Source of the DNA: Terriglobia bacterium
GTDB lineage: Bacteria > Acidobacteriota > Terriglobia > JAJPHL01
Length of the DNA: 64,000 nucleotides
Reading direction: 5' to 3'
Assembly: GCA_021325275.1 (NCBI GenBank)
Contig: JAJPHL010000065.1
Location: forward strand, 1-64,000
The notes below the pieces were generated by a model. The model made no database searches. It was given only the letters and a program-made list of their open reading frames with translations, and was not told the DNA's origin. This document shows positions 1 through 64,000 of this stretch, in pieces (within the stretch, counting starts at the first letter, position 1; every line of letters begins with the position of its first letter). The translations under genes and the position numbers were made by a program.

Positions 1-28
1 CGTGCCGACCGTCGCGCAAAAAAGAACT

Positions 29-65
29 GGGCTTTAGCCCCTGCGATTCGCAGGGGCTAAAGCCC
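29..65. repeat. Near-perfect 37-base palindrome
   Basis: Two 18-base arms (29-46 and 48-65) are exact reverse complements around a single T. The arms contain the core CTTTAGCCCC. It lies outside any convincing gene, downstream of the 3' end of the minus-strand hydrolase. Palindromes with a 'gggctttagccc' core are frequent intergenic elements in acidobacterial genomes. It could form a very stable hairpin in RNA from either strand. Confidence 0.8.
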
Positions 66-86
66 TGAACTTGAGAGTCAGCGTGC

Positions 87-106
87 GGCACGGCTGAAGC
101 CGTGCC
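87..106. repeat. Short palindrome (GGCACGGCT/AGCCGTGCC)
   Basis: Nine-base arms at 87-95 and 98-106 flank a GA dinucleotide. It follows the larger palindrome at 29-65 by about 20 bases. The two look like neighbouring copies of small dispersed palindromic repeats rather than parts of a gene. The rest of 107-248 holds nothing I recognise except a low-complexity run of 'cgggcct' units around 210-243. Confidence 0.65.
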
Positions 107-248
107 CCGATACGAACCAAGCAGGCGTGGGAACTCTCGATTCTTCACCTAAGCACCAAGAATGCTGTAGACGACTCGCAGACAGCCCACTAGTTCGTCG
201 TGTTGGTTTTGACTCGGGCCTCGGGCCTCATGGCTCGGGCCTAGGTTT

Positions 249-1073
249 TTACACCGGCATGCCCAGGCGACCCGTGGGGACTTGGCGCAAAAGCGCCCCC
301 ACGGCGCGCGACACATCGGACGCAGCGCCATCCTCGCTGTGGGGACTATGGCCGCCGCCCTCGATCAGGCGCACGGCGCCGGGACACGCCTGTTCGATCG
401 CCGCCAACTCATCGGGTTCAGTGCGCGGATCTCGGCTGCCATGCACGAAAACCCGCGGCTGCTGAAGTTCGCCCAGGCGGCCGCCGTACAAATCGGGCGT
501 GGCGCGATTTTCGGCGGCGATCCGCAGCCAGGCGTCGGCGTTGAGGCCGACGATTTTCTTCCAATAGTCGTCGCCGTGCTCGGCGGCCAGCGTTGCCGAC
601 ACGCGCTCGCCCACGGACTCCGGCTTGTTCACCATGTCCTCGAAAAATCCACGCGAGGAGTGTGGTTTGTCGCGGAGAAAATGCGTTGCCTCCATCACCA
701 GCGCGGGAAAACGCTCGGGCGCCGCGAGTCCCAGGAGTGCGGCGATCACCGCGCCGTCCGAGTGTCCCCAAAGCACGCATTTCGGGATCGCCAAAGCGTC
801 GAGCCAGGCGATGGTTTCGGCGGCGGCGCGATGGTGGAAGTCGGTGGGGAGCGATTCGATGCGTCCAGAGCGTCCGTAACCGGAGCGATCGGGAATCAGC
901 ACCGCGAAGTCGCGTCCCACGGCGTCGATTTGTTTGCCGAAGGGATAAACCTGATATCCCCAACCGCCGTGCAGGAAAACGAGCGGGAATCCACGCCCAT
1001 ATTGGCGATAGAAAATGCGAACCGGCTCCGATCCTTGCGCGAGCGGCGATTCCCGGAGCGTGACAAACGGCAT
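249..1073 (-). CDS. Alpha/beta-fold hydrolase
   Basis: A 274-residue serine hydrolase of the alpha/beta family, probably cytoplasmic because no signal peptide is visible. The nucleophile elbow reads LWGHSDGAV (G-x-S-x-G with Ser between His and Asp) at about residue 100. An upstream VFLHGGWG segment is the usual oxyanion-hole HGG. A late EGGGHSPHSE carries the likely catalytic His, and GSRDPRTEPDE carries a candidate acid. The substrate cannot be told from sequence. It is a single gene, divergent from the small membrane-protein gene at 1211, with about 140 bases between the two starts. Confidence 0.85.
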   Translation of the reverse strand: MPFVTLRESPLAQGSEPVRIFYRQYGRGFPLVFLHGGWGYQVYPFGKQIDAVGRDFAVLIPDRSGYGRSGRIESLPTDFHHRAAAETIAWLDALAIPKCVLWGHSDGAVIAALLGLAAPERFPALVMEATHFLRDKPHSSRGFFEDMVNKPESVGERVSATLAAEHGDDYWKKIVGLNADAWLRIAAENRATPDLYGGRLGELQQPRVFVHGSRDPRTEPDELAAIEQACPGAVRLIEGGGHSPHSEDGAASDVSRAVGALLRQVPTGRLGMPV

Positions 1074-1210
1074 CCGTTCAGCTTATGCGAGTTAATTCTG
1101 CAATGGCCGGGAACTTTTTGGCGGCCCGGCTGCATTGTGCGTTCCTGCACAGACGCAGGTCGCCGGCCTTGATAGCGTGGTCAGTGGGAAACCTTTCCTG
1201 AGGAACAGCC

Positions 1211-1423
1211 ATGAACAAGGTCGTGGGAGTTGTTTTGATCGTTCTGGGACTCTGCGGGCTCGTCTGGGGTGGCTTCACCTATCACACCCATAAGACGGTG
1301 CTCGACGTGGGTCCGATTCACGCAACCCGTGAGCTCGAACACACCATACCGTTCCCTCCTATCGCGGGCGCGGTGGCGCTTCTCGGAGGTATCGCGTTGT
1401 TAATCTACGTTCGCGATAGATAG
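1211..1423 (+). CDS. Small two-helix membrane protein
   Basis: A 70-residue protein with a hydrophobic helix at residues 4-22 (VVGVVLIVLGLCGLVWGG) and another at about 50-66, joined by a polar loop. The shape is that of DUF3185-like small inner-membrane proteins. A good ribosome site (GAGGAA) lies 5 bases before the ATG. The gene ends 12 bases before the universal stress protein gene, so the two are probably cotranscribed and stress-linked. The biochemical role is unknown. Confidence 0.75.
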   Translation: MNKVVGVVLIVLGLCGLVWGGFTYHTHKTVLDVGPIHATRELEHTIPFPPIAGAVALLGGIALLIYVRDR

Positions 1424-1435
1424 GAAGGCAATCTC

Positions 1436-2290
1436 GTGACCGCCTTCAAGCACATTCTGTTTCCCGTGGACTTTTCCGAACCGTGCATCGCGTTTCTGCC
1501 GTTTGTGAAGCGCATGGCCGATCGCTTCGGGGCGCGAGCAACCGCGCTCCACGCGATCAACGAAACCGCGATGCCGATTGGGCCCAACGTTGGCATGGTC
1601 CAGGCGCCCGAGGACTACCAAACGGTACGCGAAGCGATCGTCGAACGGCTGAAGGCGCTGTCGGGCCCGGTCTCGCCCGGCATCACGGGCGTCTGCGAAC
1701 CGGGGGATTCTGCAAGCGTAGTCCGCGAGTATGTTCAGTCGCACGGCGTCGATTTGATCATGATGCCTACACACGGCTACGGATCGTTCCGCCGCCTGCT
1801 GCTTGGCTCACTGACCGCCAAAGTGCTGCATGACGTCGAATGCCCCGTTTGGACAGCCGCGCACACCGACGATCCGCGCTTGCTCGCGCATACGGATTGT
1901 AAGAGCGTGGTCTGTGCCGTCGAGCACAATGAGGAAGGACTCGACGTGTTGAAGCGCGCCACCGATCTCGCCCAGACGCTTGGGGCGAGCCTCTGCCTTC
2001 TGCACGCCGCGCCGGTGATGGATGGAATCATTTTCGCGGATGACGATCCCCGCGAGGTGCGCAACGTGCGGCGGGGAGAAATCGCGAAGATGCAGAGGGA
2101 CGCCGGCACCGCCTTCGAGGCGATCGTGGAGTCCAAGGAAATCGGTGAACTCGTTCATCAAGTCGCGACCAGCCGCAACGCGGACTTAGTCGTGATCGGC
2201 CGCGGCAAACTCCAGAAGGGTTTCGGGCGGCTGTTGACGCGGGCCTACGACATTGTTCGCGAGTCGCCGTGCCCCGTGCTGAGTTTGTAG
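1436..2290 (+). CDS. Tandem universal stress protein (two UspA domains)
   Basis: A 284-residue protein with two UspA domains, roughly residues 1-145 and 155-284. The first starts with the usual FKHILFPVDFSE. It ends with PTHGYGSFRRLLLGS..., which fits the ATP-binding pattern G-x2-G-x9-G-S and precedes a CPV strand. The second has GRGKLQKGFGRLL and ends SPCPVLSL, a looser nucleotide motif. UspA proteins help cells survive starvation and stress. GTG is chosen as start because GGAAGG precedes it by 7 bases. It follows the small membrane gene by 12 bases. Confidence 0.9.
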   Translation: MTAFKHILFPVDFSEPCIAFLPFVKRMADRFGARATALHAINETAMPIGPNVGMVQAPEDYQTVREAIVERLKALSGPVSPGITGVCEPGDSASVVREYVQSHGVDLIMMPTHGYGSFRRLLLGSLTAKVLHDVECPVWTAAHTDDPRLLAHTDCKSVVCAVEHNEEGLDVLKRATDLAQTLGASLCLLHAAPVMDGIIFADDDPREVRNVRRGEIAKMQRDAGTAFEAIVESKEIGELVHQVATSRNADLVVIGRGKLQKGFGRLLTRAYDIVRESPCPVLSL

Positions 2291-2389
2291 GTAAGGCGCC
2301 GCCGGCCAGGCAGTGTCCTAAATTGCGCGCGACGGCGCGCCCTTGACGGTCGCGAACGCCCAGCGTCGAACCAGCTTCCACGAAAATCT

Positions 2390-2420
2390 GGGAACTTTTT
2401 CCCCTCTCGCGACACTAACA
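2390..2420 (+). promoter_or_regulatory. Putative ECF-type promoter of the sigma-factor gene
   Basis: GGGAACTTTTT at 2390-2400 matches the GGAAC core of ECF sigma -35 elements. It is followed about 16 bases later by a GACACTAAC segment that may act as the -10. The start codon of the ECF sigma gene is at 2428, so the transcript leader would be very short. The placement suggests the sigma factor drives its own gene, as many ECF factors do. This is motif reading only. Confidence 0.5.
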
Positions 2421-2427
2421 GTAGTGA

Positions 2428-2940
2428 ATGGATCTGACAGGAAGCGACGAATCGCTGATGCTCGAGGTGAAGCAGGGCTCCGAACCTGCCTTCATCGCGC
2501 TGTTCGAACGCTACGCCCGGCCGATCCATGGATATTTCCGGCGCCGCATGGGCGATCCGCAACGCGCCGAGGACTTGGCGCAGGAGACGTTTCTCGCGCT
2601 GCTCAAGGGCGCGCGGAGATACGAGCGGCGCGCGCTGTTCCGCACCTACTTGTACGCCATCGCGATGAATTTGCTGTCGGCGGAACGGCGACGTGCGGCG
2701 AAGGATCGCGGATCTACGACAGATGAACCCGCGACATCGGCGGATCCTGATGCCGTATTGTGGGTGCGCCGTGCCGTCGAGCAATTGGATGACCAGCAAC
2801 GCGAGGTCTTGTTGCTGAGGGAATACGAGCAGCTTAGCTACGAGGAAATTGCCGGCCTGCTGAATGTGCCGGTGAACACCGTGCGATCGCGCTTGTTTCG
2901 CGCGCGGATGGCGATGAAGGAATTGTTGGTGACGCGATGA
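2428..2940 (+). CDS. ECF-family RNA polymerase sigma factor
   Basis: A 170-residue extracytoplasmic-function sigma factor. Region 2 (about residues 20-90) holds FERYARPIHGYFRRR and the conserved DLAQETFLALLKGARRY. Region 4 (about 110-165) holds LDDQQREVLLLREYEQLSYEEIA followed by the helix-turn-helix NVPVNTVRSRLFRAR. It should recruit core polymerase to -35 GGAAC promoters. The stop overlaps the start of the anti-sigma gene by 4 bases (ATGA), so the pair is translationally coupled. This is the usual layout for a sigma factor and the membrane protein that holds it inactive. Confidence 0.95.
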   Translation: MDLTGSDESLMLEVKQGSEPAFIALFERYARPIHGYFRRRMGDPQRAEDLAQETFLALLKGARRYERRALFRTYLYAIAMNLLSAERRRAAKDRGSTTDEPATSADPDAVLWVRRAVEQLDDQQREVLLLREYEQLSYEEIAGLLNVPVNTVRSRLFRARMAMKELLVTR

Positions 2941-4205
2941 ACACGCATCTTGTCGAACCCGAAATCGTGATGGCGTACCGCGACGGCCAACTCGCGGCCG
3001 GCGAGGCTGCCGGCGTTCGCGCGCACTTGGAAACATGCGCCGAATGCCAGGAGATCGCGGCGAGTCTCGATGACGTGTCGGCGCAGATGCGCGCGTGGAC
3101 CGTCGAAGAGCCATCGCCGCAGTTGGCGTGGCGCGTCGCGGGCCGGGCGGGTAAGCCGAAGGGGAAGTTTTGGTGGTGGCATTGGCCGACGGCGGCTTTG
3201 GTGACAGCGGTGTTGGTGGTCGCGGTCCTGCCGTGGAAACGGCCTCCGGCCCCCACCGTCCAGACGGGCTGGTTGCCGGTGGGTTCAGTGCGAACGAGCG
3301 AATCCAATTTACCCCTGCCGCCGGCAGAGCCGCGGCGCCACGATTCCGTCGCTGAGATTGGGCCGCAGGCACAGGCACGAACGGGCCAGCTCGGCGGCGT
3401 GATCGGAGGCATCGTCAGCGCCACGCCGATGGCAGCGCCTCCCACGTCCGTCCAACGGCGTACCCAAGCTCAATTTGCGATGGAAGCCCGTCGCGGTGCG
3501 GCGATCCCAGTCCCAACTGCACCCATGATCGCGCGCGACGCCACGCTCAACCTCACCGTCAAGGATTTTGCATCCGTCCGCGATGTCGTCGAGCGAATCG
3601 TGCGCGTCCATCGCGGATTCGCACAGAATCTCGCGCTGACTTATCAAGCGGGCCGCAACAATCTCACGGCGACGTTGCGGATTCCCGATCCCGAGCTTGA
3701 TCGCACGCTCGCCGACCTGCGTTACCTGGGCAAAGTAGATCAAGAAGCGCAGAACGGCGAGGATCTACAAGCCCAACACGTCGACTTGGCGGCGCGCATC
3801 GCCAACTCCCGCGTGGCCGAAGCGCGATTGAAGGAACTGCTGGCGAACCGCACGGGAAAACTTTCCGATGTCGTGGAAGCGGAGAACGAATTGTCCCGTG
3901 TCCGCGAGGATATCGAGAGAATGCAGGCCCAGATTTCCTCCATGGAGAATCGCGTGGAGTTTGCCACCGTGAATTTGCGCATCAGCGACACGCCGCCGGT
4001 ACCCGCGCCGTCTTCCGTGTGGCGTGGGCTAAGCGAAGCGGGCAGGAATGGACTCACAATCCTGGGCGAGGGCCTGATGGGAGTCGCAACGTGGCTGCTC
4101 GAATACCTTCCGACACTGATCGTGATCGTGCTGGTCTTCTTTTTTCCCGTTCGTTGGCTGTGGCGAAAACTTCAAGCACGGCCCGCGTTTCGACTTCCGA
4201 ATTGA
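2937..4205 (+). CDS. Membrane anti-sigma factor with DUF4349 domain
   Basis: A 422-residue protein. Residues 1-45 form a zinc anti-sigma (ZAS) domain with H30-x3-C34-x2-C37. A transmembrane helix follows at about 80-100 (WPTAALVTAVLVVAVLPW), then a low-complexity periplasmic linker. A DUF4349 domain occupies about 195-345, with the coiled coil ELSRVREDIERMQAQISSME. A second helix near the C-terminus (LPTLIVIVLVFFF) ends in a basic tail. The ZAS end probably binds the upstream ECF sigma, and the DUF4349 part probably senses an envelope signal. DUF4349 function is not established. Confidence 0.9.
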   Translation: MNTHLVEPEIVMAYRDGQLAAGEAAGVRAHLETCAECQEIAASLDDVSAQMRAWTVEEPSPQLAWRVAGRAGKPKGKFWWWHWPTAALVTAVLVVAVLPWKRPPAPTVQTGWLPVGSVRTSESNLPLPPAEPRRHDSVAEIGPQAQARTGQLGGVIGGIVSATPMAAPPTSVQRRTQAQFAMEARRGAAIPVPTAPMIARDATLNLTVKDFASVRDVVERIVRVHRGFAQNLALTYQAGRNNLTATLRIPDPELDRTLADLRYLGKVDQEAQNGEDLQAQHVDLAARIANSRVAEARLKELLANRTGKLSDVVEAENELSRVREDIERMQAQISSMENRVEFATVNLRISDTPPVPAPSSVWRGLSEAGRNGLTILGEGLMGVATWLLEYLPTLIVIVLVFFFPVRWLWRKLQARPAFRLPN

Positions 4206-4378
4206 GCGCCGGAAATGTACAGGCTAGGATGCCTGTCCTACTTCGCTCGGCCGAATCTGTGCAATCTGTGAAATCTGTGGACGGTTTTTCGCGTTCGAAA
4301 ATCAGTGGATCGTAAAGCTTCGTTAAGCTAGGTTAAGCGCAGAACTAATTTCAGGCTTCTGTGTTTAAATCACACCAT

Positions 4379-4432
4379 AGGCCCGGTTCTCGCCTCATAG
4401 CCCCTCACGCCTCCATTGAGAGGGCCGGGCCT
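4379..4432. terminator. Stem-loop between convergent genes
   Basis: Eight-base GC-rich arms AGGCCCGG (4379-4386) and CCGGGCCT (4425-4432) enclose a 38-base loop between the anti-sigma gene and the convergent sensor gene. Inner TTCTC/GAGA bases could extend the stem. No long T-run follows, so terminator activity is uncertain. The surrounding 4206-4486 also holds short 'atctgtg' direct repeats at about 4255-4280 but no gene. Confidence 0.35.
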
Positions 4433-4486
4433 CTTAAATCCCCAGGCGTGTATTTCCAACAACTTCGGTAGGTTCGTTTCGTAATT

Positions 4487-5221
4487 CTAATGGTCCGGCG
4501 CCGCAACCAACGGCAGTCGGACGGCCAGCCGAAACCCGCTCGGAGCGAGGTTCTCCGCGCGCACACAGCCTCCCGCAGACTCTAGAATCTTCGCCGCCAG
4601 GGCCAAGTGGACGCTCGCGTCCTCGCCCGAGGAGCGCAGTCGCGTGACGAAAAATGGGTCGAACATGCGCGACAACTCGATTTCAGGGATCGCGCCCGAG
4701 GAGTTTGAGAAAGTCGTGACGGAGTCGCTGCCCGATCCTTCGCAGGTGATCGAAACCACCGACCCCGACTCGCTGTATTCGATCGTGGCATTCAAAAGCA
4801 GCGTCAAGGCCTGCGCCGTGCGCGGACCATTCACTAGGGCATACAACGGCGGCGCGGTTTTTGTCTGAATCGCGGCTTGAACCGCGACACCCATGCGCTC
4901 AGCGACGGGTAGCGAGTCTTCGGCGGCGGCTTCGATCAGCGGCCCCAGCGCGAGCCGCTCGGATTCGGCCGCCAGATCGTAGCGGCCGGTCAATTCCATC
5001 AGCACTCTCTTCAGCCGAACCATGCGGTCGGCTTGCACCATCGCTTCTTCGATGGCTTGGCGATACTCTTCCGCCGTCGTGGAAAACTCGAGGCCCAACT
5101 CCAGCGATCCATGGAGCGCCGTCAGCGGTTGGGCGAACTTGTGCAACAGCGCGGCTACCCACTCGGCGTCCATCACGATTGAGGGCTGGCCGGAAGGCGC
5201 AGGCACGGGTGCGGAACTCAT
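4487..5221 (-). CDS. Histidine-kinase-like sensor protein, degenerate ATPase
   Basis: A 244-residue soluble protein in a two-component operon. The segment ALLHKFAQPLTALHG at about residues 25-39 resembles an H-box with the phosphoacceptor His followed by Q-P-L. The C-terminal half resembles a HATPase fold (LLLNATIEYSESG as N-box, MFDPFF as F-box). The usual DxGxG G1 motif is replaced by FSNSSGAIPE. It has no sensor or transmembrane domain. It may be a weak kinase, a phosphotransferase or an inactive partner. It overlaps the upstream regulator gene by 4 bases, which argues they act together. Confidence 0.75.
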   Translation of the reverse strand: MSSAPVPAPSGQPSIVMDAEWVAALLHKFAQPLTALHGSLELGLEFSTTAEEYRQAIEEAMVQADRMVRLKRVLMELTGRYDLAAESERLALGPLIEAAAEDSLPVAERMGVAVQAAIQTKTAPPLYALVNGPRTAQALTLLLNATIEYSESGSVVSITCEGSGSDSVTTFSNSSGAIPEIELSRMFDPFFVTRLRSSGEDASVHLALAAKILESAGGCVRAENLAPSGFRLAVRLPLVAAPDH

Positions 5222-5904
5222 GCCGCAGCCTCGGCGTCCTCTCCGAGCTGGTAGCCGACTCCCCGAATCGTTCGGATCAAGCGCACCTGCGCGCCTTCGT
5301 CGACCTTGCGGCGCAAGTAATTGATGTATACGTCGACCACGTTGGTCATCGTGTCGAACGAAAGATTCCAGACGTGCTCGATGATCATGGCGCGCGTCAC
5401 GCGATGGCCGCGATTCAGCATCAGGTATTCGAGCAGCGCGAATTCCTTGGGCGTCAGCTCGATCCGGCGCTCGCCGCGGCGCACGGTGCGTTCCACGCGA
5501 TTGATCTCGAGGTCGGCCGAACGCAGCGTCGCTTCGAGCGGCCGGACGCCGCGGCGGATCAACGCGCGAACGCGCGCCGAAAGCTCGGAGTAGGCAAACG
5601 GTTTGGTTAAATAGTCATCGGCGCCGATGTCCAGGCCCTTCACGCGATCTTCCACCTTGGCCCGCGACGTCAGCACGATCACCGGCACGCTCGGCTTCTT
5701 GGCGCGCAAGCCTTGCAGCACCTCGAGGCCGTCGGCTTCCGGCAAGTTCAGGTCGAGCAGCACCAAATCGAAATCATATTCGGTGGCCATGTGCAGCGCG
5801 CCCTTGCCGTCATTCACCACATCTACGGCGTAGTTTTCAGCCTCTAGCCCTTTGCGCAAAAACATCGCGACAGGCTTATCGTCTTCCGCAATTAACACTC
5901 GCAT
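5218..5904 (-). CDS. OmpR/PhoB-family response regulator
   Basis: A 228-residue two-domain regulator. The receiver (1-120) has acidic residues in AEDDKP, the phospho-acceptor Asp in LVLLDLNLPEADG, the Thr/Ser switch VLTSRA and the Lys in YLTKPF. A winged-helix DNA-binding domain (about 130-222) contains ELTPKEFALLEYL, the recognition-helix region TNVVDVYINYLRRKV and the terminal RTIRGVGYQL. The start has an excellent ribosome site (GGAGG about 9 bases upstream). It is the first gene of the pair with the sensor protein and is divergent from the HD-GYP gene. Confidence 0.95.
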   Translation of the reverse strand: MRVLIAEDDKPVAMFLRKGLEAENYAVDVVNDGKGALHMATEYDFDLVLLDLNLPEADGLEVLQGLRAKKPSVPVIVLTSRAKVEDRVKGLDIGADDYLTKPFAYSELSARVRALIRRGVRPLEATLRSADLEINRVERTVRRGERRIELTPKEFALLEYLMLNRGHRVTRAMIIEHVWNLSFDTMTNVVDVYINYLRRKVDEGAQVRLIRTIRGVGYQLGEDAEAAA

Positions 5905-6194
5905 TTTTTCTTTCCTCCATGGTCTTTAATGAATCGACTCTCACACTGTTATTTGATCGGCTCAGATTTGGACAACCATTAACGCCCGCCCCAATCAGGC
6001 CGATCATCTACGTGAACCCGAACAAATGATTGGGCCGCTAGCGCCTCGGTAAGAGGCGCCGATAGAACGACTTCGCCCCCCGGCACCGCAGCAGCAGCCC
6101 ACGTGACGGAAAACCGGTCCCCGTTTCGCGCCCGAGTATGCCCACGAGCAGGCTCGGCCGTAGCGGAGGTCCCGCACGAAAGGTGAACACAACG

Positions 6195-7295
6195 ATGCTG
6201 GCCAAACCGCTTCCCAATATCCTGGTGGTTGACGACGAGCCCTCGATCCGCGAATTCCTGACGCGCGCGGTCAGCTACATTGCGCGCGAAGTCGGCGAAG
6301 CATCGAGCGCCAACGAAGCGATCGAATGCATGCGTGGCCGCCAGTACGACTTGATCCTCTCGGACTTGGCCATGGCGGATGGCGACGGCATGGCGTTGCT
6401 GGCGCACGTGCGCGACGCGTTTTGGGACGGCGGTTTCATTTTGATTAGCGGATACGCCACCACGCAGCACGTGATTTCCGCGCTGCGCCAGCAAGCTTCC
6501 GACTTTCTGATCAAGCCCGTGATGCTGGCGGATATTCGCGAGTCGGTGAAGCGCACCTACGCACAAGTATTGGCGCGCCGCGAGGCGCACGCGTATCACG
6601 GAATGCTCGAATCGAGCATCGAGCGGCGCACGCGAGATCTCGACAGCGCGCTGGCCGAGCTGGAATCGAACTATGGCGCGACGCTCGAGGCCTTGGTGGC
6701 CGCGTTGGACGCTCGCGAGCACGAAACCTCCAGCCACTCGTTTCGGGTACGTGCCTACGCCGCACATCTGGCGCGCGAAATCGGCTATCCCGCGGCGTTC
6801 CTTGCTCAGTTGGAGCACGGGGCGCTGTTGCACGACATCGGAAAAATCGCCACCAGCGATTCGATTTTGCTGAAGCCCGGCAAACTCACCGAAGAGGAAT
6901 GGCAAGAAATGCGGAAGCATCCCGTGGAAGGTGAGCGTATCCTGCGTCACGTGGCGTTTCTGGGACCGGCGGCGGTGATCGTCCGCCATCATCATGAGCG
7001 TTACGACGGCCAGGGATATCCCGACGGTTTGGCCGGCGAGGACATTCCGCTTGGTGCGCGCGTTTTCGCCTTCGCCGATACGATGGATGCCATGACGTCC
7101 GATCGGCCGTATCGAAAGGCCGCCGGATTTGACGCCGTGCACCAGGAAATTATCCGCTGCTCGGGCAAACAATTCGATCCGCACATCGCCAAAACGTTCC
7201 TGCGGATTCCCGTGGAGAAATGGCAGGAATTGCGCGCCACGGCCGAAGCGGATTACGCCGCTTCGAGTCGCGTCCTTGAGCCAGTACTTGTGTAG
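6195..7295 (+). CDS. HD-GYP response regulator (c-di-GMP phosphodiesterase)
   Basis: A 366-residue protein. The receiver domain (about 8-120) has VVDDEPS, the acceptor Asp in DLILSDLAMADG, and the Lys in FLIKPV. An HD-GYP domain follows (about 165-345) with the metal-binding HDIGKI and RHHHERYDGQGYPDGL, the latter carrying the G-Y-P signature. Such proteins hydrolyse cyclic di-GMP after phosphorylation. The frame is open upstream to 6138, but I chose the ATG at 6195 because AGGTG precedes it by 9 bases and the earlier residues are not receiver-like. No dedicated kinase is adjacent except the divergent pair at 4487-5904. Confidence 0.92.
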   Translation: MLAKPLPNILVVDDEPSIREFLTRAVSYIAREVGEASSANEAIECMRGRQYDLILSDLAMADGDGMALLAHVRDAFWDGGFILISGYATTQHVISALRQQASDFLIKPVMLADIRESVKRTYAQVLARREAHAYHGMLESSIERRTRDLDSALAELESNYGATLEALVAALDAREHETSSHSFRVRAYAAHLAREIGYPAAFLAQLEHGALLHDIGKIATSDSILLKPGKLTEEEWQEMRKHPVEGERILRHVAFLGPAAVIVRHHHERYDGQGYPDGLAGEDIPLGARVFAFADTMDAMTSDRPYRKAAGFDAVHQEIIRCSGKQFDPHIAKTFLRIPVEKWQELRATAEADYAASSRVLEPVLV

Positions 7296-7506
7296 GGCGT
7301 CCATTCGAGTGCGTTCTCATTAATGCATTTCGGGTTCCAAGATTAGAATCTCCACAAAGCCTTGCGGCAGAAACGTGTAGCAAAAGCTGCCTCGTTGGAG
7401 GTACCTCGGCTAATTCAGGAATTACCCAAAAAGGGAAGGCGAATCGTGCCGAAATGGGCGAGTTGCTGGGGAGACGTACGGAATTTGCCGGACAGTCCTG
7501 GGTCCC

Positions 7507-7549
7507 GAGTCCTGAGTGAAACGCGTAGCTTACTCAGCACTCAGGACTC
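7507..7549. terminator. Hairpin between convergent genes
   Basis: Perfect 12-base arms GAGTCCTGAGTG (7507-7518) and CACTCAGGACTC (7538-7549), with further 'actcagtactcagga' units just after. The element lies in the 282-base gap between the HD-GYP gene (ending 7295) and the convergent esterase (ending 7578). It could stop transcription from both sides, although no U-tract is seen. Such TCC(C/T)GAGTC-type runs are low-complexity intergenic filler in related genomes. Confidence 0.5.
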
Positions 7550-7577
7550 AGTACTCAGGACTACGCTGTTGGCGCGG

Positions 7578-8837
7578 CTATCGATGATTCGGCTGGAACG
7601 TTCCGCCCGTCAAAAGTAGCTGCAACGCTTCCTTTGATCGCGACTGCCACGCCATTTGCTTGTCCGGCGTGCGATTGTTGTGGTCCGATTCGATCATCGG
7701 GATCACTTCCACCGGCGCGTGTACTTGATTCATCGCCGTGAATAGGCCGGCGGGAGCGCAGGTTGTGTCGATGAATCCGATGGCGGCCAGAACGGGAGCT
7801 GCAATGCGCGGCGCGAAATTCACGGTGTCGAAGTAGAGCGCCGTTTCCCGCACCCGCGAATCGCTCATGTTCCAGTTCGGATACGACGTGGAGCGTCCAT
7901 GTGGCACGGCGTTGGAATCGGCGCCGGCCGGTTCGTTCACCAGCACCGCGGTGACACTCTGCGGATGCAGCGCCGCGGTCACCAGACTCTGCTGCCCGCC
8001 CATGCTCGTGCCCGTCAGCACCAGCGTCTGGCGATCCCAAGTGCCGTGACGCGTGATGTAGTCGAGCGCGCGGACGTCGCGCAAATACATGTTCAGGAAA
8101 TACGACGTTTCGCGATCCGTATTTCCCACGGCTTGATAGTTTGCCGGCGCGCCGGTGGCTTGATCGGGCGGCATATCGTGCGAGTCCACGTCGAAGGCGA
8201 GCCAACCTTCGGCCGCCCGGCTCGTCACCGTGGATGTTTGCAGCGCGTAGACGCCGGCCCACTGATAAATCACCAGCGCGGGAAATTTTCCCTCGCGCGC
8301 GGGCTTCGCGAGATAGCCTTGCACGTGCGATCCCAAGCTTTCGAGCGTCACTTGGTACAATTCGACGCCGGCGACCGTCGTGTCGAGCTTTTTCAGCACC
8401 GGATTGATGGGAATTTCGCTCAATGCTTTTAGTTTCGCATCCCAAAACGCGTCGAAATCGGCGGGCCGCGGGACGACCGGTTCGAGTTTTTCAGGTGCGA
8501 CGGCCGCGCCGAAGTGAATCGGCGTGCTTCTCTCTGTTGCGATCTCGCCGTAGATCATCGCCGGTTCGTTCATCGTGATTTCGATGGTGGCCTCGCCGGT
8601 GGAGAGGTCGAGCGGTCCCGAGACGATCGGATCGAGGCCGTTTTCCTTCAGCGAATACGTGAATTTCAGCGGCGCACCGGCTAGGCCCGTGAAGCGCACG
8701 GTCCATCCGGCTTTCTCGCCAACCTTGTAAATCCCGTTCGAGTGATACGGAACGAGCGAGATTGGCAACTCTTGCGCTGCGGCGAACGTCGCGAAGACTG
8801 CCAGCGTTGCTCGAAGAAAAACGGGAAATCTTTTCAT
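7578..8837 (-). CDS. Secreted acetyl-xylan esterase/cephalosporin-C deacetylase-like hydrolase
   Basis: A 419-residue protein with an N-terminal signal peptide (KRFPVFLRATLAVFATFAAAQ), so probably periplasmic or secreted. Residues about 25-110 form a beta-sandwich-like N-terminal domain. The rest is an AXE1-type alpha/beta hydrolase with VLTGTSMGGQQSL (nucleophile Ser in G-x-S-x-G) and GFIDTTCAPAG, which holds the likely acidic residue. The family removes acetyl groups from xylan or related esters. A late MIESDHNNRTPDK carries the probable catalytic His. It is a single gene with no sugar-degradation neighbours. Confidence 0.85.
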   Translation of the reverse strand: MKRFPVFLRATLAVFATFAAAQELPISLVPYHSNGIYKVGEKAGWTVRFTGLAGAPLKFTYSLKENGLDPIVSGPLDLSTGEATIEITMNEPAMIYGEIATERSTPIHFGAAVAPEKLEPVVPRPADFDAFWDAKLKALSEIPINPVLKKLDTTVAGVELYQVTLESLGSHVQGYLAKPAREGKFPALVIYQWAGVYALQTSTVTSRAAEGWLAFDVDSHDMPPDQATGAPANYQAVGNTDRETSYFLNMYLRDVRALDYITRHGTWDRQTLVLTGTSMGGQQSLVTAALHPQSVTAVLVNEPAGADSNAVPHGRSTSYPNWNMSDSRVRETALYFDTVNFAPRIAAPVLAAIGFIDTTCAPAGLFTAMNQVHAPVEVIPMIESDHNNRTPDKQMAWQSRSKEALQLLLTGGTFQPNHR

Positions 8838-8892
8838 AAGCGAGGACTACCGAACAGGAGTTCCGACAAACCCATAGCTATCTCGTCCAGCT

Positions 8893-10458
8893 TTATTTCG
8901 GTAACGCCGCCCTTAATGCGTCTTCCATTAGTTTCTCCGGCGCTTTCTTGCCGGTCCACAAACGAAATTGCTCGAAGGCTTGGGTTAAGAACATTTCTAC
9001 GCCGGAAATCACGTCGATACCTTTACGTTGAGCCAACCGCATCAAGCACGTTGTGGCGGGAGTGTAGACGGTTTCAAAGAGAATCCGCGTGTTCAACTCG
9101 TGCGGTTCGAAAAAACAGCCCGCGACATTTGGCGTCATGCCCAGCGGCGTGGTGTGGATCACGGCGTCGTAGCGTGTGCCGGCGAGCGACTCCCGCGTGA
9201 CAACTTCCGCACCCAACTCGCGCGCCAACTCCTGCGCTTTTTCCGCCGTGCGATTGACGATCGACACGCGGCAGCCCGCTTCGCCCAGCACCGTCACCGC
9301 GGCGCGCGCCGCCCCGCCGGCACCCGCGACCAGTACGCGCGCGCCCGCAAGTTTCAGGCGTTTTTGGAGTGGCCGCAGCAAGCCGATCGCGTCGGTGTTG
9401 TATGCTTTCCAAACGTCGCCACGCCGTACGAGCGTATTGGCAGCGCCGGCACGTTCCGCCGCAGGATCGCGCTCGTCGGCCGCGCGCGCCGCCGCTTCTT
9501 TGTGCGGCATGGTGATACTCAGTCCGGCGAGCCGTGACCGAAACGTCTCCCAGAAACTGACGAAGTCCGCGGCTTCACAGGCGACGTACGTTGCATCCAG
9601 CCCGCGATCGGCCAGCGCGACGTTGTGGATCACCGGCGATAGCGAATGTCCGATGGGATGGCCCACCACGGCGAAGACCCGCGTGCGCTTCCCGATGCGA
9701 TCGGCGCGATACAAGCCGCGCATCAACGTCGCGGGAATCTGCCCGATGCCCGGCACGCCGCTACGTAGTGCCGCGGCATATGTGAAGGGCGATCCTGCGG
9801 CCAGGCACATCACGCGCGTCGGCCGGCCGATTTCGCCCATCGTGAATGCGACCAAATGCCCCCGTCCGTGTGCCAAGAGATCCAGCACAGTGGCATTGTC
9901 CAAAGGATCGTTGGACTGCGTGACGAGTTTGTAATAATCGGCGGGAAAATGGTGCAAGCGCCCCAGCGCCATTTCCAGTCCCGCGGGCGTTTCGCGATAA
10001 TCGTGAAACGAAATCATTACCGGTGCGGCTTTACGCAGCGCGCGCACGGCCGCGTGGCCCAAGTGCTCCGCCGATTCAACCTCGAGATCGACGAGATTCG
10101 ATCCCGCGGCCGCGACCTCGCTGAGAATCTGTAACTGCTCTTCGGCCGATCCCGCGAATTTGCCGCCCGCAGCGATACTACGCAGCGTCACGATCAACGC
10201 GCAGCGCCGCCGGCGCAGGTCGCGCACCAAACGCGCCAGACCGCGAAGGTCCCGCCAAGCGGCGGGACGCAAGAAGTCGAGGCGGAGCTCGAGGAAGCGC
10301 TGCGCCGGCGTGATCCGGGCGATCTCGGCCAGCGCGGCGGCGCGCAGGCGATCAAGACTCGGTCCGGCGACCGTGACGCAGACCTTAGGCAAGCTCCGAG
10401 GCCCGAGGCCCGAGGTTCGAGTCGCTTTGCGGTGTCGATGGAGGAGACCCTCTGGCAT
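8893..10458 (-). CDS. aroDE: Fused 3-dehydroquinate dehydratase (type I) / shikimate dehydrogenase
   Basis: A 521-residue bifunctional enzyme for two consecutive steps of aromatic amino-acid synthesis. Residues about 23-235 are the class I dehydratase (KVCVTVAGPSL...; Schiff-base Lys probably in YYKLVT; loop FTMGEIGRPTRV). Residues about 245-515 are shikimate dehydrogenase: VVGHPIGHSLSPVIHN, catalytic Lys in ITMPHKEAA, NTD in YNTDAIGLL and the NADP loop VAGAGGAARAA. The ATG at 10458 is used. The first 22 residues come from repeat-like intergenic sequence, so a TTG at 10392, right before the enzyme domain, is a real alternative. Confidence 0.95.
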   Translation of the reverse strand: MPEGLLHRHRKATRTSGLGPRSLPKVCVTVAGPSLDRLRAAALAEIARITPAQRFLELRLDFLRPAAWRDLRGLARLVRDLRRRRCALIVTLRSIAAGGKFAGSAEEQLQILSEVAAAGSNLVDLEVESAEHLGHAAVRALRKAAPVMISFHDYRETPAGLEMALGRLHHFPADYYKLVTQSNDPLDNATVLDLLAHGRGHLVAFTMGEIGRPTRVMCLAAGSPFTYAAALRSGVPGIGQIPATLMRGLYRADRIGKRTRVFAVVGHPIGHSLSPVIHNVALADRGLDATYVACEAADFVSFWETFRSRLAGLSITMPHKEAAARAADERDPAAERAGAANTLVRRGDVWKAYNTDAIGLLRPLQKRLKLAGARVLVAGAGGAARAAVTVLGEAGCRVSIVNRTAEKAQELARELGAEVVTRESLAGTRYDAVIHTTPLGMTPNVAGCFFEPHELNTRILFETVYTPATTCLMRLAQRKGIDVISGVEMFLTQAFEQFRLWTGKKAPEKLMEDALRAALPK

Positions 10459-10595
10459 GGATACTAAGTCTTGTAGAATAACATATTTACGCCTCGATCG
10501 CGTGACGGGGGAGTATCAAGTTAATTACCAACGATTCCTCCTAATTCCCCATAGTTCCATTGACTCTTCAGTAGCGGTTTGCTACTTCTTGTAGC

Positions 10596-12248
10596 ATGAA
10601 GCCCTTAGCCGTACTGTGTTTACTCGTCCTTGGTCTGTCCGGCGGCCTAGCCGCGCAGGGCCAGATGTATTCCAGCCCCTCCGGTTTTTCGTTGTCCGTT
10701 CCGGACGGCTGGCAATTGCTCACCAAGGAAGGTCCGCCGCCCAGCCAAGACGTTACCGCGAAGACCAAGTTCAACCCGGCGCGCATGTCGGCCCTCGCCT
10801 ACAGCCCCACCGATCCGCACATCAACTTGAACGTGATCGTGTTGCAGGGCGCGATTCCCATGGACGACGACGCCGCCAAGGGCTATTCACAAATGTTGCA
10901 GGACCAATCGGCGCAAGCGGGCGTGGCGCTGCAAGCGTTCACAGTGGCGCGCCACAACTACGGCGGCCACAACGCGCTGCTGGCCGATTACGATATGGAT
11001 TTCAGCACCTCGAACGGTCCCAATCGCGACCTCGGCAAGGTGCATCAGTGGCAAGTAGTGTTTTCCGGAACCAGCAACACGTATGTTGTGACGTGCTCGG
11101 CGGGAACGGTCGCTTTTCCGACGCTCGCGCCGGTATTTGAACGGGTGTTGGCTTCCATGAATTATCCAGGCGCGATGTCCGCGCCGGCACTCTCGCCGAC
11201 GCTCGCGCCGGCCCCGGCGGCTGCGGCTCCGGCTCAGCCTGCGATGCAGTCAGCGCCGCAAGCCCCAGTTCAGGCCCCAACTCAAGCCCCAGCTCAAGCA
11301 ATGATGCAGCCCGTCGCAATGCAGCAGCCTGCCATGCAACCCGCCATGTCGCAAGAGATGGCGCCCGCACCGCAGCGCGTGGATTCCGGCGAAGGACTCC
11401 TGCCGCGTAAAGTTGGCGACGTTCGCGTGCGTCCGCCGCATCCGGTTCATATGTACACGCCCAAGGACGCCGACGTTTACTGCGCCGGGTTCATCACCAC
11501 CAAGCCGCCGGTCAGCGGACTTTACGTGATTTCGGGGGCGGAAGGTGGTTTGCAAGAAATCTTCACCGATCGCGACACGATTTACTTGAGCAAGGGCGCA
11601 GGCTACATCGTGCGTCCCGGCGGCGACTACATCTTGTTGCGCCCGATCATCGATCCCAACTACCGGGTGGAATGGTTCAAGGACCAGAACAAGCTCATCA
11701 AGAGTCTGGGCACGGTTTACACGGAAATCGGAACGATCCGCGTGGGCATCGTGCATGAATACGTGGCCACCGCCAAGGTAACGCATACCTGCGAGGAAAT
11801 CCAGCCGGGCGACATCGCCGTTCCTCTCGATCTGAAACCGACTCCTCCGGCGCCTACCGGTGTTTTCGATGAATTCGCGCCGGCCACCAACAAGAACGAC
11901 GGCCGAATCGTCACCGGGAAGAATTTTGAAGGCACGCTCGGCGCCGGCAAGACCGTGTATCTGAGCATCGGCGCCGAACAAGGTGTGGACGTGGGCCAGA
12001 ATTACCGCATCTTCCGGACGTTCGCCACCGCGTCGGGAGATCCCAATCGCGCGTACCTGGATCAGACGCCGCAAAAACTCTTCGGCATGCGCACGAACTA
12101 CAAGCTCTCGCAGAGCGAGCGCGATGTTTTGCCGCGCACGGTGCTCGGCGAACTGGTGATCCTCTCGGTGAACGGCCATTCGGCCACCGCGCTGATTACG
12201 ATGTCGGGCGCGGAGATTTTCCCGGGCGATCAGGTGGAATTGAAGTAG
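10596..12248 (+). CDS. Secreted protein with PsbP-like N-terminus and Pro/Gln/Ala-rich linker
   Basis: A 550-residue exported protein with signal peptide LAVLCLLVLGLSGGLAAQG. Residues about 25-190 look like a PsbP/DUF1795-type domain (YSSPSGFSLSVPDGWQLLTKE). Residues about 195-265 are a low-complexity linker of Ala-Pro-Gln-Met repeats. The C-terminal half has repeated beta-rich segments ending GHSATALITMSGAEIFPGDQVELK, resembling the C-terminal domain of FlgT-like cell-surface proteins. Its role is unknown; an envelope scaffold or binding protein is plausible. It is a single gene, divergent from aroDE. Confidence 0.75.
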   Translation: MKPLAVLCLLVLGLSGGLAAQGQMYSSPSGFSLSVPDGWQLLTKEGPPPSQDVTAKTKFNPARMSALAYSPTDPHINLNVIVLQGAIPMDDDAAKGYSQMLQDQSAQAGVALQAFTVARHNYGGHNALLADYDMDFSTSNGPNRDLGKVHQWQVVFSGTSNTYVVTCSAGTVAFPTLAPVFERVLASMNYPGAMSAPALSPTLAPAPAAAAPAQPAMQSAPQAPVQAPTQAPAQAMMQPVAMQQPAMQPAMSQEMAPAPQRVDSGEGLLPRKVGDVRVRPPHPVHMYTPKDADVYCAGFITTKPPVSGLYVISGAEGGLQEIFTDRDTIYLSKGAGYIVRPGGDYILLRPIIDPNYRVEWFKDQNKLIKSLGTVYTEIGTIRVGIVHEYVATAKVTHTCEEIQPGDIAVPLDLKPTPPAPTGVFDEFAPATNKNDGRIVTGKNFEGTLGAGKTVYLSIGAEQGVDVGQNYRIFRTFATASGDPNRAYLDQTPQKLFGMRTNYKLSQSERDVLPRTVLGELVILSVNGHSATALITMSGAEIFPGDQVELK

Positions 12249-12314
12249 CGTCCGGCGGGTTTTGGAACACGGAATAACACGGAGAACTACGGCCTCCGCC
12301 GGCTGAACCGCGGC

Positions 12315-12872
12315 TCATTCCCCGAAGATTTCCGCTGAGAATACTTGAATCCGCGCGCCCTCTCGCCACGCGCCTGCGGGAAGTCCCGCCTTGCGGCACG
12401 TTTCGTCGAGAAACTGCGTGACGCTCCAGTTTCGCGACGATGCCACTTGCGGCAAGAGCAATCCTCTGGCGAAATCGCGCGTGATCATCACACCGTCACG
12501 GCCGATAACGATTCCCGATTCCACCGCATCGGCCGCCACATCCAGAAACGGCGAGAGCACCGAGATCTCGATTTCAACTCCGGCGACTTCGTGCGGCATC
12601 AGAGGAGGGAATCGCGGATCGTGGAGCGCGGCATCGCACGCCGCTTGCGCCACGGCTTCGTCCAGCGGCAGGCGCGCCGCCGTCGATCCGATGCATCCAC
12701 GGAGATCGCCGTGCGCGTGCAAGCTCACGAAAACCGCGCCAGGTTCGCGCAATCGCTCGACAGATCCCGTTGGCGTTGAGGCGTGACCCTTGGCGGCGGC
12801 TTCGGTGATGGCGGCACGCGCGATTAATAGCAAGCGCCGGCGTTCGGCGTCGGTGAGCGCCGTGTCAGGCAT
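12315..12872 (-). CDS. AMMECR1/AmmeMemoRadiSam system protein A-like
   Basis: A 185-residue AMMECR1-domain protein. Conserved features are FVSLHAHGDLRGCIGSTAA (the family's RGCIG core), DPRFPPLMPHEV, IEISVLSPF, GRDGVMI and LLLPQVA. The ATG at 12872 is chosen because it opens directly into the domain. The frame stays open upstream only as an overlap with pgsA. It starts 2 bases after the pgsA stop, so the two are an operon. The biochemical activity of bacterial members is not settled, and the radical-SAM and Memo partners are not seen here. Confidence 0.88.
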   Translation of the reverse strand: MPDTALTDAERRRLLLIARAAITEAAAKGHASTPTGSVERLREPGAVFVSLHAHGDLRGCIGSTAARLPLDEAVAQAACDAALHDPRFPPLMPHEVAGVEIEISVLSPFLDVAADAVESGIVIGRDGVMITRDFARGLLLPQVASSRNWSVTQFLDETCRKAGLPAGAWREGARIQVFSAEIFGE

Positions 12873-12874
12873 TT

Positions 12875-13480
12875 TCAATCCTCGCGGCGGCGGCGTTGCC
12901 GGCGCAGCGCGCGCAGCAATTCCACCCGGCCTTTGCGCTGCTTCACTTCTTTGTCGACCGTCTTCCAGAAAGCCGCGAAGTAGAGCACCGCCGAAATCAG
13001 CGCGAGAATCACCACCAGGTAGAGCGAAATCTGCGCCACCCAGTAGGCGATGCGCACCAGCGGCACCAGCAACAGCGAGACGATGGCGACAATCTGCATC
13101 ACCATCTTGGTCTTGCCCCAATCGGACGCCGCGATCGTGGTGCCCGCCGCTTGCGCGATGCTGCGCAGTCCCGTCACCGCGAGTTCGCGCCCCACGATGA
13201 TCAACACCATCCACGCGGCGACTTGGCGCGTCTCCACCATCGCGATCAATACGGAGGACACCAGCAGCTTGTCGGCAATGGGATCAAGCAGCATGCCGAT
13301 GTTCGACACTTGTTTCAGGCGGCGCGCCAGATAGCCGTCGAACCAGTCGGTGGCGGCGGCCAATAGCACGATAGTCACGGCGATGATTTCCTTATGCGGA
13401 AACGTCTGCGTCAGCAACACCGTGAGCAGCAACGGCACAAGGAAGATTCGCGCCAGCGAAAGGGCATTGGGGAGATTCAT
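12875..13480 (-). CDS. pgsA: CDP-diacylglycerol-glycerol-3-phosphate 3-phosphatidyltransferase
   Basis: A 201-residue integral membrane enzyme making phosphatidylglycerol phosphate, the committed step to phosphatidylglycerol. The CDP-alcohol phosphotransferase signature D-G-x2-A-R-x8-G-x3-D-x3-D is intact (FDGYLARRLKQVSNIGMLLD, then PIADK). Several hydrophobic helices follow. The start is placed at the ATG opening MNLPNALSLARIFLVPLL, the normal N-terminus; an upstream GTG at 13513 would add 11 unrelated residues. A basic tail (RALRRQRRRR) ends the protein. The AMMECR1-like gene follows immediately. Confidence 0.93.
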   Translation of the reverse strand: MNLPNALSLARIFLVPLLLTVLLTQTFPHKEIIAVTIVLLAAATDWFDGYLARRLKQVSNIGMLLDPIADKLLVSSVLIAMVETRQVAAWMVLIIVGRELAVTGLRSIAQAAGTTIAASDWGKTKMVMQIVAIVSLLLVPLVRIAYWVAQISLYLVVILALISAVLYFAAFWKTVDKEVKQRKGRVELLRALRRQRRRRED

Positions 13481-13592
13481 CGCAACGTTTGATTCTGCGT
13501 ATGTTGCTACCAACTATAAAGCCGCGAGGGAACGCGAGTCAAACGCGCCTGGCCGTCACTCTGCCACGACACTCTGGAAACTGCCCCGCGCA

Positions 13593-13787
13593 TGTGCAAA
13601 ACCGCTGCTCTCTGATCCGCGAATTGCCCAGCAACTGTGCAAAATCGCACACTTCCCGCATCCACTGTGTTTTCAGTAGCTTACTGCCGAAATAGAGTCC
13701 CGATGGGCCGTGGAAAACAATTTCTTAATATTATGTTGGGAATCGGCTTGAGAGCGATTTCCACAGCCTTTTGCACAGCTTTCCACA
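13593..13787. promoter_or_regulatory. Cluster of DnaA-box-like 9-mers with an AT-rich stretch
   Basis: The 313-base gap between hflX and pgsA holds three exact TTTTGCACA sites, which fit TTWTNCACA: 13593-13601 and 13636-13644 on the minus strand, 13769-13777 on the plus. Close variants sit at 13709-13717 (CGTGGAAAA), 13757-13765 (ATTTCCACA) and 13779-13787 (CTTTCCACA). An AT-rich run (aacaatttcttaatattatg) lies at 13716-13735. This could be a DnaA-binding regulatory or titration site, or part of an origin. No dnaA, dnaN or other origin-linked gene is in the window. Confidence 0.4.
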
Positions 13788-13793
13788 GGGGTG

Positions 13794-15149
13794 TTAGCGC
13801 CTGTGCGAAGCTTTCGGCTTGCTGTTTTCCGGCGTAATAAAACGATTCAGCCGCGCGACAAGTGTCTGTGGCGCTTCTGCTTCCACCTCGACCGTCTTTC
13901 CCTTGTCGCGACGGCTGACAATACGCGCATTTTCGTAGAGCAAGGAGAGCGCCGCGCCTTCGCTGTACGGGAAACGAAAAGAAACCGTTTGAATCGGATC
14001 GCCGGGGATGCGCGCGTCGATCAACGCCAAGAGATTTTCGATGCCATCGCCGGAAAGCGCGGAAACCGCCGCGGAATCTTTTTCGGCGCCCGCGGTGCGG
14101 AGCAACTCGGCGCGTTCCTCTTCATTCAATTTGTCCGTCTTGTTCAGCACCATCAGGCACGGCTTGTCGGCGGCGCCCAATTCTTCCAGAACCAATCGCA
14201 CGTGGCGATCTTGTTCCTCGCGGCTTGGCGACGACGCGTCGGTGACGTGCAAGATCAGCGCCGCCTCGCGCACTTCTTCGAGCGTCGCACGAAATGCTTT
14301 CACGAGCGCGGTCGGGAGTCCGCGGATGAAGCCCACAGTGTCGGAGAGCAAGGCGCCTCGCCGCGACGGCAGATGCAGCGCGCGCATCGTGGGATCGAGC
14401 GTCGCGAACATGCGCGACGACGTCAGCACACTAGCCTGCGTCAGCCGGTTGAAGAGCGTCGATTTCCCGGCGTTCGTATATCCAACCAGCGCGACCGTGG
14501 GCAGCGGGACACCGCTACGTTTGGCGCGCTGCAGTGTGCGCGTCTGCCGCACGTGTTCGAGCGCTTCTTCGAGCGTGGCGATCCGCCGGCGAATCCGCCG
14601 GCGGTCAAGTTCGAGCTTTTGTTCACCGGGTCCGCGCGTGCCGATTCCGCCGCCGAGTCGCGAAAGGTCCTTGCCCTGACCACCGAGACGCGGCAGCAAG
14701 TAATTCAACTGGGCCAGCTCTACTTGCAACTGGCCTTCTCGCGTGCGGGCGTGACGCGCGAAGATGTCGAGGATCAGTTGCGTGCGGTCGATGACGCGGC
14801 AGTCGAGCGCGCCTTCGAGATTTCGTAATTGCGTCGGCGAAAGATCGGAGTCGAAGACGACGAGATCGGCGCTGAGGCCTTCCGCCAGGCCCTTCAGCTC
14901 ATCGAGCTTGCCGCGACCCACGAACGTGGCGGCGTCGGGCGCTTCGCGCTGCTGCAAGATGGAATCGAGCACCTCGGCGCCGGCGCCGGCCGCGAGTTCG
15001 CGCAATTCCTCGAGCGAATCTTCGGCCGTCTCGACCGAATGCGGCGCGCCCGCGGGTCCGCCTTTGCGACTTCTCCAGTTCACGCCGACAAGAATGGTTT
15101 TCTCCGGCGCCGGCGCGGTGCCTTTGAGGGAACGTCCCCGAGCGGAAAT
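13794..15149 (-). CDS. hflX: Ribosome-associated GTPase HflX
   Basis: A translational GTPase that splits or rescues stalled ribosomes under stress. Seen here: the HflX N-terminal domain with FVGRGKLDELK, the glycine-rich segment RLGGGIGTRGPGEQKLELDR, and the G domain with GYTNAGKSTLFN (G1), DTVGFIRGLP (G3) and LNKTDKL (G4). The first ATG/GTG-type start is GTG 15083, but the conserved ILVGV strand lies upstream of it in frame. I therefore place the start at an ATT codon at 15149, with AGGAGG exactly 7 bases upstream, overlapping the end of hfq. Length would be about 451 residues. Confidence 0.92.
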   Translation of the reverse strand: MSARGRSLKGTAPAPEKTILVGVNWRSRKGGPAGAPHSVETAEDSLEELRELAAGAGAEVLDSILQQREAPDAATFVGRGKLDELKGLAEGLSADLVVFDSDLSPTQLRNLEGALDCRVIDRTQLILDIFARHARTREGQLQVELAQLNYLLPRLGGQGKDLSRLGGGIGTRGPGEQKLELDRRRIRRRIATLEEALEHVRQTRTLQRAKRSGVPLPTVALVGYTNAGKSTLFNRLTQASVLTSSRMFATLDPTMRALHLPSRRGALLSDTVGFIRGLPTALVKAFRATLEEVREAALILHVTDASSPSREEQDRHVRLVLEELGAADKPCLMVLNKTDKLNEEERAELLRTAGAEKDSAAVSALSGDGIENLLALIDARIPGDPIQTVSFRFPYSEGAALSLLYENARIVSRRDKGKTVEVEAEAPQTLVARLNRFITPENSKPKASHRR

Positions 15150-15162
15150 GGCTAAGCCTCCT
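15147..15162 (-). promoter_or_regulatory. Shine-Dalgarno and probable AUU start of hflX
   Basis: On the minus strand AGGAGG (15162-15157) sits inside the last codons of hfq. Seven bases, including the hfq TAG, separate it from ATT (15149-15147). The hflX frame is open from this ATT through to GTG 15083, and no ATG, GTG or TTG lies between. The spacing is ideal, while GTG 15083 has no good ribosome site. AUU starts are rare (infC is the classic case) and often imply translational control. Confidence 0.55.
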
Positions 15163-15445
15163 GCGCGACGGGGCTGGCAGGCGGTTCAGCCGGCTTTTCG
15201 CCCGCAGCGTGCGCCAGATGCATCTTTTGCACCACCACTGTGGAGATGGCGTGCTTGTAGATCAACTGTTCCTGGTTGCCGCTTTCCAGAATCAGGGCGT
15301 ACTTGTCGAAGCTGCGGATGCGTCCGCTGAGTTTTACGCCGCTGACCAAGTAGATCGTCACTGAAAGCCGATCCTTGCGGGCGGCGTTCAGAAATGTGTC
15401 TTGGATTCCAGCGATCCCCTGCGCCTGTTTCTCGGCGTTATCCAT
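15152..15445 (-). CDS. hfq: RNA chaperone Hfq
   Basis: A hexameric Sm-fold RNA chaperone that pairs small RNAs with mRNAs. The Sm1 region reads [20 protein letters not shown] followed by [20 protein letters not shown], and the Sm2 motif YKHAIS is intact. A Pro/Ala/Glu-rich C-terminal tail of about 25 residues follows. I start at the ATG giving [10 protein letters not shown] (15445); an in-frame ATG four codons earlier (15457) is possible. It is coupled to hflX directly downstream, a classic pairing. The length, about 97 residues, is usual. Confidence 0.96.
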
Positions 15446-15460
15446 TACCCCCATCATACC

Positions 15461-17005
15461 TTAGAAAATCTTCGCTAATCGCTCCAGCATCCCGTTCAGG
15501 TGCGCGGCGGTCTTGCGGACTTGGCTGGCGCGATCGGGAAGGCCCCTCATCTCGGTCTGCTGGGCGAAACGCTCCAACTCCTCGCTCGCATACCGGCCCT
15601 CGAAGAGCAGCCACACCAGCGAGTCGTAATGTTTCTTCCAGAGAAACTCAGTGGTGTCGCGTTTGTGCTCGTACACCACCCATTCGTTGGCGGCGGCCGC
15701 GCGGATCCCGAAAGCGTGGCGGATCTTGCGGGTGAACTCGGCGCGGAAACTGTCGTCGTTCTCGGCGAACTCCGCAGTCAAGGCGCGAAGTTCCCACTCC
15801 ATGGCGGGCATATTGCAATTGGGCAGGCGAAGCTGGACCACCGGAGTAATGGTTAGGGTCGCAACACTCTTGGCGATGGTCGCCAGCAAAACCTCCAAGT
15901 TGTGCGATTCCTGCTTCGGATCGAGGCCCATCTCGCGCATCTGCTCGCGTACCAAATCGCGATCGTCGAACTGAGGTCTGGTGTCGACATACATTTGCGA
16001 AGGCGCGGCCAAACCTCCGTAGGAAGCGGTGGGCGGGGCAAAGCGTCGCGGAGCCGGCGTCGAGGGCGTTTCCTCTTCCTCCTCCACCGGATCGTTCCAG
16101 CCGGGCGGAAGTTCCCGATCAGCCTTCCAGTTGGGCAGACTCGGCGGCTCGGGTTCGTCGTCAGTAGGTTCAGGAGCACGCGCGGGGGCGGGAATCGACG
16201 CGGCCGCCGCGGCAGATTGTGGTCGCGGAACGTTGGGTGCAGCGGGCGCGGGCGTCGCGGGAGCCTGTGCGGAAGGTTGTTCAGACGTCTCGGCGAGCTT
16301 TGCGAAGTCCATTGCCGCCAAGCGATATTCTTTGTGCGCCAACATCGCGCCGAGTTGCTCTCGCCGCGCGGTAGCCGCCGCAAACAGCGCGTTGAATCGT
16401 TGCCCGATGGCGAGATTGTAGGTGATGATCGCGGAGAGTACGCGCAGGTGGAAGAAATCCTGGTGCAATTCTTTTTTCAGCGCGCGTCCGCGGGTGGTGG
16501 CCTCGGAACGGTTCATCTCCTGGAAGGTGGTGAACTTCGACACCTCCTGAAGAATCTTGCCGAGACCTCCAATCAGCGCCCGGGTCTCAACTCCCAAGGG
16601 CGACACGTCAATGCCCGGGATAATCTCCGGCAACTCGTCGTCAACTTTTCCAGAAAACACGCCTTCGCGCTGGCGTTCCCGGAAGATGTGGGTGATCAGC
16701 CAGTCGGCACGTTCGCGATCATTGTCGGATCGCCGCTCCTTGCCCCAGAAGTATCGGACCAGGGCGGAGAGCGCGGCCTCGCTCGGCTCGATGTTGGTAA
16801 CCGCTGTGCGCAGAAGCGCGGGCATCGCGCAGTGATCCAGCAATCCGATCCAGGCCAGGACGCCTTCGTCGATCGGCGTGTCGCTAGCGGGATCGTCTAA
16901 TGCGGCCTTCACGATCGCCGGCAGAGGCAGCGGTCCACCGACCTGCTCCTCGGCGATCACCAGAAGAACTTGATGCACCGCAAACAACTCGCGCCTTGAG
17001 ATCAC
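15461..17005 (-). CDS. Uncharacterised 514-residue protein with Pro/Ala-rich linker
   Basis: I do not recognise this protein. Residues about 1-270 are a helical domain (HQVLLVIAEEQVGG..., ALSALVRYFWGKERRSD...). A disordered linker rich in Ala, Pro and Glu follows (about 275-365, with VEEEEETPSTPAP). A second helical domain occupies about 375-510 (MREMGLDPKQESHNLEVLL...). It has no signal peptide or membrane helix. The frame is open far upstream as a shadow of the neighbouring gene, so GTG 17005 is inferred from where protein-like composition begins. A TTG shortly after, preceded by AAGG, is an alternative. It is followed by hfq in the same direction. Confidence 0.7.
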   Translation of the reverse strand: MISRRELFAVHQVLLVIAEEQVGGPLPLPAIVKAALDDPASDTPIDEGVLAWIGLLDHCAMPALLRTAVTNIEPSEAALSALVRYFWGKERRSDNDRERADWLITHIFRERQREGVFSGKVDDELPEIIPGIDVSPLGVETRALIGGLGKILQEVSKFTTFQEMNRSEATTRGRALKKELHQDFFHLRVLSAIITYNLAIGQRFNALFAAATARREQLGAMLAHKEYRLAAMDFAKLAETSEQPSAQAPATPAPAAPNVPRPQSAAAAASIPAPARAPEPTDDEPEPPSLPNWKADRELPPGWNDPVEEEEETPSTPAPRRFAPPTASYGGLAAPSQMYVDTRPQFDDRDLVREQMREMGLDPKQESHNLEVLLATIAKSVATLTITPVVQLRLPNCNMPAMEWELRALTAEFAENDDSFRAEFTRKIRHAFGIRAAAANEWVVYEHKRDTTEFLWKKHYDSLVWLLFEGRYASEELERFAQQTEMRGLPDRASQVRKTAAHLNGMLERLAKIF

Positions 17006-17085
17006 GTTAAGATCGTATGAAATCGCGCTTGGAGCGTCAATGCGGTCGCCGGTGAAGTTCCGATGTTCTCGACAAATGACGGCGC

Positions 17086-20000
17086 CTACGCCGCGTTCAT
17101 CTCCCGCCGTATCGCGGCGAGGTAGAACAGCACCAGCACACCAATTCCCACGAGTGCCTGCTGACCGTAGACCTGTAACCCGGGATCGCGAAGCATCGTA
17201 AATGCCGTGGCGCTCGAGCCGAGCAAACAAATCGTCAGCCAGGAAAATACGTTGAAGCGCAGCACGCGCACCAGCACGGTGGCAACCGCCAGCGACCCGA
17301 GCATCGCCGCCAGGTGCTTGACGAACTCCACCCACTCCGTGCTGGCCGCCGCCGACATCACCGCCGCCGCGGCGATGAGTCCCAGCGCGATCCACGGCGG
17401 TTGACGCAGCATGCGGAAAACGGTTCCGATCGCCGCGCCACAAAGCAGCAGCGTGAGGATGGTCATCCAGAAGGCGTTCAGGAAAACCGCCAAGCCCGGT
17501 GAAAACGCCACCGGATAGCCCGACACGCCGGGCGCTTCGCCGCGCGCGGCGGAAGGAATCTTGTTGACCACCGTGGCCACCAATTTGGTGACGCCGAATA
17601 AAATCATCGCGGCGAAAACTCCCGCGAACAATCCTTCGAGCATGGCGCGCGCGCGATCGGCTCCCGCGGGCGGCCAGAACGAAACTTCGCCGAATTGTCC
17701 GCGTAACAATGCTTCCGCGGCCACACCCAACGCCGCCGCCGCGAGAAACGAAAGCATCACCCCCATCGCCGCGCCCAACGCGCTCTGGGTCATCGAGTTC
17801 GACCATCCCACAGCCGTGTCGTACCCCTCCCACCACTCGGGGATTTCGTTGAGGACCGAGAACAGCCGCAGCACGGCCGCCATCGCTCCCAGCGTCATGT
17901 GCAGACGCCAATGCACCGAGACTCTGGAAATCGCGATGGCCGCGAAAACAATGCCGCCGACGCCCACGATGACCACCAGCACCACGCCGAAAACTTGCTG
18001 TACGGTTTGCCGTGTGTGTTCGCGCGACCACTCCTCGGGGATTTTCACGAAGTGCCGCGGGCCGTTCGCCTCATCTCCCTTCACGACAACTTCAAAACGA
18101 TGCGTGGCTTCTCCCGCCAGTTTCGCTTTCGATTCCCACGTAATCGTGTGATCGTCGCGATTCTTGCGGTGATCGAGGTGGTGATCCACCATGTTGTAGT
18201 CTTTCAGATTCACGCCTTGCTTCTCGGCGATGCGCGAGGCCACGGCCATCGCCGCGTCTTCCTCGAGCTTGGCGCCCGGCGCGTCTTCGGCGAGGATGTG
18301 GACGTAGCGGCTGACTTCACCGTCCATACCGGTGAGTACGACGTATTCTTCCTTGTCCAACTCGCGGAAAAATCGCGTGCGCCACTCCACGGGATGGATC
18401 TCCTCGCGATAAATCTTGGCGGCCTGATCGCGGTTCGAGAATTGCACGAGATAGTCGTACGCGGTACCGCTGGTGGCATCCTGCAACGCCGTGACCCGGC
18501 GATACTTGGCTACATCGACGCCGCGTTTTACGAGAAACTCGACGGACTTTTGCTCCGCTTCGACCGGCGTCGGCGACACTTCAATGCTGTGATCCGGCTG
18601 GCGGTGCGCTACCACGATCGCCGCGGCGGACAACGCGACCCCGGCGATCGCCAGCCAGCGCATTTGCGCCGGTGGAATGAACTGGAACGGCAGCGTAAGC
18701 GATTCTTCGTGCTGTTCCTCTTTTTTCTTGGCTTCCGCCGCCGCGGCGTCGAGCAAGGCGGGCTCGGGCGCGATGTCCGCAACGTGTCCGTAATTCGGCA
18801 CCGGCGGTGCGGCGGGTTCAGGCGGGGCGAGCCCGGGCGGCGTCTCCGGGGCATGGTTCAAGATCGCGGGATCGTGTACGAATCCGCGCGCTTCCAGATA
18901 AAACACCACGCTGATCAGCAGCGGAATCAGCACCGCGTCGCCGACCAAAGCGCCGGCGATCTTGTAGGAAAGCTGGTCGGAGCGCAGCAGGAACATTCCC
19001 ATCAGCGTCGCGTCGACGGTGTAATGCCACACCAGCGTCGTGAGAATGCCGAAGTTCAAGAACACCCAACCGGCCACAATGCCGATGGCGCCCACTTCGA
19101 CGCCGCGAATCCACGGCGGTTGCTGCGGATAACTGGAGTGCAGGAATCCCCAGAGAAAGGCGGGAATCAGCACGGCGATCCAGCGGGTGTTGAACCAGCG
19201 TTTCGTCACGCGCAAGATCAGCGGAATCGCGAAAAGGCGGAACGGAAATTCCTCGCTCATCGCCGCGAACGACGCCATGGCCAGCGGCGAGAGCCACGGG
19301 AACATGGTCGAGACGGTGTTGTCGTAGTTCACGTCCATCGGCGCCCACGCGCCGAGTTTCAGCGCAATCGTGTAGAACAGCGCGACAAGTCCAATGTGCA
19401 TGCCGGCCATGCCGTAGCCGATCAGGGTGGACTTGAAAAACTCCTTGGTGCGCAGTCCGCGGAACGTGAACAAATGGTCGAGACCCACGCGATCCGGACA
19501 CAGTTCGCGATAGAGCGGCTCGCCCGACGCCGCCAGCATCACGATGTAGACGCCGCTGCCCAGCGCCACCAGCACCGCGCCGACGACGATGAGCGCTTGC
19601 AACGTGCCGTACGTCGATTGCGTCGGCATGTTCTGCAGCGCTTCCGGCATTTCGTTCAGCGTGTAGAAGAAAAACAGCACGGCCATCACGCCGCCCAGCG
19701 CCAGCGCCGTCTTCCAATGGATTTTTTTCACGCGCCCGCTCATAAAGATCACGAAAATCGCCACGATCAGCAGAATCACGTAGAGCGCCGTGGCGATGAT
19801 CTCCAGCAGGTTGTTGCGCGAGCGCAACTTCTCGTAATCGCGCGTCCATTGCTCGGGGATTTTGAGGAATTCGTCGAATTCCCCGATTTGATCGCCCTTC
19901 ACGGTGACGCTTAAACGATGCGTGGCCTCCTTGGCGCGAAAATCGTTCTCTTCCCAGGTCAACGTGTAGTCAAGTCGCTTGGGCCGCGTGTCGACTTTGT

Positions 20001-20529
20001 CTTCCACTAAGTGATACTGCTTCAGGTCGATGCCGCGCTCGGTGCGCAGAAAAACTTCCGCCACGCGCTGCGCTTCGGCTTTCGAGAGCGAAGCGCCGGG
20101 CGCCGCTTCGTCGATGACATGCGCGAATCCCATGAGCTCGCCGCGCGTGGTGAGATGCACCACGAGTTCTTCCTTCTGCGGCGGCTTGATCAAACGCGTG
20201 CGCCAATTCCAAATGCGCACAGGACCCGCCATCAGGCGGTTCGCTTCCTCGGCGCCGAGTTCCCGTTCGAGATATGTTTTCGCTTCGTCGTCGTAGCTGA
20301 ACGCCGTAAAGACGTGATAGCCGTCGGTGGAGAGTCCACGGCCGCGCAGGAAATCGAGCGCCTTCGCTTCGATGTCCGGCCGGGTCAGCCGCAGGTCGAC
20401 GGAAGCTTCCGGGAAAGCCTGATGGAAATAGTGATGAGCGGTGAATGCGCCGGCGACGCCTAAAGCGAGGAAGATCGCCGGCCAAAGCCAGTCTTCCTTG
20501 GTCATCTTCACGAGACGACGTTCGGGCAT
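17086..20529 (-). CDS. Giant membrane protein: CPBP/CAAX-type protease module plus degenerate duplicate
   Basis: A 1147-residue polytopic membrane protein made of two related halves. Half one (1 to about 590) has an extracytoplasmic alpha/beta region, then many helices. It carries the CPBP intramembrane-protease motifs: E426-E427-F-P-F-R431 (EExxxR), FLWGFLH464 and WH502YTVD506. Half two (about 620-1147) repeats the soluble region (EEWSREHTRQ matches EQWTRDYEK) and the first helices (VHWRLHMTLGAMAAVL matches IHWKTALALGGVMAVL). It shows no EExxxR or second His motif. The family includes glutamic-type CAAX proteases and bacteriocin-immunity proteins. The substrate is unknown. Confidence 0.85.
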   Translation of the reverse strand: MPERRLVKMTKEDWLWPAIFLALGVAGAFTAHHYFHQAFPEASVDLRLTRPDIEAKALDFLRGRGLSTDGYHVFTAFSYDDEAKTYLERELGAEEANRLMAGPVRIWNWRTRLIKPPQKEELVVHLTTRGELMGFAHVIDEAAPGASLSKAEAQRVAEVFLRTERGIDLKQYHLVEDKVDTRPKRLDYTLTWEENDFRAKEATHRLSVTVKGDQIGEFDEFLKIPEQWTRDYEKLRSRNNLLEIIATALYVILLIVAIFVIFMSGRVKKIHWKTALALGGVMAVLFFFYTLNEMPEALQNMPTQSTYGTLQALIVVGAVLVALGSGVYIVMLAASGEPLYRELCPDRVGLDHLFTFRGLRTKEFFKSTLIGYGMAGMHIGLVALFYTIALKLGAWAPMDVNYDNTVSTMFPWLSPLAMASFAAMSEEFPFRLFAIPLILRVTKRWFNTRWIAVLIPAFLWGFLHSSYPQQPPWIRGVEVGAIGIVAGWVFLNFGILTTLVWHYTVDATLMGMFLLRSDQLSYKIAGALVGDAVLIPLLISVVFYLEARGFVHDPAILNHAPETPPGLAPPEPAAPPVPNYGHVADIAPEPALLDAAAAEAKKKEEQHEESLTLPFQFIPPAQMRWLAIAGVALSAAAIVVAHRQPDHSIEVSPTPVEAEQKSVEFLVKRGVDVAKYRRVTALQDATSGTAYDYLVQFSNRDQAAKIYREEIHPVEWRTRFFRELDKEEYVVLTGMDGEVSRYVHILAEDAPGAKLEEDAAMAVASRIAEKQGVNLKDYNMVDHHLDHRKNRDDHTITWESKAKLAGEATHRFEVVVKGDEANGPRHFVKIPEEWSREHTRQTVQQVFGVVLVVIVGVGGIVFAAIAISRVSVHWRLHMTLGAMAAVLRLFSVLNEIPEWWEGYDTAVGWSNSMTQSALGAAMGVMLSFLAAAALGVAAEALLRGQFGEVSFWPPAGADRARAMLEGLFAGVFAAMILFGVTKLVATVVNKIPSAARGEAPGVSGYPVAFSPGLAVFLNAFWMTILTLLLCGAAIGTVFRMLRQPPWIALGLIAAAAVMSAAASTEWVEFVKHLAAMLGSLAVATVLVRVLRFNVFSWLTICLLGSSATAFTMLRDPGLQVYGQQALVGIGVLVLFYLAAIRREMNAA

Positions 20530-20604
20530 CTTAGTTTGTGTCCTTCAACTCTCGCGGCGCCGCAGGCGCTGCGTGCAATTTGATTCCACGTTTCAGCAGC
20601 AGAT

Positions 20605-22125
20605 TTATTTCACGTCTTTCAAACGATCGCGCAGCAATCCGCCGAGTTCATCGGCTTTGTCGAGCATGTTTTTCTCGGTGACGCCCGTGACTTTCTCCGC
20701 CGCAAGCAGACGTCCGCTGGAAACTTCGGAGATTTCCGCTTCCAGCACAATGTTTCCCGCGGCCATGAGCGTATCGCCGCGCACCATATATTTCGCGCCG
20801 GACTTCTTGGCTACTTCCGTGGCATTCGCCGCGTCGAGCGTCGGCATGCTCTCCATCTTCAGTTGCTTCAGCACGTCGAAGACGCGCTGCTTGCTGATGA
20901 TGTCGACGTTGGTGAGCTTGGCGAGATCCACGGCCAGCAAGTCGGCGGCGTTTTTTCCGTACCACGCTAGTTTCGCGTCGCCGGTGGAGTTTTCAAACGT
21001 CAACACTGCGACCGCCGGTTTCGTGGCGGCCTGCGCCGTCGCCGCGTTGTCGTGTTTGTTGCTTAGCAGCACCACGCCCCCAATTGTCGCGAGCACCAGC
21101 ACGACCACGGCCAGCGCCGCGATGATCAAACTACGCAGCGGCTTGTGCTCCGGCGCGGCGATGATGCACTGGCTCGACGCCGGGACCGCCGTGGCCGTCG
21201 CCGACGGGGGCACTTCCACCAGGCGCGGACCGGAGGGCGTCGCTAGCGCCACCCCGCCGCGATCCATATTGCGGCGCAAGTCCTTCAGATCCACGACCAG
21301 ATCGGCCGCCGATTGGTAGCGCTCCGCGGGATTCTTGCGCAGGCACTTCGCGACGGCGCGCTCGTAGTCGGCGGGGACGTCGGCGCGCAGTTGCGCCAGC
21401 GGCGTGGGCTCGCCGTGCAGGATTTGGTCGAGCACGTCGACGGTCGAAATGCCGGTGAACGGCAGGCGTCCGGACGCCATCTCATAAAGCACAACCCCGA
21501 ACGAGAAAATGTCCGAGCGCGGATCCACTTCGCGTCCGCGCGCTTGTTCCGGCGACATGTAGTGCGTGGTTCCCACGGTTACGCCGGGATCGGTGAAGTC
21601 CGCGGTGAGATCGTTCGATGAAATCGTTCGCGACGGTCCGATCTGCTTGGCCAGCCCGAAGTCCATGATCTTGACCAGTCCGCGCGGCGTGATCCAAAAG
21701 TTCGCCGACTTGATGTCGCGATGCACCACGTTGCGGCGATGCGCTTCGGAGAGGCCCTCGGCGCATTGGATCACCGCGTCGAGCAGCGTTTTCCAGTCGG
21801 AGTTGATGTCGGTGAGGGCTTCCTTGAAGGTGCGTCCTTCGAGGAATTCCAGTACCAGGAAAAGCTGGCCGTCTTCTTCTTCGATCGAGTGGATGGTGCA
21901 AACGTTGGGATGCGAAATCGTGCTGGCGGCTTGCGCCTCGCGAGTGAAACGGCGGCGCGCGTCTTCGTCCTTGAGGTGCTTGGGATGAATCAGCTTGATC
22001 GCCACTTGGCGATTCAAGCGAGTGTCTTCGGCGCGATAGACAACGCCCATGCCGCCCTCGCCTACTTTTTCGAGGACTTGAAAGCGGCCTAACATTTTGC
22101 CGGTGAGCGTATCGGCGTCGGGCAT
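20605..22125 (-). CDS. Membrane Ser/Thr protein kinase with TolB-like extracytoplasmic domain
   Basis: A 506-residue Hanks-type kinase. The kinase domain (about 12-285) has VGEGGMGVVYRAED, the ATP-binding Lys in QVAIKLIH, catalytic loop HRDIKSANFW, DFGLAK and SPEQARGREVDPRSD. A single helix (about 335-357: LIIAALAVVVLVLATIGGVVLL) leads to an outer domain beginning AVAVLTFENSTGD. That resembles the TolB/FlgO-type N-terminal domain found in many acidobacterial signalling kinases. The outer domain probably senses envelope state. It is downstream of the E1 gene but separated by a repeat element, so probably independently expressed. Confidence 0.93.
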   Translation of the reverse strand: MPDADTLTGKMLGRFQVLEKVGEGGMGVVYRAEDTRLNRQVAIKLIHPKHLKDEDARRRFTREAQAASTISHPNVCTIHSIEEEDGQLFLVLEFLEGRTFKEALTDINSDWKTLLDAVIQCAEGLSEAHRRNVVHRDIKSANFWITPRGLVKIMDFGLAKQIGPSRTISSNDLTADFTDPGVTVGTTHYMSPEQARGREVDPRSDIFSFGVVLYEMASGRLPFTGISTVDVLDQILHGEPTPLAQLRADVPADYERAVAKCLRKNPAERYQSAADLVVDLKDLRRNMDRGGVALATPSGPRLVEVPPSATATAVPASSQCIIAAPEHKPLRSLIIAALAVVVLVLATIGGVVLLSNKHDNAATAQAATKPAVAVLTFENSTGDAKLAWYGKNAADLLAVDLAKLTNVDIISKQRVFDVLKQLKMESMPTLDAANATEVAKKSGAKYMVRGDTLMAAGNIVLEAEISEVSSGRLLAAEKVTGVTEKNMLDKADELGGLLRDRLKDVK

Positions 22126-22195
22126 GATTGGCGATCGTCCAAAGGGATGCTATCAGAAAGCGGCGGGCGGGGAATAGACCTTCAGATGTCAAATT

Positions 22196-22322
22196 TGGAG
22201 TGCCGCGGTCGCCGCCTTCACCAAGCGAGCCTTGACTCGCCGGGCGCGGAGGATCGAGCATGTGCAATCCGGTCCGCGTCAAGCCGCCGGCATCCAAAGC
22301 GGCGGCAAGTCGCGGCACTCCA
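22196..22322. repeat. 127-base element with 12-base terminal inverted repeats
   Basis: TGGAGTGCCGCG (22196-22207) and its exact reverse complement CGCGGCACTCCA (22311-22322) bound a GC-rich segment. Internal GCCGCC/GGCGGC pairs at about 22282-22306 could extend folding. It fills most of the gap between the E1 gene (ends 22326) and the kinase gene (starts 22125). 'GGAGTGCCGC' repeats of this form are common between genes in Solibacter-like genomes. It is probably a non-autonomous miniature element or structured intergenic repeat. Confidence 0.6.
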
Positions 22323-22325
22323 TAT

Positions 22326-24344
22326 CTAATACGACAGCAACTTCTCAATCGCTTTCCGCAGATCATGGACCTGCGGCAGCACCGCTTCTTCCAGATTCGG
22401 CGCCGACGGAATGAAGCAATCCGGCGCGCCGACACGCAACACGGGCGCGTCGAGCACGTCGAGGCAATTCTCCGCGAGCCGCGCCGCGACTTCCGCGCCA
22501 AAGCCCATGAACACCGCGTCCTCATGCGCCACCAGCACGCGATTCGTCTTGTGCGCGGTCGCGTAGATCGCTTCGGTATCGAGCGGAACCATCGTGCGCA
22601 AGTCGATCACTTCGAGCGACACGCCTTCCTTGGCCATCTGCTCGGCGAGTTCCAGCGCCAAGTGCACGGTGCTGCCCCAAGTGACGATGCTGGCGTCCTT
22701 GCCTTCGCGGCGCACGCGCGCCTTGCCGAACGGCGTGAGGTAATCGGCGTCCGGCTCGGGAGCACGCGCTTGCAAGCGCCGATAAAGTCCCTTGTGTTCC
22801 AGGAAAATCACCGGATCCTCGCAGCGCGCCGCGGTCTTGATCAGGCCTTTCGCGTCGTCGGCCGTCGACGGATACACCACGTACCAGCCGGGCGTGTGCG
22901 AATACATCGCTTCGACGCAAGTGGAATGCCACGGACCGCCTTTGATGTATCCGCCTTGCGCGATGCGCACGACCAGCGGACCGTTCCACTCGCCGTTGCT
23001 GCGCCAGCGCACGGTGGAAATTTCGTCGCGAATCTGCATGAACGCCGGCCACGAGTAGTCGGCGAACTGAATTTCCACGATCGGTTTGTATCCTGCGATC
23101 GCCATTCCGCCCGCGATTCCCACGATGCTCGCTTCGGCCAGCGCGGAATTACCCACGCGTCCAGGGAACGCGCGCGACAATCCCTTCGTCACGCCGAACA
23201 CGCCGCCCTTGGGATCGTCGATGTCTTCGCCCCACATCACGATTTTGGGGTTGCGCTCCATTTCCTCGCGCAGTCCGTGATTGATCGCGTCGACCATGGA
23301 AATGGGATCGGGAGCAACCAACTTCGGCGTTTTCTCGAGGAACACCGGCGTGTTGTCCGAGTAAATGTGCGTGGTGCACGTCTCGGGATTGGGCGGCGGC
23401 TGCGCGTCCGCGTCGTCGGCGGCGGCGTTCACTTCCTTCTTGATTTCCTCGCGCGTCGCTTCGATCTGGTCTTTCGTCATGATCTTCCGTTTGACCAGAT
23501 ATTTTTCCGTTTGCAGGATCGGATCGCGGTCCACCAGCGCCGCGAGCTCTTCGTCGCTGCGATATTTTTTCTGGTCGTCCGACGACGAGTGCGGATCCAT
23601 GCGGATCACTTGGCCTTCCACCAGCGCCGGCCCATTGCCCTCGCGGATGCGCTTGATCAGCGCCGGCATCGTTTGATACATCGGCTCATACCAAGTACCG
23701 TCGAGATTCGTCGTGGGCATGCCGAATCCCTGCGCGATGCGGTGGACTTCGGAAATCGTCTGGCTGTGCTGCGGCACGCTGATCGCGTAGCCGTTATTTT
23801 GAATCACGAAAAGAACCGGCAGTTTCTCGCGCGCCGCCCAGTTGATGGCTTCGAAGAACTCGCCTTCGCTGGTGGCGCCTTCACCGGAGCTGACGTACAC
23901 GATGGCATCGGAGCCGTCTTGCTTCAGCGCTTTCGCCGTGCCGACGGCCACCAAATATTGCGTGCCCGTGCACGCGGTCATCGAGACGAGATTCAGTTTG
24001 CGGCTGGAGAAATGCTCCGGCATGTTGCGGCCGTTGGAATTGGGATCGCCCTCGCGTCCCAGCATGCCCATGAAAATGTCGCGGACCGGAATGCCCAACG
24101 CCAGCGCGACGCCTTTCTCGCGATAGTAGGTGTAAAACCAATCGTGCCCCGGTTTCAGGAGCATGGTGATACCGACTTGCAGTTTCTCGTGCCCGCGCGT
24201 GGACGCGTGGAATCCGCATTTGCCTTGGCGCACGAAAATCTTCATGCGCTCCTCGACGAAGTAGGTCACCAGCATCTTGCGATACAGCTCGATGACCATT
24301 GCATCGGGCACAATTGCATAGTCGGTCATGGTTGAAGTGGCCAA
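22326..24344 (-). CDS. 2-oxoacid (branched-chain type) dehydrogenase E1, fused alpha and beta subunits
   Basis: A 672-residue thiamine-diphosphate enzyme that decarboxylates 2-oxoacids and passes the acyl group to lipoyl-E2. Residues about 10-330 are E1-alpha: RGHEKLQVG, the cofactor-binding stretch SSGEGATSEGEFFEAINWAA with NNGYAIS, and HSSSDDQKKYRS. Residues about 345-672 are E1-beta (MVDAINHGLREEMERN..., GEDIDDPKGGVFGVTKGL, FADYSWPAFMQI). TTG 24344 is chosen because GGAGG lies 6 bases upstream; ATG 24329 would be too far. Divergence from a carboxylase/hydratase pair points to branched-chain amino-acid breakdown. No E2 or E3 gene is in the window. Confidence 0.92.
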   Translation of the reverse strand: MATSTMTDYAIVPDAMVIELYRKMLVTYFVEERMKIFVRQGKCGFHASTRGHEKLQVGITMLLKPGHDWFYTYYREKGVALALGIPVRDIFMGMLGREGDPNSNGRNMPEHFSSRKLNLVSMTACTGTQYLVAVGTAKALKQDGSDAIVYVSSGEGATSEGEFFEAINWAAREKLPVLFVIQNNGYAISVPQHSQTISEVHRIAQGFGMPTTNLDGTWYEPMYQTMPALIKRIREGNGPALVEGQVIRMDPHSSSDDQKKYRSDEELAALVDRDPILQTEKYLVKRKIMTKDQIEATREEIKKEVNAAADDADAQPPPNPETCTTHIYSDNTPVFLEKTPKLVAPDPISMVDAINHGLREEMERNPKIVMWGEDIDDPKGGVFGVTKGLSRAFPGRVGNSALAEASIVGIAGGMAIAGYKPIVEIQFADYSWPAFMQIRDEISTVRWRSNGEWNGPLVVRIAQGGYIKGGPWHSTCVEAMYSHTPGWYVVYPSTADDAKGLIKTAARCEDPVIFLEHKGLYRRLQARAPEPDADYLTPFGKARVRREGKDASIVTWGSTVHLALELAEQMAKEGVSLEVIDLRTMVPLDTEAIYATAHKTNRVLVAHEDAVFMGFGAEVAARLAENCLDVLDAPVLRVGAPDCFIPSAPNLEEAVLPQVHDLRKAIEKLLSY

Positions 24345-24359
24345 AGATTTCCTCCGAAA

Positions 24360-24375
24360 AACAGTTTGAACTGTT
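24360..24375. promoter_or_regulatory. Palindromic operator candidate between divergent catabolic genes
   Basis: Seven-base arms AACAGTT and AACTGTT flank TG, giving a 16-base dyad in the roughly 100-base gap between the E1 start (24344) and the carboxyltransferase start (24448). One regulator dimer there could control both directions. A TATACT box at 24428-24433 could be the -10 of the rightward promoter, which would give a very short leader. Confidence 0.45.
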
Positions 24376-24447
24376 GTGTGGTATTAGCTTACAGAATAGC
24401 ACGGCTAGGCAGCGTTGCGGATGGCGGTATACTCAAAATACCCTCTC

Positions 24448-26115
24448 ATGGACGAGATCAATCGAGAATCCCCGGCGTTTCAAACGAACCTTCGCGCGAT
24501 CACGGAACTGATGGCGCAAATCAAGACCCAAGAAGCGGCCATTCGCAAAGGCGGCGGCGAAAAGGCGATCGAATCGCAGCATAAGAAGAAGCGTCTTACC
24601 GCGCGCGAACGCATCGCGCTGCTGCTCGATCCCGGCACGGAGTTGTTCGAACTCAGCATTTTCGCGGCGTTCGGAATGTATCAGGAGTGGGGCGGCGCGC
24701 CGTGTGCCGGCGTGGTGACGGGACTCGGCCGCGTGGCGAATCGCTTGGTGATGATCGTCGCTAACGACGCCACAGTGAAAGCCGGGGCGTTTTTTCCGAT
24801 GACCGCGAAGAAAGTGATCCGCGCGCAGAACATCGCGTTGGAAAACCACATTCCCACGATCTATTTGGTCGACTCCGCGGGCGTTTTTCTTCCGCTGCAA
24901 GAAGACGTGTTTCCTGACGCCGACGATTTCGGGCGCGTCTTCCGAAACAACGCCATCATGAGCGCGAAGGGAATTCCGCAAATCACCGCGATCATGGGGA
25001 TGTGCGTGGCGGGCGGGGCCTATTTGCCGGTGATGACCGACACGATCCTGATGACCGAGGGCAGCGGATTGTTTCTGGCGGGTCCCGCGCTGGTGCAAGC
25101 CGCCATCGGACAAAAAGTTTCCGCGGAGGATTTGGGCGGCGCGAAAATGCACGCCGAGGTTAGCGGCACAGTGGATTTCCACGAACCCACCGACGAAGCA
25201 TGCATCGCGCGCATTCGCTCGCTGGTCGACAAACTGGGCCGCCGTCCGGGCGCGCCATTCAATCGTGCGGAGTCCGCGCCGCCGCTAGGCGAACCGAGCG
25301 AGATTTACGGCATTTTCTCCACGAGTCCGGCGAAGCAGTATGACATGACCGACATCATCGTGCGGCTGGTCGACGCGCCCGCCGGCAAAACGTCGTGGGA
25401 GGAATATCGGGCGAGCTACGGACGCACCGTGTTGTGCGGATACGCGCGGATCGGCGGATTCGCCGTGGGGATCGTCGCGAATCAAAAGAAAAACATTATG
25501 ACCACCGCGCAGTCCGGAGAAAAACGCATGGAGTTCGGCGGCGTGGTCTACACGGAGTCGGCGGAGAAATCGGCGCGCTTCATCATGGACTGCAATCAGA
25601 ACTTGATCCCGCTGATTTTCTTGCACGACGTGAACGGCTTCATGGTCGGCAAGGAAGCGGAATGGAGCGGCATCATTCGCGCCGGCGCGAAAATGGTCAA
25701 CGCGGTCTCGAATTCGGTGGTGCCGAAAATTTCTGTGATGTGCGGCGGCAGTTTCGGAGCGGGGAATTACGCGATGTGCGGCAAGGCGTACGATCCGCGA
25801 TTCCTGTTCGCGTGGCCCACCACGCGTCACACGGTGATGGGTGGCGATCAGGCGGCCGGCACCCTCGTGGACATCAAAGTGAAGCAACTGGAACGCGAAG
25901 GCCGCAAGCTGAGCGACACCGAGCTCGCCGAGTTGCGGCAATCGGTGCGCGCCAGTTACGAAGAGCAAGCTGATCCGCGCTACGGCGCCGCGCGACTTTG
26001 GACCGACGCGATTCTCGATCCCGCGCGGACGCGCCAGGCGCTGATTTTGGCGTTGGAAGCCGCGTCGCTGAATCCGGAAGTCGCCGAGTTCAAGACGGGA
26101 GTGCTGCAAACGTGA
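24448..26115 (+). CDS. Biotin-dependent acyl-CoA carboxylase, carboxyltransferase (methylcrotonyl-CoA type)
   Basis: A 555-residue carboxyltransferase that moves CO2 from biotin to an acyl-CoA. Features are KKRLTARERIALLLDPG, YLVDSAGVFLPLQEDVFPDADDFGRVF, MGMCVAGGAYLPVMTDT and the second-half acyl-CoA and biotin loops GEKRMEFGGVVYTES and MCGGSFGAGNYAMCGKAYDPRF. The QEDVFPD...MSAKGIPQI pattern is typical of methylcrotonyl-CoA carboxylase beta subunits in leucine breakdown. The biotin-carrying subunit is not in the window. I start at ATG 24448 (MDEINRESPAF); the frame opens at TTG 24415. It overlaps the hydratase by 4 bases. Confidence 0.93.
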   Translation: MDEINRESPAFQTNLRAITELMAQIKTQEAAIRKGGGEKAIESQHKKKRLTARERIALLLDPGTELFELSIFAAFGMYQEWGGAPCAGVVTGLGRVANRLVMIVANDATVKAGAFFPMTAKKVIRAQNIALENHIPTIYLVDSAGVFLPLQEDVFPDADDFGRVFRNNAIMSAKGIPQITAIMGMCVAGGAYLPVMTDTILMTEGSGLFLAGPALVQAAIGQKVSAEDLGGAKMHAEVSGTVDFHEPTDEACIARIRSLVDKLGRRPGAPFNRAESAPPLGEPSEIYGIFSTSPAKQYDMTDIIVRLVDAPAGKTSWEEYRASYGRTVLCGYARIGGFAVGIVANQKKNIMTTAQSGEKRMEFGGVVYTESAEKSARFIMDCNQNLIPLIFLHDVNGFMVGKEAEWSGIIRAGAKMVNAVSNSVVPKISVMCGGSFGAGNYAMCGKAYDPRFLFAWPTTRHTVMGGDQAAGTLVDIKVKQLEREGRKLSDTELAELRQSVRASYEEQADPRYGAARLWTDAILDPARTRQALILALEAASLNPEVAEFKTGVLQT

Positions 26116-26888
26116 CACAGACTCTGCGTGTAGCGACGGAAAACGGCATCACGACGATCACGCTGGCTCGTCCCGAGCGGCGGAACGCCATTTCGTCGCG
26201 GATGATGGACGAACTCGCGCAGGCGCTTGAAACGGCGTCCGCGTCGGCGGCCACACGTCTGCTGGTGCTCACGGGCGAAGGCAAGGCATTTTGCGCGGGC
26301 ATGGATTTGGAGATGCTGCAAAAAGCCGCGTCGCAGAGCGTCGACGAAACACTCGACGATTCACGCCGAATGGCGCGGACGTTTTTGGCGCTATACCGAT
26401 TTCCCAAGCCGACGATCGCCGCCGTGAAAGGCGCCGCCATCGCCGGCGGTTGCGGTCTCGCGACGTTTTGCGATTTCACGATCGCCGCGCCGGAAGCGAA
26501 ATTCGGTTACACGGAAGTACGCATTGGATTCCTGCCGGCGCTGGTCTCGGTGTTTCTCAAGCGGCAGATCGGCGAGAAGCAGGCGAACGATTTACTGCTC
26601 ACCGGGCGCATCATCGACGCGGCCGAAGCGCTGCGCATGGGTTTAATCACGGAGGTTGTCGCCGAGCGGCCGCTGATGGAGCGCGTCCAGGAAATTGCTG
26701 CAATGCTCGTGGCAAACAGTCCCGAAAGCCTCACTCGTACGAAGCGTTTGTTGCGCGCGTTCACGTACGAAGATGTAGACCGCGAGATCGAACTAGCGAT
26801 CCGCGAAAATGCGGCGATCCGCAAAACCACCGATTTTCGCGAAGGCGTCGCATCGTTTCTGGAAAAGCGCGCGCCGAAGTGGTCTTAA
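26112..26888 (+). CDS. Enoyl-CoA hydratase/isomerase family protein (possibly methylglutaconyl-CoA hydratase)
   Basis: A 258-residue crotonase-fold enzyme. It shows the CoA and oxyanion-hole regions GKAFCAGMDLEML and KPTIAAVKGAAIAGGCGLATFCD, then GYTEVRIGFLPALVSVFL, in which the family's catalytic Glu is expected, and ITEVV. It begins with GTG 26112 overlapping the carboxyltransferase stop (GTGA), so the two are coupled. Placed after a methylcrotonyl-type carboxylase, the natural reading is 3-methylglutaconyl-CoA hydratase, the next step of leucine catabolism. The sequence alone does not exclude another enoyl-CoA substrate. Confidence 0.9.
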   Translation: MTQTLRVATENGITTITLARPERRNAISSRMMDELAQALETASASAATRLLVLTGEGKAFCAGMDLEMLQKAASQSVDETLDDSRRMARTFLALYRFPKPTIAAVKGAAIAGGCGLATFCDFTIAAPEAKFGYTEVRIGFLPALVSVFLKRQIGEKQANDLLLTGRIIDAAEALRMGLITEVVAERPLMERVQEIAAMLVANSPESLTRTKRLLRAFTYEDVDREIELAIRENAAIRKTTDFREGVASFLEKRAPKWS

Positions 26889-26890
26889 CG

Positions 26891-26973
26891 AACCACAAAG
26901 ACACGAAGGACACCAAGAAAACCTTGATTGACTGGTTCCTGGTTTTCTTTGTGTTCTTTGTGCCTTTGTGGTT
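26891..26973. terminator. 33-base imperfect inverted repeat (CACAAAG type)
   Basis: Arms 26891-26923 and 26941-26973 match at 29 of 33 positions and enclose 17 bases. They contain AACCACAAAG and its complement CTTTGTGGTT. The hairpin exactly fills the space between the convergent hydratase and M16 peptidase genes. 'Accacaaaggcacaaag' hairpins recur between genes in acidobacterial and other soil genomes. It probably acts as a bidirectional terminator or is a dispersed repeat. Confidence 0.6.
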
Positions 26974-26981
26974 CAGTTCGG

Positions 26982-29186
26982 TTATTTCGGCTTTTCTGCC
27001 AGCTTCTTCACGTCGGGACTCGTGTTGGCCTTTTGCTCGGACACCGTGACGTCGATGTACTTTTGTCCATTCAGGGACGCGGACGTTTTGAACGGCAGTT
27101 TGACGCCGTTCACGTCGCGATAGTCGCCGAGCGTTTCCTCGACATCGCCGGGACCCAGCGGCGTGGTGCCGTGATAAGCCCGCTTCACCACCGCGCCTTG
27201 CGGGTCGACGGTGAGATGCACTTGCATCGTTCCCGACGTCACCAGCAGCACGTCGTTCGCGCCGTCCTTCTTCTCATACGAAATAGTCGGATTGCCGACG
27301 CCGGAGAGAAGATTGGGAAGCGTCCGGAAATTGCTTTCGCGCGCGTCGGATTTTTGCGCGTCGGTCAAATCGGTGATGCCGCCCATTCCTAATGCCCATC
27401 CGGTCTTGCCGTCGAAGAAATTGCCGAAATCACCGAACGGAAGATGGATGTCGGAGCGGCTGACGTCCGGGAAGACGTTCACTTGGTGCACTTCCAGCTC
27501 AATGTCGCCTTGCGGAGTGCTCAACTGCGCCTTCGCCTTCATATCGACATCTTTCAGCGCCCGGATTTTTTCGATCCCGCCTTCGTATTGAAGCACCCGC
27601 ATGATCACCGGCCGCGCTTGTTCCAGCGACGCCGTACTCGCGGCGGGTTTCGCCGCGCCACCGCGGCCGCCGCCGGGCGTGGGTTTGGTGGTCGCGATGG
27701 TGATATCCACGTCATTTACGTGGCCGCCCGCGTAATTCAGCGCGGTCAGCGGCTTGTCGAAATCTTTATCCTTGCCGACAACCACAATCGCGAGACTCGC
27801 CGGCTGCAAACGGCGCTGCGCCACGCGCAGCACGTCGGCTTTGGTTACTTTCTCCACGTTCGAGCGATACTTCTCGAGGAAATCCGCGGGATAGTGGTAA
27901 TACTCATACGTCATCACGCGGTCCAGCGTTTGGCTGACGTCCTCAAAATTGAAAACGAAGTTGTTGAGGATCGTTTCCTTCGCGATCTTCAATTCCTCAT
28001 CGCTGACTTCCTTCTCACGAATGTCCTTGATCTCCTTCAGCACTGCCTCGATCGCCTTTTCAGTGGATTCCGACTTCGTTCCCACGGCGATCGCGAACAG
28101 TCCCGGGTGATCGAAGCCCGCGGACCACGATCCGCCCGCTTCGTACGCCAAGCCCATCGCGCTGCGGACGTGGCGCGTCAGCCGGCTGGAGAATCCGCCT
28201 TCGCACAACACTGTCGACATCACCGTTGTCGCGAAGAAATCGGGATCGTCGAAGCGTCCGCCGATTTGTCCCACGCGAATGTTCGACTGATTCACGTCTT
28301 CCTTCTTGATGAGATTCACGCTCGGCTTCAAGTTGGGATCCACCTGTGGCACCGGAGGCAGGTCTAGCTTGGCCGGCTTCCAATCGGCGAATGCTTTTTC
28401 GATCTTGGCTTTCATTTCCGCGGCGTTGAAATCGCCGCGCACGCCGAGCATCACGTTGTTCGGATGATAGTAGCGCTCGTAAAATGCGGTGAGATCCGCG
28501 CGCGTGATGGCGTCGATGGTCCACACTTCGCTCTGTGCGGCGTAAGGGCTATCCGCTCCGTACACGGCTCTGCGGAATTCCCGGCGCGCGATTTCCTCGG
28601 GCTCGTCGTTGCGCCGCGAGATGGCCGTCTTCGCCTGCACTTTGGCGAGATCGATTTTTTCCTGGCGGAACGCCGGATGCATCAGCATGTCGGCGAAAAT
28701 CGCCAGCACTTTGTCCGCGTCGCCGCGCTGCGCGCCGAAACTGGCGCCGGCGTTGTCGGGGCCGACGTTCGTTTCCACGCGTGCCGCGATCGCTTCCAGC
28801 TCTTCGTCGAGTTGATCGCCGGTCTTGGTCGTGGTACCGCCGGTGCGCATCGACGCGCCGAAGATTCCGCCGAGTCCCGTCTTGTCCGCGGGAATCCAGC
28901 GCGCTCCCGCGCGGATAATCGCGTGACCGTCGACGAACGGCAGCGTGTGATCTTCCACCAGGAACAGCTTCATGCCGTTCGGCAACTCGAAGCGTTGCAC
29001 GTCCGGTAGATGGATGTCGCCGAGCTTCGGGTAGACGATTTGGTTCCACGCCTTCGCGCCTGTACTCGCCGCGGCGGGAGCACCGGCCGCCGGTGCGGCC
29101 TGCTTCGGCGCGGGTTTGGCGGGGGCTTGCGCGCACACCAGGAGCGCGCCGACAACGACAGAAATGAAAAATGAACGCGACTTCAT
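26982..29186 (-). CDS. Exported M16 peptidase-like protein lacking the zinc motif, with LolA-like tail
   Basis: A 734-residue exported protein with signal sequence SRSFFISVVVGALLVCAQ. Two M16 (pitrilysin) domains span about 60-510. The first keeps the fold (LPNGMKLFLVEDHTLPFVDG) but where active members have HxxEH this one reads LGGIFGAS, so it cannot bind zinc in the usual way. The second ends in RRLQPASLAIVVVG. A beta-rich C-terminal domain (about 535-734: DIELEVHQVNVFPDVSRSD...) resembles the outer-membrane lipoprotein carrier LolA/LolB fold. The start at 29186 follows GAGAGGA. The gene follows an active M16 gene, probably its heterodimer partner. Confidence 0.88.
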   Translation of the reverse strand: MKSRSFFISVVVGALLVCAQAPAKPAPKQAAPAAGAPAAASTGAKAWNQIVYPKLGDIHLPDVQRFELPNGMKLFLVEDHTLPFVDGHAIIRAGARWIPADKTGLGGIFGASMRTGGTTTKTGDQLDEELEAIAARVETNVGPDNAGASFGAQRGDADKVLAIFADMLMHPAFRQEKIDLAKVQAKTAISRRNDEPEEIARREFRRAVYGADSPYAAQSEVWTIDAITRADLTAFYERYYHPNNVMLGVRGDFNAAEMKAKIEKAFADWKPAKLDLPPVPQVDPNLKPSVNLIKKEDVNQSNIRVGQIGGRFDDPDFFATTVMSTVLCEGGFSSRLTRHVRSAMGLAYEAGGSWSAGFDHPGLFAIAVGTKSESTEKAIEAVLKEIKDIREKEVSDEELKIAKETILNNFVFNFEDVSQTLDRVMTYEYYHYPADFLEKYRSNVEKVTKADVLRVAQRRLQPASLAIVVVGKDKDFDKPLTALNYAGGHVNDVDITIATTKPTPGGGRGGAAKPAASTASLEQARPVIMRVLQYEGGIEKIRALKDVDMKAKAQLSTPQGDIELEVHQVNVFPDVSRSDIHLPFGDFGNFFDGKTGWALGMGGITDLTDAQKSDARESNFRTLPNLLSGVGNPTISYEKKDGANDVLLVTSGTMQVHLTVDPQGAVVKRAYHGTTPLGPGDVEETLGDYRDVNGVKLPFKTSASLNGQKYIDVTVSEQKANTSPDVKKLAEKPK

Positions 29187-29221
29187 AAATTTTCCTCTCG
29201 GCGAATTCAACAAAAGCCCGC

Positions 29222-30781
29222 TTACGATTTCGGTTTCTCCGGCGCCTTTTCGGGCGGCACGATTACACCAATCGTGCGATTGCGTTTCACGAAACACGTC
29301 CGGGCCACGCGCTGGATATCGTCTGCTGTGACCGCGCCGATTTCGTCAATGTCCTTGAAGAGTTGCCGCCAGTCGCCTTCGACCGCCTGGTTTTCGGCGA
29401 GCGCGCCGGCCAAGCCTTCCATCGACCGCAAACTTCTGATCACGCCCGCGCGCGTGCGTGTCTTCACTTGTTCCAATTGCTCGGACGAAATCTTTTCCGT
29501 CTTCAGCCGCTCGATTTGCTCGTCGACGGCTTTCAGGTTTTCGTCGGTGGTGTGTCCGGCGCTGGGCACGGTGAGGAAGATGAACAAGCCCGGATATTTT
29601 TCGCCCGGAAATCCCGTGACCGCCTGCGCGGCCACCGCGATTTTCTTTTCTTTCACCAAGCTCTTGTACAGCCAACTGGTGCGGCCTTCACCCAGGATGT
29701 CGCTGATTGCTTCGAACACGGCGTGATCCTTATCGCGCGCCGCGCCCTTGTGATATCCGACCAACAAATACGGCTGCGCCGCCGCTTCCACTTCCACGCG
29801 ATGCTCGCCTTGTTGCGGCGGCTCGACGGTGCGCACCGGCTGCGGTCCCGGTTTCTTCGGCAGACGCCCGAAGTACGTTTCGGCCAGCCGCTTTACTTCC
29901 TTGGGATTCACGTCGCCGACGATCGCGGCGGTCATCGCCGACGCCACGTAGTGATCGCGGAAATATTTCTCCGCTTCGGCGTGCGTCACGTTACTGATTT
30001 CGCTGCGATGCCCCACGACGGGATTGTGATACGGATGCGCTTTGTACGCGGCCGCCAGGAAATCCTCGAGGAGCTTGCCGAACGGATCGCTTTCGGTGCG
30101 CATGTTGCGCTCTTCCAGCACCACGTCGCGCTCCTTGTAGAACTCGCGCAGCACCGGATCGAGATAGCGCGCCGACTCCATGCTGAACCACAACTCCAAT
30201 TTGTTGGAGGGCAGGGAAAACGTGTATTGCGTGGAATCGTACTCGGTGCCGGCGTTCAATCCTTCGGCGCCCGCGCGTTCCAGAATCTTCGAGAACTCTT
30301 CGCGCACTTCCTCGGGATTCGAATTGTCGGCGGCCTCCGATGCTTTTTCGAACGATTCCTGAAGCGATTTCACCTTCGCCGGATCGGGATCGAGTTTGGC
30401 GCGCTCGGCGTTGAGCGCCGCGTACGCCGCGTCGGCCGCGTCCATCGCTTTCTTCTCAGCGGCGTAATTGCGCGTGCCGATGGTGCGCGTGCCCTTGAAG
30501 GCCATGTGTTCGAACAAGTGCGAAATGCCCGTGATGCCGGTGACCTCGTCCACCGCGCCCACGTCCACGTAAAGCTCGAACGCCACGACCGGCACTTGAT
30601 GCCGCTCCACAACGATGAACTTCATGCCGTTGGCGAGCGTGAACTCGCTCACCGACTTTTCGAACGTGGCGAGGGAAAATTCGCCAGTGTCGGCTTTCTG
30701 GGCCGCTTTCGCGGGCGTCCATCCCGCCGGACACATCGCCAGCACCAGCATGAAGATCAAAGGAAATCGCAATCGACGCAT
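29222..30781 (-). CDS. Exported M16 zinc metallopeptidase (active subunit)
   Basis: A 519-residue pitrilysin-family protease with signal sequence LRFPLIFMLVLAMCPAGW. The inverted zinc motif H-x-x-E-H is present in GISHLFEHMAFKG. The third zinc ligand is probably the first Glu of RDVVLEERNMR. A second M16 domain follows (VGDVNPKEVKRLAETYFGRLPKK). Such proteases degrade peptides in the periplasm. I chose ATG 30781 because GGAGGG precedes it; the frame is open to 30862. The next gene encodes the zinc-less partner, 35 bases on, so the two likely form one complementary heterodimer. Confidence 0.93.
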   Translation of the reverse strand: MRRLRFPLIFMLVLAMCPAGWTPAKAAQKADTGEFSLATFEKSVSEFTLANGMKFIVVERHQVPVVAFELYVDVGAVDEVTGITGISHLFEHMAFKGTRTIGTRNYAAEKKAMDAADAAYAALNAERAKLDPDPAKVKSLQESFEKASEAADNSNPEEVREEFSKILERAGAEGLNAGTEYDSTQYTFSLPSNKLELWFSMESARYLDPVLREFYKERDVVLEERNMRTESDPFGKLLEDFLAAAYKAHPYHNPVVGHRSEISNVTHAEAEKYFRDHYVASAMTAAIVGDVNPKEVKRLAETYFGRLPKKPGPQPVRTVEPPQQGEHRVEVEAAAQPYLLVGYHKGAARDKDHAVFEAISDILGEGRTSWLYKSLVKEKKIAVAAQAVTGFPGEKYPGLFIFLTVPSAGHTTDENLKAVDEQIERLKTEKISSEQLEQVKTRTRAGVIRSLRSMEGLAGALAENQAVEGDWRQLFKDIDEIGAVTADDIQRVARTCFVKRNRTIGVIVPPEKAPEKPKS

Positions 30782-30886
30782 GACTTGCCCTCCGAAAACC
30801 AAGGTATCAGCGTAGCACATGAACATAGGCGTAAAAGGTCGTAAAACCAAACAGTAGGACACGCGTCCCCGCCTGTTCCGCCATTG

Positions 30887-30909
30887 GCGCGGACAAGAAA
30901 CGTCCGCGC
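30887..30909. repeat. Small hairpin GCGCGGAC/GTCCGCGC
   Basis: Eight-base arms (30887-30894 and 30902-30909) enclose aagaaac between the M16 start and the LON-domain gene stop. It lies upstream of the M16 promoter region and downstream of the LON-domain gene, both read leftward. It may be a terminator of the LON-domain gene or a dispersed repeat. Confidence 0.4.
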
Positions 30910-30941
30910 AACCGACGGCTCGACGCCGCTGGAAAATCAGT

Positions 30942-30961
30942 GACCGGCGACCACGCCGGTC
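30942..30961. terminator. GACCGGCG/CGCCGGTC hairpin after the LON-domain gene
   Basis: Eight-base perfect arms (30942-30949 and 30954-30961) with a 4-base loop, immediately downstream of the LON-domain stop at 30962. The tight GC-rich stem fits a terminator core, but no U-run follows. The 'gaccggcgacc...gccggtc' form also occurs as a dispersed repeat in related genomes. Confidence 0.4.
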
Positions 30962-31588
30962 CTACCGCCCGTGACCGTTCGTGCCGGCGCGGGCGCGGAC
31001 CTTGGAAATCAATTTCAAGTGGCTGAGCAGTTTTTCCAGGCAGTCGGACACTTGCTCCATGCGTTCGCCTTCCGAACGCATCGCCAGGAGCGATTGCTTG
31101 AAATCGTTATCGACAGGCATGGGCGCCATCAGCGCGAACGAAAGCGGGCGCGCTTCCGCGGCGACTTCGTTTTTGCGGCGCTCGTCGGCGTCGGTGAAAA
31201 GCAAATCCAATACTTGCGCATGCAGTTCCAGAGCATGGCGGCGATCGGCGGGATCGGCGCTTGGCTCCTCGTCGTCAAAGAATTGTACGGCCGCGCGCAA
31301 AAAAGCCCGCTCCTGGTCGAGGAACAACACTTCGAAGCGCCGTCCGCCGCCGGTCTCGATGTCCAAGCGGCCGTCGTCGTAGCGGCGCGTGACTTCCGAC
31401 ACCGTCGCGGTGCATCCGATGTTGACGATGGAGTTGTCTTTCGCTTGAATGATGCCGAATTCGCTCTGTTTTTCCAGGCACTCGCCGATCATTTCCTTGT
31501 AACGTTCCTCGAAGATGTGCAGGGAAAGCGACTGGCCGGGGAAAAGCACCAACTCCAGAGGAAACAAGGGCAGGAGCAGAGACTCCAT
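30962..31588 (-). CDS. LON substrate-binding domain protein
   Basis: A 208-residue protein consisting of the N-terminal domain of Lon (PUA-like LAN domain) without ATPase or protease parts. Conserved features are LPLFPLELVLFPGQSLSLHIFEERYKEM, GTATVSEVTRRYDDGRLDIE with GGRRFEVL, and a helical C-terminal part. Stand-alone LON-domain proteins are widespread and little studied; roles in substrate recognition or quality control are proposed. It is a single gene whose start faces the MFS gene 28 bases away. The full Lon protease is encoded elsewhere in the window. Confidence 0.9.
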   Translation of the reverse strand: MESLLLPLFPLELVLFPGQSLSLHIFEERYKEMIGECLEKQSEFGIIQAKDNSIVNIGCTATVSEVTRRYDDGRLDIETGGGRRFEVLFLDQERAFLRAAVQFFDDEEPSADPADRRHALELHAQVLDLLFTDADERRKNEVAAEARPLSFALMAPMPVDNDFKQSLLAMRSEGERMEQVSDCLEKLLSHLKLISKVRARAGTNGHGR

Positions 31589-31615
31589 TCAAGAATTATA
31601 CGATAATGGCGAAGC

Positions 31616-32842
31616 TTGCCAAACACGCCCGATCACTCGCGCTACAAATGGTACGTCGTCGGCATGCTCTGGTGGACCGGCTTCTTTAACTACGCCGACC
31701 GCCAGGCGATCTTCTCCGTTTTCCCCCTGCTCGAAAAACAATTCCATCTCGACATCGTGCAACTCGGCTGGTTGGGATCGAGTTTCGCGCTGGTCTACGG
31801 CTTGGCGTCGCCGCTGGCCGGCGCGGTGGTCGATCGCGTGCGGCGCAAGAGCGCGATCCTGGGCGGGCTCTACGTATGGAGCGCGATTTGCGCGGCCACC
31901 GCGTGGTCGCGCACCTTCGCGCAATTGCTTTTCTTCCGCGCCGCCGAAGGATTGGGCGAAGCGTTTTATTTCCCGGCGTCGATGTCGACGATCTCCGCGT
32001 ATCACGGAAAAGAAACCCGCTCGCGTGCCATGGGATTGCATCAAACCAGCGTCTACGCCGGGTCCATCGCCGGCGGATTCTTTGGCGGATTGATCGCCGC
32101 GTACTATGGCTGGCGATACTCGTTCGTGGTCTTCGGTGGACTGGGCATGTTATTGGGCGTGTTCTTGTACTTTGGATTGCGCGAACCGCAACGCGCGCCG
32201 ACCGTGGTGGCAAGCGCGGGCTCGCTGCGCGACGTGTTGCGCACTCCCGCGGCGTGGCTGTTGCTGGGAGCGTTCTTGTTGAACAATTTCGTCGCCGTGG
32301 TGCTGCTGACTTGGATGCCGAAATTCTTGTACGACGAATTTCACCTCGGACTCGCGATGTCCGGCCTGACCGCCACGATCTTCGTGCAACTCGCCAGCAT
32401 GTTGGGATCGCCCGCCGGAGGATGGCTCGCCGACTGGTGGCGCCGACGGACTCCCGGCGGCCGAATGCTCGTGCAAGGCGTAAGCGTTCTGGCGGGCGCG
32501 CCGTTCGTGGCGTTGTGTGGTCAAACGCGTTCCGTGCCGGTGTTGATTCTGGCGCTCACGATTTGGGGATGGTTCAAAGGGATGCACGACGCCAACATTT
32601 TTGCGTCGCTTTACGACGTGATTCCCGTGGAAGCGCAAGGCAAAGCCGCGGGACTGATGAACATGACCGGATGGCTAGGCGGGGGCGCGACGGCGCCGGT
32701 GGCGATCGGATATTTGGCGCGCGCCGTCGGCTTGCGCGCGGCGATTTCGTTTACCGCGGCGGCGTACGTGGTCGCGGCAGTGTTGTTGTTCGCCGCCGCC
32801 AACGAGATGAAACGTCGGTCGGTGCAATTCTTAAGGGGCTAA
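31616..32842 (+). CDS. MFS transporter (ACS/GlpT-like family)
   Basis: A 408-residue permease with about 12 hydrophobic helices. Helix 1 reads WYVVGMLWWTGFFNYADRQAI, matching the 'NYxDR' signature of anion:cation symporters and related MFS members. The helix 2-3 loop has GAVVDRVRRKSAI, in place of the usual D-R-x-G-R-R. The substrate is probably an organic anion but cannot be named. The start is TTG 31616, since an in-frame TAA precedes it and the next Met lies inside helix 1. The downstream DUF4258 gene begins 2 bases after the stop. Confidence 0.9.
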   Translation: MPNTPDHSRYKWYVVGMLWWTGFFNYADRQAIFSVFPLLEKQFHLDIVQLGWLGSSFALVYGLASPLAGAVVDRVRRKSAILGGLYVWSAICAATAWSRTFAQLLFFRAAEGLGEAFYFPASMSTISAYHGKETRSRAMGLHQTSVYAGSIAGGFFGGLIAAYYGWRYSFVVFGGLGMLLGVFLYFGLREPQRAPTVVASAGSLRDVLRTPAAWLLLGAFLLNNFVAVVLLTWMPKFLYDEFHLGLAMSGLTATIFVQLASMLGSPAGGWLADWWRRRTPGGRMLVQGVSVLAGAPFVALCGQTRSVPVLILALTIWGWFKGMHDANIFASLYDVIPVEAQGKAAGLMNMTGWLGGGATAPVAIGYLARAVGLRAAISFTAAAYVVAAVLLFAAANEMKRRSVQFLRG

Positions 32843-32844
32843 TC

Positions 32845-33129
32845 GTGTTTAAGAAGGAGTTGCTGGTATTTCGACAGAAAGTCCGGACGTTGGCCTACGT
32901 TGTCACGGTCCATGCCGACGAAGCAATGTCGGATGACGATCTCTTGCCTCTCGATCTCGAGAATGTGATTCTAACCGGCGAAATCGTCGAGAGACAAACA
33001 GATCGAGAGACGGGCGAGTTGAAATATCGCGTGGTCGGTGCAACACTGGACGGGGACTCCGCAGAAGCCGTGGTCAAACTAGGGGCCACCGGCAAACTGA
33101 TCTTCCTTACCGTATACTTGATTGTATGA
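32845..33129 (+). CDS. DUF4258 domain protein, probable toxin of a YgiT-linked pair
   Basis: A 94-residue protein whose second half (ELKYRVVGATLDGDSAEAVVKL, then KLIFLTVYLI) matches the DUF4258 pattern, small RelE-like folds often encoded beside antitoxins. The GTG start is supported by AAGGGG (32833-32838) six bases upstream, although that site lies in the end of the MFS gene. It overlaps the zinc-finger gene by 4 bases (ATGA), the tight coupling usual for toxin-antitoxin pairs. Ribonuclease-like activity is an inference from fold, with no catalytic residues I can assign. Confidence 0.75.
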   Translation: MFKKELLVFRQKVRTLAYVVTVHADEAMSDDDLLPLDLENVILTGEIVERQTDRETGELKYRVVGATLDGDSAEAVVKLGATGKLIFLTVYLIV

Positions 33130-33386
33130 GCACTGGATTCACAGTCTGTGACAACTGCGGGGAGCGTACTGCGAAGGTTCGCCGGATGTCCCGATGTTAT
33201 GGTCGCGGCCGGCAGATGCTGGTGATCGAAAACGTGCCAGTGGTTTCTTGCCGGAATTGTGGAGAGTCCTATATGACGGCGGATACCGTGCGCCGTGTTC
33301 AAGACATTCGCCAGCATAACGGCGCCAAATCGCGCACGTCAACGCGACGCTTGGTCGGTGTGGTAAGTTACGCCAAAGCCAGCTAG
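33126..33386 (+). CDS. YgiT-type zinc-finger protein, probable antitoxin
   Basis: An 86-residue protein with two CxxC pairs, C8-x2-C11 and C42-x2-C45, the zinc ribbon of the MqsA/YgiT antitoxin N-terminus. The intervening strand NVPVVSC precedes the second pair. The C-terminal part (TADTVRRVQDIRQHNGAKSR) is basic and helical, but too short for the complete helix-turn-helix of MqsA. It follows the DUF4258 gene with a 4-base overlap, so the two probably neutralise each other as a type II pair. It may also have been lost or gained as a cassette. Confidence 0.8.
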   Translation: MSTGFTVCDNCGERTAKVRRMSRCYGRGRQMLVIENVPVVSCRNCGESYMTADTVRRVQDIRQHNGAKSRTSTRRLVGVVSYAKAS

Positions 33387-33392
33387 CCCGCC

Positions 33393-36044
33393 TCAGCGGA
33401 AATTTTCCACCAGCATCAAATCAGTATCCGCCTGATCGACTTTCGCAAACAAGATTCGCCGGCCGTCGCGCGACACGGCCAGTCCCAACTCTTGTTCATT
33501 GTCGACGCTGAGTACCTCGTTGTTCTTGCCCGTTGTGAAATCGATGTAGTGAACCGACACCTTCGTAGTGGAAGACGACAAGTAGTAAATGCCGCGTGCC
33601 GCCGGCGCAAACGAGTAGCGGTACAGATCGTCGGCCAGCACCTCTTCTTTTCCACCAATCGCTGGCACTTTCATCAGCTTGGTGTGGCTGCCTTCGCCGC
33701 GCGAGAAGTAGATGGTTTGCCCGTCGGCGGAGAACAGTGGAGAAATGCCGCCGCCGCGCGTGATTTGCTGTGGATCGGTTCCGTCCGGTTTCATGCTCCA
33801 GATTTCCAATCGTCCGCTGCGGTTGGAACTGAAATAGATCCGGCTGGCGTCCGGCGACCACGCCGGAGCGAAGTTGGTGCCCTCGTGCGTCAGGGCCCGC
33901 GCTTTTCCACCGTCCGGGTTCACCAGGTAGATATCGTAGGCGCCGCGAACGTTGCAATCGAAGGCGATGGTTTGTGCATCCGGCGACCAGCGCGGAGATC
34001 CCGCAACGGGCGCGCCGAGCGAGGTAATCGTGCCGGAATTGCTTCCGTCGGCGTCGGACATCCAAATTTCCTGGTCGCCAGTGCGCGAGGATGAGTACGC
34101 GATGCGTTTCCCGTCCGGCGAGTATTGCGGATTCACCTTGCGTCCTACAGGCGTGGAGACCCTACGAAAAGGTCCTTTCACCGGAGCCGCGGGATTCGCG
34201 GGATCGAGCGTGGCCTCCCACAGATTCACGTCAATTCGCCGCTCCGAGTACGCCAGGCGATGCCCGCGTGCGGATACGCTCAGCGTTCCAGTGTCGCGCA
34301 ATCCCAGGTTGGCGATCGGGCCGCTGCCATCGGCGGGGATGCGAAAGAGCGATCCTCGCGCGCCGCTGGAAAGGATCAAATCGCGCAGCTCGGGAGCCCA
34401 AGCCGTGAACATGATGGGCGTCGTTCCGGTATCCAGTTTTCGCGGCGTTCCCGATGGCTTGCCGTCGACAAGCGCTAGCACGTGGACTTGACCGCTGGCA
34501 TTTACGGCGGCGCGCTGGAAGGCCATCGCATGGCCGTCGTCGGCAATCGAAGGAGAATCGTCGCCATGCGTCATCGCAGGCGGAGGCTCGGTAAGCCGAA
34601 CCATCTCTGAGGAGTCGATGAAAACACGCATCAGACTGTTGTTTTCCGCGCCTGCCACGCGCGCCGAAATCACCAGCGATTTGGAATCGGGATACCAACA
34701 CGGAGACAGCAAGAGCCATGGCTGAAAATCGAACTCGGCGATTTTCCGTTCGGGTCCGCCCAATGCCGGAACGATGAGCACGGCCGCGTGGCCCGGTTGC
34801 AACTCGCGGTAAAACGCGATGAAGCGGCCATCGGGAGACCACGCGGCGCCACGGGCGGTTCCTTCGGTGAGTCGCAACGGACGGCCGGGTCCCACGAGTT
34901 TTACGTAGAGACGCCGCGTGCCATCTTCGCCGTCCCAGTTGAACGCCACTTGTGAGGCGTCGGGCGAAAAACTAGGATATGTTTCTTGGCCCGGCAGCGA
35001 TGTCAGGGGGAGAGGCTTCCACGCCACGGCAGTTGCGGGCGCCGGCGGTTTGTGTGTGAGCATCCACACGGCGAACATCGTCGCGGCCGCGATCACGCCG
35101 GCGATGGCGGCGATCATCCAAAGTTTCTTGCTGCCCTTTGCGCTCGCGCGCACCGCGGCGCGCGTGGTTGTTCGCGAGGACTCCGATTCTTCGCGCAATT
35201 CCATCAGAGACACGCGCAAATCCGCTATGCTTTGAAAGCGGCGGTCGGGATCCTTGCGCAGACACCGTATGATGAGGCGATCCCACTCGGCGGGCGACGA
35301 TTCCGGTGTCGCGCTCACCGGCGGCGCATCTTCGCGGAGCACGGCGGAGAGTGTCGCCGCGCGGCTGCCGCGCTGAAACGCGCGTTTTCCCGTGACCATT
35401 TCGTAGAGCACAACGCCGAAACTGAAAATGTCCGACCGCGCGTCGACCTCGCGGCCTTCGGCTTGCTCCGGCGACATGTAGGCCGCCGTGCCCACGGCTA
35501 AGCCCTCTTCGGTGTGCGGGCTATCTCGTGTCAGCGTTTCGAGCACATCCGATTCCGGCGCGTTTTCGCGCGCGCCGGCGAGCTTGGCAAGTCCAAAGTC
35601 GACGACTTTTACCAGACCGTCGTTGGTAATCATGATGTTCGACGGCTTCAAGTCGCGATGGACGATGCCGGCCGAGTGCGCTTTGGCGAGCGCGTCGGCG
35701 GCTTGGATCGCGTACTTCAGCGCGTCGTTTTGGCGGAGCGTCCCCTTGGCGATGATTCCGTCGAGCGACTTGCCGTCGACGAATTCCATGGCGATGAACA
35801 GCACGCCGTCGGACTCATCGATGTCGTAAATGTGAATGATGTTGGGATGGTTCAGCGCCGACGCCGATTTCGCTTCCTGAATGAAACGGCGTTTCCGTTC
35901 GGTGTCGGCGACCTTGTCGGGCGGAAGCACCTTCAGCGCGACGAAGCGGTCGAGATGCGTGTCTCGGGCTTTGTAGACCACGCCCATGCCGCCTTCGCCG
36001 AGCTTCGAGAGAACTTCGAAATGCGCTAAGGTGCGCCCAATCAT
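33393..36044 (-). CDS. Membrane Ser/Thr protein kinase with PD40 beta-propeller
   Basis: An 883-residue receptor kinase. The kinase domain (about 1-275) has LGEGGMGVVYKARD, K38 in FVALKVL, HRDLKPSNIM, DFGLAK and SPEQAEGREVDARSD. A helix (about 307-326: LWMIAAIAGVIAAATMFAVW) crosses the membrane. The outer part (about 350-883) is a six- or more-bladed propeller of TolB/PD40 repeats (YPSFSPDASQVAF, GAAWSPDGRFIAF, NPQYSPDGKRIAYSSSRTGD, FAPAWSPDASRIYF). It may sense a ligand, glycan or peptide. A close relative without kinase domain lies at 56579-58384. Confidence 0.95.
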   Translation of the reverse strand: MIGRTLAHFEVLSKLGEGGMGVVYKARDTHLDRFVALKVLPPDKVADTERKRRFIQEAKSASALNHPNIIHIYDIDESDGVLFIAMEFVDGKSLDGIIAKGTLRQNDALKYAIQAADALAKAHSAGIVHRDLKPSNIMITNDGLVKVVDFGLAKLAGARENAPESDVLETLTRDSPHTEEGLAVGTAAYMSPEQAEGREVDARSDIFSFGVVLYEMVTGKRAFQRGSRAATLSAVLREDAPPVSATPESSPAEWDRLIIRCLRKDPDRRFQSIADLRVSLMELREESESSRTTTRAAVRASAKGSKKLWMIAAIAGVIAAATMFAVWMLTHKPPAPATAVAWKPLPLTSLPGQETYPSFSPDASQVAFNWDGEDGTRRLYVKLVGPGRPLRLTEGTARGAAWSPDGRFIAFYRELQPGHAAVLIVPALGGPERKIAEFDFQPWLLLSPCWYPDSKSLVISARVAGAENNSLMRVFIDSSEMVRLTEPPPAMTHGDDSPSIADDGHAMAFQRAAVNASGQVHVLALVDGKPSGTPRKLDTGTTPIMFTAWAPELRDLILSSGARGSLFRIPADGSGPIANLGLRDTGTLSVSARGHRLAYSERRIDVNLWEATLDPANPAAPVKGPFRRVSTPVGRKVNPQYSPDGKRIAYSSSRTGDQEIWMSDADGSNSGTITSLGAPVAGSPRWSPDAQTIAFDCNVRGAYDIYLVNPDGGKARALTHEGTNFAPAWSPDASRIYFSSNRSGRLEIWSMKPDGTDPQQITRGGGISPLFSADGQTIYFSRGEGSHTKLMKVPAIGGKEEVLADDLYRYSFAPAARGIYYLSSSTTKVSVHYIDFTTGKNNEVLSVDNEQELGLAVSRDGRRILFAKVDQADTDLMLVENFR

Positions 36045-36126
36045 GACGCCTCAGAATATCGGAACGCTTACAGTCGCGCAAGGCCGACCGCTGTGCGATC
36101 GTTGGAAGCATCATGCATCCCACCGG

Positions 36127-36924
36127 TTACAAGCTGCGATCCCGCACCGCGCGCGTCGATCCGCTGGCCGCTTTGCGCGCTGAGTAGGACAGGGCCGTGC
36201 AGTACTTGATGATCGCTTTCACCAATCCGCGGATGGTGTACTCTTCCGCTTCCACAACCACGCGCCAGCCGTTTTGTCGCGCGGTCGCGCTTGTGATCGG
36301 CCCGATGCACGCGGCGGGAATGCGCGGCGGCTCGGAAAAAAGCTTGCCGAAGTTTTCCACCGTCGATGAACTCGTGAACGTCACCAAGTCCGCCGACTTC
36401 GCGGTGATCGTGCGCGCCAGGCGCACCGAATCCGCCGGCAGAATCGTGCGATACGCTTCCACTACTTCCACGCGCGCACCGCGCCGCGCCAATTCCACGG
36501 GGATCACGTCGCGCGCCACGGCCGCACGCGGGATCAACACGCGCGCACCCGACAACGGAAAATCGGCCAGTGCTTCGAGCACGCCTTCGGCGATGTAGCG
36601 TTTCGGAATGAACCGCGGCGGCATTTTGTATTTGCGCAGCGCCGACGCCGTGCCGGGTCCGATGGCGCAAATCGCGCCGCGAATTTTTTCCGGATGATGT
36701 TTCACGAATTGCGAAACGCCGTTGGCCGATGTGAAGATCACAAGATCGTAGTCACCGGCGTGCGCCGCCGCGCGCGCGAGCGGCTCGGGATCGTCGGGAT
36801 CCTGAATTTCGATCGCGGGAATGGCCAGGACTTCCGCGTTTTGCTTTTCGAGCGCGTTCACCAGACAACCGGCTTGCTTCCGGCTGCGCGTGACGATGAT
36901 CCGTTTACCTTTCAATTTGTTCAT
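36127..36924 (-). CDS. hemD: Uroporphyrinogen-III synthase
   Basis: A 265-residue heme-pathway enzyme that closes and inverts ring D of hydroxymethylbilane. The family is divergent, but the N-terminal GKRIIVTRSRKQAGCLVNAL, the segments LVIFTSANGVSQF and ICAIGPGTASAL, LVTFTSSSTVENF and the late CIGPITSATARQNGWRV are characteristic. The C-terminal 25 residues (SARKAASGSTRAVRDRSL) are probably an extension. It overlaps the upstream hydrolase gene by 4 bases. Other heme genes are not in view. Confidence 0.9.
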   Translation of the reverse strand: MNKLKGKRIIVTRSRKQAGCLVNALEKQNAEVLAIPAIEIQDPDDPEPLARAAAHAGDYDLVIFTSANGVSQFVKHHPEKIRGAICAIGPGTASALRKYKMPPRFIPKRYIAEGVLEALADFPLSGARVLIPRAAVARDVIPVELARRGARVEVVEAYRTILPADSVRLARTITAKSADLVTFTSSSTVENFGKLFSEPPRIPAACIGPITSATARQNGWRVVVEAEEYTIRGLVKAIIKYCTALSYSARKAASGSTRAVRDRSL

Positions 36925-37703
36925 GGCTTCACGAGCGATAAAACCGCGTCGCGGACTTGCGCGAAGGCGGGCGTTGCCGGCTGAATCGGTGCAAAATGAT
37001 CGGCGCCGTCGATCACTTTGAGTGACACATCGTCGCCGGCTTTGCGCGCCGCCGCTTCGTAGCGCTGCGAGAAGTCCACGGGAACGTGCCGGTCCTGCGC
37101 GCCGTGAATCAGAATTTGCCGCGTTTTGATCGGCACCATTTCAATCGGCGAGTACTTCGAATAATCCTCCGGCGCCATGAGACGCTGCGCGGCATCCTGG
37201 CAAGATCCCTGCTTCGTCGCCGCGCGCAAATCGAGGACGCCGGCGATCGGCACGACGCCACGCAGTCCACCGCGCTTGGCCGCGAGCCACAACGCGAGTT
37301 GTCCGCCGGCCGAGTGTCCTACCGCGACCACGCGTTTTCCGTCGAGCGGAAATTCCTTCTCGAGTTGCGCCAAGCGCGCCGCGGCGGCCTCGACGTCGTC
37401 GAACGTTCCCGGCATTCCGCCGCCGGGATTACCGATGCGCCGGTATTCGATCGTCCACGTGGCGATTCCCGCGGCGGTGAGCGCTTCGCTGAATGGCGTC
37501 ATGTATTCCAAATCGTATTCCGCCATCCAGCATCCGCCGTGGATCACGATCGCCACGGGAACCGGGCCGCTTCGTTGAGGCATCCGTAGCTCGCCGAACT
37601 GATACTTGTCGGTTCCGTAGGCGTAGTGGCGAACCGGCTGCGGATTGACAATCGCTTGTCCGAAGAGAAACGGAATCAGCATGAGCGGCAGGCTGGAATT
37701 CAT
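36921..37703 (-). CDS. Alpha/beta hydrolase (BD-FAE/esterase-lipase type), exported
   Basis: A 260-residue esterase-like enzyme with a short hydrophobic N-terminus (LPLMLIPFLFGQAI), possibly a signal peptide. The oxyanion motif HGGCW is followed by the nucleophile elbow VGHSAGGQLALWLA. The Asp in HGAQDRHVPVDFSQRY and the His in DGADHFAPI complete a triad. This is the Abhydrolase_3/BD-FAE arrangement seen in carboxylesterases and kynurenine-formamidase-like enzymes. It overlaps hemD by 4 bases, although the functional link is not obvious. It is divergent from the CDF exporter. Confidence 0.9.
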   Translation of the reverse strand: MNSSLPLMLIPFLFGQAIVNPQPVRHYAYGTDKYQFGELRMPQRSGPVPVAIVIHGGCWMAEYDLEYMTPFSEALTAAGIATWTIEYRRIGNPGGGMPGTFDDVEAAAARLAQLEKEFPLDGKRVVAVGHSAGGQLALWLAAKRGGLRGVVPIAGVLDLRAATKQGSCQDAAQRLMAPEDYSKYSPIEMVPIKTRQILIHGAQDRHVPVDFSQRYEAAARKAGDDVSLKVIDGADHFAPIQPATPAFAQVRDAVLSLVKP

Positions 37704-37741
37704 ACGCCTGATCCATCATAATGGTAATAGGGACAATTCGC

Positions 37742-38715
37742 GTGCATTCCGGCCACAACCATTCCGGGCACGACACCATCACGCGCACCATCACCACGCC
37801 CACGATATTTCGAACGAGCGCCTGAGCGGCATTCTGAAAATTTCCACGATTGTCACGCTTGCCTACGTGGCGTTGACGCTGGCCGCCGGATACTTCGGCC
37901 ACAGTCTTGCGTTGATCGGCGAAGCAGGCCACAATTTTTCGGACGCGCTGGCGTTGATCCTGAGCTGGCTCGCGGTGTGGCTGCAGGCGCGTCCGCCCGA
38001 TCGCGTGAAAACGTTCGGGTATCACCGCTCGGCGGTGCTGGCGGCGTTCGTGAATGCGTCGGCGCTGGTGGGACTTTCCCTATACCTGTTTTATGAAGCG
38101 TACGAACGCCTGCGCAATCCCTCGCCCGTGAACGCCCCGCTGATGATGGGCGTAGCCATCGTGGGACTCGCGATGAACGGCGGAATTTCCGCGGCGCTGT
38201 TTCGCGCGTCGCGCGGTGACATCAACGTGCGCAGCGCGTTCGTGCACATGGCCGGCGATGCGGTGGGATCGCTCGGAATCCTCATCGGCGCGGCGGTGAT
38301 TTATTTCACCGGAATCGCCGCGATCGATCCGATTCTCTCGATTCTGATCGGCGGCTTGATCATTTGGACGGCGTGGGACATCGTGCAGGAGTCACTGAAC
38401 ATTTTGCTGGAGGGATTGCCGCGCGACCTGACGCTCGATCAAGTCGTCGCCGAAGTGCGCGGCGTGGGCGGTGTGCTCGACGTGCATGATCTGCACATCT
38501 GGACCCTCGGTCCCAGGATGCTGGCAATGAGTTGTCACATCAAGATCGCCGACATTCCGCCGTCGGAAAGCGGAGAAATCCTGAAACGCGTGAATCAAGT
38601 GCTCGGCGAACATTTCGAAATCCGCCACACTACGATCCAATTCGAACACGAAGTTTGCATTGAACCGTGCGGAATGATGGAGCGCGACTCCGTTACTCGT
38701 AATGCAGTGCCATAA
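37742..38715 (+). CDS. CDF-family divalent metal cation exporter, with probable one-base lesion in the N-terminus
   Basis: A cation diffusion facilitator (zinc/cobalt/cadmium exporter) with six helices. Metal-site residues lie in GEAGHNFSDALAL (H-x3-D) and FVHMAGDAVGSL (H-x3-D). The cytoplasmic domain includes VHDLHIWTLGPRMLAMSCHI. A GTG at 37742 with AGGGA upstream encodes VHSGHNHSGHD, a normal CDF His-rich N-terminus, but shifts frame near 37774. The continuing frame then reads HHHAHHHHAHDISNERL. One missing base would join them. Otherwise the continuous frame opens at 37645/37681, antisense into the hydrolase. The last codons and the stop lie in a repeat shared with the ADOP gene end. Confidence 0.85.
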
Positions 38716-38724
38716 GCGGTTTCA
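38693..38724. repeat. Left copy of a 32-base repeat, fossil 3' end of an ADOP permease gene
   Basis: These 32 bases match 41944-41975 at 28 positions, all four differences being transitions. On the minus strand they read K-P-L-M-A-L-H-Y-E-stop, close to the E-P-L-T-A-L-R-Y-E-stop ending of the intact ADOP permease gene. A further RR lies a few codons earlier, before an in-frame stop at about 38741. The repeat therefore looks like the last codons of a permease gene left beside the CDF gene. It forms one edge of the ATPase-TPR module. Confidence 0.75.
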
Positions 38725-38804
38725 GCGGGTATCGGCGGAATCAACTACGTGGATCCCACCTGCGCGTCGTGCGGGGATATACTACGTTACGTGCGGGAAA
38801 ACTC

Positions 38805-40040
38805 ATGAAAGCCTCTCACCTAGGGAAGGTCATCGAGTACTTCGATCCCATGCAGTCGCTCGATGAGTATCACAAGGACTGGTACGTCGATCGGCCGGAT
38901 AATCCGAACGAGGAGATGAAGGTACTCCTATTGAACGATCCGTCACCGCTCAAGATGCTTTTCAGCGGGCACATCGGATCGGGGAAAAGCTCATCGCTCA
39001 ATTGCTTAGCCGCGTGTCCCGAGATCAAGGCGAGATTCTTCGTGGTCCAGTTCTCGGTGGAAAAAGACCTCAACATCATCGACCTCACCTACACGGATCT
39101 GCTGCTGGCCATCGGCAAGCGCCTTTTCGACGCCGGCGAAGAGGCTTTTGGCCTTCAAGACCGGCTGAAGAGCGACCTAGAGCAGTGGCAGTCGGAGGTC
39201 CACCAAGTCACGACGACGTCGGCATCCGCCGATTTGGCAGCGAGGGGCAAGATCGGCGCTTGGTTTCTGAGCGTAGTCGGTACACTGAAGACAGGCTTTT
39301 CCGAAAAGCGTGAGTTCAGGCAGAAGTTCGAACCGCGCGTCCCCGAACTTGTGGAGTTCATCAACCGAATCGTCCGCGGAATCGAAACGAGTGAGAACGC
39401 CGGTGGCAAAAAGGTGCTGCTCGTAATCGAGGATCTCGACAAGCCGCCCGTCGACGTGTCGATGGATCTGTTCCTTAGTAAGGGCGCTGTAATCATCCAG
39501 CCGGTCTGCAAGATCATCTTCACCGTGCCAACATCGGTTCTCTATTCGGGACAGATTAAGGTCGTGCAACAGAATTTTCCAACTCAGTGCGTGCTGCCCA
39601 GCTTTAAGGTCAGGGATCGTAACGGGGACCAAGGCGATGGTTGGGAGCCTATGCACGAAATTGTGCGGCGCCGCCTCGACAAGGAATTGATCGCGGACGA
39701 TGCGTTGAATCAAGCCGTGGAGATGAGCGGCGGCGTAACGCGGGAATTGGTGCGCATCATTCGTGCGGCGGCATTGCGCTCCCTTGTTACAAGGGCAAAT
39801 TCGATTCACCGCGAGCACGTGGACCAAGCCGTCAACGCGATGAGAAGCGAATATAGCGACAGCCTGACGCGCCAGGAGCAACTTGAGATTCTTCGGGCAG
39901 TGCATAAGAGCAAAAAGCTGCTTTGGAATGACCAAATCCCTATGCTCGATCTGATGCACAATCTGATGATTCTCAAGTATCCGAATGGGCCGGGTTGGTA
40001 CGAGGTAAATCCCATTGTCAGACAACTCATCGGCGTCTGA
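38805..40040 (+). CDS. P-loop ATPase, first gene of a two-gene accessory module
   Basis: A 411-residue ATPase of the AAA/STAND-like kind; I cannot place it in a named family. Walker A is GHIGSGKS (55-62, Lys61) and Walker B is LLVIEDLD (about 205-212). The C-terminal part has a helical AAA-lid region (SGGVTRELVRIIRAAALRSL) and a short winged-helix-like tail. It lacks membrane helices. ATG 38805 is used; a TATACT box lies 27 bases upstream. The following TPR gene begins within a few bases, so they act together. A defence or signalling NTPase is plausible but not shown. Confidence 0.8.
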   Translation: MKASHLGKVIEYFDPMQSLDEYHKDWYVDRPDNPNEEMKVLLLNDPSPLKMLFSGHIGSGKSSSLNCLAACPEIKARFFVVQFSVEKDLNIIDLTYTDLLLAIGKRLFDAGEEAFGLQDRLKSDLEQWQSEVHQVTTTSASADLAARGKIGAWFLSVVGTLKTGFSEKREFRQKFEPRVPELVEFINRIVRGIETSENAGGKKVLLVIEDLDKPPVDVSMDLFLSKGAVIIQPVCKIIFTVPTSVLYSGQIKVVQQNFPTQCVLPSFKVRDRNGDQGDGWEPMHEIVRRRLDKELIADDALNQAVEMSGGVTRELVRIIRAAALRSLVTRANSIHREHVDQAVNAMRSEYSDSLTRQEQLEILRAVHKSKKLLWNDQIPMLDLMHNLMILKYPNGPGWYEVNPIVRQLIGV

Positions 40041-40044
40041 GTCA

Positions 40045-41739
40045 ATGGCGATTCCTCTGCCGTTCTTGAGCGACGCCGACCAGCGCGCTGTTGCGGAGAT
40101 CGCCCAGGTGGTAGTTCATAGCCGCGGCCGAGGATGCATCTACTTTGCAGTTTGCAATAATCGCCTGAAGCGTGAATCAGTGGAGACGGAATTGCGGGCG
40201 TCGCTACGCGTTCCTGGAATTGGAGTTTCGCGGGTGATCCTCGCGGAGCGTGTTGCTGCGTCTGAGGAAGTTTCGTATCGTATTCTGGTAGAAGACCCAG
40301 TAGCGTTTTTCGCGGATCGTGTCGCAGTCGCCCCGACCTTCTTCCTGATCCACGGTTTACCGGAACTCATCTACTCGCAGCGTGGTTTACGAGAGGGCGA
40401 TGACGATTCGCGGGTTGCGCCTGTTGTGCAGCGACTCAACTATGGTCGGGAAGTCTTCCGGCGAAATGCGATTTCCTGTCTCTTCTGGCTAGATCCGGAG
40501 ACACTGGCGTACTTGATGGCGCGCGCGCGCGATTTCTGGTCCTTTCGTTCGGGAACAGCGCGGTTTGAGGAAGCATCTTCCGACGCTGGTGACTCGATGG
40601 AAGTTGGCCGCGAACGGGAGACGCCGAAGTCACGTGGGATAGACAGCCTGCATGAAAAAATGGAGCAGCTTGCGGTCTATCGGGCAAAATCACCTCCCGA
40701 TGAGCACGCGGTTGCTGACCTTCTTTTGGATATTGGACGTATCCGGATCAATAAGTACGATCTCCAGGCGGCCTTGGCGGCACTTCATGAAGGGGAGGCA
40801 CTATTCGAACGCCTTGGCGACCAGCAAAGGCTGTGTCGTGTCAAGTCCGAACTATCACGCGCCTATGAGCGATTGGGTCGACACGAGAAGGCTGAGGAAT
40901 ACAGCCGAAACGCCATCGCCCTGGCTGAAGCGACGGGAGATGAACCCGGGCTAGCGGTCGAGTACAACAACCTCGGCCTAATTTATCAAGGGCGGGGCGA
41001 ACTGGAACACGCGGAGGCGTTACTGCGGAAAGCGATCACGATTGACGAAAGGCGGGGTGATCAACACAGTCTCGCGATCAGGTACAACAACCTGAGCCAG
41101 ATCTACGAGGCGCGTGGTGAAGGGGACGAAGCCGAGAATTGGCTTCGAAAAGCAATCGCCATTGATGAGAGCACGGGTCACGAACTAAGTCTCGCGATTA
41201 GGTACAACAACCTGAGCCAAATATACTACGACCGTGGCGAACTGGAACCGGCCGAGGCGTGGCTTCGAAAGTCGATTGTCATTGCCGAACGGTTGGGCGA
41301 CGAATCAAACCTAGCGATCGGATACAACAACCTGAGCCAGATCTATCAGACGCGCGGCGAACTGCAGCAGGCCGAGATTTGGCTGCGAAAGGCCATCGCC
41401 ATCGACGAGCGACTGGGTGATGAACCAGGTCTCGCGGTCAGGTACAACAACCTGAGCCAGATTTTCGACGCTCTCGGCCAACTTGAGCCAGCCGAGATGT
41501 GGTTGCGAAAGGCGATCGCTATCGACGAGCGGCTAGGGGACGAACCAAATCTTGCGATCGACTACAGCAACCTGGGTCAGATTTATAAAGCACGGGGCGA
41601 CCTAGTGCAAGCTGAGGCTTGGCTGCGAAAAGCTCTTGCGCTTGCCGAGAAGCGGGGATCGGCGAAAACCTTGGCGACGACGCGCGGCAATCTGAAGGCT
41701 TTGCAGGACCAACTAGCCGGCAAAGACAGAATGGGCTAA
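40045..41739 (+). CDS. TPR-repeat protein with uncharacterised N-terminal domain
   Basis: A 564-residue protein. Residues about 1-175 form a globular domain with FFLIHGLPELIYSQ, RLNYGREVFRRNAISCLFWLDP and ARDFWSFRSG. A similar motif set (LN..RE.L, FW/LWL, DFWxWRSG) is seen at the front of many bacterial TPR proteins in conflict-type gene sets. Residues about 215-560 are eight tetratricopeptide-like repeats of 40 residues (YNNLSQIY, AEAWLRKAIAIDERLGDEP). The repeats are nearly identical at DNA level, implying recent expansion. It starts 4 bases after the ATPase stop; TTG 40015 is an alternative start. Confidence 0.85.
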   Translation: MAIPLPFLSDADQRAVAEIAQVVVHSRGRGCIYFAVCNNRLKRESVETELRASLRVPGIGVSRVILAERVAASEEVSYRILVEDPVAFFADRVAVAPTFFLIHGLPELIYSQRGLREGDDDSRVAPVVQRLNYGREVFRRNAISCLFWLDPETLAYLMARARDFWSFRSGTARFEEASSDAGDSMEVGRERETPKSRGIDSLHEKMEQLAVYRAKSPPDEHAVADLLLDIGRIRINKYDLQAALAALHEGEALFERLGDQQRLCRVKSELSRAYERLGRHEKAEEYSRNAIALAEATGDEPGLAVEYNNLGLIYQGRGELEHAEALLRKAITIDERRGDQHSLAIRYNNLSQIYEARGEGDEAENWLRKAIAIDESTGHELSLAIRYNNLSQIYYDRGELEPAEAWLRKSIVIAERLGDESNLAIGYNNLSQIYQTRGELQQAEIWLRKAIAIDERLGDEPGLAVRYNNLSQIFDALGQLEPAEMWLRKAIAIDERLGDEPNLAIDYSNLGQIYKARGDLVQAEAWLRKALALAEKRGSAKTLATTRGNLKALQDQLAGKDRMG

Positions 41740-41943
41740 TCCACACCGATGGCGCAGCCGAACTCTTTGCTCGCGGATCAGGACGAAGGCGCGCGCTGAA
41801 CTGCAATTTCCGCGGTGCATTCGCCATCTCCGAGAACATTCCGAAACTCCCTGAATCGATCGCTAGGCCGGCGCGGCGAACTGCAGCACGGCGACGGTTT
41901 AAGAAAGCCTGCCCGCGTCAAGACAGACTTGTAAGTTTAGTGA
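41740..41943. other. Gene-free spacer at the right edge of the ATPase-TPR module
   Basis: About 200 bases between the TPR gene stop and the permease stop. I see no gene, hairpin or promoter here. It ends exactly at the right-hand copy of the 32-base repeat. Confidence 0.5.
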
Positions 41944-41975
41944 TTACTCGTAACGCAATGCCGTAAGCGGTTCCA
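41944..41975. repeat. Right copy of the 32-base repeat, genuine 3' end of the ADOP permease gene
   Basis: This copy is the last ten codons plus stop of the permease gene on the minus strand, so here the sequence is functional. It stands in the same orientation as the left copy at 38693-38724, a direct repeat 3.25 kb apart enclosing the ATPase and TPR genes. Integrative elements that enter at gene 3' ends leave such duplications, though no integrase is present. Confidence 0.75.
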
Positions 41976-44637
41976 CTCGCGACGCGCGACGCGCCGGCCA
42001 GTATCCGGCCGCCCACGCCACGCATCCCAGTGTCATCACTGTCGACGCCGCGGTTAGCGGATCGGCGGGCGTTACGCCGTACAGTAACGCATCGAGCGCA
42101 CGTGCCGCGGTCCCCAATACAAACATCGACGCAAGGATTCCGGCGAACGTGCCCAGTGCGGCGAGTCTTGCGGTTTCGCGAAGCACCAGTGCGCGTACGG
42201 CAGCCGGCGTCGCGCCGAGCGCGATGCGAATGCCCATCTCCGGCGTGCGGCGAGTTACCGAGAACGAAAGCACGCCGTACAATCCGGTGGCGGAAAGCAG
42301 CAGCGCGAGTGCGCCGAATGCCGTGCTCAATTCCGTTACCAGGCGATCTTGGCGCAAGTCCTCGGAAATGATTTCCTCAACCGTTTGCGCGCTGCCAAGC
42401 GGCATATCCGGCGCGATCGATTGCACGGCTTCGCGCATCGGCCGTTCCACGGCGGAAGGATTCGAAGTGCGCACGAACAAAAAGTGCAGCGGTCCGCCCA
42501 AATTGACTTGGAACGGGAAGTAAATCGTCGCGGCGTTCTCATCGCGCAGGTGGGCGTACTTGGCGTCCTTCACCACGCCCACCACTTCCCATTTGTACGC
42601 CGCGGGATCTTCACCGAATCCCATGCGGCGGCCCAGGGGATTCGCAGCGCCGAACAGGCGCCGCGCCAATGTTTCGTTGATCACGATGGCTTTGGAGTCC
42701 TTCACCATTTCGGTGCGTTGGAAATCGCGGCCGGAAAGGAGCGTCATACCGAGCGTGGAAAAATATCCCGGCGTGACGGTGTTGAAAATCACGCGGCGAT
42801 CGGTTTGGTTCTTGGTCGTGAATCCTTCCGCGCCGATACAACAGATTCCAGCCGTGCCGCCGCCGAACAACGGCATCAAGCCGACGCTCGATCCCTCGAC
42901 GCCCGGAATCGCGGCGATTGCTTGTTCCACGCGCTCGTAAAACGGCAGCAATTGATTCGTCTTGTAGCCGGCGGCGGTGGTGTCGATTCCGAGTTGCAGG
43001 AATCCTTCGCGCGACACCCCGGCGTCGAAGCTGCGCAAGTTGTGAAAGCTGCGCACCAGCAATCCTGCGGCGATCACGAGCGCCGCGGTGAACGCAAATT
43101 GCGCCACCACCAGCACTTTGCCCCAACGCAGTTCGGCGCGTGCGCCGGTGGCGGGTCCTTTCAGCGCGTCCATCGGATCGGTGCGCGCCGTGCGCAGCGC
43201 CGGCGCGAGTCCAAAGAGCAACGCGGTGACCATCGAGATGCCGACTGTGAACGCCAGCGCGCGCGAATCGGGTTGCAGGTCGAGGAACATGGGCGCGCGG
43301 CGTGACGACGCGAGCGCGACGAGCAACTCGCTGCCCCAGCGTCCCGCGAGCCAACCGGCGGCGCCGCCGAGAAGGGCGAGCAAGGTGTTTTCCGTGATCA
43401 ATTGCCGGGCCAGTCTTCCGAGCGACGCGCCTGTAGCGGCGCGCACGGCCATCTCGCGATGGCGCGCGAGTCCACGTGCCAGTAGCAGGCTCGCGATGTT
43501 CGCGCAAGCGATCAGCACCACCAGCGCGGCGATCACCATCAACACGCGAAGCGGCGCCGAGAACTGGGCGCGCAAATCGGAAAATCCGCGTCCGCCCGAT
43601 TCCACGGTGAACGCACTGACTTCCTTGTACATCCGAACCTTGTCGCTATCGGGCTGCGCTTGCAGTTGCTTGATCGCTACGCCGAGCGCGGCCTCGGCTT
43701 GTTGCGGCGTCACGCCCGGCTTCAGCCGGCCCATCCAATGAAGGAACGTGATGAAAGGACTGTTCAGGTAGTCGTCGCCGCGAAAAAGTTGCGGTTGCAG
43801 CGTGACCGGCGCCCACAAGTCTTGCGACTCACCTACGCGATCGCCGAAAAACTCCGCGGGACCGACGCCGATCACCGTGAGCGGCACGCGATTTACGGTG
43901 AGCGTGCGGCCGACGATGCCGGGGTCACGGCCCCAGCGCCGCACCCAGTAGCGATAGCTGATCACCGCGACGCGCTCCGGCGCGCCAAGTTTATCGTCAG
44001 AAAGTCCGATCACGCGGCCCGCCGCGGGAGTCACGCCCAGTGTCGAGAAAAATGTGCCGGAGACAAGTTGGACTTGAATCTTTTCCGTTCCGTCGAGATC
44101 CATGCGCGTGCCGTCGTCAGCCGCGTAGTAGGACTCGAACAACGAAGGCAGGCTGGGCTGGGTGCCAGCGAGGTCGCGATACAGCCCGTAGTTGAGATCG
44201 TCGTTCGGCTTGTGATTGAGTCCATAGGAAATCACGCGCATCAAGGTTTGAGGCTGGCGTACCGGCAGTTCTTTTAGCAACAGCGCGTTCAGCACCGTGA
44301 AAATCGCGCAGTTTGCGCCGATTCCCAGCGCCAGCGTAACGATGGCCGTCAGCGCGAATCCGGGACTCTTGCGCAATCCGCGACAACCATAGCGGGTATC
44401 TTGCCAAAGCGTCTCGATCAGCCGCGTGCCGCGGGCGTCGCGGCTTTCTTCCTTCCATTGCTCCATGCCACCGAATTCACGCGCCAGTTCGCGGCGCGCG
44501 TCTGCTGACGTCATGCCGCGGCTCAAGTAGGTCGCCATCAAGTGGTCCTGATGCGCGCGCATTTCTTCATCCAATTCGGACTCCACCACGCGGCGTTGGA
44601 AGAGCGATCGCAGACGAAACAAGAGATCGGCGAACAT
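41944..44637 (-). CDS. ADOP-type ABC permease (MacB/FtsX fold)
   Basis: An 897-residue permease of the acidobacterial duplicated orphan permease class. It begins with a cytoplasmic helical region (ELDEEMRAHQDHLMATYLSRGM, REFGGMEQWKEESRD) typical of ADOPs. A first helix (ALTAIVTLALGIGANCAIFTVLNALLL) and a large MacB-like periplasmic domain follow. FtsX-type helix groups sit at about residues 355-455 and again near the C-terminus. The ending EPLTALRYE is standard. No ATPase gene is attached. ATG 44637 follows a perfect AGGAGG. The PadR gene ends 8 bases upstream, so PadR likely controls it. Substrates of ADOPs are unknown. Confidence 0.93.
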   Translation of the reverse strand: MFADLLFRLRSLFQRRVVESELDEEMRAHQDHLMATYLSRGMTSADARRELAREFGGMEQWKEESRDARGTRLIETLWQDTRYGCRGLRKSPGFALTAIVTLALGIGANCAIFTVLNALLLKELPVRQPQTLMRVISYGLNHKPNDDLNYGLYRDLAGTQPSLPSLFESYYAADDGTRMDLDGTEKIQVQLVSGTFFSTLGVTPAAGRVIGLSDDKLGAPERVAVISYRYWVRRWGRDPGIVGRTLTVNRVPLTVIGVGPAEFFGDRVGESQDLWAPVTLQPQLFRGDDYLNSPFITFLHWMGRLKPGVTPQQAEAALGVAIKQLQAQPDSDKVRMYKEVSAFTVESGGRGFSDLRAQFSAPLRVLMVIAALVVLIACANIASLLLARGLARHREMAVRAATGASLGRLARQLITENTLLALLGGAAGWLAGRWGSELLVALASSRRAPMFLDLQPDSRALAFTVGISMVTALLFGLAPALRTARTDPMDALKGPATGARAELRWGKVLVVAQFAFTAALVIAAGLLVRSFHNLRSFDAGVSREGFLQLGIDTTAAGYKTNQLLPFYERVEQAIAAIPGVEGSSVGLMPLFGGGTAGICCIGAEGFTTKNQTDRRVIFNTVTPGYFSTLGMTLLSGRDFQRTEMVKDSKAIVINETLARRLFGAANPLGRRMGFGEDPAAYKWEVVGVVKDAKYAHLRDENAATIYFPFQVNLGGPLHFLFVRTSNPSAVERPMREAVQSIAPDMPLGSAQTVEEIISEDLRQDRLVTELSTAFGALALLLSATGLYGVLSFSVTRRTPEMGIRIALGATPAAVRALVLRETARLAALGTFAGILASMFVLGTAARALDALLYGVTPADPLTAASTVMTLGCVAWAAGYWPARRASRVEPLTALRYE

Positions 44638-44645
44638 GTTTCCTC

Positions 44646-44981
44646 CTACGCGGTCCCGAGCACCGCATCGACGGCCGCCGTGAGCGTTTTCCAAGCGCCG
44701 GTTTCCGTTTGAAGTTGCTTGCGTCCCGCCACCGTGAGTTCGTAAAACTTGGCGCGCCGGTTATTGTCGGACGTGCCCCACTTCGCCTTGATCCATCCGC
44801 GGCGTTGCAAACGATGCAGCGCCGGGTAGAGCGATCCCTGTTGAATGCGTAGAACGTCCGAGGAGATTTGCTGGATGCGCACGGCGATGCCCCATCCGTG
44901 CTGGGGCTCGAGCGCCAGCGCCTTGAGGATCAGGAGATCGAGTGTGCCCTGCGGTAAGTCGATGCTTGGTGGGTTTGGCAT
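44646..44981 (-). CDS. PadR-family transcriptional regulator
   Basis: A 111-residue winged-helix repressor. The PadR signature [28 protein letters not shown] is followed by [21 protein letters not shown], containing the recognition helix and wing. [18 protein letters not shown] forms the wing and dimerisation helix. PadR genes sit directly before ADOP permease genes throughout Acidobacteriota. It is the first gene of the operon, and an inverted repeat 11 bases upstream of its start probably binds it. Confidence 0.95.
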
Positions 44982-44991
44982 GCTTCCTTTT

Positions 44992-45030
44992 CGCTTCTAC
45001 AGAAGGGTACGGCAAACACTTGTAGAAGCG
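44992..45030. promoter_or_regulatory. Inverted-repeat operator candidate upstream of padR
   Basis: Ten-base perfect arms CGCTTCTACA (44992-45001) and TGTAGAAGCG (45021-45030) separated by 19 bases. The left arm is also part of a smaller dyad, CTTCT-AC-AGAAG. PadR proteins bind dyads containing TACA/TGTA-like half-sites, and this one sits just before the padR start codon. Autoregulation of the PadR-permease operon is the simple reading. Confidence 0.6.
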
Positions 45031-45206
45031 CAAGGGGAAGATTGTAAAACGCTGTTTCTGCGGCGGTCAACCCGGGGGGACTCCGTGATCTCCCGGATCT
45101 CCCGCGCCGCGTACGATTATTCGATGTAAGCCTTCCTACGACCGCCGACCTGTCAATTTGTGTTCCAATCATTTCCGGACGCCCGAATGTGGTCTAACAT
45201 CGGTGC

Positions 45207-46439
45207 GTGATCTTTCTTTCCGCGATTTTCATGTTGCTGGCGGGCGGTCCCGCTGACGCTTGGCTCCAATGGGGCGGGCCGACGCGCAATTTTCAAGCGG
45301 CACCTGTGCCGCTCGCGGACGCGTGGCCCGCGGATGGTCCGCGCGTGGTTTGGAAGCGCGATCTCGGCGTCGGTTTTTCGAGCATTGTCACCGACGGCCG
45401 CACGTTGTACACCCTCTTCAAGCGCGACAAAGAAACGGTCGTGATTGCGCTCGACGCCGCGAGTGGAAAAACCGTGTGGGAACAAGCCGTCGACGCCGAA
45501 CCGAACGCCGCCGAAGCAAAGGAGATGGATTTACAGCACGGCCTTGGCCCCGGCTCGACACCGCTCATTTCCGGCGACAAGCTTTTTGCGGTCACGTTCA
45601 TGGGCCGTCTGCTGGCGCTCGATCGCGCGACCGGGCGCATCGTATGGTCGCAGGAACTGATTCGTCGCCTGGGTGGAACGATCGTTTCATATGGCTACGC
45701 GAACAGCCCCATTGCCGACGAAGACAAAATCATTCTGCCGGTCGGCGGCAAGGGTCACGCGCTGATGGCGTTTCGCATGCGCGATGGCAGCGTAGCGTGG
45801 CAATCGGGCGACAGCGACAATGCGAATTCCTCGCCGATTCACGCCAAGCTTCTTGGCGAGGATCAGATCATTGTGCAATTGCAGGACGAATTGATGGCCG
45901 TGAACCCCGCAACCGGCGCCATTTTGTGGCGGCACCCGCATCGCGAGAAATCAGACATCGAGGCGAGCGATCCCGTTGTGGTCTCGGGCGACACGCTAAT
46001 TGCAGCGTCGCTTAACATCGGCGCGCGGGAGATTCAACTGAAACGCGAGAACGGCAAGATCACCGCGACGGAAGTGTGGACTGCGCCGAAGATGCGCGTG
46101 ATGCACGGCAACATGCTGCGCATCGGCGATTGCCTCTACGCCTCGAACGGCGGCGGCTTCGGGCCAACGCCGCTCGCGGCCATGCGCATCTCAGACGGCG
46201 CCATCGCTTGGCAGGAACGCAAGTTTTTGAAGAGCGCGTTGCTCGGCGTCGGCGACAAGACGATCATTCTCGAAGAAGATGGCCGCCTCTTGCTGGCGAC
46301 TCTTTCACCGGAAGGAATGAAAACGCTGGCGGAAGCGGAAGTGTTGAGTGAGCCTGCATGGACACCTCCGACACTCGTCGGCACGCGGCTCTACTTGCGC
46401 GATACGAAGTCGATTGTGGCGTTGGATTTTTCGCGGTAA
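45207..46439 (+). CDS. Exported PQQ-like beta-propeller protein
   Basis: A 410-residue secreted or periplasmic protein with signal sequence MIFLSAIFMLLAGGPADA. It is built of PQQ-type propeller blades (WKRDLGVGFSS, VIALDAASGKTVWEQAV, LLALDRATGRIVWSQEL, LMAFRMRDGSVAWQSGD, LMAVNPATGAILWRH). This is the same fold as BamB and quinoprotein dehydrogenases. Because enzyme domains and a lipobox are absent, a binding or scaffold role is likelier. GTG 45207 is the start. Single gene. Confidence 0.85.
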   Translation: MIFLSAIFMLLAGGPADAWLQWGGPTRNFQAAPVPLADAWPADGPRVVWKRDLGVGFSSIVTDGRTLYTLFKRDKETVVIALDAASGKTVWEQAVDAEPNAAEAKEMDLQHGLGPGSTPLISGDKLFAVTFMGRLLALDRATGRIVWSQELIRRLGGTIVSYGYANSPIADEDKIILPVGGKGHALMAFRMRDGSVAWQSGDSDNANSSPIHAKLLGEDQIIVQLQDELMAVNPATGAILWRHPHREKSDIEASDPVVVSGDTLIAASLNIGAREIQLKRENGKITATEVWTAPKMRVMHGNMLRIGDCLYASNGGGFGPTPLAAMRISDGAIAWQERKFLKSALLGVGDKTIILEEDGRLLLATLSPEGMKTLAEAEVLSEPAWTPPTLVGTRLYLRDTKSIVALDFSR

Positions 46440-46442
46440 CCC

Positions 46443-46594
46443 CTAGTTTGCAGCTCTCGGGAAGGGCATGGCGACTTCTTTATAGCTGCCAGACGCCGAG
46501 CCATCTACCACCTCGGCAATCGCTCTTTCGACTGTATGTTTGTCAACGCTGCGGCATTTCCGCGCGGCGTGCCTTGGTCAAACAGGACGAGCAT
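46443..46594 (-). pseudogene. Decayed DUF5615 (PIN-like toxin) gene fragment
   Basis: From ATG 46594 the minus strand reads MLVLFDQGTPRGNAAALTN, the hallmark start of DUF5615 PIN-like proteins. The next family element, HTVERAIAE, continues in another frame after about 46540. One missing C would restore LTN-HTVERAIAE. The HTV frame ends at TAG 46443-46445, far short of a normal protein. Upstream (46595-46740) a remnant reading APTREQIAAVLDFVAQS resembles the end of the DUF433 antitoxins that partner these toxins. Confidence 0.6.
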
Positions 46595-46732
46595 CGCTGG
46601 GTGACTCGTCTTGAAAAGGAAGATCTACGACTTTGGGCGACGAAATCGAGCACTGCCGCAATTTGCTCGCGCGTGGGTGCATCTCTCTGCCTCAAGAGTA
46701 GCCCCTGCCGGACCGAGTCGATGAGAAATCTG

Positions 46733-47992
46733 CTACGTTCGGCCGCCGTTCGCCATGCTCGCCAGGAAATCGCTGTTGGTTTTCGCTTTCCCCATGCGAT
46801 CGAGTAGTAATTCCATCGCTTCGGTCGGTGACAGGGGATTCAGAACCTTGCGCAGGATCCAAATGCGGGTGAGATCGTCGCGCGGGATCAGCAATTCTTC
46901 CTTGCGCGTGCCGCTCTTGTTGATATCGATGGCCGGGAAGACGCGCTTGTCGACCAGCTTGCGTTCCAAGTGAATCTCGCTGTTGCCCGTACCCTTGAAT
47001 TCCTCGAAGATCACATCGTCCATGCGCGACCCGGTGTCAATCAGCGCCGTCGCGATGATCGTCAGGCTGCCGCCTTCTTCAATGTTGCGCGCCGCGCCGA
47101 AAAATCGCTTCGGACGTTGCAAGGCGTTCGAGTCTACGCCGCCCGACAGGATTTTTCCAGATGGCGGCACGATGGTGTTGTAGGCGCGGGCGAGTCGCGT
47201 GATGGAATCGAGCAGGATTACGACGTCACGTTTATGTTCGACAAGTCGCTTGGCTTTTTCGATGACCATCTCCGCCACTTGCACGTGACGCGCGGCCGGT
47301 TCGTCGAATGTCGAGCTGATCACTTCACCCTTCACCGATCGTTGCATATCGGTGACTTCCTCGGGGCGCTCATCGATCAAAAGCACTATGAGTGCAACTT
47401 CCGGGTGATTCGCCGTCACCGAGTTGGCGATCGCTTGCAGCAGCATCGTTTTTCCGGTGCGCGGCGGCGACACGATCATGGCGCGCTGGCCTTTGCCGAG
47501 CGGTGTGAACAAATCCATCACGCGCGCGGACAGATTCTCGCGCGTGGTTTCCAGACGCAGCCACTCGTTCGGATACAGCGGCGTCAGGTTGTCGAAGAAT
47601 ACTTTGTTTCGCGCTTCGTCCGGCGACTCAAAGTTGATCGCCTGAATTTTAACCAGCGCGAAATACCGCTCGCCGTTCTTCGGCGGACGCACTTCGCCCG
47701 ACACTGTGTCACCGGTGCGCAGGTCGAACTTGCGGATCTGCGCGGGCGAAACGTACACGTCGTCGGGCGACGGCAGATAGTTGTAGTCGGGCGCACGCAG
47801 GAATCCAAAACCTTCCGGCAGCGTTTCCAGAACGCCCTCGGAGAAAATCAAACCGCTTTTTTCGGTTTGGGTTTGCAGGATCTTGAAGATCAACTCCTGT
47901 TTGCGAAGGCCCGCCGCGCCTGGGATTTGCAGGTCCTTGGCTACCTGTGTCAGGCGGGCGATATTCATTTCTTTCAGTTCGGTCAGATCCAT
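46733..47992 (-). CDS. rho: Transcription termination factor Rho
   Basis: A 419-residue hexameric RNA helicase that ends transcription. The N-terminal helical part ([19 protein letters not shown]) leads into the cold-shock-like RNA-binding domain ([27 protein letters not shown]). The ATPase core has [12 protein letters not shown] (Walker A), [28 protein letters not shown] (Walker B region), the Q/R loops [21 protein letters not shown], and terminal [12 protein letters not shown]. The length is normal for this phylum and there is no insertion. A hairpin in its leader may mediate control. Confidence 0.97.
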
Positions 47993-48023
47993 AAGGGACT
48001 AGATTCTCGTTTCGGCTGGATGT

Positions 48024-48048
48024 GGTCCCGCGTCTCGCTCGCGGGACC
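48024..48048 (-). terminator. Hairpin in the lon-rho gap
   Basis: Nine-base perfect arms GGTCCCGCG (48024-48032) and CGCGGGACC (48040-48048) with a 7-base loop lie between the lon stop (48072) and the rho start (47992). It follows lon and precedes rho in the leftward transcript. It has no U-run, so it may be a Rho-related or structural stop, or a stem in the rho leader. Confidence 0.45.
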
Positions 48049-48071
48049 CTTATCCGATTTGATGTGATTTG

Positions 48072-50519
<2,448 letters not shown>

Positions 50520-50595
50520 GGAGGGAACCTACCGTCCTCTCTTACCACATTAGCGAAGAAGTGTCGGGAACAGGGAGAAAACCAGCGTCTTTTAC

Positions 50596-50708
50596 TCTAC
50601 GCTTCGCGCTGAAACGGCGCGCTGCGCTTTAGTATTCTACGCTTCGCGCTGAAACGGTGCGCTGCGCTTTTATTCTACGCTTCGCGCTGAAACGGCGCGC
50701 TGCGCTTT
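50596..50708. repeat. Three tandem copies of a 35-base repeat
   Basis: Copies at 50596-50630, 50636-50670 and 50674-50708 share a 35-base core beginning TCTACGCTTCGCGCTGAAAC and ending GCGCTGCGCTTT. They are identical apart from one C/T change in copy two. Spacers of 5 and 3 bases differ, and the periods are 40 and 38. The array fills the gap between lon and clpX. It is too short and too degenerate in spacing for CRISPR. It could influence lon expression or mark slippage-driven expansion. Confidence 0.8.
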
Positions 50709-50787
50709 ATTTGATGCGAACTGTCGTGGGAAACGAACCAGAGGCGACGCGAACCAGAGGTGACCACACAGCCCGCCTACTGCTATA

Positions 50788-52086
50788 TTAACCCGCTTTC
50801 TCCAAACTCGGCGCGGCAATTTCGCGAGACTCCACCATTTCCTTGGTTACTACAAACTCACGCACCTTGCGGTGCGAGGGGAGTTGATACATCAACTCCA
50901 ACATCAGATCCTCCAGGATCATGCGCAGGCCGCGCGCCCCCAAGCCGCGATCCATCGCCAGTCCGGCGATCGCGTCGAGGGCGTCGTCGGAGAAGCGCAG
51001 GCGCACCTGCTCGAACTCGAAGAGCTTTTGATATTGCCGGATGATCGCGTTCTTCGGACGCGTGAGAATCTCCACCAGCGCCGCCCGATCCAGATCCTGC
51101 AACACGCCGACCACCGGCACGCGCCCCACAAATTCGGGGATCAGTCCGTACTTCATCAGGTCCACGGGCTGCACTTGCTCGAGCAATTCGATTTCGCGCC
51201 GCTGCACCATCGCGCTGTTTTTCGGCTTGCGTCCGCGCTCGATACTCTCGGCGCCCCCCGGCGTTTCGGCGCGGAATCCCATGGTTTTGCGGCCAATCCG
51301 GCGTCCGATCACCTTTTCGAGTCCCACGAAAGCGCCGCCGCAAATGAACAGGATGCTGGTGGTATCGACGGGCGTAAATTCCTGGTGCGGATGCTTGCGT
51401 CCGCCTTGCGGCGGAACGTTGGCGATGGTGCCTTCGAGAATTTTCAGCAGCGCCTGTTGCACGCCCTCGCCCGAGACGTCGCGCGTGATCGAGGGATTTT
51501 CGTCCTTGCGGCAAATCTTATCGATTTCGTCGATGTAGATGATACCTTGCTGCGCGCGCGCCACGTCGCCTTCCGCGCTTTGCAGCAAACGCAAGATGAT
51601 GTTCTCCACGTCTTCGCCGACGTATCCGGCTTCGGTGAGCGTGGTGGCGTCGGCGATCGCGAACGGCACGTCGAGCATGCGTGCCAAGCTCTGCGCCATC
51701 AGCGTTTTTCCGGTGCCCGTGGGGCCAATCAGCAAAATGTTAGACTTGGTCAGTTCCACGTCGCCGGAGCGCTGCTTGGTCATCTGAATGCGTTTGTAAT
51801 GGTTGTAGACGGCCACGGCGAGTTTCTTTTTCGTCTTGTCCTGGCCGATGACGTACTGATCGAGGAACTCCTTTACCTCTTGAGGCTTGGGCAGTTGTTG
51901 GCCGGCGGGCGCGGGGCGCTCGGAGCGATCGTCTTCGAGGATGGAATTGCACACCGCGACGCATTCGTCGCAGATGTAAGCGCGAGGGAAGTCGTTGGGC
52001 GAGGAGATCAGCTTGCCCACCACCTCCTGGCTCTTATGGCAAAAGGAACAGCGCAAAGAACCCTCCGGACCACTGCATTTGACCAC
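50788..52086 (-). CDS. clpX: ClpXP unfoldase ClpX
   Basis: A 432-residue AAA+ unfoldase that feeds substrates to ClpP. The N-terminal zinc domain has CSFCHKS and CDECVAVC (four cysteines). ATPase motifs are [12 protein letters not shown] (Walker A), [10 protein letters not shown] (Walker B) and the pore loop GYVGEDVE. The loop [15 protein letters not shown] includes the sensor arginines. Position 36 bases after clpP and the shared strand with tig give the classic tig-clpP-clpX operon. GTG 52086 is the start. Confidence 0.97.
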
Positions 52087-52121
52087 GGCCCTGACTTGCC
52101 GTCAAGAGTACCGAAGTCACG

Positions 52122-52733
52122 TTACTTATTCTTATAGATGATCTCATCAATCAAGCCGTATTCCTTCGCTTGTTCGGCGTTCATAATGAAATCCCGCTCG
52201 ACATCTCGAGAAATCCGTTCGAGGTCCTGATGCGTATGCTTGGCCATCAAGCCGTTCAGGATCTCTCGCATTCTTAGTATTTCCTTGGCATGAATGTCAA
52301 TATCCGTCGCTTGGCCGGACAATCCCGAAGCGTGCGGCTGGTGGATCAGGATGCGCGCGTTGGGCAGCGCGAACCGCTTGCCGGGCGCGCCCGCGGCCAG
52401 CAACGTGGCGGCCATCGACGCCGCTTGTCCGATGCAAATCGTGGAAACGTCGGGACGCACAAACTGCATCGTATCGTAAATCGCCATGCCGGCGGAAATC
52501 ACGCCGCCCGGCGAATTGATGTACAGATAAATGTCCTTCTCGGGATCCTCGGCGGCGAGAAACAACAACTGCGCCGTGATCACGTTCGCCACCATGTCGT
52601 CGATCGGCGTGCCGATGAAGATGATGTTGTCCTTCAGCAGCCGCGAGTAAATGTCGTACGCCCGCTCCCCGCGGTTGGTCTGCTCGACCACCATGGGGAT
52701 CAGGCCGCCATAAACATTGGGGAGATTGCTCAT
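52122..52733 (-). CDS. clpP: ClpP peptidase subunit
   Basis: A 203-residue serine peptidase forming the tetradecameric chamber. The catalytic Ser106 lies in [14 protein letters not shown], His131 in [11 protein letters not shown], and the Asp in the segment [11 protein letters not shown]. The oxyanion region [12 protein letters not shown] is present. It overlaps the trigger-factor gene by 4 bases and is followed by clpX. A short N-terminal extension before [23 protein letters not shown] is the normal propeptide. Confidence 0.98.
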
Positions 52734-54145
52734 TCGTGGGGCTCCTGAACTTGTTCTAGCAATTCGTTGGCGTCCTCGCCGGGCGCTTCGACGGTGTCGG
52801 CGCCGTGCGAATGATCGTGGTCGTGCTCGTGTTCCTCTTCGTGCGCGATCGCGGCGGCTTCCTGCGCCGCGGTTTCGGCGCTCGGCTCCACGTGCTTCGC
52901 GCCATTGAACAAGAACTCCTGCGCCTTGCCGATACGGATGCGATACCGGATGCGCCCTTCGGCGCCGTTGTCGCGCTTAATGCGTCCGCGGAGCGTATCT
53001 TCCGACTGCCGCGTGGCGCGCGCCATAAAGCGAATCTCTTGGGCGTATTCGTCGTCGGTGGCTTGAATGCCTTCGCGGTCGGCGATTTTGTCCAGGATCA
53101 AATCCCCGCGGACTTCGCGGCGCGCCGGATCGATCTGGCTATTGCGCCACGCTTCCCAATCGATCGACTTGGCGGGGTCGATGCCTTCCGATTGAAGCTG
53201 GCGGACGAATCTTTCCATGCGCATTTCCAGTTGGCGTTCCACCATCGCCTCGGGCACGGGAAAATCGTGCGCGGCGACCAGGTTTTCCACCAGCTTGTTC
53301 TTCGCTTCGGTCACGCGGCGGTGGCGCTTTTGTTGCAGCAGGCGGGCGCGGATATCGTCGCGCAATTCCTGGAGCGTGTCGAACTCGCCGGTGGCTTTGG
53401 CGAAATCGTCGTCGAGATCGGCGAGCTTTTTCGCTTTGATCGCGTGAACCTTCACCGTGTACTTCAGGTGCCGCCCCGCCAGGCGCTGATCGTGGAAATC
53501 CGCTGGATAGTCGATCGAAAATTCACGCGACTCGCCCGGTTTCGCACCGCGGAGGTTATCGCTGAATTCGGTGACCGTTTCTTTGCCGCCGATCTCGATG
53601 AGCACGTCGTCAACTTTCACGGGCGTGCCTTTTCCAGATACCGGATGACCCTCGAAACTGACATCGGCGAAATCGCCGTCGACGAGCGGGCGATCATCCA
53701 CCGGTTCGAAGGTGGCGTCGCGTTCCTGCCAGCGGGCGAGCGCGCGATCGATCTCGGAATCCTTCACCTCAGGCTCAGCGAACTCCACTTCGAGTCCGTG
53801 ATACTCGCCCAACTCGAATTCCGGGAGCACTTCGAAGACCGCTTTGAACTTCAGCGGCTCGTCATCCTTGTATTCGACGTCCTGGAACGACGGCATAGCG
53901 ACGGGCGCGAGCTTTTCCTCAAGCGCCCGATTGCGGAAGTGCGTGGGGACCAGGTCTTGCAGGACTTCTTCGCGGATTTGGTTGGCGAAACGCTGCTTGA
54001 TGAAACTGACCGGCGCTTTGCCGGGACGGAACCCGGGAATGCGCGCCTGTTTCTGCACGTCGCGGACAACTTTTTCCGTGGCCTGACGCACCACGTCCGC
54101 CGGCACTTCTATCAGTAGCTCTCGTTTGCAGGTATTTTCGCTCAA
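52730..54145 (-). CDS. tig: Trigger factor (ribosome-associated chaperone)
   Basis: A 471-residue chaperone and peptidyl-prolyl isomerase. The ribosome-binding signature is [12 protein letters not shown] (canonical G-F-R-x-G-K-x-P). The PPIase domain (about 155-240: [16 protein letters not shown]...) and the helical C-terminal arms follow. An unusual acidic/His-rich tail ([16 protein letters not shown]) ends the protein and could bind metal. The start is TTG 54145. A TAA lies ten codons upstream in frame and no ATG is available before the conserved region. First gene of the tig-clpP-clpX operon. Confidence 0.95.
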
Positions 54146-54607
54146 AGGAATGGTCCGACTGAATTAGTCTACCACAACCCTTTAGATGGGACGGGGGAGG
54201 CGTTGGTCGCAAATCGCACGAGGTTGGTGTAAGAATCCTTGAATGTCTTCTAATGTGGAAATCCGCTGCGGTGTGGACGCCGGGACGCTGGACTCGCTCG
54301 GGGGTTACTCGCTCTTCGGACGGCGTCAGAATTAGATCGTCAAGCCCCGGAGCCCGGCGGAGATAGATTTTCGCGAACCATGAATCAAGGCGAGCTTTCG
54401 CACTGCGGTTTTTTCCCCCGTTGAATAAGGCGGTTAGGCTTCGCGGCGGCCGAACACGATTCACCCACCGTGTCATGATGGTTTGATGTTTGATGCGCGA
54501 TGCCGTGAGAAGTAATCCCCTCTGAGACGTTAGAATTACAAACGAAGCCACCGACCAACAAACCGAATCGGTGCAATGCGTTAGGGGGAAAGCGGCGGAC
54601 ATCCTGG

Positions 54608-54714
54608 CTGCGTAGCGTGTTTTTTTTCGATGAACATTCAATGTGCCAGAATTCGGAAATGCATGGTGTATTCACTAAGGCGAAGATGCAATAAGAAAAA
54701 ACCACGCTACGCAG
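54608..54714. repeat. 107-base element with inverted CTGCGTAGCGTG ends
   Basis: CTGCGTAGCGTG (54608-54619), followed by a run of eight T, is mirrored by CACGCTACGCAG (54703-54714), preceded by an A-rich run. The arms plus T/A runs could pair over about 18-20 bases. The inside is AT-rich without a gene. It lies just upstream of the ATPase-PIN pair. Candidates are a miniature mobile element, a recombination site or a long hairpin. Confidence 0.6.
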
Positions 54715-54787
54715 ATCAGGACGGGGCAGCTTGTTCTGGGCTTTGTTGGAAGACGGCTCTCAAAAGAATCCTGCCTGTCCAGGCGGG

Positions 54788-54810
54788 CCCCGTTTTTCCC
54801 CCGAACGGGG
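54788..54810. promoter_or_regulatory. CCCCGTT/AACGGGG hairpin before the ATPase gene
   Basis: Seven-base arms at 54788-54794 and 54804-54810 flank a 9-base loop rich in C. It sits 32 bases before the ATPase start, so it would be in the mRNA leader or act as an operator dyad. Confidence 0.35.
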
Positions 54811-54842
54811 AGTTATGTTACGCTTGGACTGAGAAAGCAAAA

Positions 54843-56114
54843 ATGTTATCCGAAATCATGATCGGGGGGTTCAAGAGCTTTGGCGAGCCGGTTTCATTCG
54901 ACCTCGCGCCACTGACTATTTTTGTCGGCCCCAATGGTGTTGGCAAGTCGTCCGTGTTTGAGGCGGTCGGTCTTATGGCCCAAAGCTCTGCGAGTGGAGG
55001 GTTGGTTTGGACGGGTCGCTGGGTCGACTTCCCGGGCGGACTGAATTCGGTGAAACACCGTGGCTCCGCCGGGGGCCTTGTGTTCGGCGCAGGGTTGAGC
55101 GCTGAGGGCACGACGTCGAGCGTTGCATGGGATCACGATTCAGGCAAAGCCTCCTTCTACTTCTCTGGTAGATCGAAGGCATTCAAAGTGGACGGCGAGG
55201 AGATCGCGGTCGCTACCAGACAACAGGGAGACGCGGCCAGGGTTATCTACTACGGTCCCCGCGATGCAGACGGTGTGAAGCATGAAATCGCCAATTACAA
55301 CGCGAGTTTCGGTGATAGCTTTCCTGATGCGAGTGTCCTAGAAATCGGCCAGGGAGACCGTCGGCCTCCTATCAAAGAAATAGCAGATAGGGTTTCAAAC
55401 ACGCTGGGACGCTTGCTGTCCTTCCTGCGCGATGATGTGTATCTGATTGGCGCCCATAGGTTGCCCGTTCGGATTTCCCCAACCGTGCAGCTCGCACCCT
55501 ACGCTGTTGGCAAGGACGGCTCGAATACTCTCGCGGCGCTCAGTCTAGCGCTACGAAACGGTGACGAGATCGCCAAGAAGATCGTGTTTTGGGCTAAGGA
55601 ATTTGGAATGCCCGAAATTCAGAGCGGTTGGGTAAATCAACCGACGCTCCTTGCGGACTATCGTGATCCGGCCTCCGGAGAGAAGATCGAATCCGGGATG
55701 GCCGGGTTCGGTTCTCAGCAGATCCTTCCGGTGATCACGCAGTTGTTTTGTGCACGACCGGGCGGTCTTGTGTTGATTGAAGAGCCCGAGATCAGCCTTC
55801 ACCCGGAAGCTCAAGTATCGCTGCTGCGCATGCTCGCAGATGCGGTTTCTTCCGGCCGCCAAGTAATGATTACGACACACAGTCAGACGCTTCTATCTGC
55901 TTTGGGAGAGCTCTCTTCAGACGGTCGATTGAAGCCGTCTGATATCGCGATTTACCACCTAAGTAAGACTGCGGCGGGCACTGCGGCGGAGCGCTTGGAG
56001 ATCGATCCTGCTTGGTACATCCGAGGGTGGGTTCCTAGCTTCTCCAAAGTGGAGACCCGCCTCCTGCGCGATTGGATCCACAATGTAGGCGACCGAATCG
56101 AGGCTGATGCCTGA
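54843..56114 (+). CDS. AAA/ABC-type ATPase of the OLD-like class, with PIN partner
   Basis: A 423-residue SMC/RecF-like ATPase. Walker A is GPNGVGKS (29-36). The ABC signature region MAGFGSQQIL is at 286-295, Walker B LVLIEEPE at 309-316 and the switch His346 in ITTHSQTLL. The EEPEISLHPEAQ motif is typical of COG3950/DUF3696-type proteins found in OLD-like defence and toxin-type gene sets. There is no TOPRIM domain in the protein. The next gene, a PIN nuclease, overlaps it by 8 bases and probably supplies the nuclease. ATG 54843 is the first in-frame start at the conserved beginning. Confidence 0.85.
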   Translation: MLSEIMIGGFKSFGEPVSFDLAPLTIFVGPNGVGKSSVFEAVGLMAQSSASGGLVWTGRWVDFPGGLNSVKHRGSAGGLVFGAGLSAEGTTSSVAWDHDSGKASFYFSGRSKAFKVDGEEIAVATRQQGDAARVIYYGPRDADGVKHEIANYNASFGDSFPDASVLEIGQGDRRPPIKEIADRVSNTLGRLLSFLRDDVYLIGAHRLPVRISPTVQLAPYAVGKDGSNTLAALSLALRNGDEIAKKIVFWAKEFGMPEIQSGWVNQPTLLADYRDPASGEKIESGMAGFGSQQILPVITQLFCARPGGLVLIEEPEISLHPEAQVSLLRMLADAVSSGRQVMITTHSQTLLSALGELSSDGRLKPSDIAIYHLSKTAAGTAAERLEIDPAWYIRGWVPSFSKVETRLLRDWIHNVGDRIEADA

Positions 56115-56559
56115 TATTGGATCCGTTGTGGATGCAAACGTGTTCGTTCCTGGGCTTGCGGGTATGGCTGAGGATGCGCTTTTTCTCACGAGCGCAACCC
56201 GCGCTGGCTGGGTCATTGTCGTCAATGACGCCCTGATCGACGAGTACATAAGGGTAGTGACCAAATATGGCTTTCCAGCGAGCGTCGTGCATTCGGAGTT
56301 GTGGAAGCTTCGTGAGATGAAGAGGCTCCGTACAAGCAAAGCGGCCTGGGAAGACATTGGTGAAGACCTCGCACCACGAAAAGATCGTCACATTGTTGGA
56401 CCAGCGCGTTCTCGCGAGGCAAGCCGGATCGTGACTCGAGACAGAGGAGTGCACGCTCTGAAAGACAACATCAGGAGAGTGACAAAAGCGATCGTTCTGT
56501 CTCCGGCCGAGGCGACGAAAGAGGTCGAGAGCGCTGAATCGGACGATCTCGGCTCGTAG
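56107..56559 (+). CDS. PIN-domain nuclease-like protein
   Basis: A 150-residue PIN-fold protein. The four acidic residues expected for metal-dependent RNase activity can be placed at Asp9 (SVVDANVFV), Glu46 (ALIDEYIRV), Asp93 (APRKDRHIV) and Asp112 (TRDRGVHAL). The arrangement fits VapC-like toxins. No antitoxin gene precedes it; instead it overlaps the ATPase gene by 8 bases, which suggests ATPase control of the nuclease. It is followed 19 bases later by a PD40 propeller gene. Confidence 0.8.
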   Translation: MPDIGSVVDANVFVPGLAGMAEDALFLTSATRAGWVIVVNDALIDEYIRVVTKYGFPASVVHSELWKLREMKRLRTSKAAWEDIGEDLAPRKDRHIVGPARSREASRIVTRDRGVHALKDNIRRVTKAIVLSPAEATKEVESAESDDLGS

Positions 56560-56578
56560 TTTATGTCACAATCCTGCC

Positions 56579-58384
56579 GTGGCTTCGACTTGGAAATGGA
56601 CTCTAGCCGCCGCCGGGATCGCGGCCGCCGCCGCGGTAGTCGTACCGCGGGTGCAGTGGCGCGCGGACCCGCCGTTGCGGCGCGTCGACGTGGATTTTGG
56701 GGAGCACGGCGCGATCGCGGAGGGCGTCGCTGAGAATGTGCTGACGCATGGACCGTCGGCGGTGCTTTCGCCTGACGGGGCTTCGCTTGCATTCGTGGGC
56801 GCCGACGGGCGGCTATGGACGCGGCGCGTTGACGGAGGAAATGCGACTGCGCTGGCCGGCACGGACGGCGCGCGCGATCCGTTTTTCTCTCCCGATGGTG
56901 CATGGATCGCATTTTTCACTCCGAAAACCTTGGCGAAGATTCCAACGGCGGGCGGCACGGTCACGCCGATCATGGAAATTGAAGCGGCGCGCGGCGCCTG
57001 GTGGGGCGACCACGACACAATTTGCTATGCCGGTACGCGCACCGCGATCCTGCGCGTGTCGCCGGCTGGCGAGAAGCTGAAGCCGCTCACAAATCTCGAT
57101 CTCGACGATCGCGAAGTCACGCAACGCTGGCCGCAGGCCCTCGATAACGGACGTTTAGTGTTGTACACCGCGCATACAAAAGCAGGCGGCTTCGACGAGG
57201 CTTTTGGAGTGATCCAGAATCTGCGAACCGGCCGCCGCAAGGTGGTGCATCGCGGCGGATATTTCTATCGCTACTTACCGAGCGGTCACATCGTGTTCAT
57301 CTTGCAATCGGATTTGTACGCGATTCCTTTCGATCTCGGCATGCTGGACGTGGATGGCCCGCCGGTCAAGATGCTCGAGGGCGTCACCGCCGATCCGACA
57401 AGCGGCGGCGCGCAGATTTCGTTGGCCTCCGACGGCACGCTCTTGTACATGAACGGAGGGCGTCCCGGCAAACTGGCGTTGTCGTGGTTGAATCGGACGG
57501 GCGAAAGGCAACCGCTCACGCCCTTGCTCGATTATTACTACGGCGTGAGTCTTTCGCCCGACGGCACGCGCGTCGCCTTCGGCACAACCGATGGTTCGCA
57601 CGGCACCATCGCCGTGCTTGATCCCTCGAGTCAACGGGCGACGGTGCTGGCTTCGTTCCAAGGCGCGACCGCGCCGATCTGGACGCCCGACGGCAAGCGA
57701 GTCACCTACAGTGCCGATGGCATCGTGTGGCACGGTGTCGATTCTCCTGGGAGGGTGGACAAACTGACGCACTCGACAAACATTCAGATCCCGGAGTCGT
57801 GGCATCCGTCCGGCACGGTGCTGGCGTTTCGCGAATTCACCTACCTCAAGCGCAACGACATCAAACTCCTGACTGTGCATGGCAGCGATGTCACGGGATG
57901 GACGTTTGATGATCCCAAGCCTCTCCTCGCGAGCAAGGATCCAACCAAGGAGGGGGAATTCGGAGCGGCATTTTCGCCGGACGGTCACTGGATCGCGTAT
58001 ACCTCGGATGCCACGGGACAACGCAAAGTGTACGTGCGTTCGTTTCCGGCCCTCGGCGATCCGTGGAGCGTGTCACCCGAGGGCGGCATGCTGCCGGTGT
58101 GGTCGCGCCACGGCCAGCAGATCTTCTATCGCGCGAAGGATGGCGCGATGATGGCGGCGTCGTGGAGAGTCATCGATGGTCGTTTCGAAACCGGCGCGCC
58201 GGTGCAGTGGACAAGTGCCGCCTCTGTGGATCTCGATCAGGTTCGGGGCTATGACATCGACTCCAGCGGACATTCTAGTGAAACACGCTTGGCCGCGATC
58301 ACACCGCCGCCGCTGCAAACGGATCGGCACTTAGTGTTGTTGTCGGGATTCCTGGGAGAATTGCGGCGGAGAACGAAAAACTAG
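56579..58384 (+). CDS. PD40 beta-propeller protein, kinase-less relative of the receptor kinases
   Basis: A 601-residue protein starting directly at a transmembrane helix (WTLAAAGIAAAAAVVVP). PD40/TolB propeller repeats follow (SAVLSPDGASLAFVGADG, PFFSPDGAWIAFF, GVSLSPDGTRVAFG, APIWTPDGKRVTYSADG, GAAFSPDGHWIAYTSDATGQ). The layout equals the outer half of acidobacterial Ser/Thr receptor kinases, but the N-terminal kinase domain is absent and its place is taken by the PIN gene 19 bases upstream. GTG 56579 has no good ribosome site. It could be a truncated kinase or a stand-alone sensor. Confidence 0.85.
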   Translation: MASTWKWTLAAAGIAAAAAVVVPRVQWRADPPLRRVDVDFGEHGAIAEGVAENVLTHGPSAVLSPDGASLAFVGADGRLWTRRVDGGNATALAGTDGARDPFFSPDGAWIAFFTPKTLAKIPTAGGTVTPIMEIEAARGAWWGDHDTICYAGTRTAILRVSPAGEKLKPLTNLDLDDREVTQRWPQALDNGRLVLYTAHTKAGGFDEAFGVIQNLRTGRRKVVHRGGYFYRYLPSGHIVFILQSDLYAIPFDLGMLDVDGPPVKMLEGVTADPTSGGAQISLASDGTLLYMNGGRPGKLALSWLNRTGERQPLTPLLDYYYGVSLSPDGTRVAFGTTDGSHGTIAVLDPSSQRATVLASFQGATAPIWTPDGKRVTYSADGIVWHGVDSPGRVDKLTHSTNIQIPESWHPSGTVLAFREFTYLKRNDIKLLTVHGSDVTGWTFDDPKPLLASKDPTKEGEFGAAFSPDGHWIAYTSDATGQRKVYVRSFPALGDPWSVSPEGGMLPVWSRHGQQIFYRAKDGAMMAASWRVIDGRFETGAPVQWTSAASVDLDQVRGYDIDSSGHSSETRLAAITPPPLQTDRHLVLLSGFLGELRRRTKN

Positions 58385-58407
58385 AGGCTTAACGAGATCG
58401 CCTGCCC

Positions 58408-58800
58408 CTACGCGGCACGGCTTGTGCGGCGCTTCCGCGGCGGTTGGATCAAGACTTCGGCGGGAATTTGCAGGCGTTCGTGCAGGCGGCGAATCATCGG
58501 TAGCGACAAGTTGCGGCATCCTTGCAAAACTTGAAGGACTTGGCTCTTCGGACCTATAACGCCGACCAGCGCATCGGTTGTCTCGCCTTGTTGCTCCAAG
58601 CGAAAGCGGATCGCGTCAATTGGACTTGGCATGTCTATTGGGAAGTGTTTTTCTTCGTAAGCATCCACGAGTGTGATCAACACTTCGAGACGATCGGCTT
58701 CCGCGGAGCCGTCCGGAGCATTCCAAAGCTGCTCGATTTCCTTTAGAGCTTGGCGATGATCTTTATCGCTGCGAATGGGTTTCACTTCATGAGCGATCAT
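58408..58800 (-). CDS. higA: HigA-like antitoxin (helix-turn-helix)
   Basis: A 130-residue antitoxin. The C-terminal half is a Cro/C1-type helix-turn-helix (GETTDALVGVIGPKSQVLQVL, then LSLPMIRRLHERLQIPAEVLI). The N-terminal half is a helical dimer and toxin-binding region with repeated Lys-Glu pairs. Its start, ATG 58800, overlaps the end of higB by 14 bases, the usual toxin-first HigBA order. A Lys/Arg-rich tail (PPRKRRTSRAA) ends it. It should bind the promoter of its own operon. Confidence 0.88.
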   Translation of the reverse strand: MIAHEVKPIRSDKDHRQALKEIEQLWNAPDGSAEADRLEVLITLVDAYEEKHFPIDMPSPIDAIRFRLEQQGETTDALVGVIGPKSQVLQVLQGCRNLSLPMIRRLHERLQIPAEVLIQPPRKRRTSRAA

Positions 58801-59107
58801 ATGCCACCGTTCTGGCGTCGATCTTATCATAGGCGCGATGCGTGCCCAGCCACTTGACGAAGACAGTCTGACGCCTGTAATTGATCGCGACGACCAGGCG
58901 ATAGCTGTTGTCCTTGATGTTGAAAACGACACGCTCGTTGTCGAGGATGCTGGCCATTCGGAACTGCGCTTTTACATCCGCGGGCGTGAACCAATGCGCC
59001 TTTCGCACATCGTGAAACCAGCATTCCAGCGCCACCTTCACGGCGCGATGGTCGGAGTGTCCTTGCAAACCGGCGACAAATTGCGTCAACGTGTTTCGTG
59101 AGATCAC
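58787..59107 (-). CDS. higB: HigB-type mRNA interferase toxin
   Basis: A 106-residue RelE-superfamily ribonuclease. Family features are VALECWFHDVRKAHWFTPAD, FRMASILDNERVVFNIKDNS and YRLVVAINY, then VKWLGTHRAYDKIDA. This toxin cuts mRNA on the ribosome when its antitoxin is degraded. The GTG 59107 start is accepted. The antitoxin gene follows with overlapping ends. It lies between the PD40 gene and the S41 protease gene, possibly stabilising the accessory block. Confidence 0.92.
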   Translation of the reverse strand: MISRNTLTQFVAGLQGHSDHRAVKVALECWFHDVRKAHWFTPADVKAQFRMASILDNERVVFNIKDNSYRLVVAINYRRQTVFVKWLGTHRAYDKIDARTVAYDRS

Positions 59108-59131
59108 GCGCTCGCGCCGATTGTACTACGT

Positions 59132-60643
59132 TTATTTTTGACCCTTCACCGCCGCCACCGCTGCCTGGACCTGCGGATCGTCGGCCGCCGCCGCTTGATC
59201 CCCTCGCGCGACACCGAACGCCAAATTCGAAATCTCCACTTTCAGCCGCCGCCGCAAGTAGGGGCGATTCGCTACCCACAACTGTTCGTTTAACGACGCG
59301 CCTTGTTTCAACAGCCACAGTTTGAAATCGTCGAGCATTTCCGGCGACACATCGAAGGAATCGGGAATGTCCTTGTGCTGCGTCATGTAAAAGCGCGCGA
59401 AATCGAGAAATGCGTTGGCGTTTTCGAGATACGCCTGCCAGTCGTTGTCCACGGTGTGCGATCCCTCTACAACGATGTCCGGTGTGATCCCACCCGGACC
59501 CTTGATCGCTTTCGTAAACGCCAAACCCGGCGTCGGCTTTTGGATCGTGCGGCCGGCCGGCGTGAAATATTGCGCGGCAGCGAGCGCCAAACCCGTGCCT
59601 TCGGTCAGTGAGTACACACTTTGCACGATTCCCTTGCCGTAGGTCTGCGTCCCGACGAGCTTCGCGCGTTTGTGATCTTGCAGCGCACCCGCCAGGATCT
59701 CCGCGGCGCTGGCGCTGTTCTTGTTCACCAGCACCGCCATCGGGAAATCCCACGGTTTGGCATCTTCGCGGACCTTGTAGACTTTTTCTTTCTGCGTGCG
59801 ACCGCGCGTGCTCAACACCGTCGAGCCGGCGGGCAGGAAGAATCCCGCGATCTCCACCGCCGCATCGACCAGGCCACCGTGATTCTCGCGCATGTCGAAC
59901 ACCAGCGACTTCATCCCCGCCGCTTGTAGTTTTTCGATGGCCGCGTGAAGCTGATCGGCGGACGTGCTCTCAAATCCTTTCAGCCGCACGAAACCGATGC
60001 CGGGCTCCAGCATGTAGGCGCGATCGACGCTTGGTTCGTCCATTTCCGCCGGCGTCACGATGATCGTCTGCATCGCCGCCGACCCGGGACGCATCACGCG
60101 CAGTGTCGCTTTGTCGCGCTTGGCTTCGGTGAGCAGCTCCACAAGCTGCTCCATGTTGAGATATTCGATGCGATAGCCGTTCACTTCCAGGATTTCGTCA
60201 CCCGGTTGGATGCCGGCCTTCGCCGCCGGCGCGTTGACCTGCGCTTCGACCACAATCACGCGTCCGGGCGCCACCGTGACGATCGTGCCGAATCCTTCAA
60301 TCTTGGAGCTTTGCTGTTGTTGAAGCTGGTGGAACTGGTCGGGATCGAAGAATACCGTGTAGGGATCAAGCGTGTGCAGCATGCCGGGGATCGCGGCCGA
60401 ATAGATCAACCTTTCGTCAATAGGATCGGCGTAGTTTTCCTCCACCGCCGCGTAGGCCATCGCGAATCGGCGGAGTTGCCTGTCGACCTCGTCGGCGTAT
60501 TCGGGCTGGGGCGCCGGTGGCGTGGGGCGAATCTGCTGGGACCCGGGCGCCAGCATCCGGATCGCTCCGTAACTCCACACGGCGAGGAGCGCAAGCACAG
60601 CGAGGCGCAGGAGTCGACGGCCGGGCCGTGCGAGGAAATTCAC
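59132..60643 (-). CDS. S41 (carboxyl-terminal processing) peptidase
   Basis: A 503-residue periplasmic protease anchored by one helix (LLRLAVLALLAVWSYGAI). A PDZ domain (about 115-195) has VAPGRVIVVEAQ, AKAGIQPGDEILEVNGYRI. The protease core has SLVFDMRENHGGLVDAA, the nucleophile Ser in NKNSASAAEILAGAL and the Lys in GTQTYGKGIVQ. It resembles CtpA/Prc, which trims periplasmic proteins. The C-terminal extension after ITPDIVVEG (about 120 residues) is unusual in content. It is a single gene. Confidence 0.93.
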   Translation of the reverse strand: MNFLARPGRRLLRLAVLALLAVWSYGAIRMLAPGSQQIRPTPPAPQPEYADEVDRQLRRFAMAYAAVEENYADPIDERLIYSAAIPGMLHTLDPYTVFFDPDQFHQLQQQQSSKIEGFGTIVTVAPGRVIVVEAQVNAPAAKAGIQPGDEILEVNGYRIEYLNMEQLVELLTEAKRDKATLRVMRPGSAAMQTIIVTPAEMDEPSVDRAYMLEPGIGFVRLKGFESTSADQLHAAIEKLQAAGMKSLVFDMRENHGGLVDAAVEIAGFFLPAGSTVLSTRGRTQKEKVYKVREDAKPWDFPMAVLVNKNSASAAEILAGALQDHKRAKLVGTQTYGKGIVQSVYSLTEGTGLALAAAQYFTPAGRTIQKPTPGLAFTKAIKGPGGITPDIVVEGSHTVDNDWQAYLENANAFLDFARFYMTQHKDIPDSFDVSPEMLDDFKLWLLKQGASLNEQLWVANRPYLRRRLKVEISNLAFGVARGDQAAAADDPQVQAAVAAVKGQK

Positions 60644-60879
60644 CGGACAATTCTACCGCGATCCACTGCTCCGCGCCGAGAGGTAATCCTGGCGGTTCAT
60701 TCAGCCGATAGAAAACTGTGGCGCGATCAGGTGTTTTTTTCTGTGAAAAGCGTTACCGGCATGGTCATTCGGTGACACCCAGTGTAAGGATGACACGTCT
60801 ATTGATGTAGAAGGTTTGCTGAAGGGTAAGAAAACGCTAGGCAGGGAGTTGGCAAGCAACGTGCTCGGAGGAAAGTGTT

Positions 60880-60987
60880 ATGACGGCGACCGCAATCGGC
60901 TTGGTGGTAGCGGTAATGTTGCTCATCAGCATTACCAGCCCCGTGCCGGAAGAAATTCCCGATGAGTTGAGCGAAGAGCGCAAGTAG
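60880..60987 (+). CDS. 35-residue single-helix membrane peptide
   Basis: The frame is a hydrophobic stretch (AIGLVVAVMLLISI) followed by TSPVPEEIPDELSEERK, an acidic tail. An excellent GGAGG lies 7 bases before the ATG. The amino terminus is very short, so it is a classic small membrane protein with one helix and a soluble tail. It pairs with a second one at 61095. Too short for normal gene finders, and not recognised. Confidence 0.6.
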   Translation: MTATAIGLVVAVMLLISITSPVPEEIPDELSEERK

Positions 60988-61094
60988 CGCTCGTTCCGGC
61001 GAAGCGCGCAAGTCGCGACCGTCGGCGCTATGCTCGTTCCGCTGCGCAACAGCGGCGAGTCTGCCAAAACCCGCCGCGCCACGGAGGGTTCCAA

Positions 61095-61184
61095 ATGTTG
61101 ATCGTAGCCGTGTTAAGTTTTCTCGTCGCCGCCCTGTTCATCGTCAGCATCACCACGCCTGAGTCGGGCGATCCCAACAGCTAA
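61095..61184 (+). CDS. 29-residue single-helix membrane peptide
   Basis: The peptide has a hydrophobic helix (LIVAVLSFLVAALFIVSI) and ends TTPESGDPNS. It has GGAGGG 6 bases before the ATG. It resembles the neighbour at 60880 in layout: a short helix, then I-S-I-T-(S/T)-P and an acidic tail. The two are 107 bases apart and could be diverged duplicates. A role as a subunit or regulator of a membrane complex is typical of such peptides. Confidence 0.6.
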   Translation: MLIVAVLSFLVAALFIVSITTPESGDPNS

Positions 61185-61301
61185 TCCCTCGAACGTCCGC
61201 GCCGCCTACCCAGGTACTCACAGTACCCGTAGTGCGCTTGGTTTATTGGATTTACTCAGAATCCCGAAAGGGAACTGGGCCCGGATTGTCGTTCTTGCCT
61301 T

Positions 61302-62138
61302 GTGATGAACAACACAAGGATTCGCTGGCGCGCCCTGATATTCCCCGGCTTGAGTTGCCTTTATCTGGCGCTGATCTATGGACTCCCAACCGCCGCCGCG
61401 CTATCGATGTGGCGTGTTGAACGATGGACCGCGCCCGTCGCCCCGGCCGCGTGGATTGTGGTTTTTCTCGTCGTGGCGGGAGTGCTCAGCCGTCCGCATC
61501 AAGCGTCGGTGCGGCCCGGAAAGTTTCGCCGCGATCTCAACGATCCCGACTACTTTCATCGCCGCCTCTACGGACTTTGCTGGACGGCGGTCTGCTACAA
61601 CACGCCGGCCTACTACATTTGCCTGAGCATTCCGGTGCTCAAGTGGCTTACCTTTCGCCTGTTCGGCTATCGGGGATCGATGAATTTCACGGTTTATCCC
61701 GATACTTGGATACGCGATCTTCCATTGTTGGAATTTGAAGATGGCGTGTACGTGTCGAATCGCGCCACGCTGGGCACCAACATCGTGCTCGGCAACGGGA
61801 CGTTGCTGGTAGGCGGAATCAAGCTGCGCCGCGACGCTTTGGTCGGACACTTGGCGGTGCTTGGTCCCGGCGTCGAGATGGAGGCGGACTCCGAGGTCGG
61901 TGTTGGCGCAGCGATTGGGTTGCGCGCTAAGCTGCGGCACGGGGCGGTTGTGGGTGCGCGTTGCGGCATCGCGCATGGCGTGAGCGTGGGGCGCAACGTT
62001 ACCATCGGCCCGCACTCCTACGTGGACTCCGCGGCGATCATCCAGGACGACGTGCATCTTCCGGCGCGTTCGACGGTGGCTTCGCGCTCGGTCGTTCGTG
62101 CCGACACCGATTCGGAAGCCAGGCGGGCCTGCGCATGA
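61302..62138 (+). CDS. Hexapeptide-repeat (LbetaH) acyltransferase-like membrane protein
   Basis: A 278-residue protein with two N-terminal membrane helices (about 12-65) and possibly a third at about 95-118. From about 140 it is a left-handed beta helix (VSNRATLGTNIVLGNGTLLVGG, LVGHLAVLGPGVEMEADS, GAVVGARCGIAHGVSVGRNVTIGP). Such folds are found in acyltransferases and in the terminal domain of some non-ribosomal peptide synthetases. It overlaps the downstream lyase gene by 4 bases. It starts with GTG 61302 or ATG 61305. Confidence 0.8.
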   Translation: MMNNTRIRWRALIFPGLSCLYLALIYGLPTAAALSMWRVERWTAPVAPAAWIVVFLVVAGVLSRPHQASVRPGKFRRDLNDPDYFHRRLYGLCWTAVCYNTPAYYICLSIPVLKWLTFRLFGYRGSMNFTVYPDTWIRDLPLLEFEDGVYVSNRATLGTNIVLGNGTLLVGGIKLRRDALVGHLAVLGPGVEMEADSEVGVGAAIGLRAKLRHGAVVGARCGIAHGVSVGRNVTIGPHSYVDSAAIIQDDVHLPARSTVASRSVVRADTDSEARRACA

Positions 62139-63757
62139 CAACCCTTCCCAACCATTCGATGCAACACGGAACGCTCTCTCTCGGGCCAGGGGACCTGACC
62201 CCACGCGCCGTGTGGACGGCTGCGAGGAAGCTGTCGGAAGCAGTGCCCAATCTCCGGGTATCCATTGACGGGGGCACGCGCGAGCGCATAGCCCGCGCGG
62301 CGAATGCGGTTGTGTCGCGGGCCGCGGGAACGTCGCCGGTTTATGGATTGAACACCGGCGTCGGCGCACTTCGTCATGTGGTGATCGAACGCGATCATCT
62401 GGCGCAACTGCAAGTGAACCTGCTGCGCTCGCACGCCTGCGGTGTGGGCGAGGCGTTGCCGCGCGCCACCGTGGCGGCCATGTGGATCCACTGGATGAAC
62501 TCCGCGGCGCAGGGACATCGTGGCGTGCGCCTGGAAACGGTGGACGCCTGCATCGATCTGCTGAATCGCGGCGTGCTGGCGACCGTTCCGTCGCGCGGAA
62601 GCGTGGGCGCGTCCGGCGATCTCGCGCCGGCTGCGCACGCGGCGCTTTTGCTGATCGGCGAAGGAGTCTGCTCGATGCCTGATTCCGGCGAGATCCGCAC
62701 GATGCCGGCGGCGGAAGCGTTGCGCCGGACAGGTCGCGCGCCCCTCACGCTGGGGGCCAAAGAAGCGCTCAGCCTGATCAACGGCACGCATCTTACCACC
62801 GCGCTGGCCTGCCAAGTTTGGACCGAAGCCGAGACATTGTGGCGCGTCGCGACCTTCGCCGCTGCGTTGAGTACTTACGGTTTTCGCGCCAATCCGCAGG
62901 TGACGCGCGCCGAAGTGCTCGACATGCACCATCCCGCGACGCTCTACGCGGGATTACGCAAGCAGGAATGGTTCTCCGGCGCAACGAATCCGCCCGTTTT
63001 TCGGAATTATCAGCAAGACCCGTATTGTTTCCGCTGTACGCCGCAGGTTCACGGCGCGGTGTGGAAGGAAATCGAGCAATCTGAGGAGTGGATCGTAGAG
63101 GAATTGGGCGCGACCACCGACAATCCTGTGGTGCTCGAGACGGGCGAGTTCGCGCATGGCGGAAATTTTCACGCGATTTTTCCGGCGCGCGTGCTCGACC
63201 GGCTGGCTTCGGCGCTCACGCAACTGGCGTCCATTTCCGAGCGCCGCACGAATCTGGGCATGGACTCGCGCAAGACGGGCCTGCCCGACTTTCTCACGCC
63301 GGAAGGCGGATTGAACTCCGGACTGATGATGACGCAGACCACCGCCGCCGCGCTGGTCAGCGAGTGCAAAACGCTCAGTTTTCCCGCCTCCGTCGATTCG
63401 ATTCCGACGAATTGCGATCAGGAAGATCACGTGTCGATGGGGCCCATCGCCGGTTTGAAAGCGGTGCGGATCTGCGGAAACGCGCGGGACGTGCTGGCCA
63501 TCGAGATTCTCGCGGCCTGCCAAGCGGTGCATCTGCGTGGGGCTGAGGTTTTGCCGCCGCGCTTGCGCCGCGTCTACGAAGCGATCCGCCAGACGGTTCC
63601 TCCCATCGAGTGCGATCGCACGTTCGCCGAAGACATTCGCGCGATCGCCGGGATGATCGAAGCGTCGATCGAGGACGACGCGCTTTTCGGCCATTTCGCG
63701 AATCTCGATGACGAAAGGGAAGCCCATGCGACTAGCGATTCGCAACATCGCGCATGA
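62135..63757 (+). CDS. MIO-type aromatic amino-acid ammonia-lyase (HAL/PAL family)
   Basis: A 540-residue lyase. The cofactor-forming Ala-Ser-Gly is in SVGASGDLAPAAHAA. Active-site segments are VYGLNTGVGAL (Tyr loop), LLRSHACGVGE, NGTHLTT, QDPYCFRCTPQVHGAVW and NCDQEDHVSMG. The SHACGVG and RCTPQVHG patterns point to histidine ammonia-lyase, but a hut operon is absent. Instead the gene sits between an acyltransferase-like gene and an ABC permease gene, suggesting a biosynthetic role. Lengths and the C-terminal extension fit the family. It overlaps the next gene by 32 bases. Confidence 0.9.
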   Translation: MTTLPNHSMQHGTLSLGPGDLTPRAVWTAARKLSEAVPNLRVSIDGGTRERIARAANAVVSRAAGTSPVYGLNTGVGALRHVVIERDHLAQLQVNLLRSHACGVGEALPRATVAAMWIHWMNSAAQGHRGVRLETVDACIDLLNRGVLATVPSRGSVGASGDLAPAAHAALLLIGEGVCSMPDSGEIRTMPAAEALRRTGRAPLTLGAKEALSLINGTHLTTALACQVWTEAETLWRVATFAAALSTYGFRANPQVTRAEVLDMHHPATLYAGLRKQEWFSGATNPPVFRNYQQDPYCFRCTPQVHGAVWKEIEQSEEWIVEELGATTDNPVVLETGEFAHGGNFHAIFPARVLDRLASALTQLASISERRTNLGMDSRKTGLPDFLTPEGGLNSGLMMTQTTAAALVSECKTLSFPASVDSIPTNCDQEDHVSMGPIAGLKAVRICGNARDVLAIEILAACQAVHLRGAEVLPPRLRRVYEAIRQTVPPIECDRTFAEDIRAIAGMIEASIEDDALFGHFANLDDEREAHATSDSQHRA

Positions 63758-64000
63758 CCGCACACGTTTCCTGCTGACCGTCGCGGGCATTGCGTTTTCC
63801 GCGTTCCTGATGGTCTTTCAAGGCAGCCTGCTCTGCGGATTCGAGCGGGCATCCTCGCGCGTGATCGATTCGGTGGACGCCGACCTTTGGGTGATGGCGC
63901 ACGGGGTCCAAGCGTTCGACTTCGCGCCGCCGCTGCCCAGCGATTACTACGGAAAAATCCGCGGCGTGCCCGGCGTGCGGTCGGTGCGCCGCATGGCCAG
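63726..64000 (+). CDS. ABC transporter permease (MacB/DevC-like), cut by window end
   Basis: The first 91 residues of an FtsX/MacB-type permease. The start is typical: RLAIRNIAHDRTRFLLTVAGIAFSAFLMVFQ. The first helix is followed by a periplasmic domain beginning with VIDSVDADLWVMAHGVQ, as in DevC-type exporters. ATG 63726 lies inside the 3' end of the lyase gene. It implies an export step for the product of the preceding enzymes. Confidence 0.85.
   Translation, partial: MRLAIRNIAHDRTRFLLTVAGIAFSAFLMVFQGSLLCGFERASSRVIDSVDADLWVMAHGVQAFDFAPPLPSDYYGKIRGVPGVRSVRRMA

Follow-up and report, generated by a model that had tools for sequence, protein, structure and literature searches.

A diverged, predicted histidine ammonia-lyase encoded in an overlapping five-gene operon with an ABC exporter in a Terriglobia bacterium

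A five-gene operon encoding an acyltransferase-like hexapeptide-repeat membrane protein, an MIO-dependent aromatic amino acid lyase and a complete ABC exporter was identified at the right end of the analysed window, a stretch of 64,000 nucleotides that comprises positions 1 to 64,000 of a 69,578-base contig (C53; contig and window coordinates are identical). We tentatively propose that this operon makes and exports a small molecule, as a rare cassette that would turn histidine into an exported, possibly acylated, urocanate-type product. We infer joint action of the genes because all five overlap, and because histidine catabolism is served by hutU-hutI-ftcD on contig C72 and by a canonical HutH on contig C17. 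This arrangement suggests modification and export, rather than catabolism, of the lyase product.

The genes for the hexapeptide-repeat protein (61302-62138; 278 aa; Pfam Hexapep, 1.2e-13) and the lyase (62135-63757; 540 aa; Lyase_aromatic, 4.7e-143), the latter predicted to be of the L-histidine type, are followed by that of an FtsX/MacB_PCD-type, DevC-like permease (63726-64829), which crosses the window end at 64000 and whose start was backed by two relatives with alignments opening at the same Met. Fetching the rest of the contig added two genes, recognized from ORFs and Pfam, for an ABC ATPase (64822-65517) and an HlyD/CusB-type adaptor (65514-66566), as anticipated by the original prediction that more genes lay to the right. 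All five are on the + strand, with consecutive overlaps of 4, 32, 8 and 4 bases, the first two of which had been noticed before. Among the ORFs beyond the window, a convergent gene (66544-67905) closes the operon and is followed by a RhaT-like gene. On the other side, a divergent gene for an S41 (C-terminal processing) peptidase (59132-60643, - strand; TIGR00225, 249.8 bits) is separated from the operon by an intergenic stretch in the ORF list (60644-61301, no strand), which probably contains the operon promoter. A promoter scan of this stretch gave no sigma-70-type site, and the promoter and terminator scan returned nothing exceeding chance.

No hut genes were found from 54630 to the contig end by ORFs and profile scans. 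Immediately to the right of the window, hutU, hutI and histidine-transport genes were absent from the extended contig, and the two exporter genes, the convergent gene and the RhaT-like gene were present instead. The lyase therefore lies outside any hut operon, as had been noticed, with the full hut pathway on other contigs. The operon contained no acid-activating enzyme, that is, no CoA ligase, adenylation domain, ketosynthase or carrier protein. The earlier interpretation is partly supported: the genes form a compact single operon with a complete exporter, but none of them activates an acid.

The lyase matched PF00221 (Lyase_aromatic) with 477.7 bits (cut-off, 27.3) and has the intact Ala-Ser-Gly triad of MIO noticed earlier, at A159-S160-G161. 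Every HAL catalytic and histidine-recognition residue examined was present, including the catalytic set of Tyr70, Asn216, Gln294, Tyr297, Arg300 and Phe345 and both histidine-recognition features, Ser99-His100 and Glu430. The residue roles used in this comparison were taken from PMC11432326, which describes the equivalents of Y70, H100, N216 and E430 as essential in GkHAL. The AlphaFold2 model (pLDDT 85.1) had P. putida HAL (1b8f) as its best PDB match, and the family-model scores were 486 bits for hutH, 315 for aminomutase and 284 for TAL. Catalytic Glu430 corresponds to Gln in the TAL-like row L029. Two changes were also found, a Q-to-H substitution adjoining the NGT motif (His219, at PpHAL 198) and an altered loop preceding QDPY. 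Because the catalytic and histidine-recognition residues are all kept, L-histidine to urocanate is the likeliest predicted reaction, and the active-site check proposed earlier for His, Phe or Tyr preference points to an imidazole substrate (histidine) rather than Phe or Tyr. Residue motifs are imperfect predictors, since FlxA is a TAL carrying a HAL-like first motif (PMC3992019).

The score of the lyase against the HutH equivalog TIGR01225 was under the cut-off of 539.15, whereas the canonical HutH of the genome scored 662.4. Of the 121 columns that 88% or more of rows conserve, the lyase differs at 19, against a median of 2 per row; P. putida HAL, with 18 departures from the same columns, comes close to the window lyase. 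Its end branch was very long (2.2-2.25). The broad tree placed it among HAL rows with weak support (84/73), and AU tests rejected neither its grouping with aminomutase/TAL-like (aryl-polyene-type) rows (p-AU 0.225) nor that with the HutH of its own class (p-AU 0.075). Since hutU-hutI-ftcD and the canonical HutH, which do not adjoin each other, are encoded on two other contigs, the window lyase is, judged from its sequence, a second, diverged HAL copy.

The hexapeptide-repeat protein exceeded the cut-off for Pfam Hexapep (PF00132; 50.6 bits against 27) and contains two N-terminal hydrophobic segments, with hydropathy peaks within residues 11-34 and 44-62, and, starting at residue 175, a run of about 12 hexapeptide-like units, which form a C-terminal left-handed beta-helix (LbH). 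The profile scan gave NeuD/LpxD-like LbH matches and no functional family above cut-off, PDB matches were confined to the LbH part, and the single-sequence structure model (pLDDT 38) was too low for use. The protein is described as acyltransferase-like. Its predicted resemblance to an NRPS terminal domain proved real but weak: TIGR02353 (Pls/PosA) matched it over 65 residues at 19.8 bits, far under the cut-off of 423.1, and the window protein is free-standing, without adenylation or carrier domain.

The permease comprises FtsX and MacB_PCD domains when the completed protein is scanned with Pfam, and the ATPase and adaptor complete the MacB/DevC-like exporter that had been placed after the lyase. 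The DevC equivalog TIGR01185 gave 22.9 bits against a cut-off of 290.35, a comparison covering only the N-terminal 97 aa of the permease. A DevBCA-like trio of FtsX/DevC-type permease, ABC ATPase and HlyD-type adaptor is encoded together in the operon, as in the DevBCA and HgdBC glycolipid exporters. Relatives in Acidobacteriota were 45-52% identical with the identical permease-ATPase-adaptor order, and 45 of 47 related loci retained the complete trio, while contig ends interrupted the remaining two. These 47 loci had no adjoining lyase or hexapeptide relative except one distant lyase, and none of the Acidobacteriota loci in the exporter's subclade (at least 24) had a window-type lyase. In 16 of 25 subclade loci, the genes upstream serve signalling (kinase, response regulator, EAL/GGDEF) rather than biosynthesis, and the exporter is therefore not tied to the latter. 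On the plasmids Methylosinus pMSC49a and Beijerinckia pBIND02, related exporters adjoin genes for type I PKS, KAS III and PPTase; in some Acidobacteriota, they adjoin genes for an AMP-ligase/oxoamine-synthase fusion, an LPG-synthase-type protein and an FAD-oxidase. Such neighbours make an amphiphilic cargo plausible. The plasmid exporters have the same gene order as the window operon, but the window permease is 36-38% identical to theirs and its genome lacks type I PKS.

Among the Acidobacteriota searched, no other genome was found to carry this gene set, so conservation cannot support joint action of the genes. No match to the hexapeptide protein was obtained across 395 further phylum genomes at E <= 1e-15, 338 further class genomes (partly overlapping the 395) at E <= 1e-10, or 72,556 plasmid records at 1e-5; its best match in 60 other relatives (9.6e-7) covered the hexapeptide part only. 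In the phylum and class searches, only the best few candidates per genome were scored. Among these, the best lyase match in the 395 phylum genomes was 3.6e-108 with 46% identity, and none reached E <= 1e-104 in the 338 class genomes. A single-sequence scan of genome contigs found no lyase relatives; its patterns catch close relatives only, so absence beyond Acidobacteriota cannot be claimed for the lyase. A lyase near a distant exporter (33% permease identity) in Terriglobia SRVP_8 (L179) was rejected as a second case: it follows an MFS gene, is separated from the exporter by two reverse-strand genes, and clusters with L030 and L033, further lyases of the class, rather than with the window lyase. 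A weak candidate near an adaptor-like stretch (G035) was also discarded, as more flank had no hexapeptide, lyase, permease or adaptor relative among its predicted genes. A neighbour at the G035 locus reads by eye as dihydrodipicolinate synthase.

In the proposed cassette, the lyase would strip ammonia from L-histidine and so yield trans-urocanate (another aromatic amino acid is a less likely substrate); the hexapeptide protein, anchored in the membrane, may transfer an acyl moiety to or from a partner derived from urocanate or histidine; and the permease, ATPase and adaptor, with a putative TolC-type outer-membrane channel encoded elsewhere, would form a tripartite ABC pump exporting this product. 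The divergence of the lyase, expected after a change of role, was counted in favour, as was the use of HAL-made urocanate as a building block of imidacins (PMC11301661). The lack of an activating enzyme in the operon, the lack of a type I PKS and the unlinked position of the NRPS condensation domain were counted against, and the 18 column departures of P. putida HAL against the divergence argument. The genome contained a single NRPS condensation domain and no type I PKS: of four PF00109 ketosynthase matches, two were weak and two strong (frames of 425 and 480 aa), and none lay in a frame longer than 480 aa. Lacking a type I PKS, this genome was judged to have neither HglE-type lipid export nor an imidacin-like PKS; for a link to the C7 NRPS-like locus, there was evidence neither for nor against. 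With no acid activator in the operon and lyase residues indicating imidazole, the originally predicted product, an amidated or acylated aromatic acid, exceeds what the genes contain.

We consider it rather unlikely that the lyase is an accessory HutH, providing extra histidine-degrading capacity for hutU-hutI-ftcD and placed beside an exporter by an accident of gene insertion. The intact HAL residues, the fold nearest to HAL, the weak placement among HAL rows and the unrejected grouping with the class's HutH are consistent with such a role, and scattered hut genes are the norm for this genome, as its canonical HutH is not beside hutU. Reading frames overlap on both sides of the lyase, however, a canonical HutH is already present, the lyase diverges strongly from every HutH row in its end branch, and its hutH score is below the cut-off. 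Both lyase motifs are of HAL type, Glu430 is kept where L029 has Gln, and the aminomutase and TAL scores are weaker than that of hutH, which makes it unlikely that Phe, Tyr or a modified histidine is the substrate, or that a 2,3-aminomutase reaction occurs, with an aryl acrylate or beta-amino acid supplied for the exported product; the His219 change, the altered loop, the unrejected grouping with aminomutase/aryl-polyene-type rows and the case of FlxA (PMC3992019) speak for it. The genes could also be co-transcribed but functionally separate, with a general envelope-lipid or drug exporter merely sharing a promoter with the lyase and the hexapeptide protein (e.g. a sugar or lipid acetyltransferase). 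While the highly varied neighbours in the exporter subclade, and the scarcity of lyase or hexapeptide relatives beside the 47 exporter loci, would accord with this, three unrelated functions in overlapping frames would be unusual unless jointly useful, and the hexapeptide protein, like the exporter, is located in the membrane; we regard it as quite unlikely.

Compared with known systems, the window lyase shares with HutH (TIGR01225; P. putida HAL, 1b8f/1gkm) the fold, MIO Ala-Ser-Gly, Ser-His motif, catalytic Glu and other active-site residues, but lies outside a hut operon, falls below the cut-off, has many conserved columns changed and is joined to an exporter. In imidacin biosynthesis (imd, Stigmatella aurantiaca), the HAL supplying urocanate is encoded far from the imd genes and the chain is assembled by a type I PKS (PMC11301661), whereas the window lyase is inside the operon and its genome has no type I PKS. 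Flexirubin/aryl-polyene-type ammonia-lyases likewise place an MIO lyase in a biosynthetic row, as with FlxA, a TAL whose cluster includes a CoA ligase (PMC3992019). In the Pseudoalteromonas row L213 (acyltransferase-lyase-thioesterase), the lyase also adjoins an acyltransferase, but it groups apart from HAL rows and no DevBCA-type pump was seen beside it. No HAL-exporter operon was described in the titles or abstracts of papers listed by searches of open-licence PMC literature on HAL/MIO lyases, gene clusters, exporters, Acidobacteria and substrate residues. Biosynthetic MIO lyases and DevBCA-like exporters are each known separately, and we know of no printed case of a HAL combined with an exporter.

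A more specific form of the export-product reading, which we hold to be improbable, is a PKS-/NRPS-free route in which a dedicated, neofunctionalised HAL would make urocanate, the membrane-bound hexapeptide acyltransferase would conjugate it, or an activated form produced by an enzyme encoded elsewhere, and the DevBCA-like pump would carry the product to the outer envelope or outside. Urocanate absorbs UV, and an exported conjugate could do so or act as a signal. At stake is whether imidazole compounds are made for export by Acidobacteriota. Should the lyase be no more than an additional HutH, the locus would be ordinary. If the PKS-/NRPS-free route is true, its product would represent a class of exported urocanate conjugates not described before, and to our knowledge there is no earlier dedicated HAL-exporter operon. 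A diverged second HAL locked to an exporter operon would be a dedicated supply line, in contrast to the imidacin HAL, which is encoded elsewhere in its genome (PMC11301661).

The right end of the window carries five overlapping forward-strand genes, encoding a hexapeptide-repeat protein (61302-62138), an MIO lyase (62135-63757; hereafter the window lyase), an ABC permease (63726-64829, running past the window end), an ABC ATPase (64822-65517), and an adaptor (65514-66566), with successive overlaps of 4, 32, 8, and 4 bases. The overlapping acyltransferase-like, lyase, and permease genes of the original prediction were confirmed as the first three of these five and are continued by the ATPase and adaptor genes. 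The window comprises bases 1-64000 of contig C53 (69,578 bases) of a 6.86-Mb draft genome from the phylum Acidobacteriota, and the operon ends inside this contig. Directly to the right lies a convergent gene (66544-67905), with a RhaT-like gene beyond; to the left, a divergent S41 peptidase gene (59132-60643) was found and, farther left, genes resembling those for trigger factor, ClpP, ClpX, Lon, and Rho. Elsewhere in the window, a 916-residue protein (41944-44694), in which MacB_PCD and FtsX each match two stretches, was identified as a large permease, and the scanned genes to its right include no ABC-transporter ATPase.

We tentatively prefer a possible route in which the dedicated lyase would deaminate histidine, conjugation of the lyase product or its partner at the inner membrane would fall to the hexapeptide protein, and the tripartite ABC pump would send the conjugate out. 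The window lyase is complete and belongs to the MIO family (Lyase_aromatic, 477.7 bits). In an alignment with histidine ammonia-lyase (HAL) of P. putida and 55 other lyases from Acidobacteriota, it kept Tyr70, Ser99-His100, Ala-Ser-Gly 159-161, Asn216, Gln294, Tyr297, Arg300, Phe345, Met398, and Glu430. According to excerpts of PMC11432326, GkHAL lost its activity when the residues corresponding to Tyr70, His100, Asn216, and Glu430 were changed, and histidine recognition was attributed to the SH motif. FlxA is described in an excerpt of PMC3992019 as a tyrosine ammonia-lyase (TAL) whose first motif resembles that of HAL and whose second motif carries a TAL/PAL residue. In the window lyase, both the Ser-His motif and the catalytic Glu are HAL-like. 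The latter is presumably the second motif of the FlxA comparison.

The window lyase is distinct from the catabolic HutH of the genome: it scored 486.0 bits against NCBIfam hutH, below the cut-off of 539.15, and the other lyase of the genome (C17:16690-18126) scored 662.4 bits and is the canonical HutH. The hut genes do not all lie together in this genome; hutU (933.8 bits), hutI (434.2), and ftcD (385.7) follow one another on contig C72 (L140, 2548-6999), unlinked to the canonical HutH gene on C17 (L064, 6654-8165), beside which an ORF reads as a glycosyltransferase. In the tree, canonical HutH nested within its class, and the window lyase formed an isolated long branch (2.25 vs. a median of 0.18) near the root, beside a TAL-like row (L029), although the tree program warned that such joining of long branches may be an artefact. 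An accessory HutH placed next to an exporter appears somewhat doubtful; in the AU test, uniting the window lyase with the HutH of its own class was not rejected (p 0.075). Among the 121 columns with conservation in at least 88% of rows, the window lyase departed at 19 (median departure, 2), but three clearly divergent rows departed at 25-41 and P. putida HAL at 18, so this count alone is no proof of new function. Action on a different substrate is, in our view, unlikely. The top PDB match of an AlphaFold2 model built from a 20-row alignment (pLDDT 85.1) was P. putida HAL (1b8f), with TAL, tyrosine aminomutase, and ergothionase close behind in TM-score, so that fold alone cannot decide the substrate. 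A broader tree including HutH from several phyla, tyrosine aminomutase, and an aryl-polyene-type lyase put the window lyase, weakly supported (84/73), on the HAL side, and its union with the aminomutase/aryl-polyene group was not rejected (p 0.225). The L029 lyase itself (L192, 7892-9385), from class relative G035, is TAL/aminomutase-like, with His-Leu for Ser-His and Asn-Gln-Asp for Gln-Glu-Asp, and groups with a Pseudoalteromonas lyase.

It is rather improbable that the genes are co-transcribed and share no function. The permease retrieved 47 named loci, every one of them from Acidobacteriota, and permease, ATPase, and adaptor occurred together in 45, the other two (L142 and L176) stopping at contig ends. 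Within the fetched flanks, which vary in length and are sometimes short, no hexapeptide relative was found at any of the 47 loci and a lyase at one (L179), where the exporter is a distant one. In this locus (Terriglobia SRVP_8; 4665-13673), an MFS transporter and an MIO lyase lie ~1.9 kb from the DevC-like exporter; the lyase scored just over the hutH cut-off (547.6 bits) and groups with L030 and L033 in a separate lyase clade within the class.

The window permease shared 50-52% identity with those of two related genomes (G326 and G391) and 45-51% with those of 24 named Acidobacteriota loci; a 25th, ending at a contig edge, shared 43% (L141-L164, L176). A signalling gene (cluster c3) was the nearest upstream gene in 16 of these 25 subclade loci. 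In L144 (511-12856), the exporter is preceded by genes for a methyltransferase, a TonB receptor, a YfiR-like protein, a hybrid kinase, a response regulator, and an EAL/GGDEF protein, and in 15 further loci (among L145-L160 and L176) it likewise follows a signalling row. This putative signalling-exporter island is conserved in many of these Acidobacteriota. Upstream genes in the other nine included a pair of FAD-oxidase genes, a gene of the LPG-synthase type, and, immediately upstream of the exporter in L161 (2159-5809), a fusion of an AMP-binding ligase with an oxoamine-synthase-like domain of the class I/II aminotransferase kind, possibly a lipid-amine pathway. The nearest plasmid permeases (36-38% identity), all in the order permease-ATPase-adaptor, were found in Methylosinus and Beijerinckia, within clusters of type I PKS, KAS III, and phosphopantetheinyl-transferase genes that we take to be heterocyst-glycolipid-like (hglE), and in Nitratidesulfovibrio, within a nif-linked region. 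These relatives make an amphiphilic cargo of the window exporter plausible, though they do not name it.

The hexapeptide protein contains two hydrophobic segments at the N terminus and an unbroken run of about twelve hexapeptide-like units (Pfam Hexapep, 50.6 bits). Every NCBIfam match was under its cut-off, including NeuD-type sugar acetyltransferase (50.8 vs. 160.8), LpxD (34 vs. 242.5), and the Pls/PosA NRPS terminal domain (19.8 vs. 423.1), and PDB matches were restricted to the C-terminal repeat half; its putative acyl transferase function is therefore inferred from fold class. No ortholog was found among 395 other genomes of the phylum, 338 others of the class, 60 other relatives, and 72,556 plasmid records.

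An acid such as urocanate must be activated before it is joined to anything. The operon lacks a ligase, no type I PKS was found genome-wide (PF00109 gave four matches, in open frames of 404-480 aa, two of them weak), and a single NRPS condensation domain was located, which lies on contig C7 close to A-T-TE and T-TE proteins. Hence, either enzymes encoded elsewhere contribute, or the product is simpler than the amidated or acylated aromatic acid of the original prediction, for example urocanate itself or a compound that receives its acyl group from an activated donor. The NRPS-like locus with this sole condensation domain (L202, G000:C7:96001-115000; 6-10958) encodes T-TE and A-T-TE proteins, a free carrier protein, a family 2 glycosyltransferase, and a C-A-T-TE protein.

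MIO lyases in biosynthesis, as in flexirubin and among aminomutases, and DevBCA-like exporters are already known. A Pseudoalteromonas plasmid (L213, 1-1753) carries an acyltransferase-aromatic ammonia-lyase-thioesterase row, an independent case of an acyltransferase/lyase pair. Urocanate is a building block of imidacins, where, according to an excerpt of PMC11301661, HAL is encoded far from the cluster and a PKS extends the unit, whereas the window lyase lies within an exporter operon. Searches of open-licence PMC papers brought up no description of an exporter operon that includes a diverged HAL. Such an arrangement, observed here in one genome, is unusual and testable, and its chemistry is predicted.
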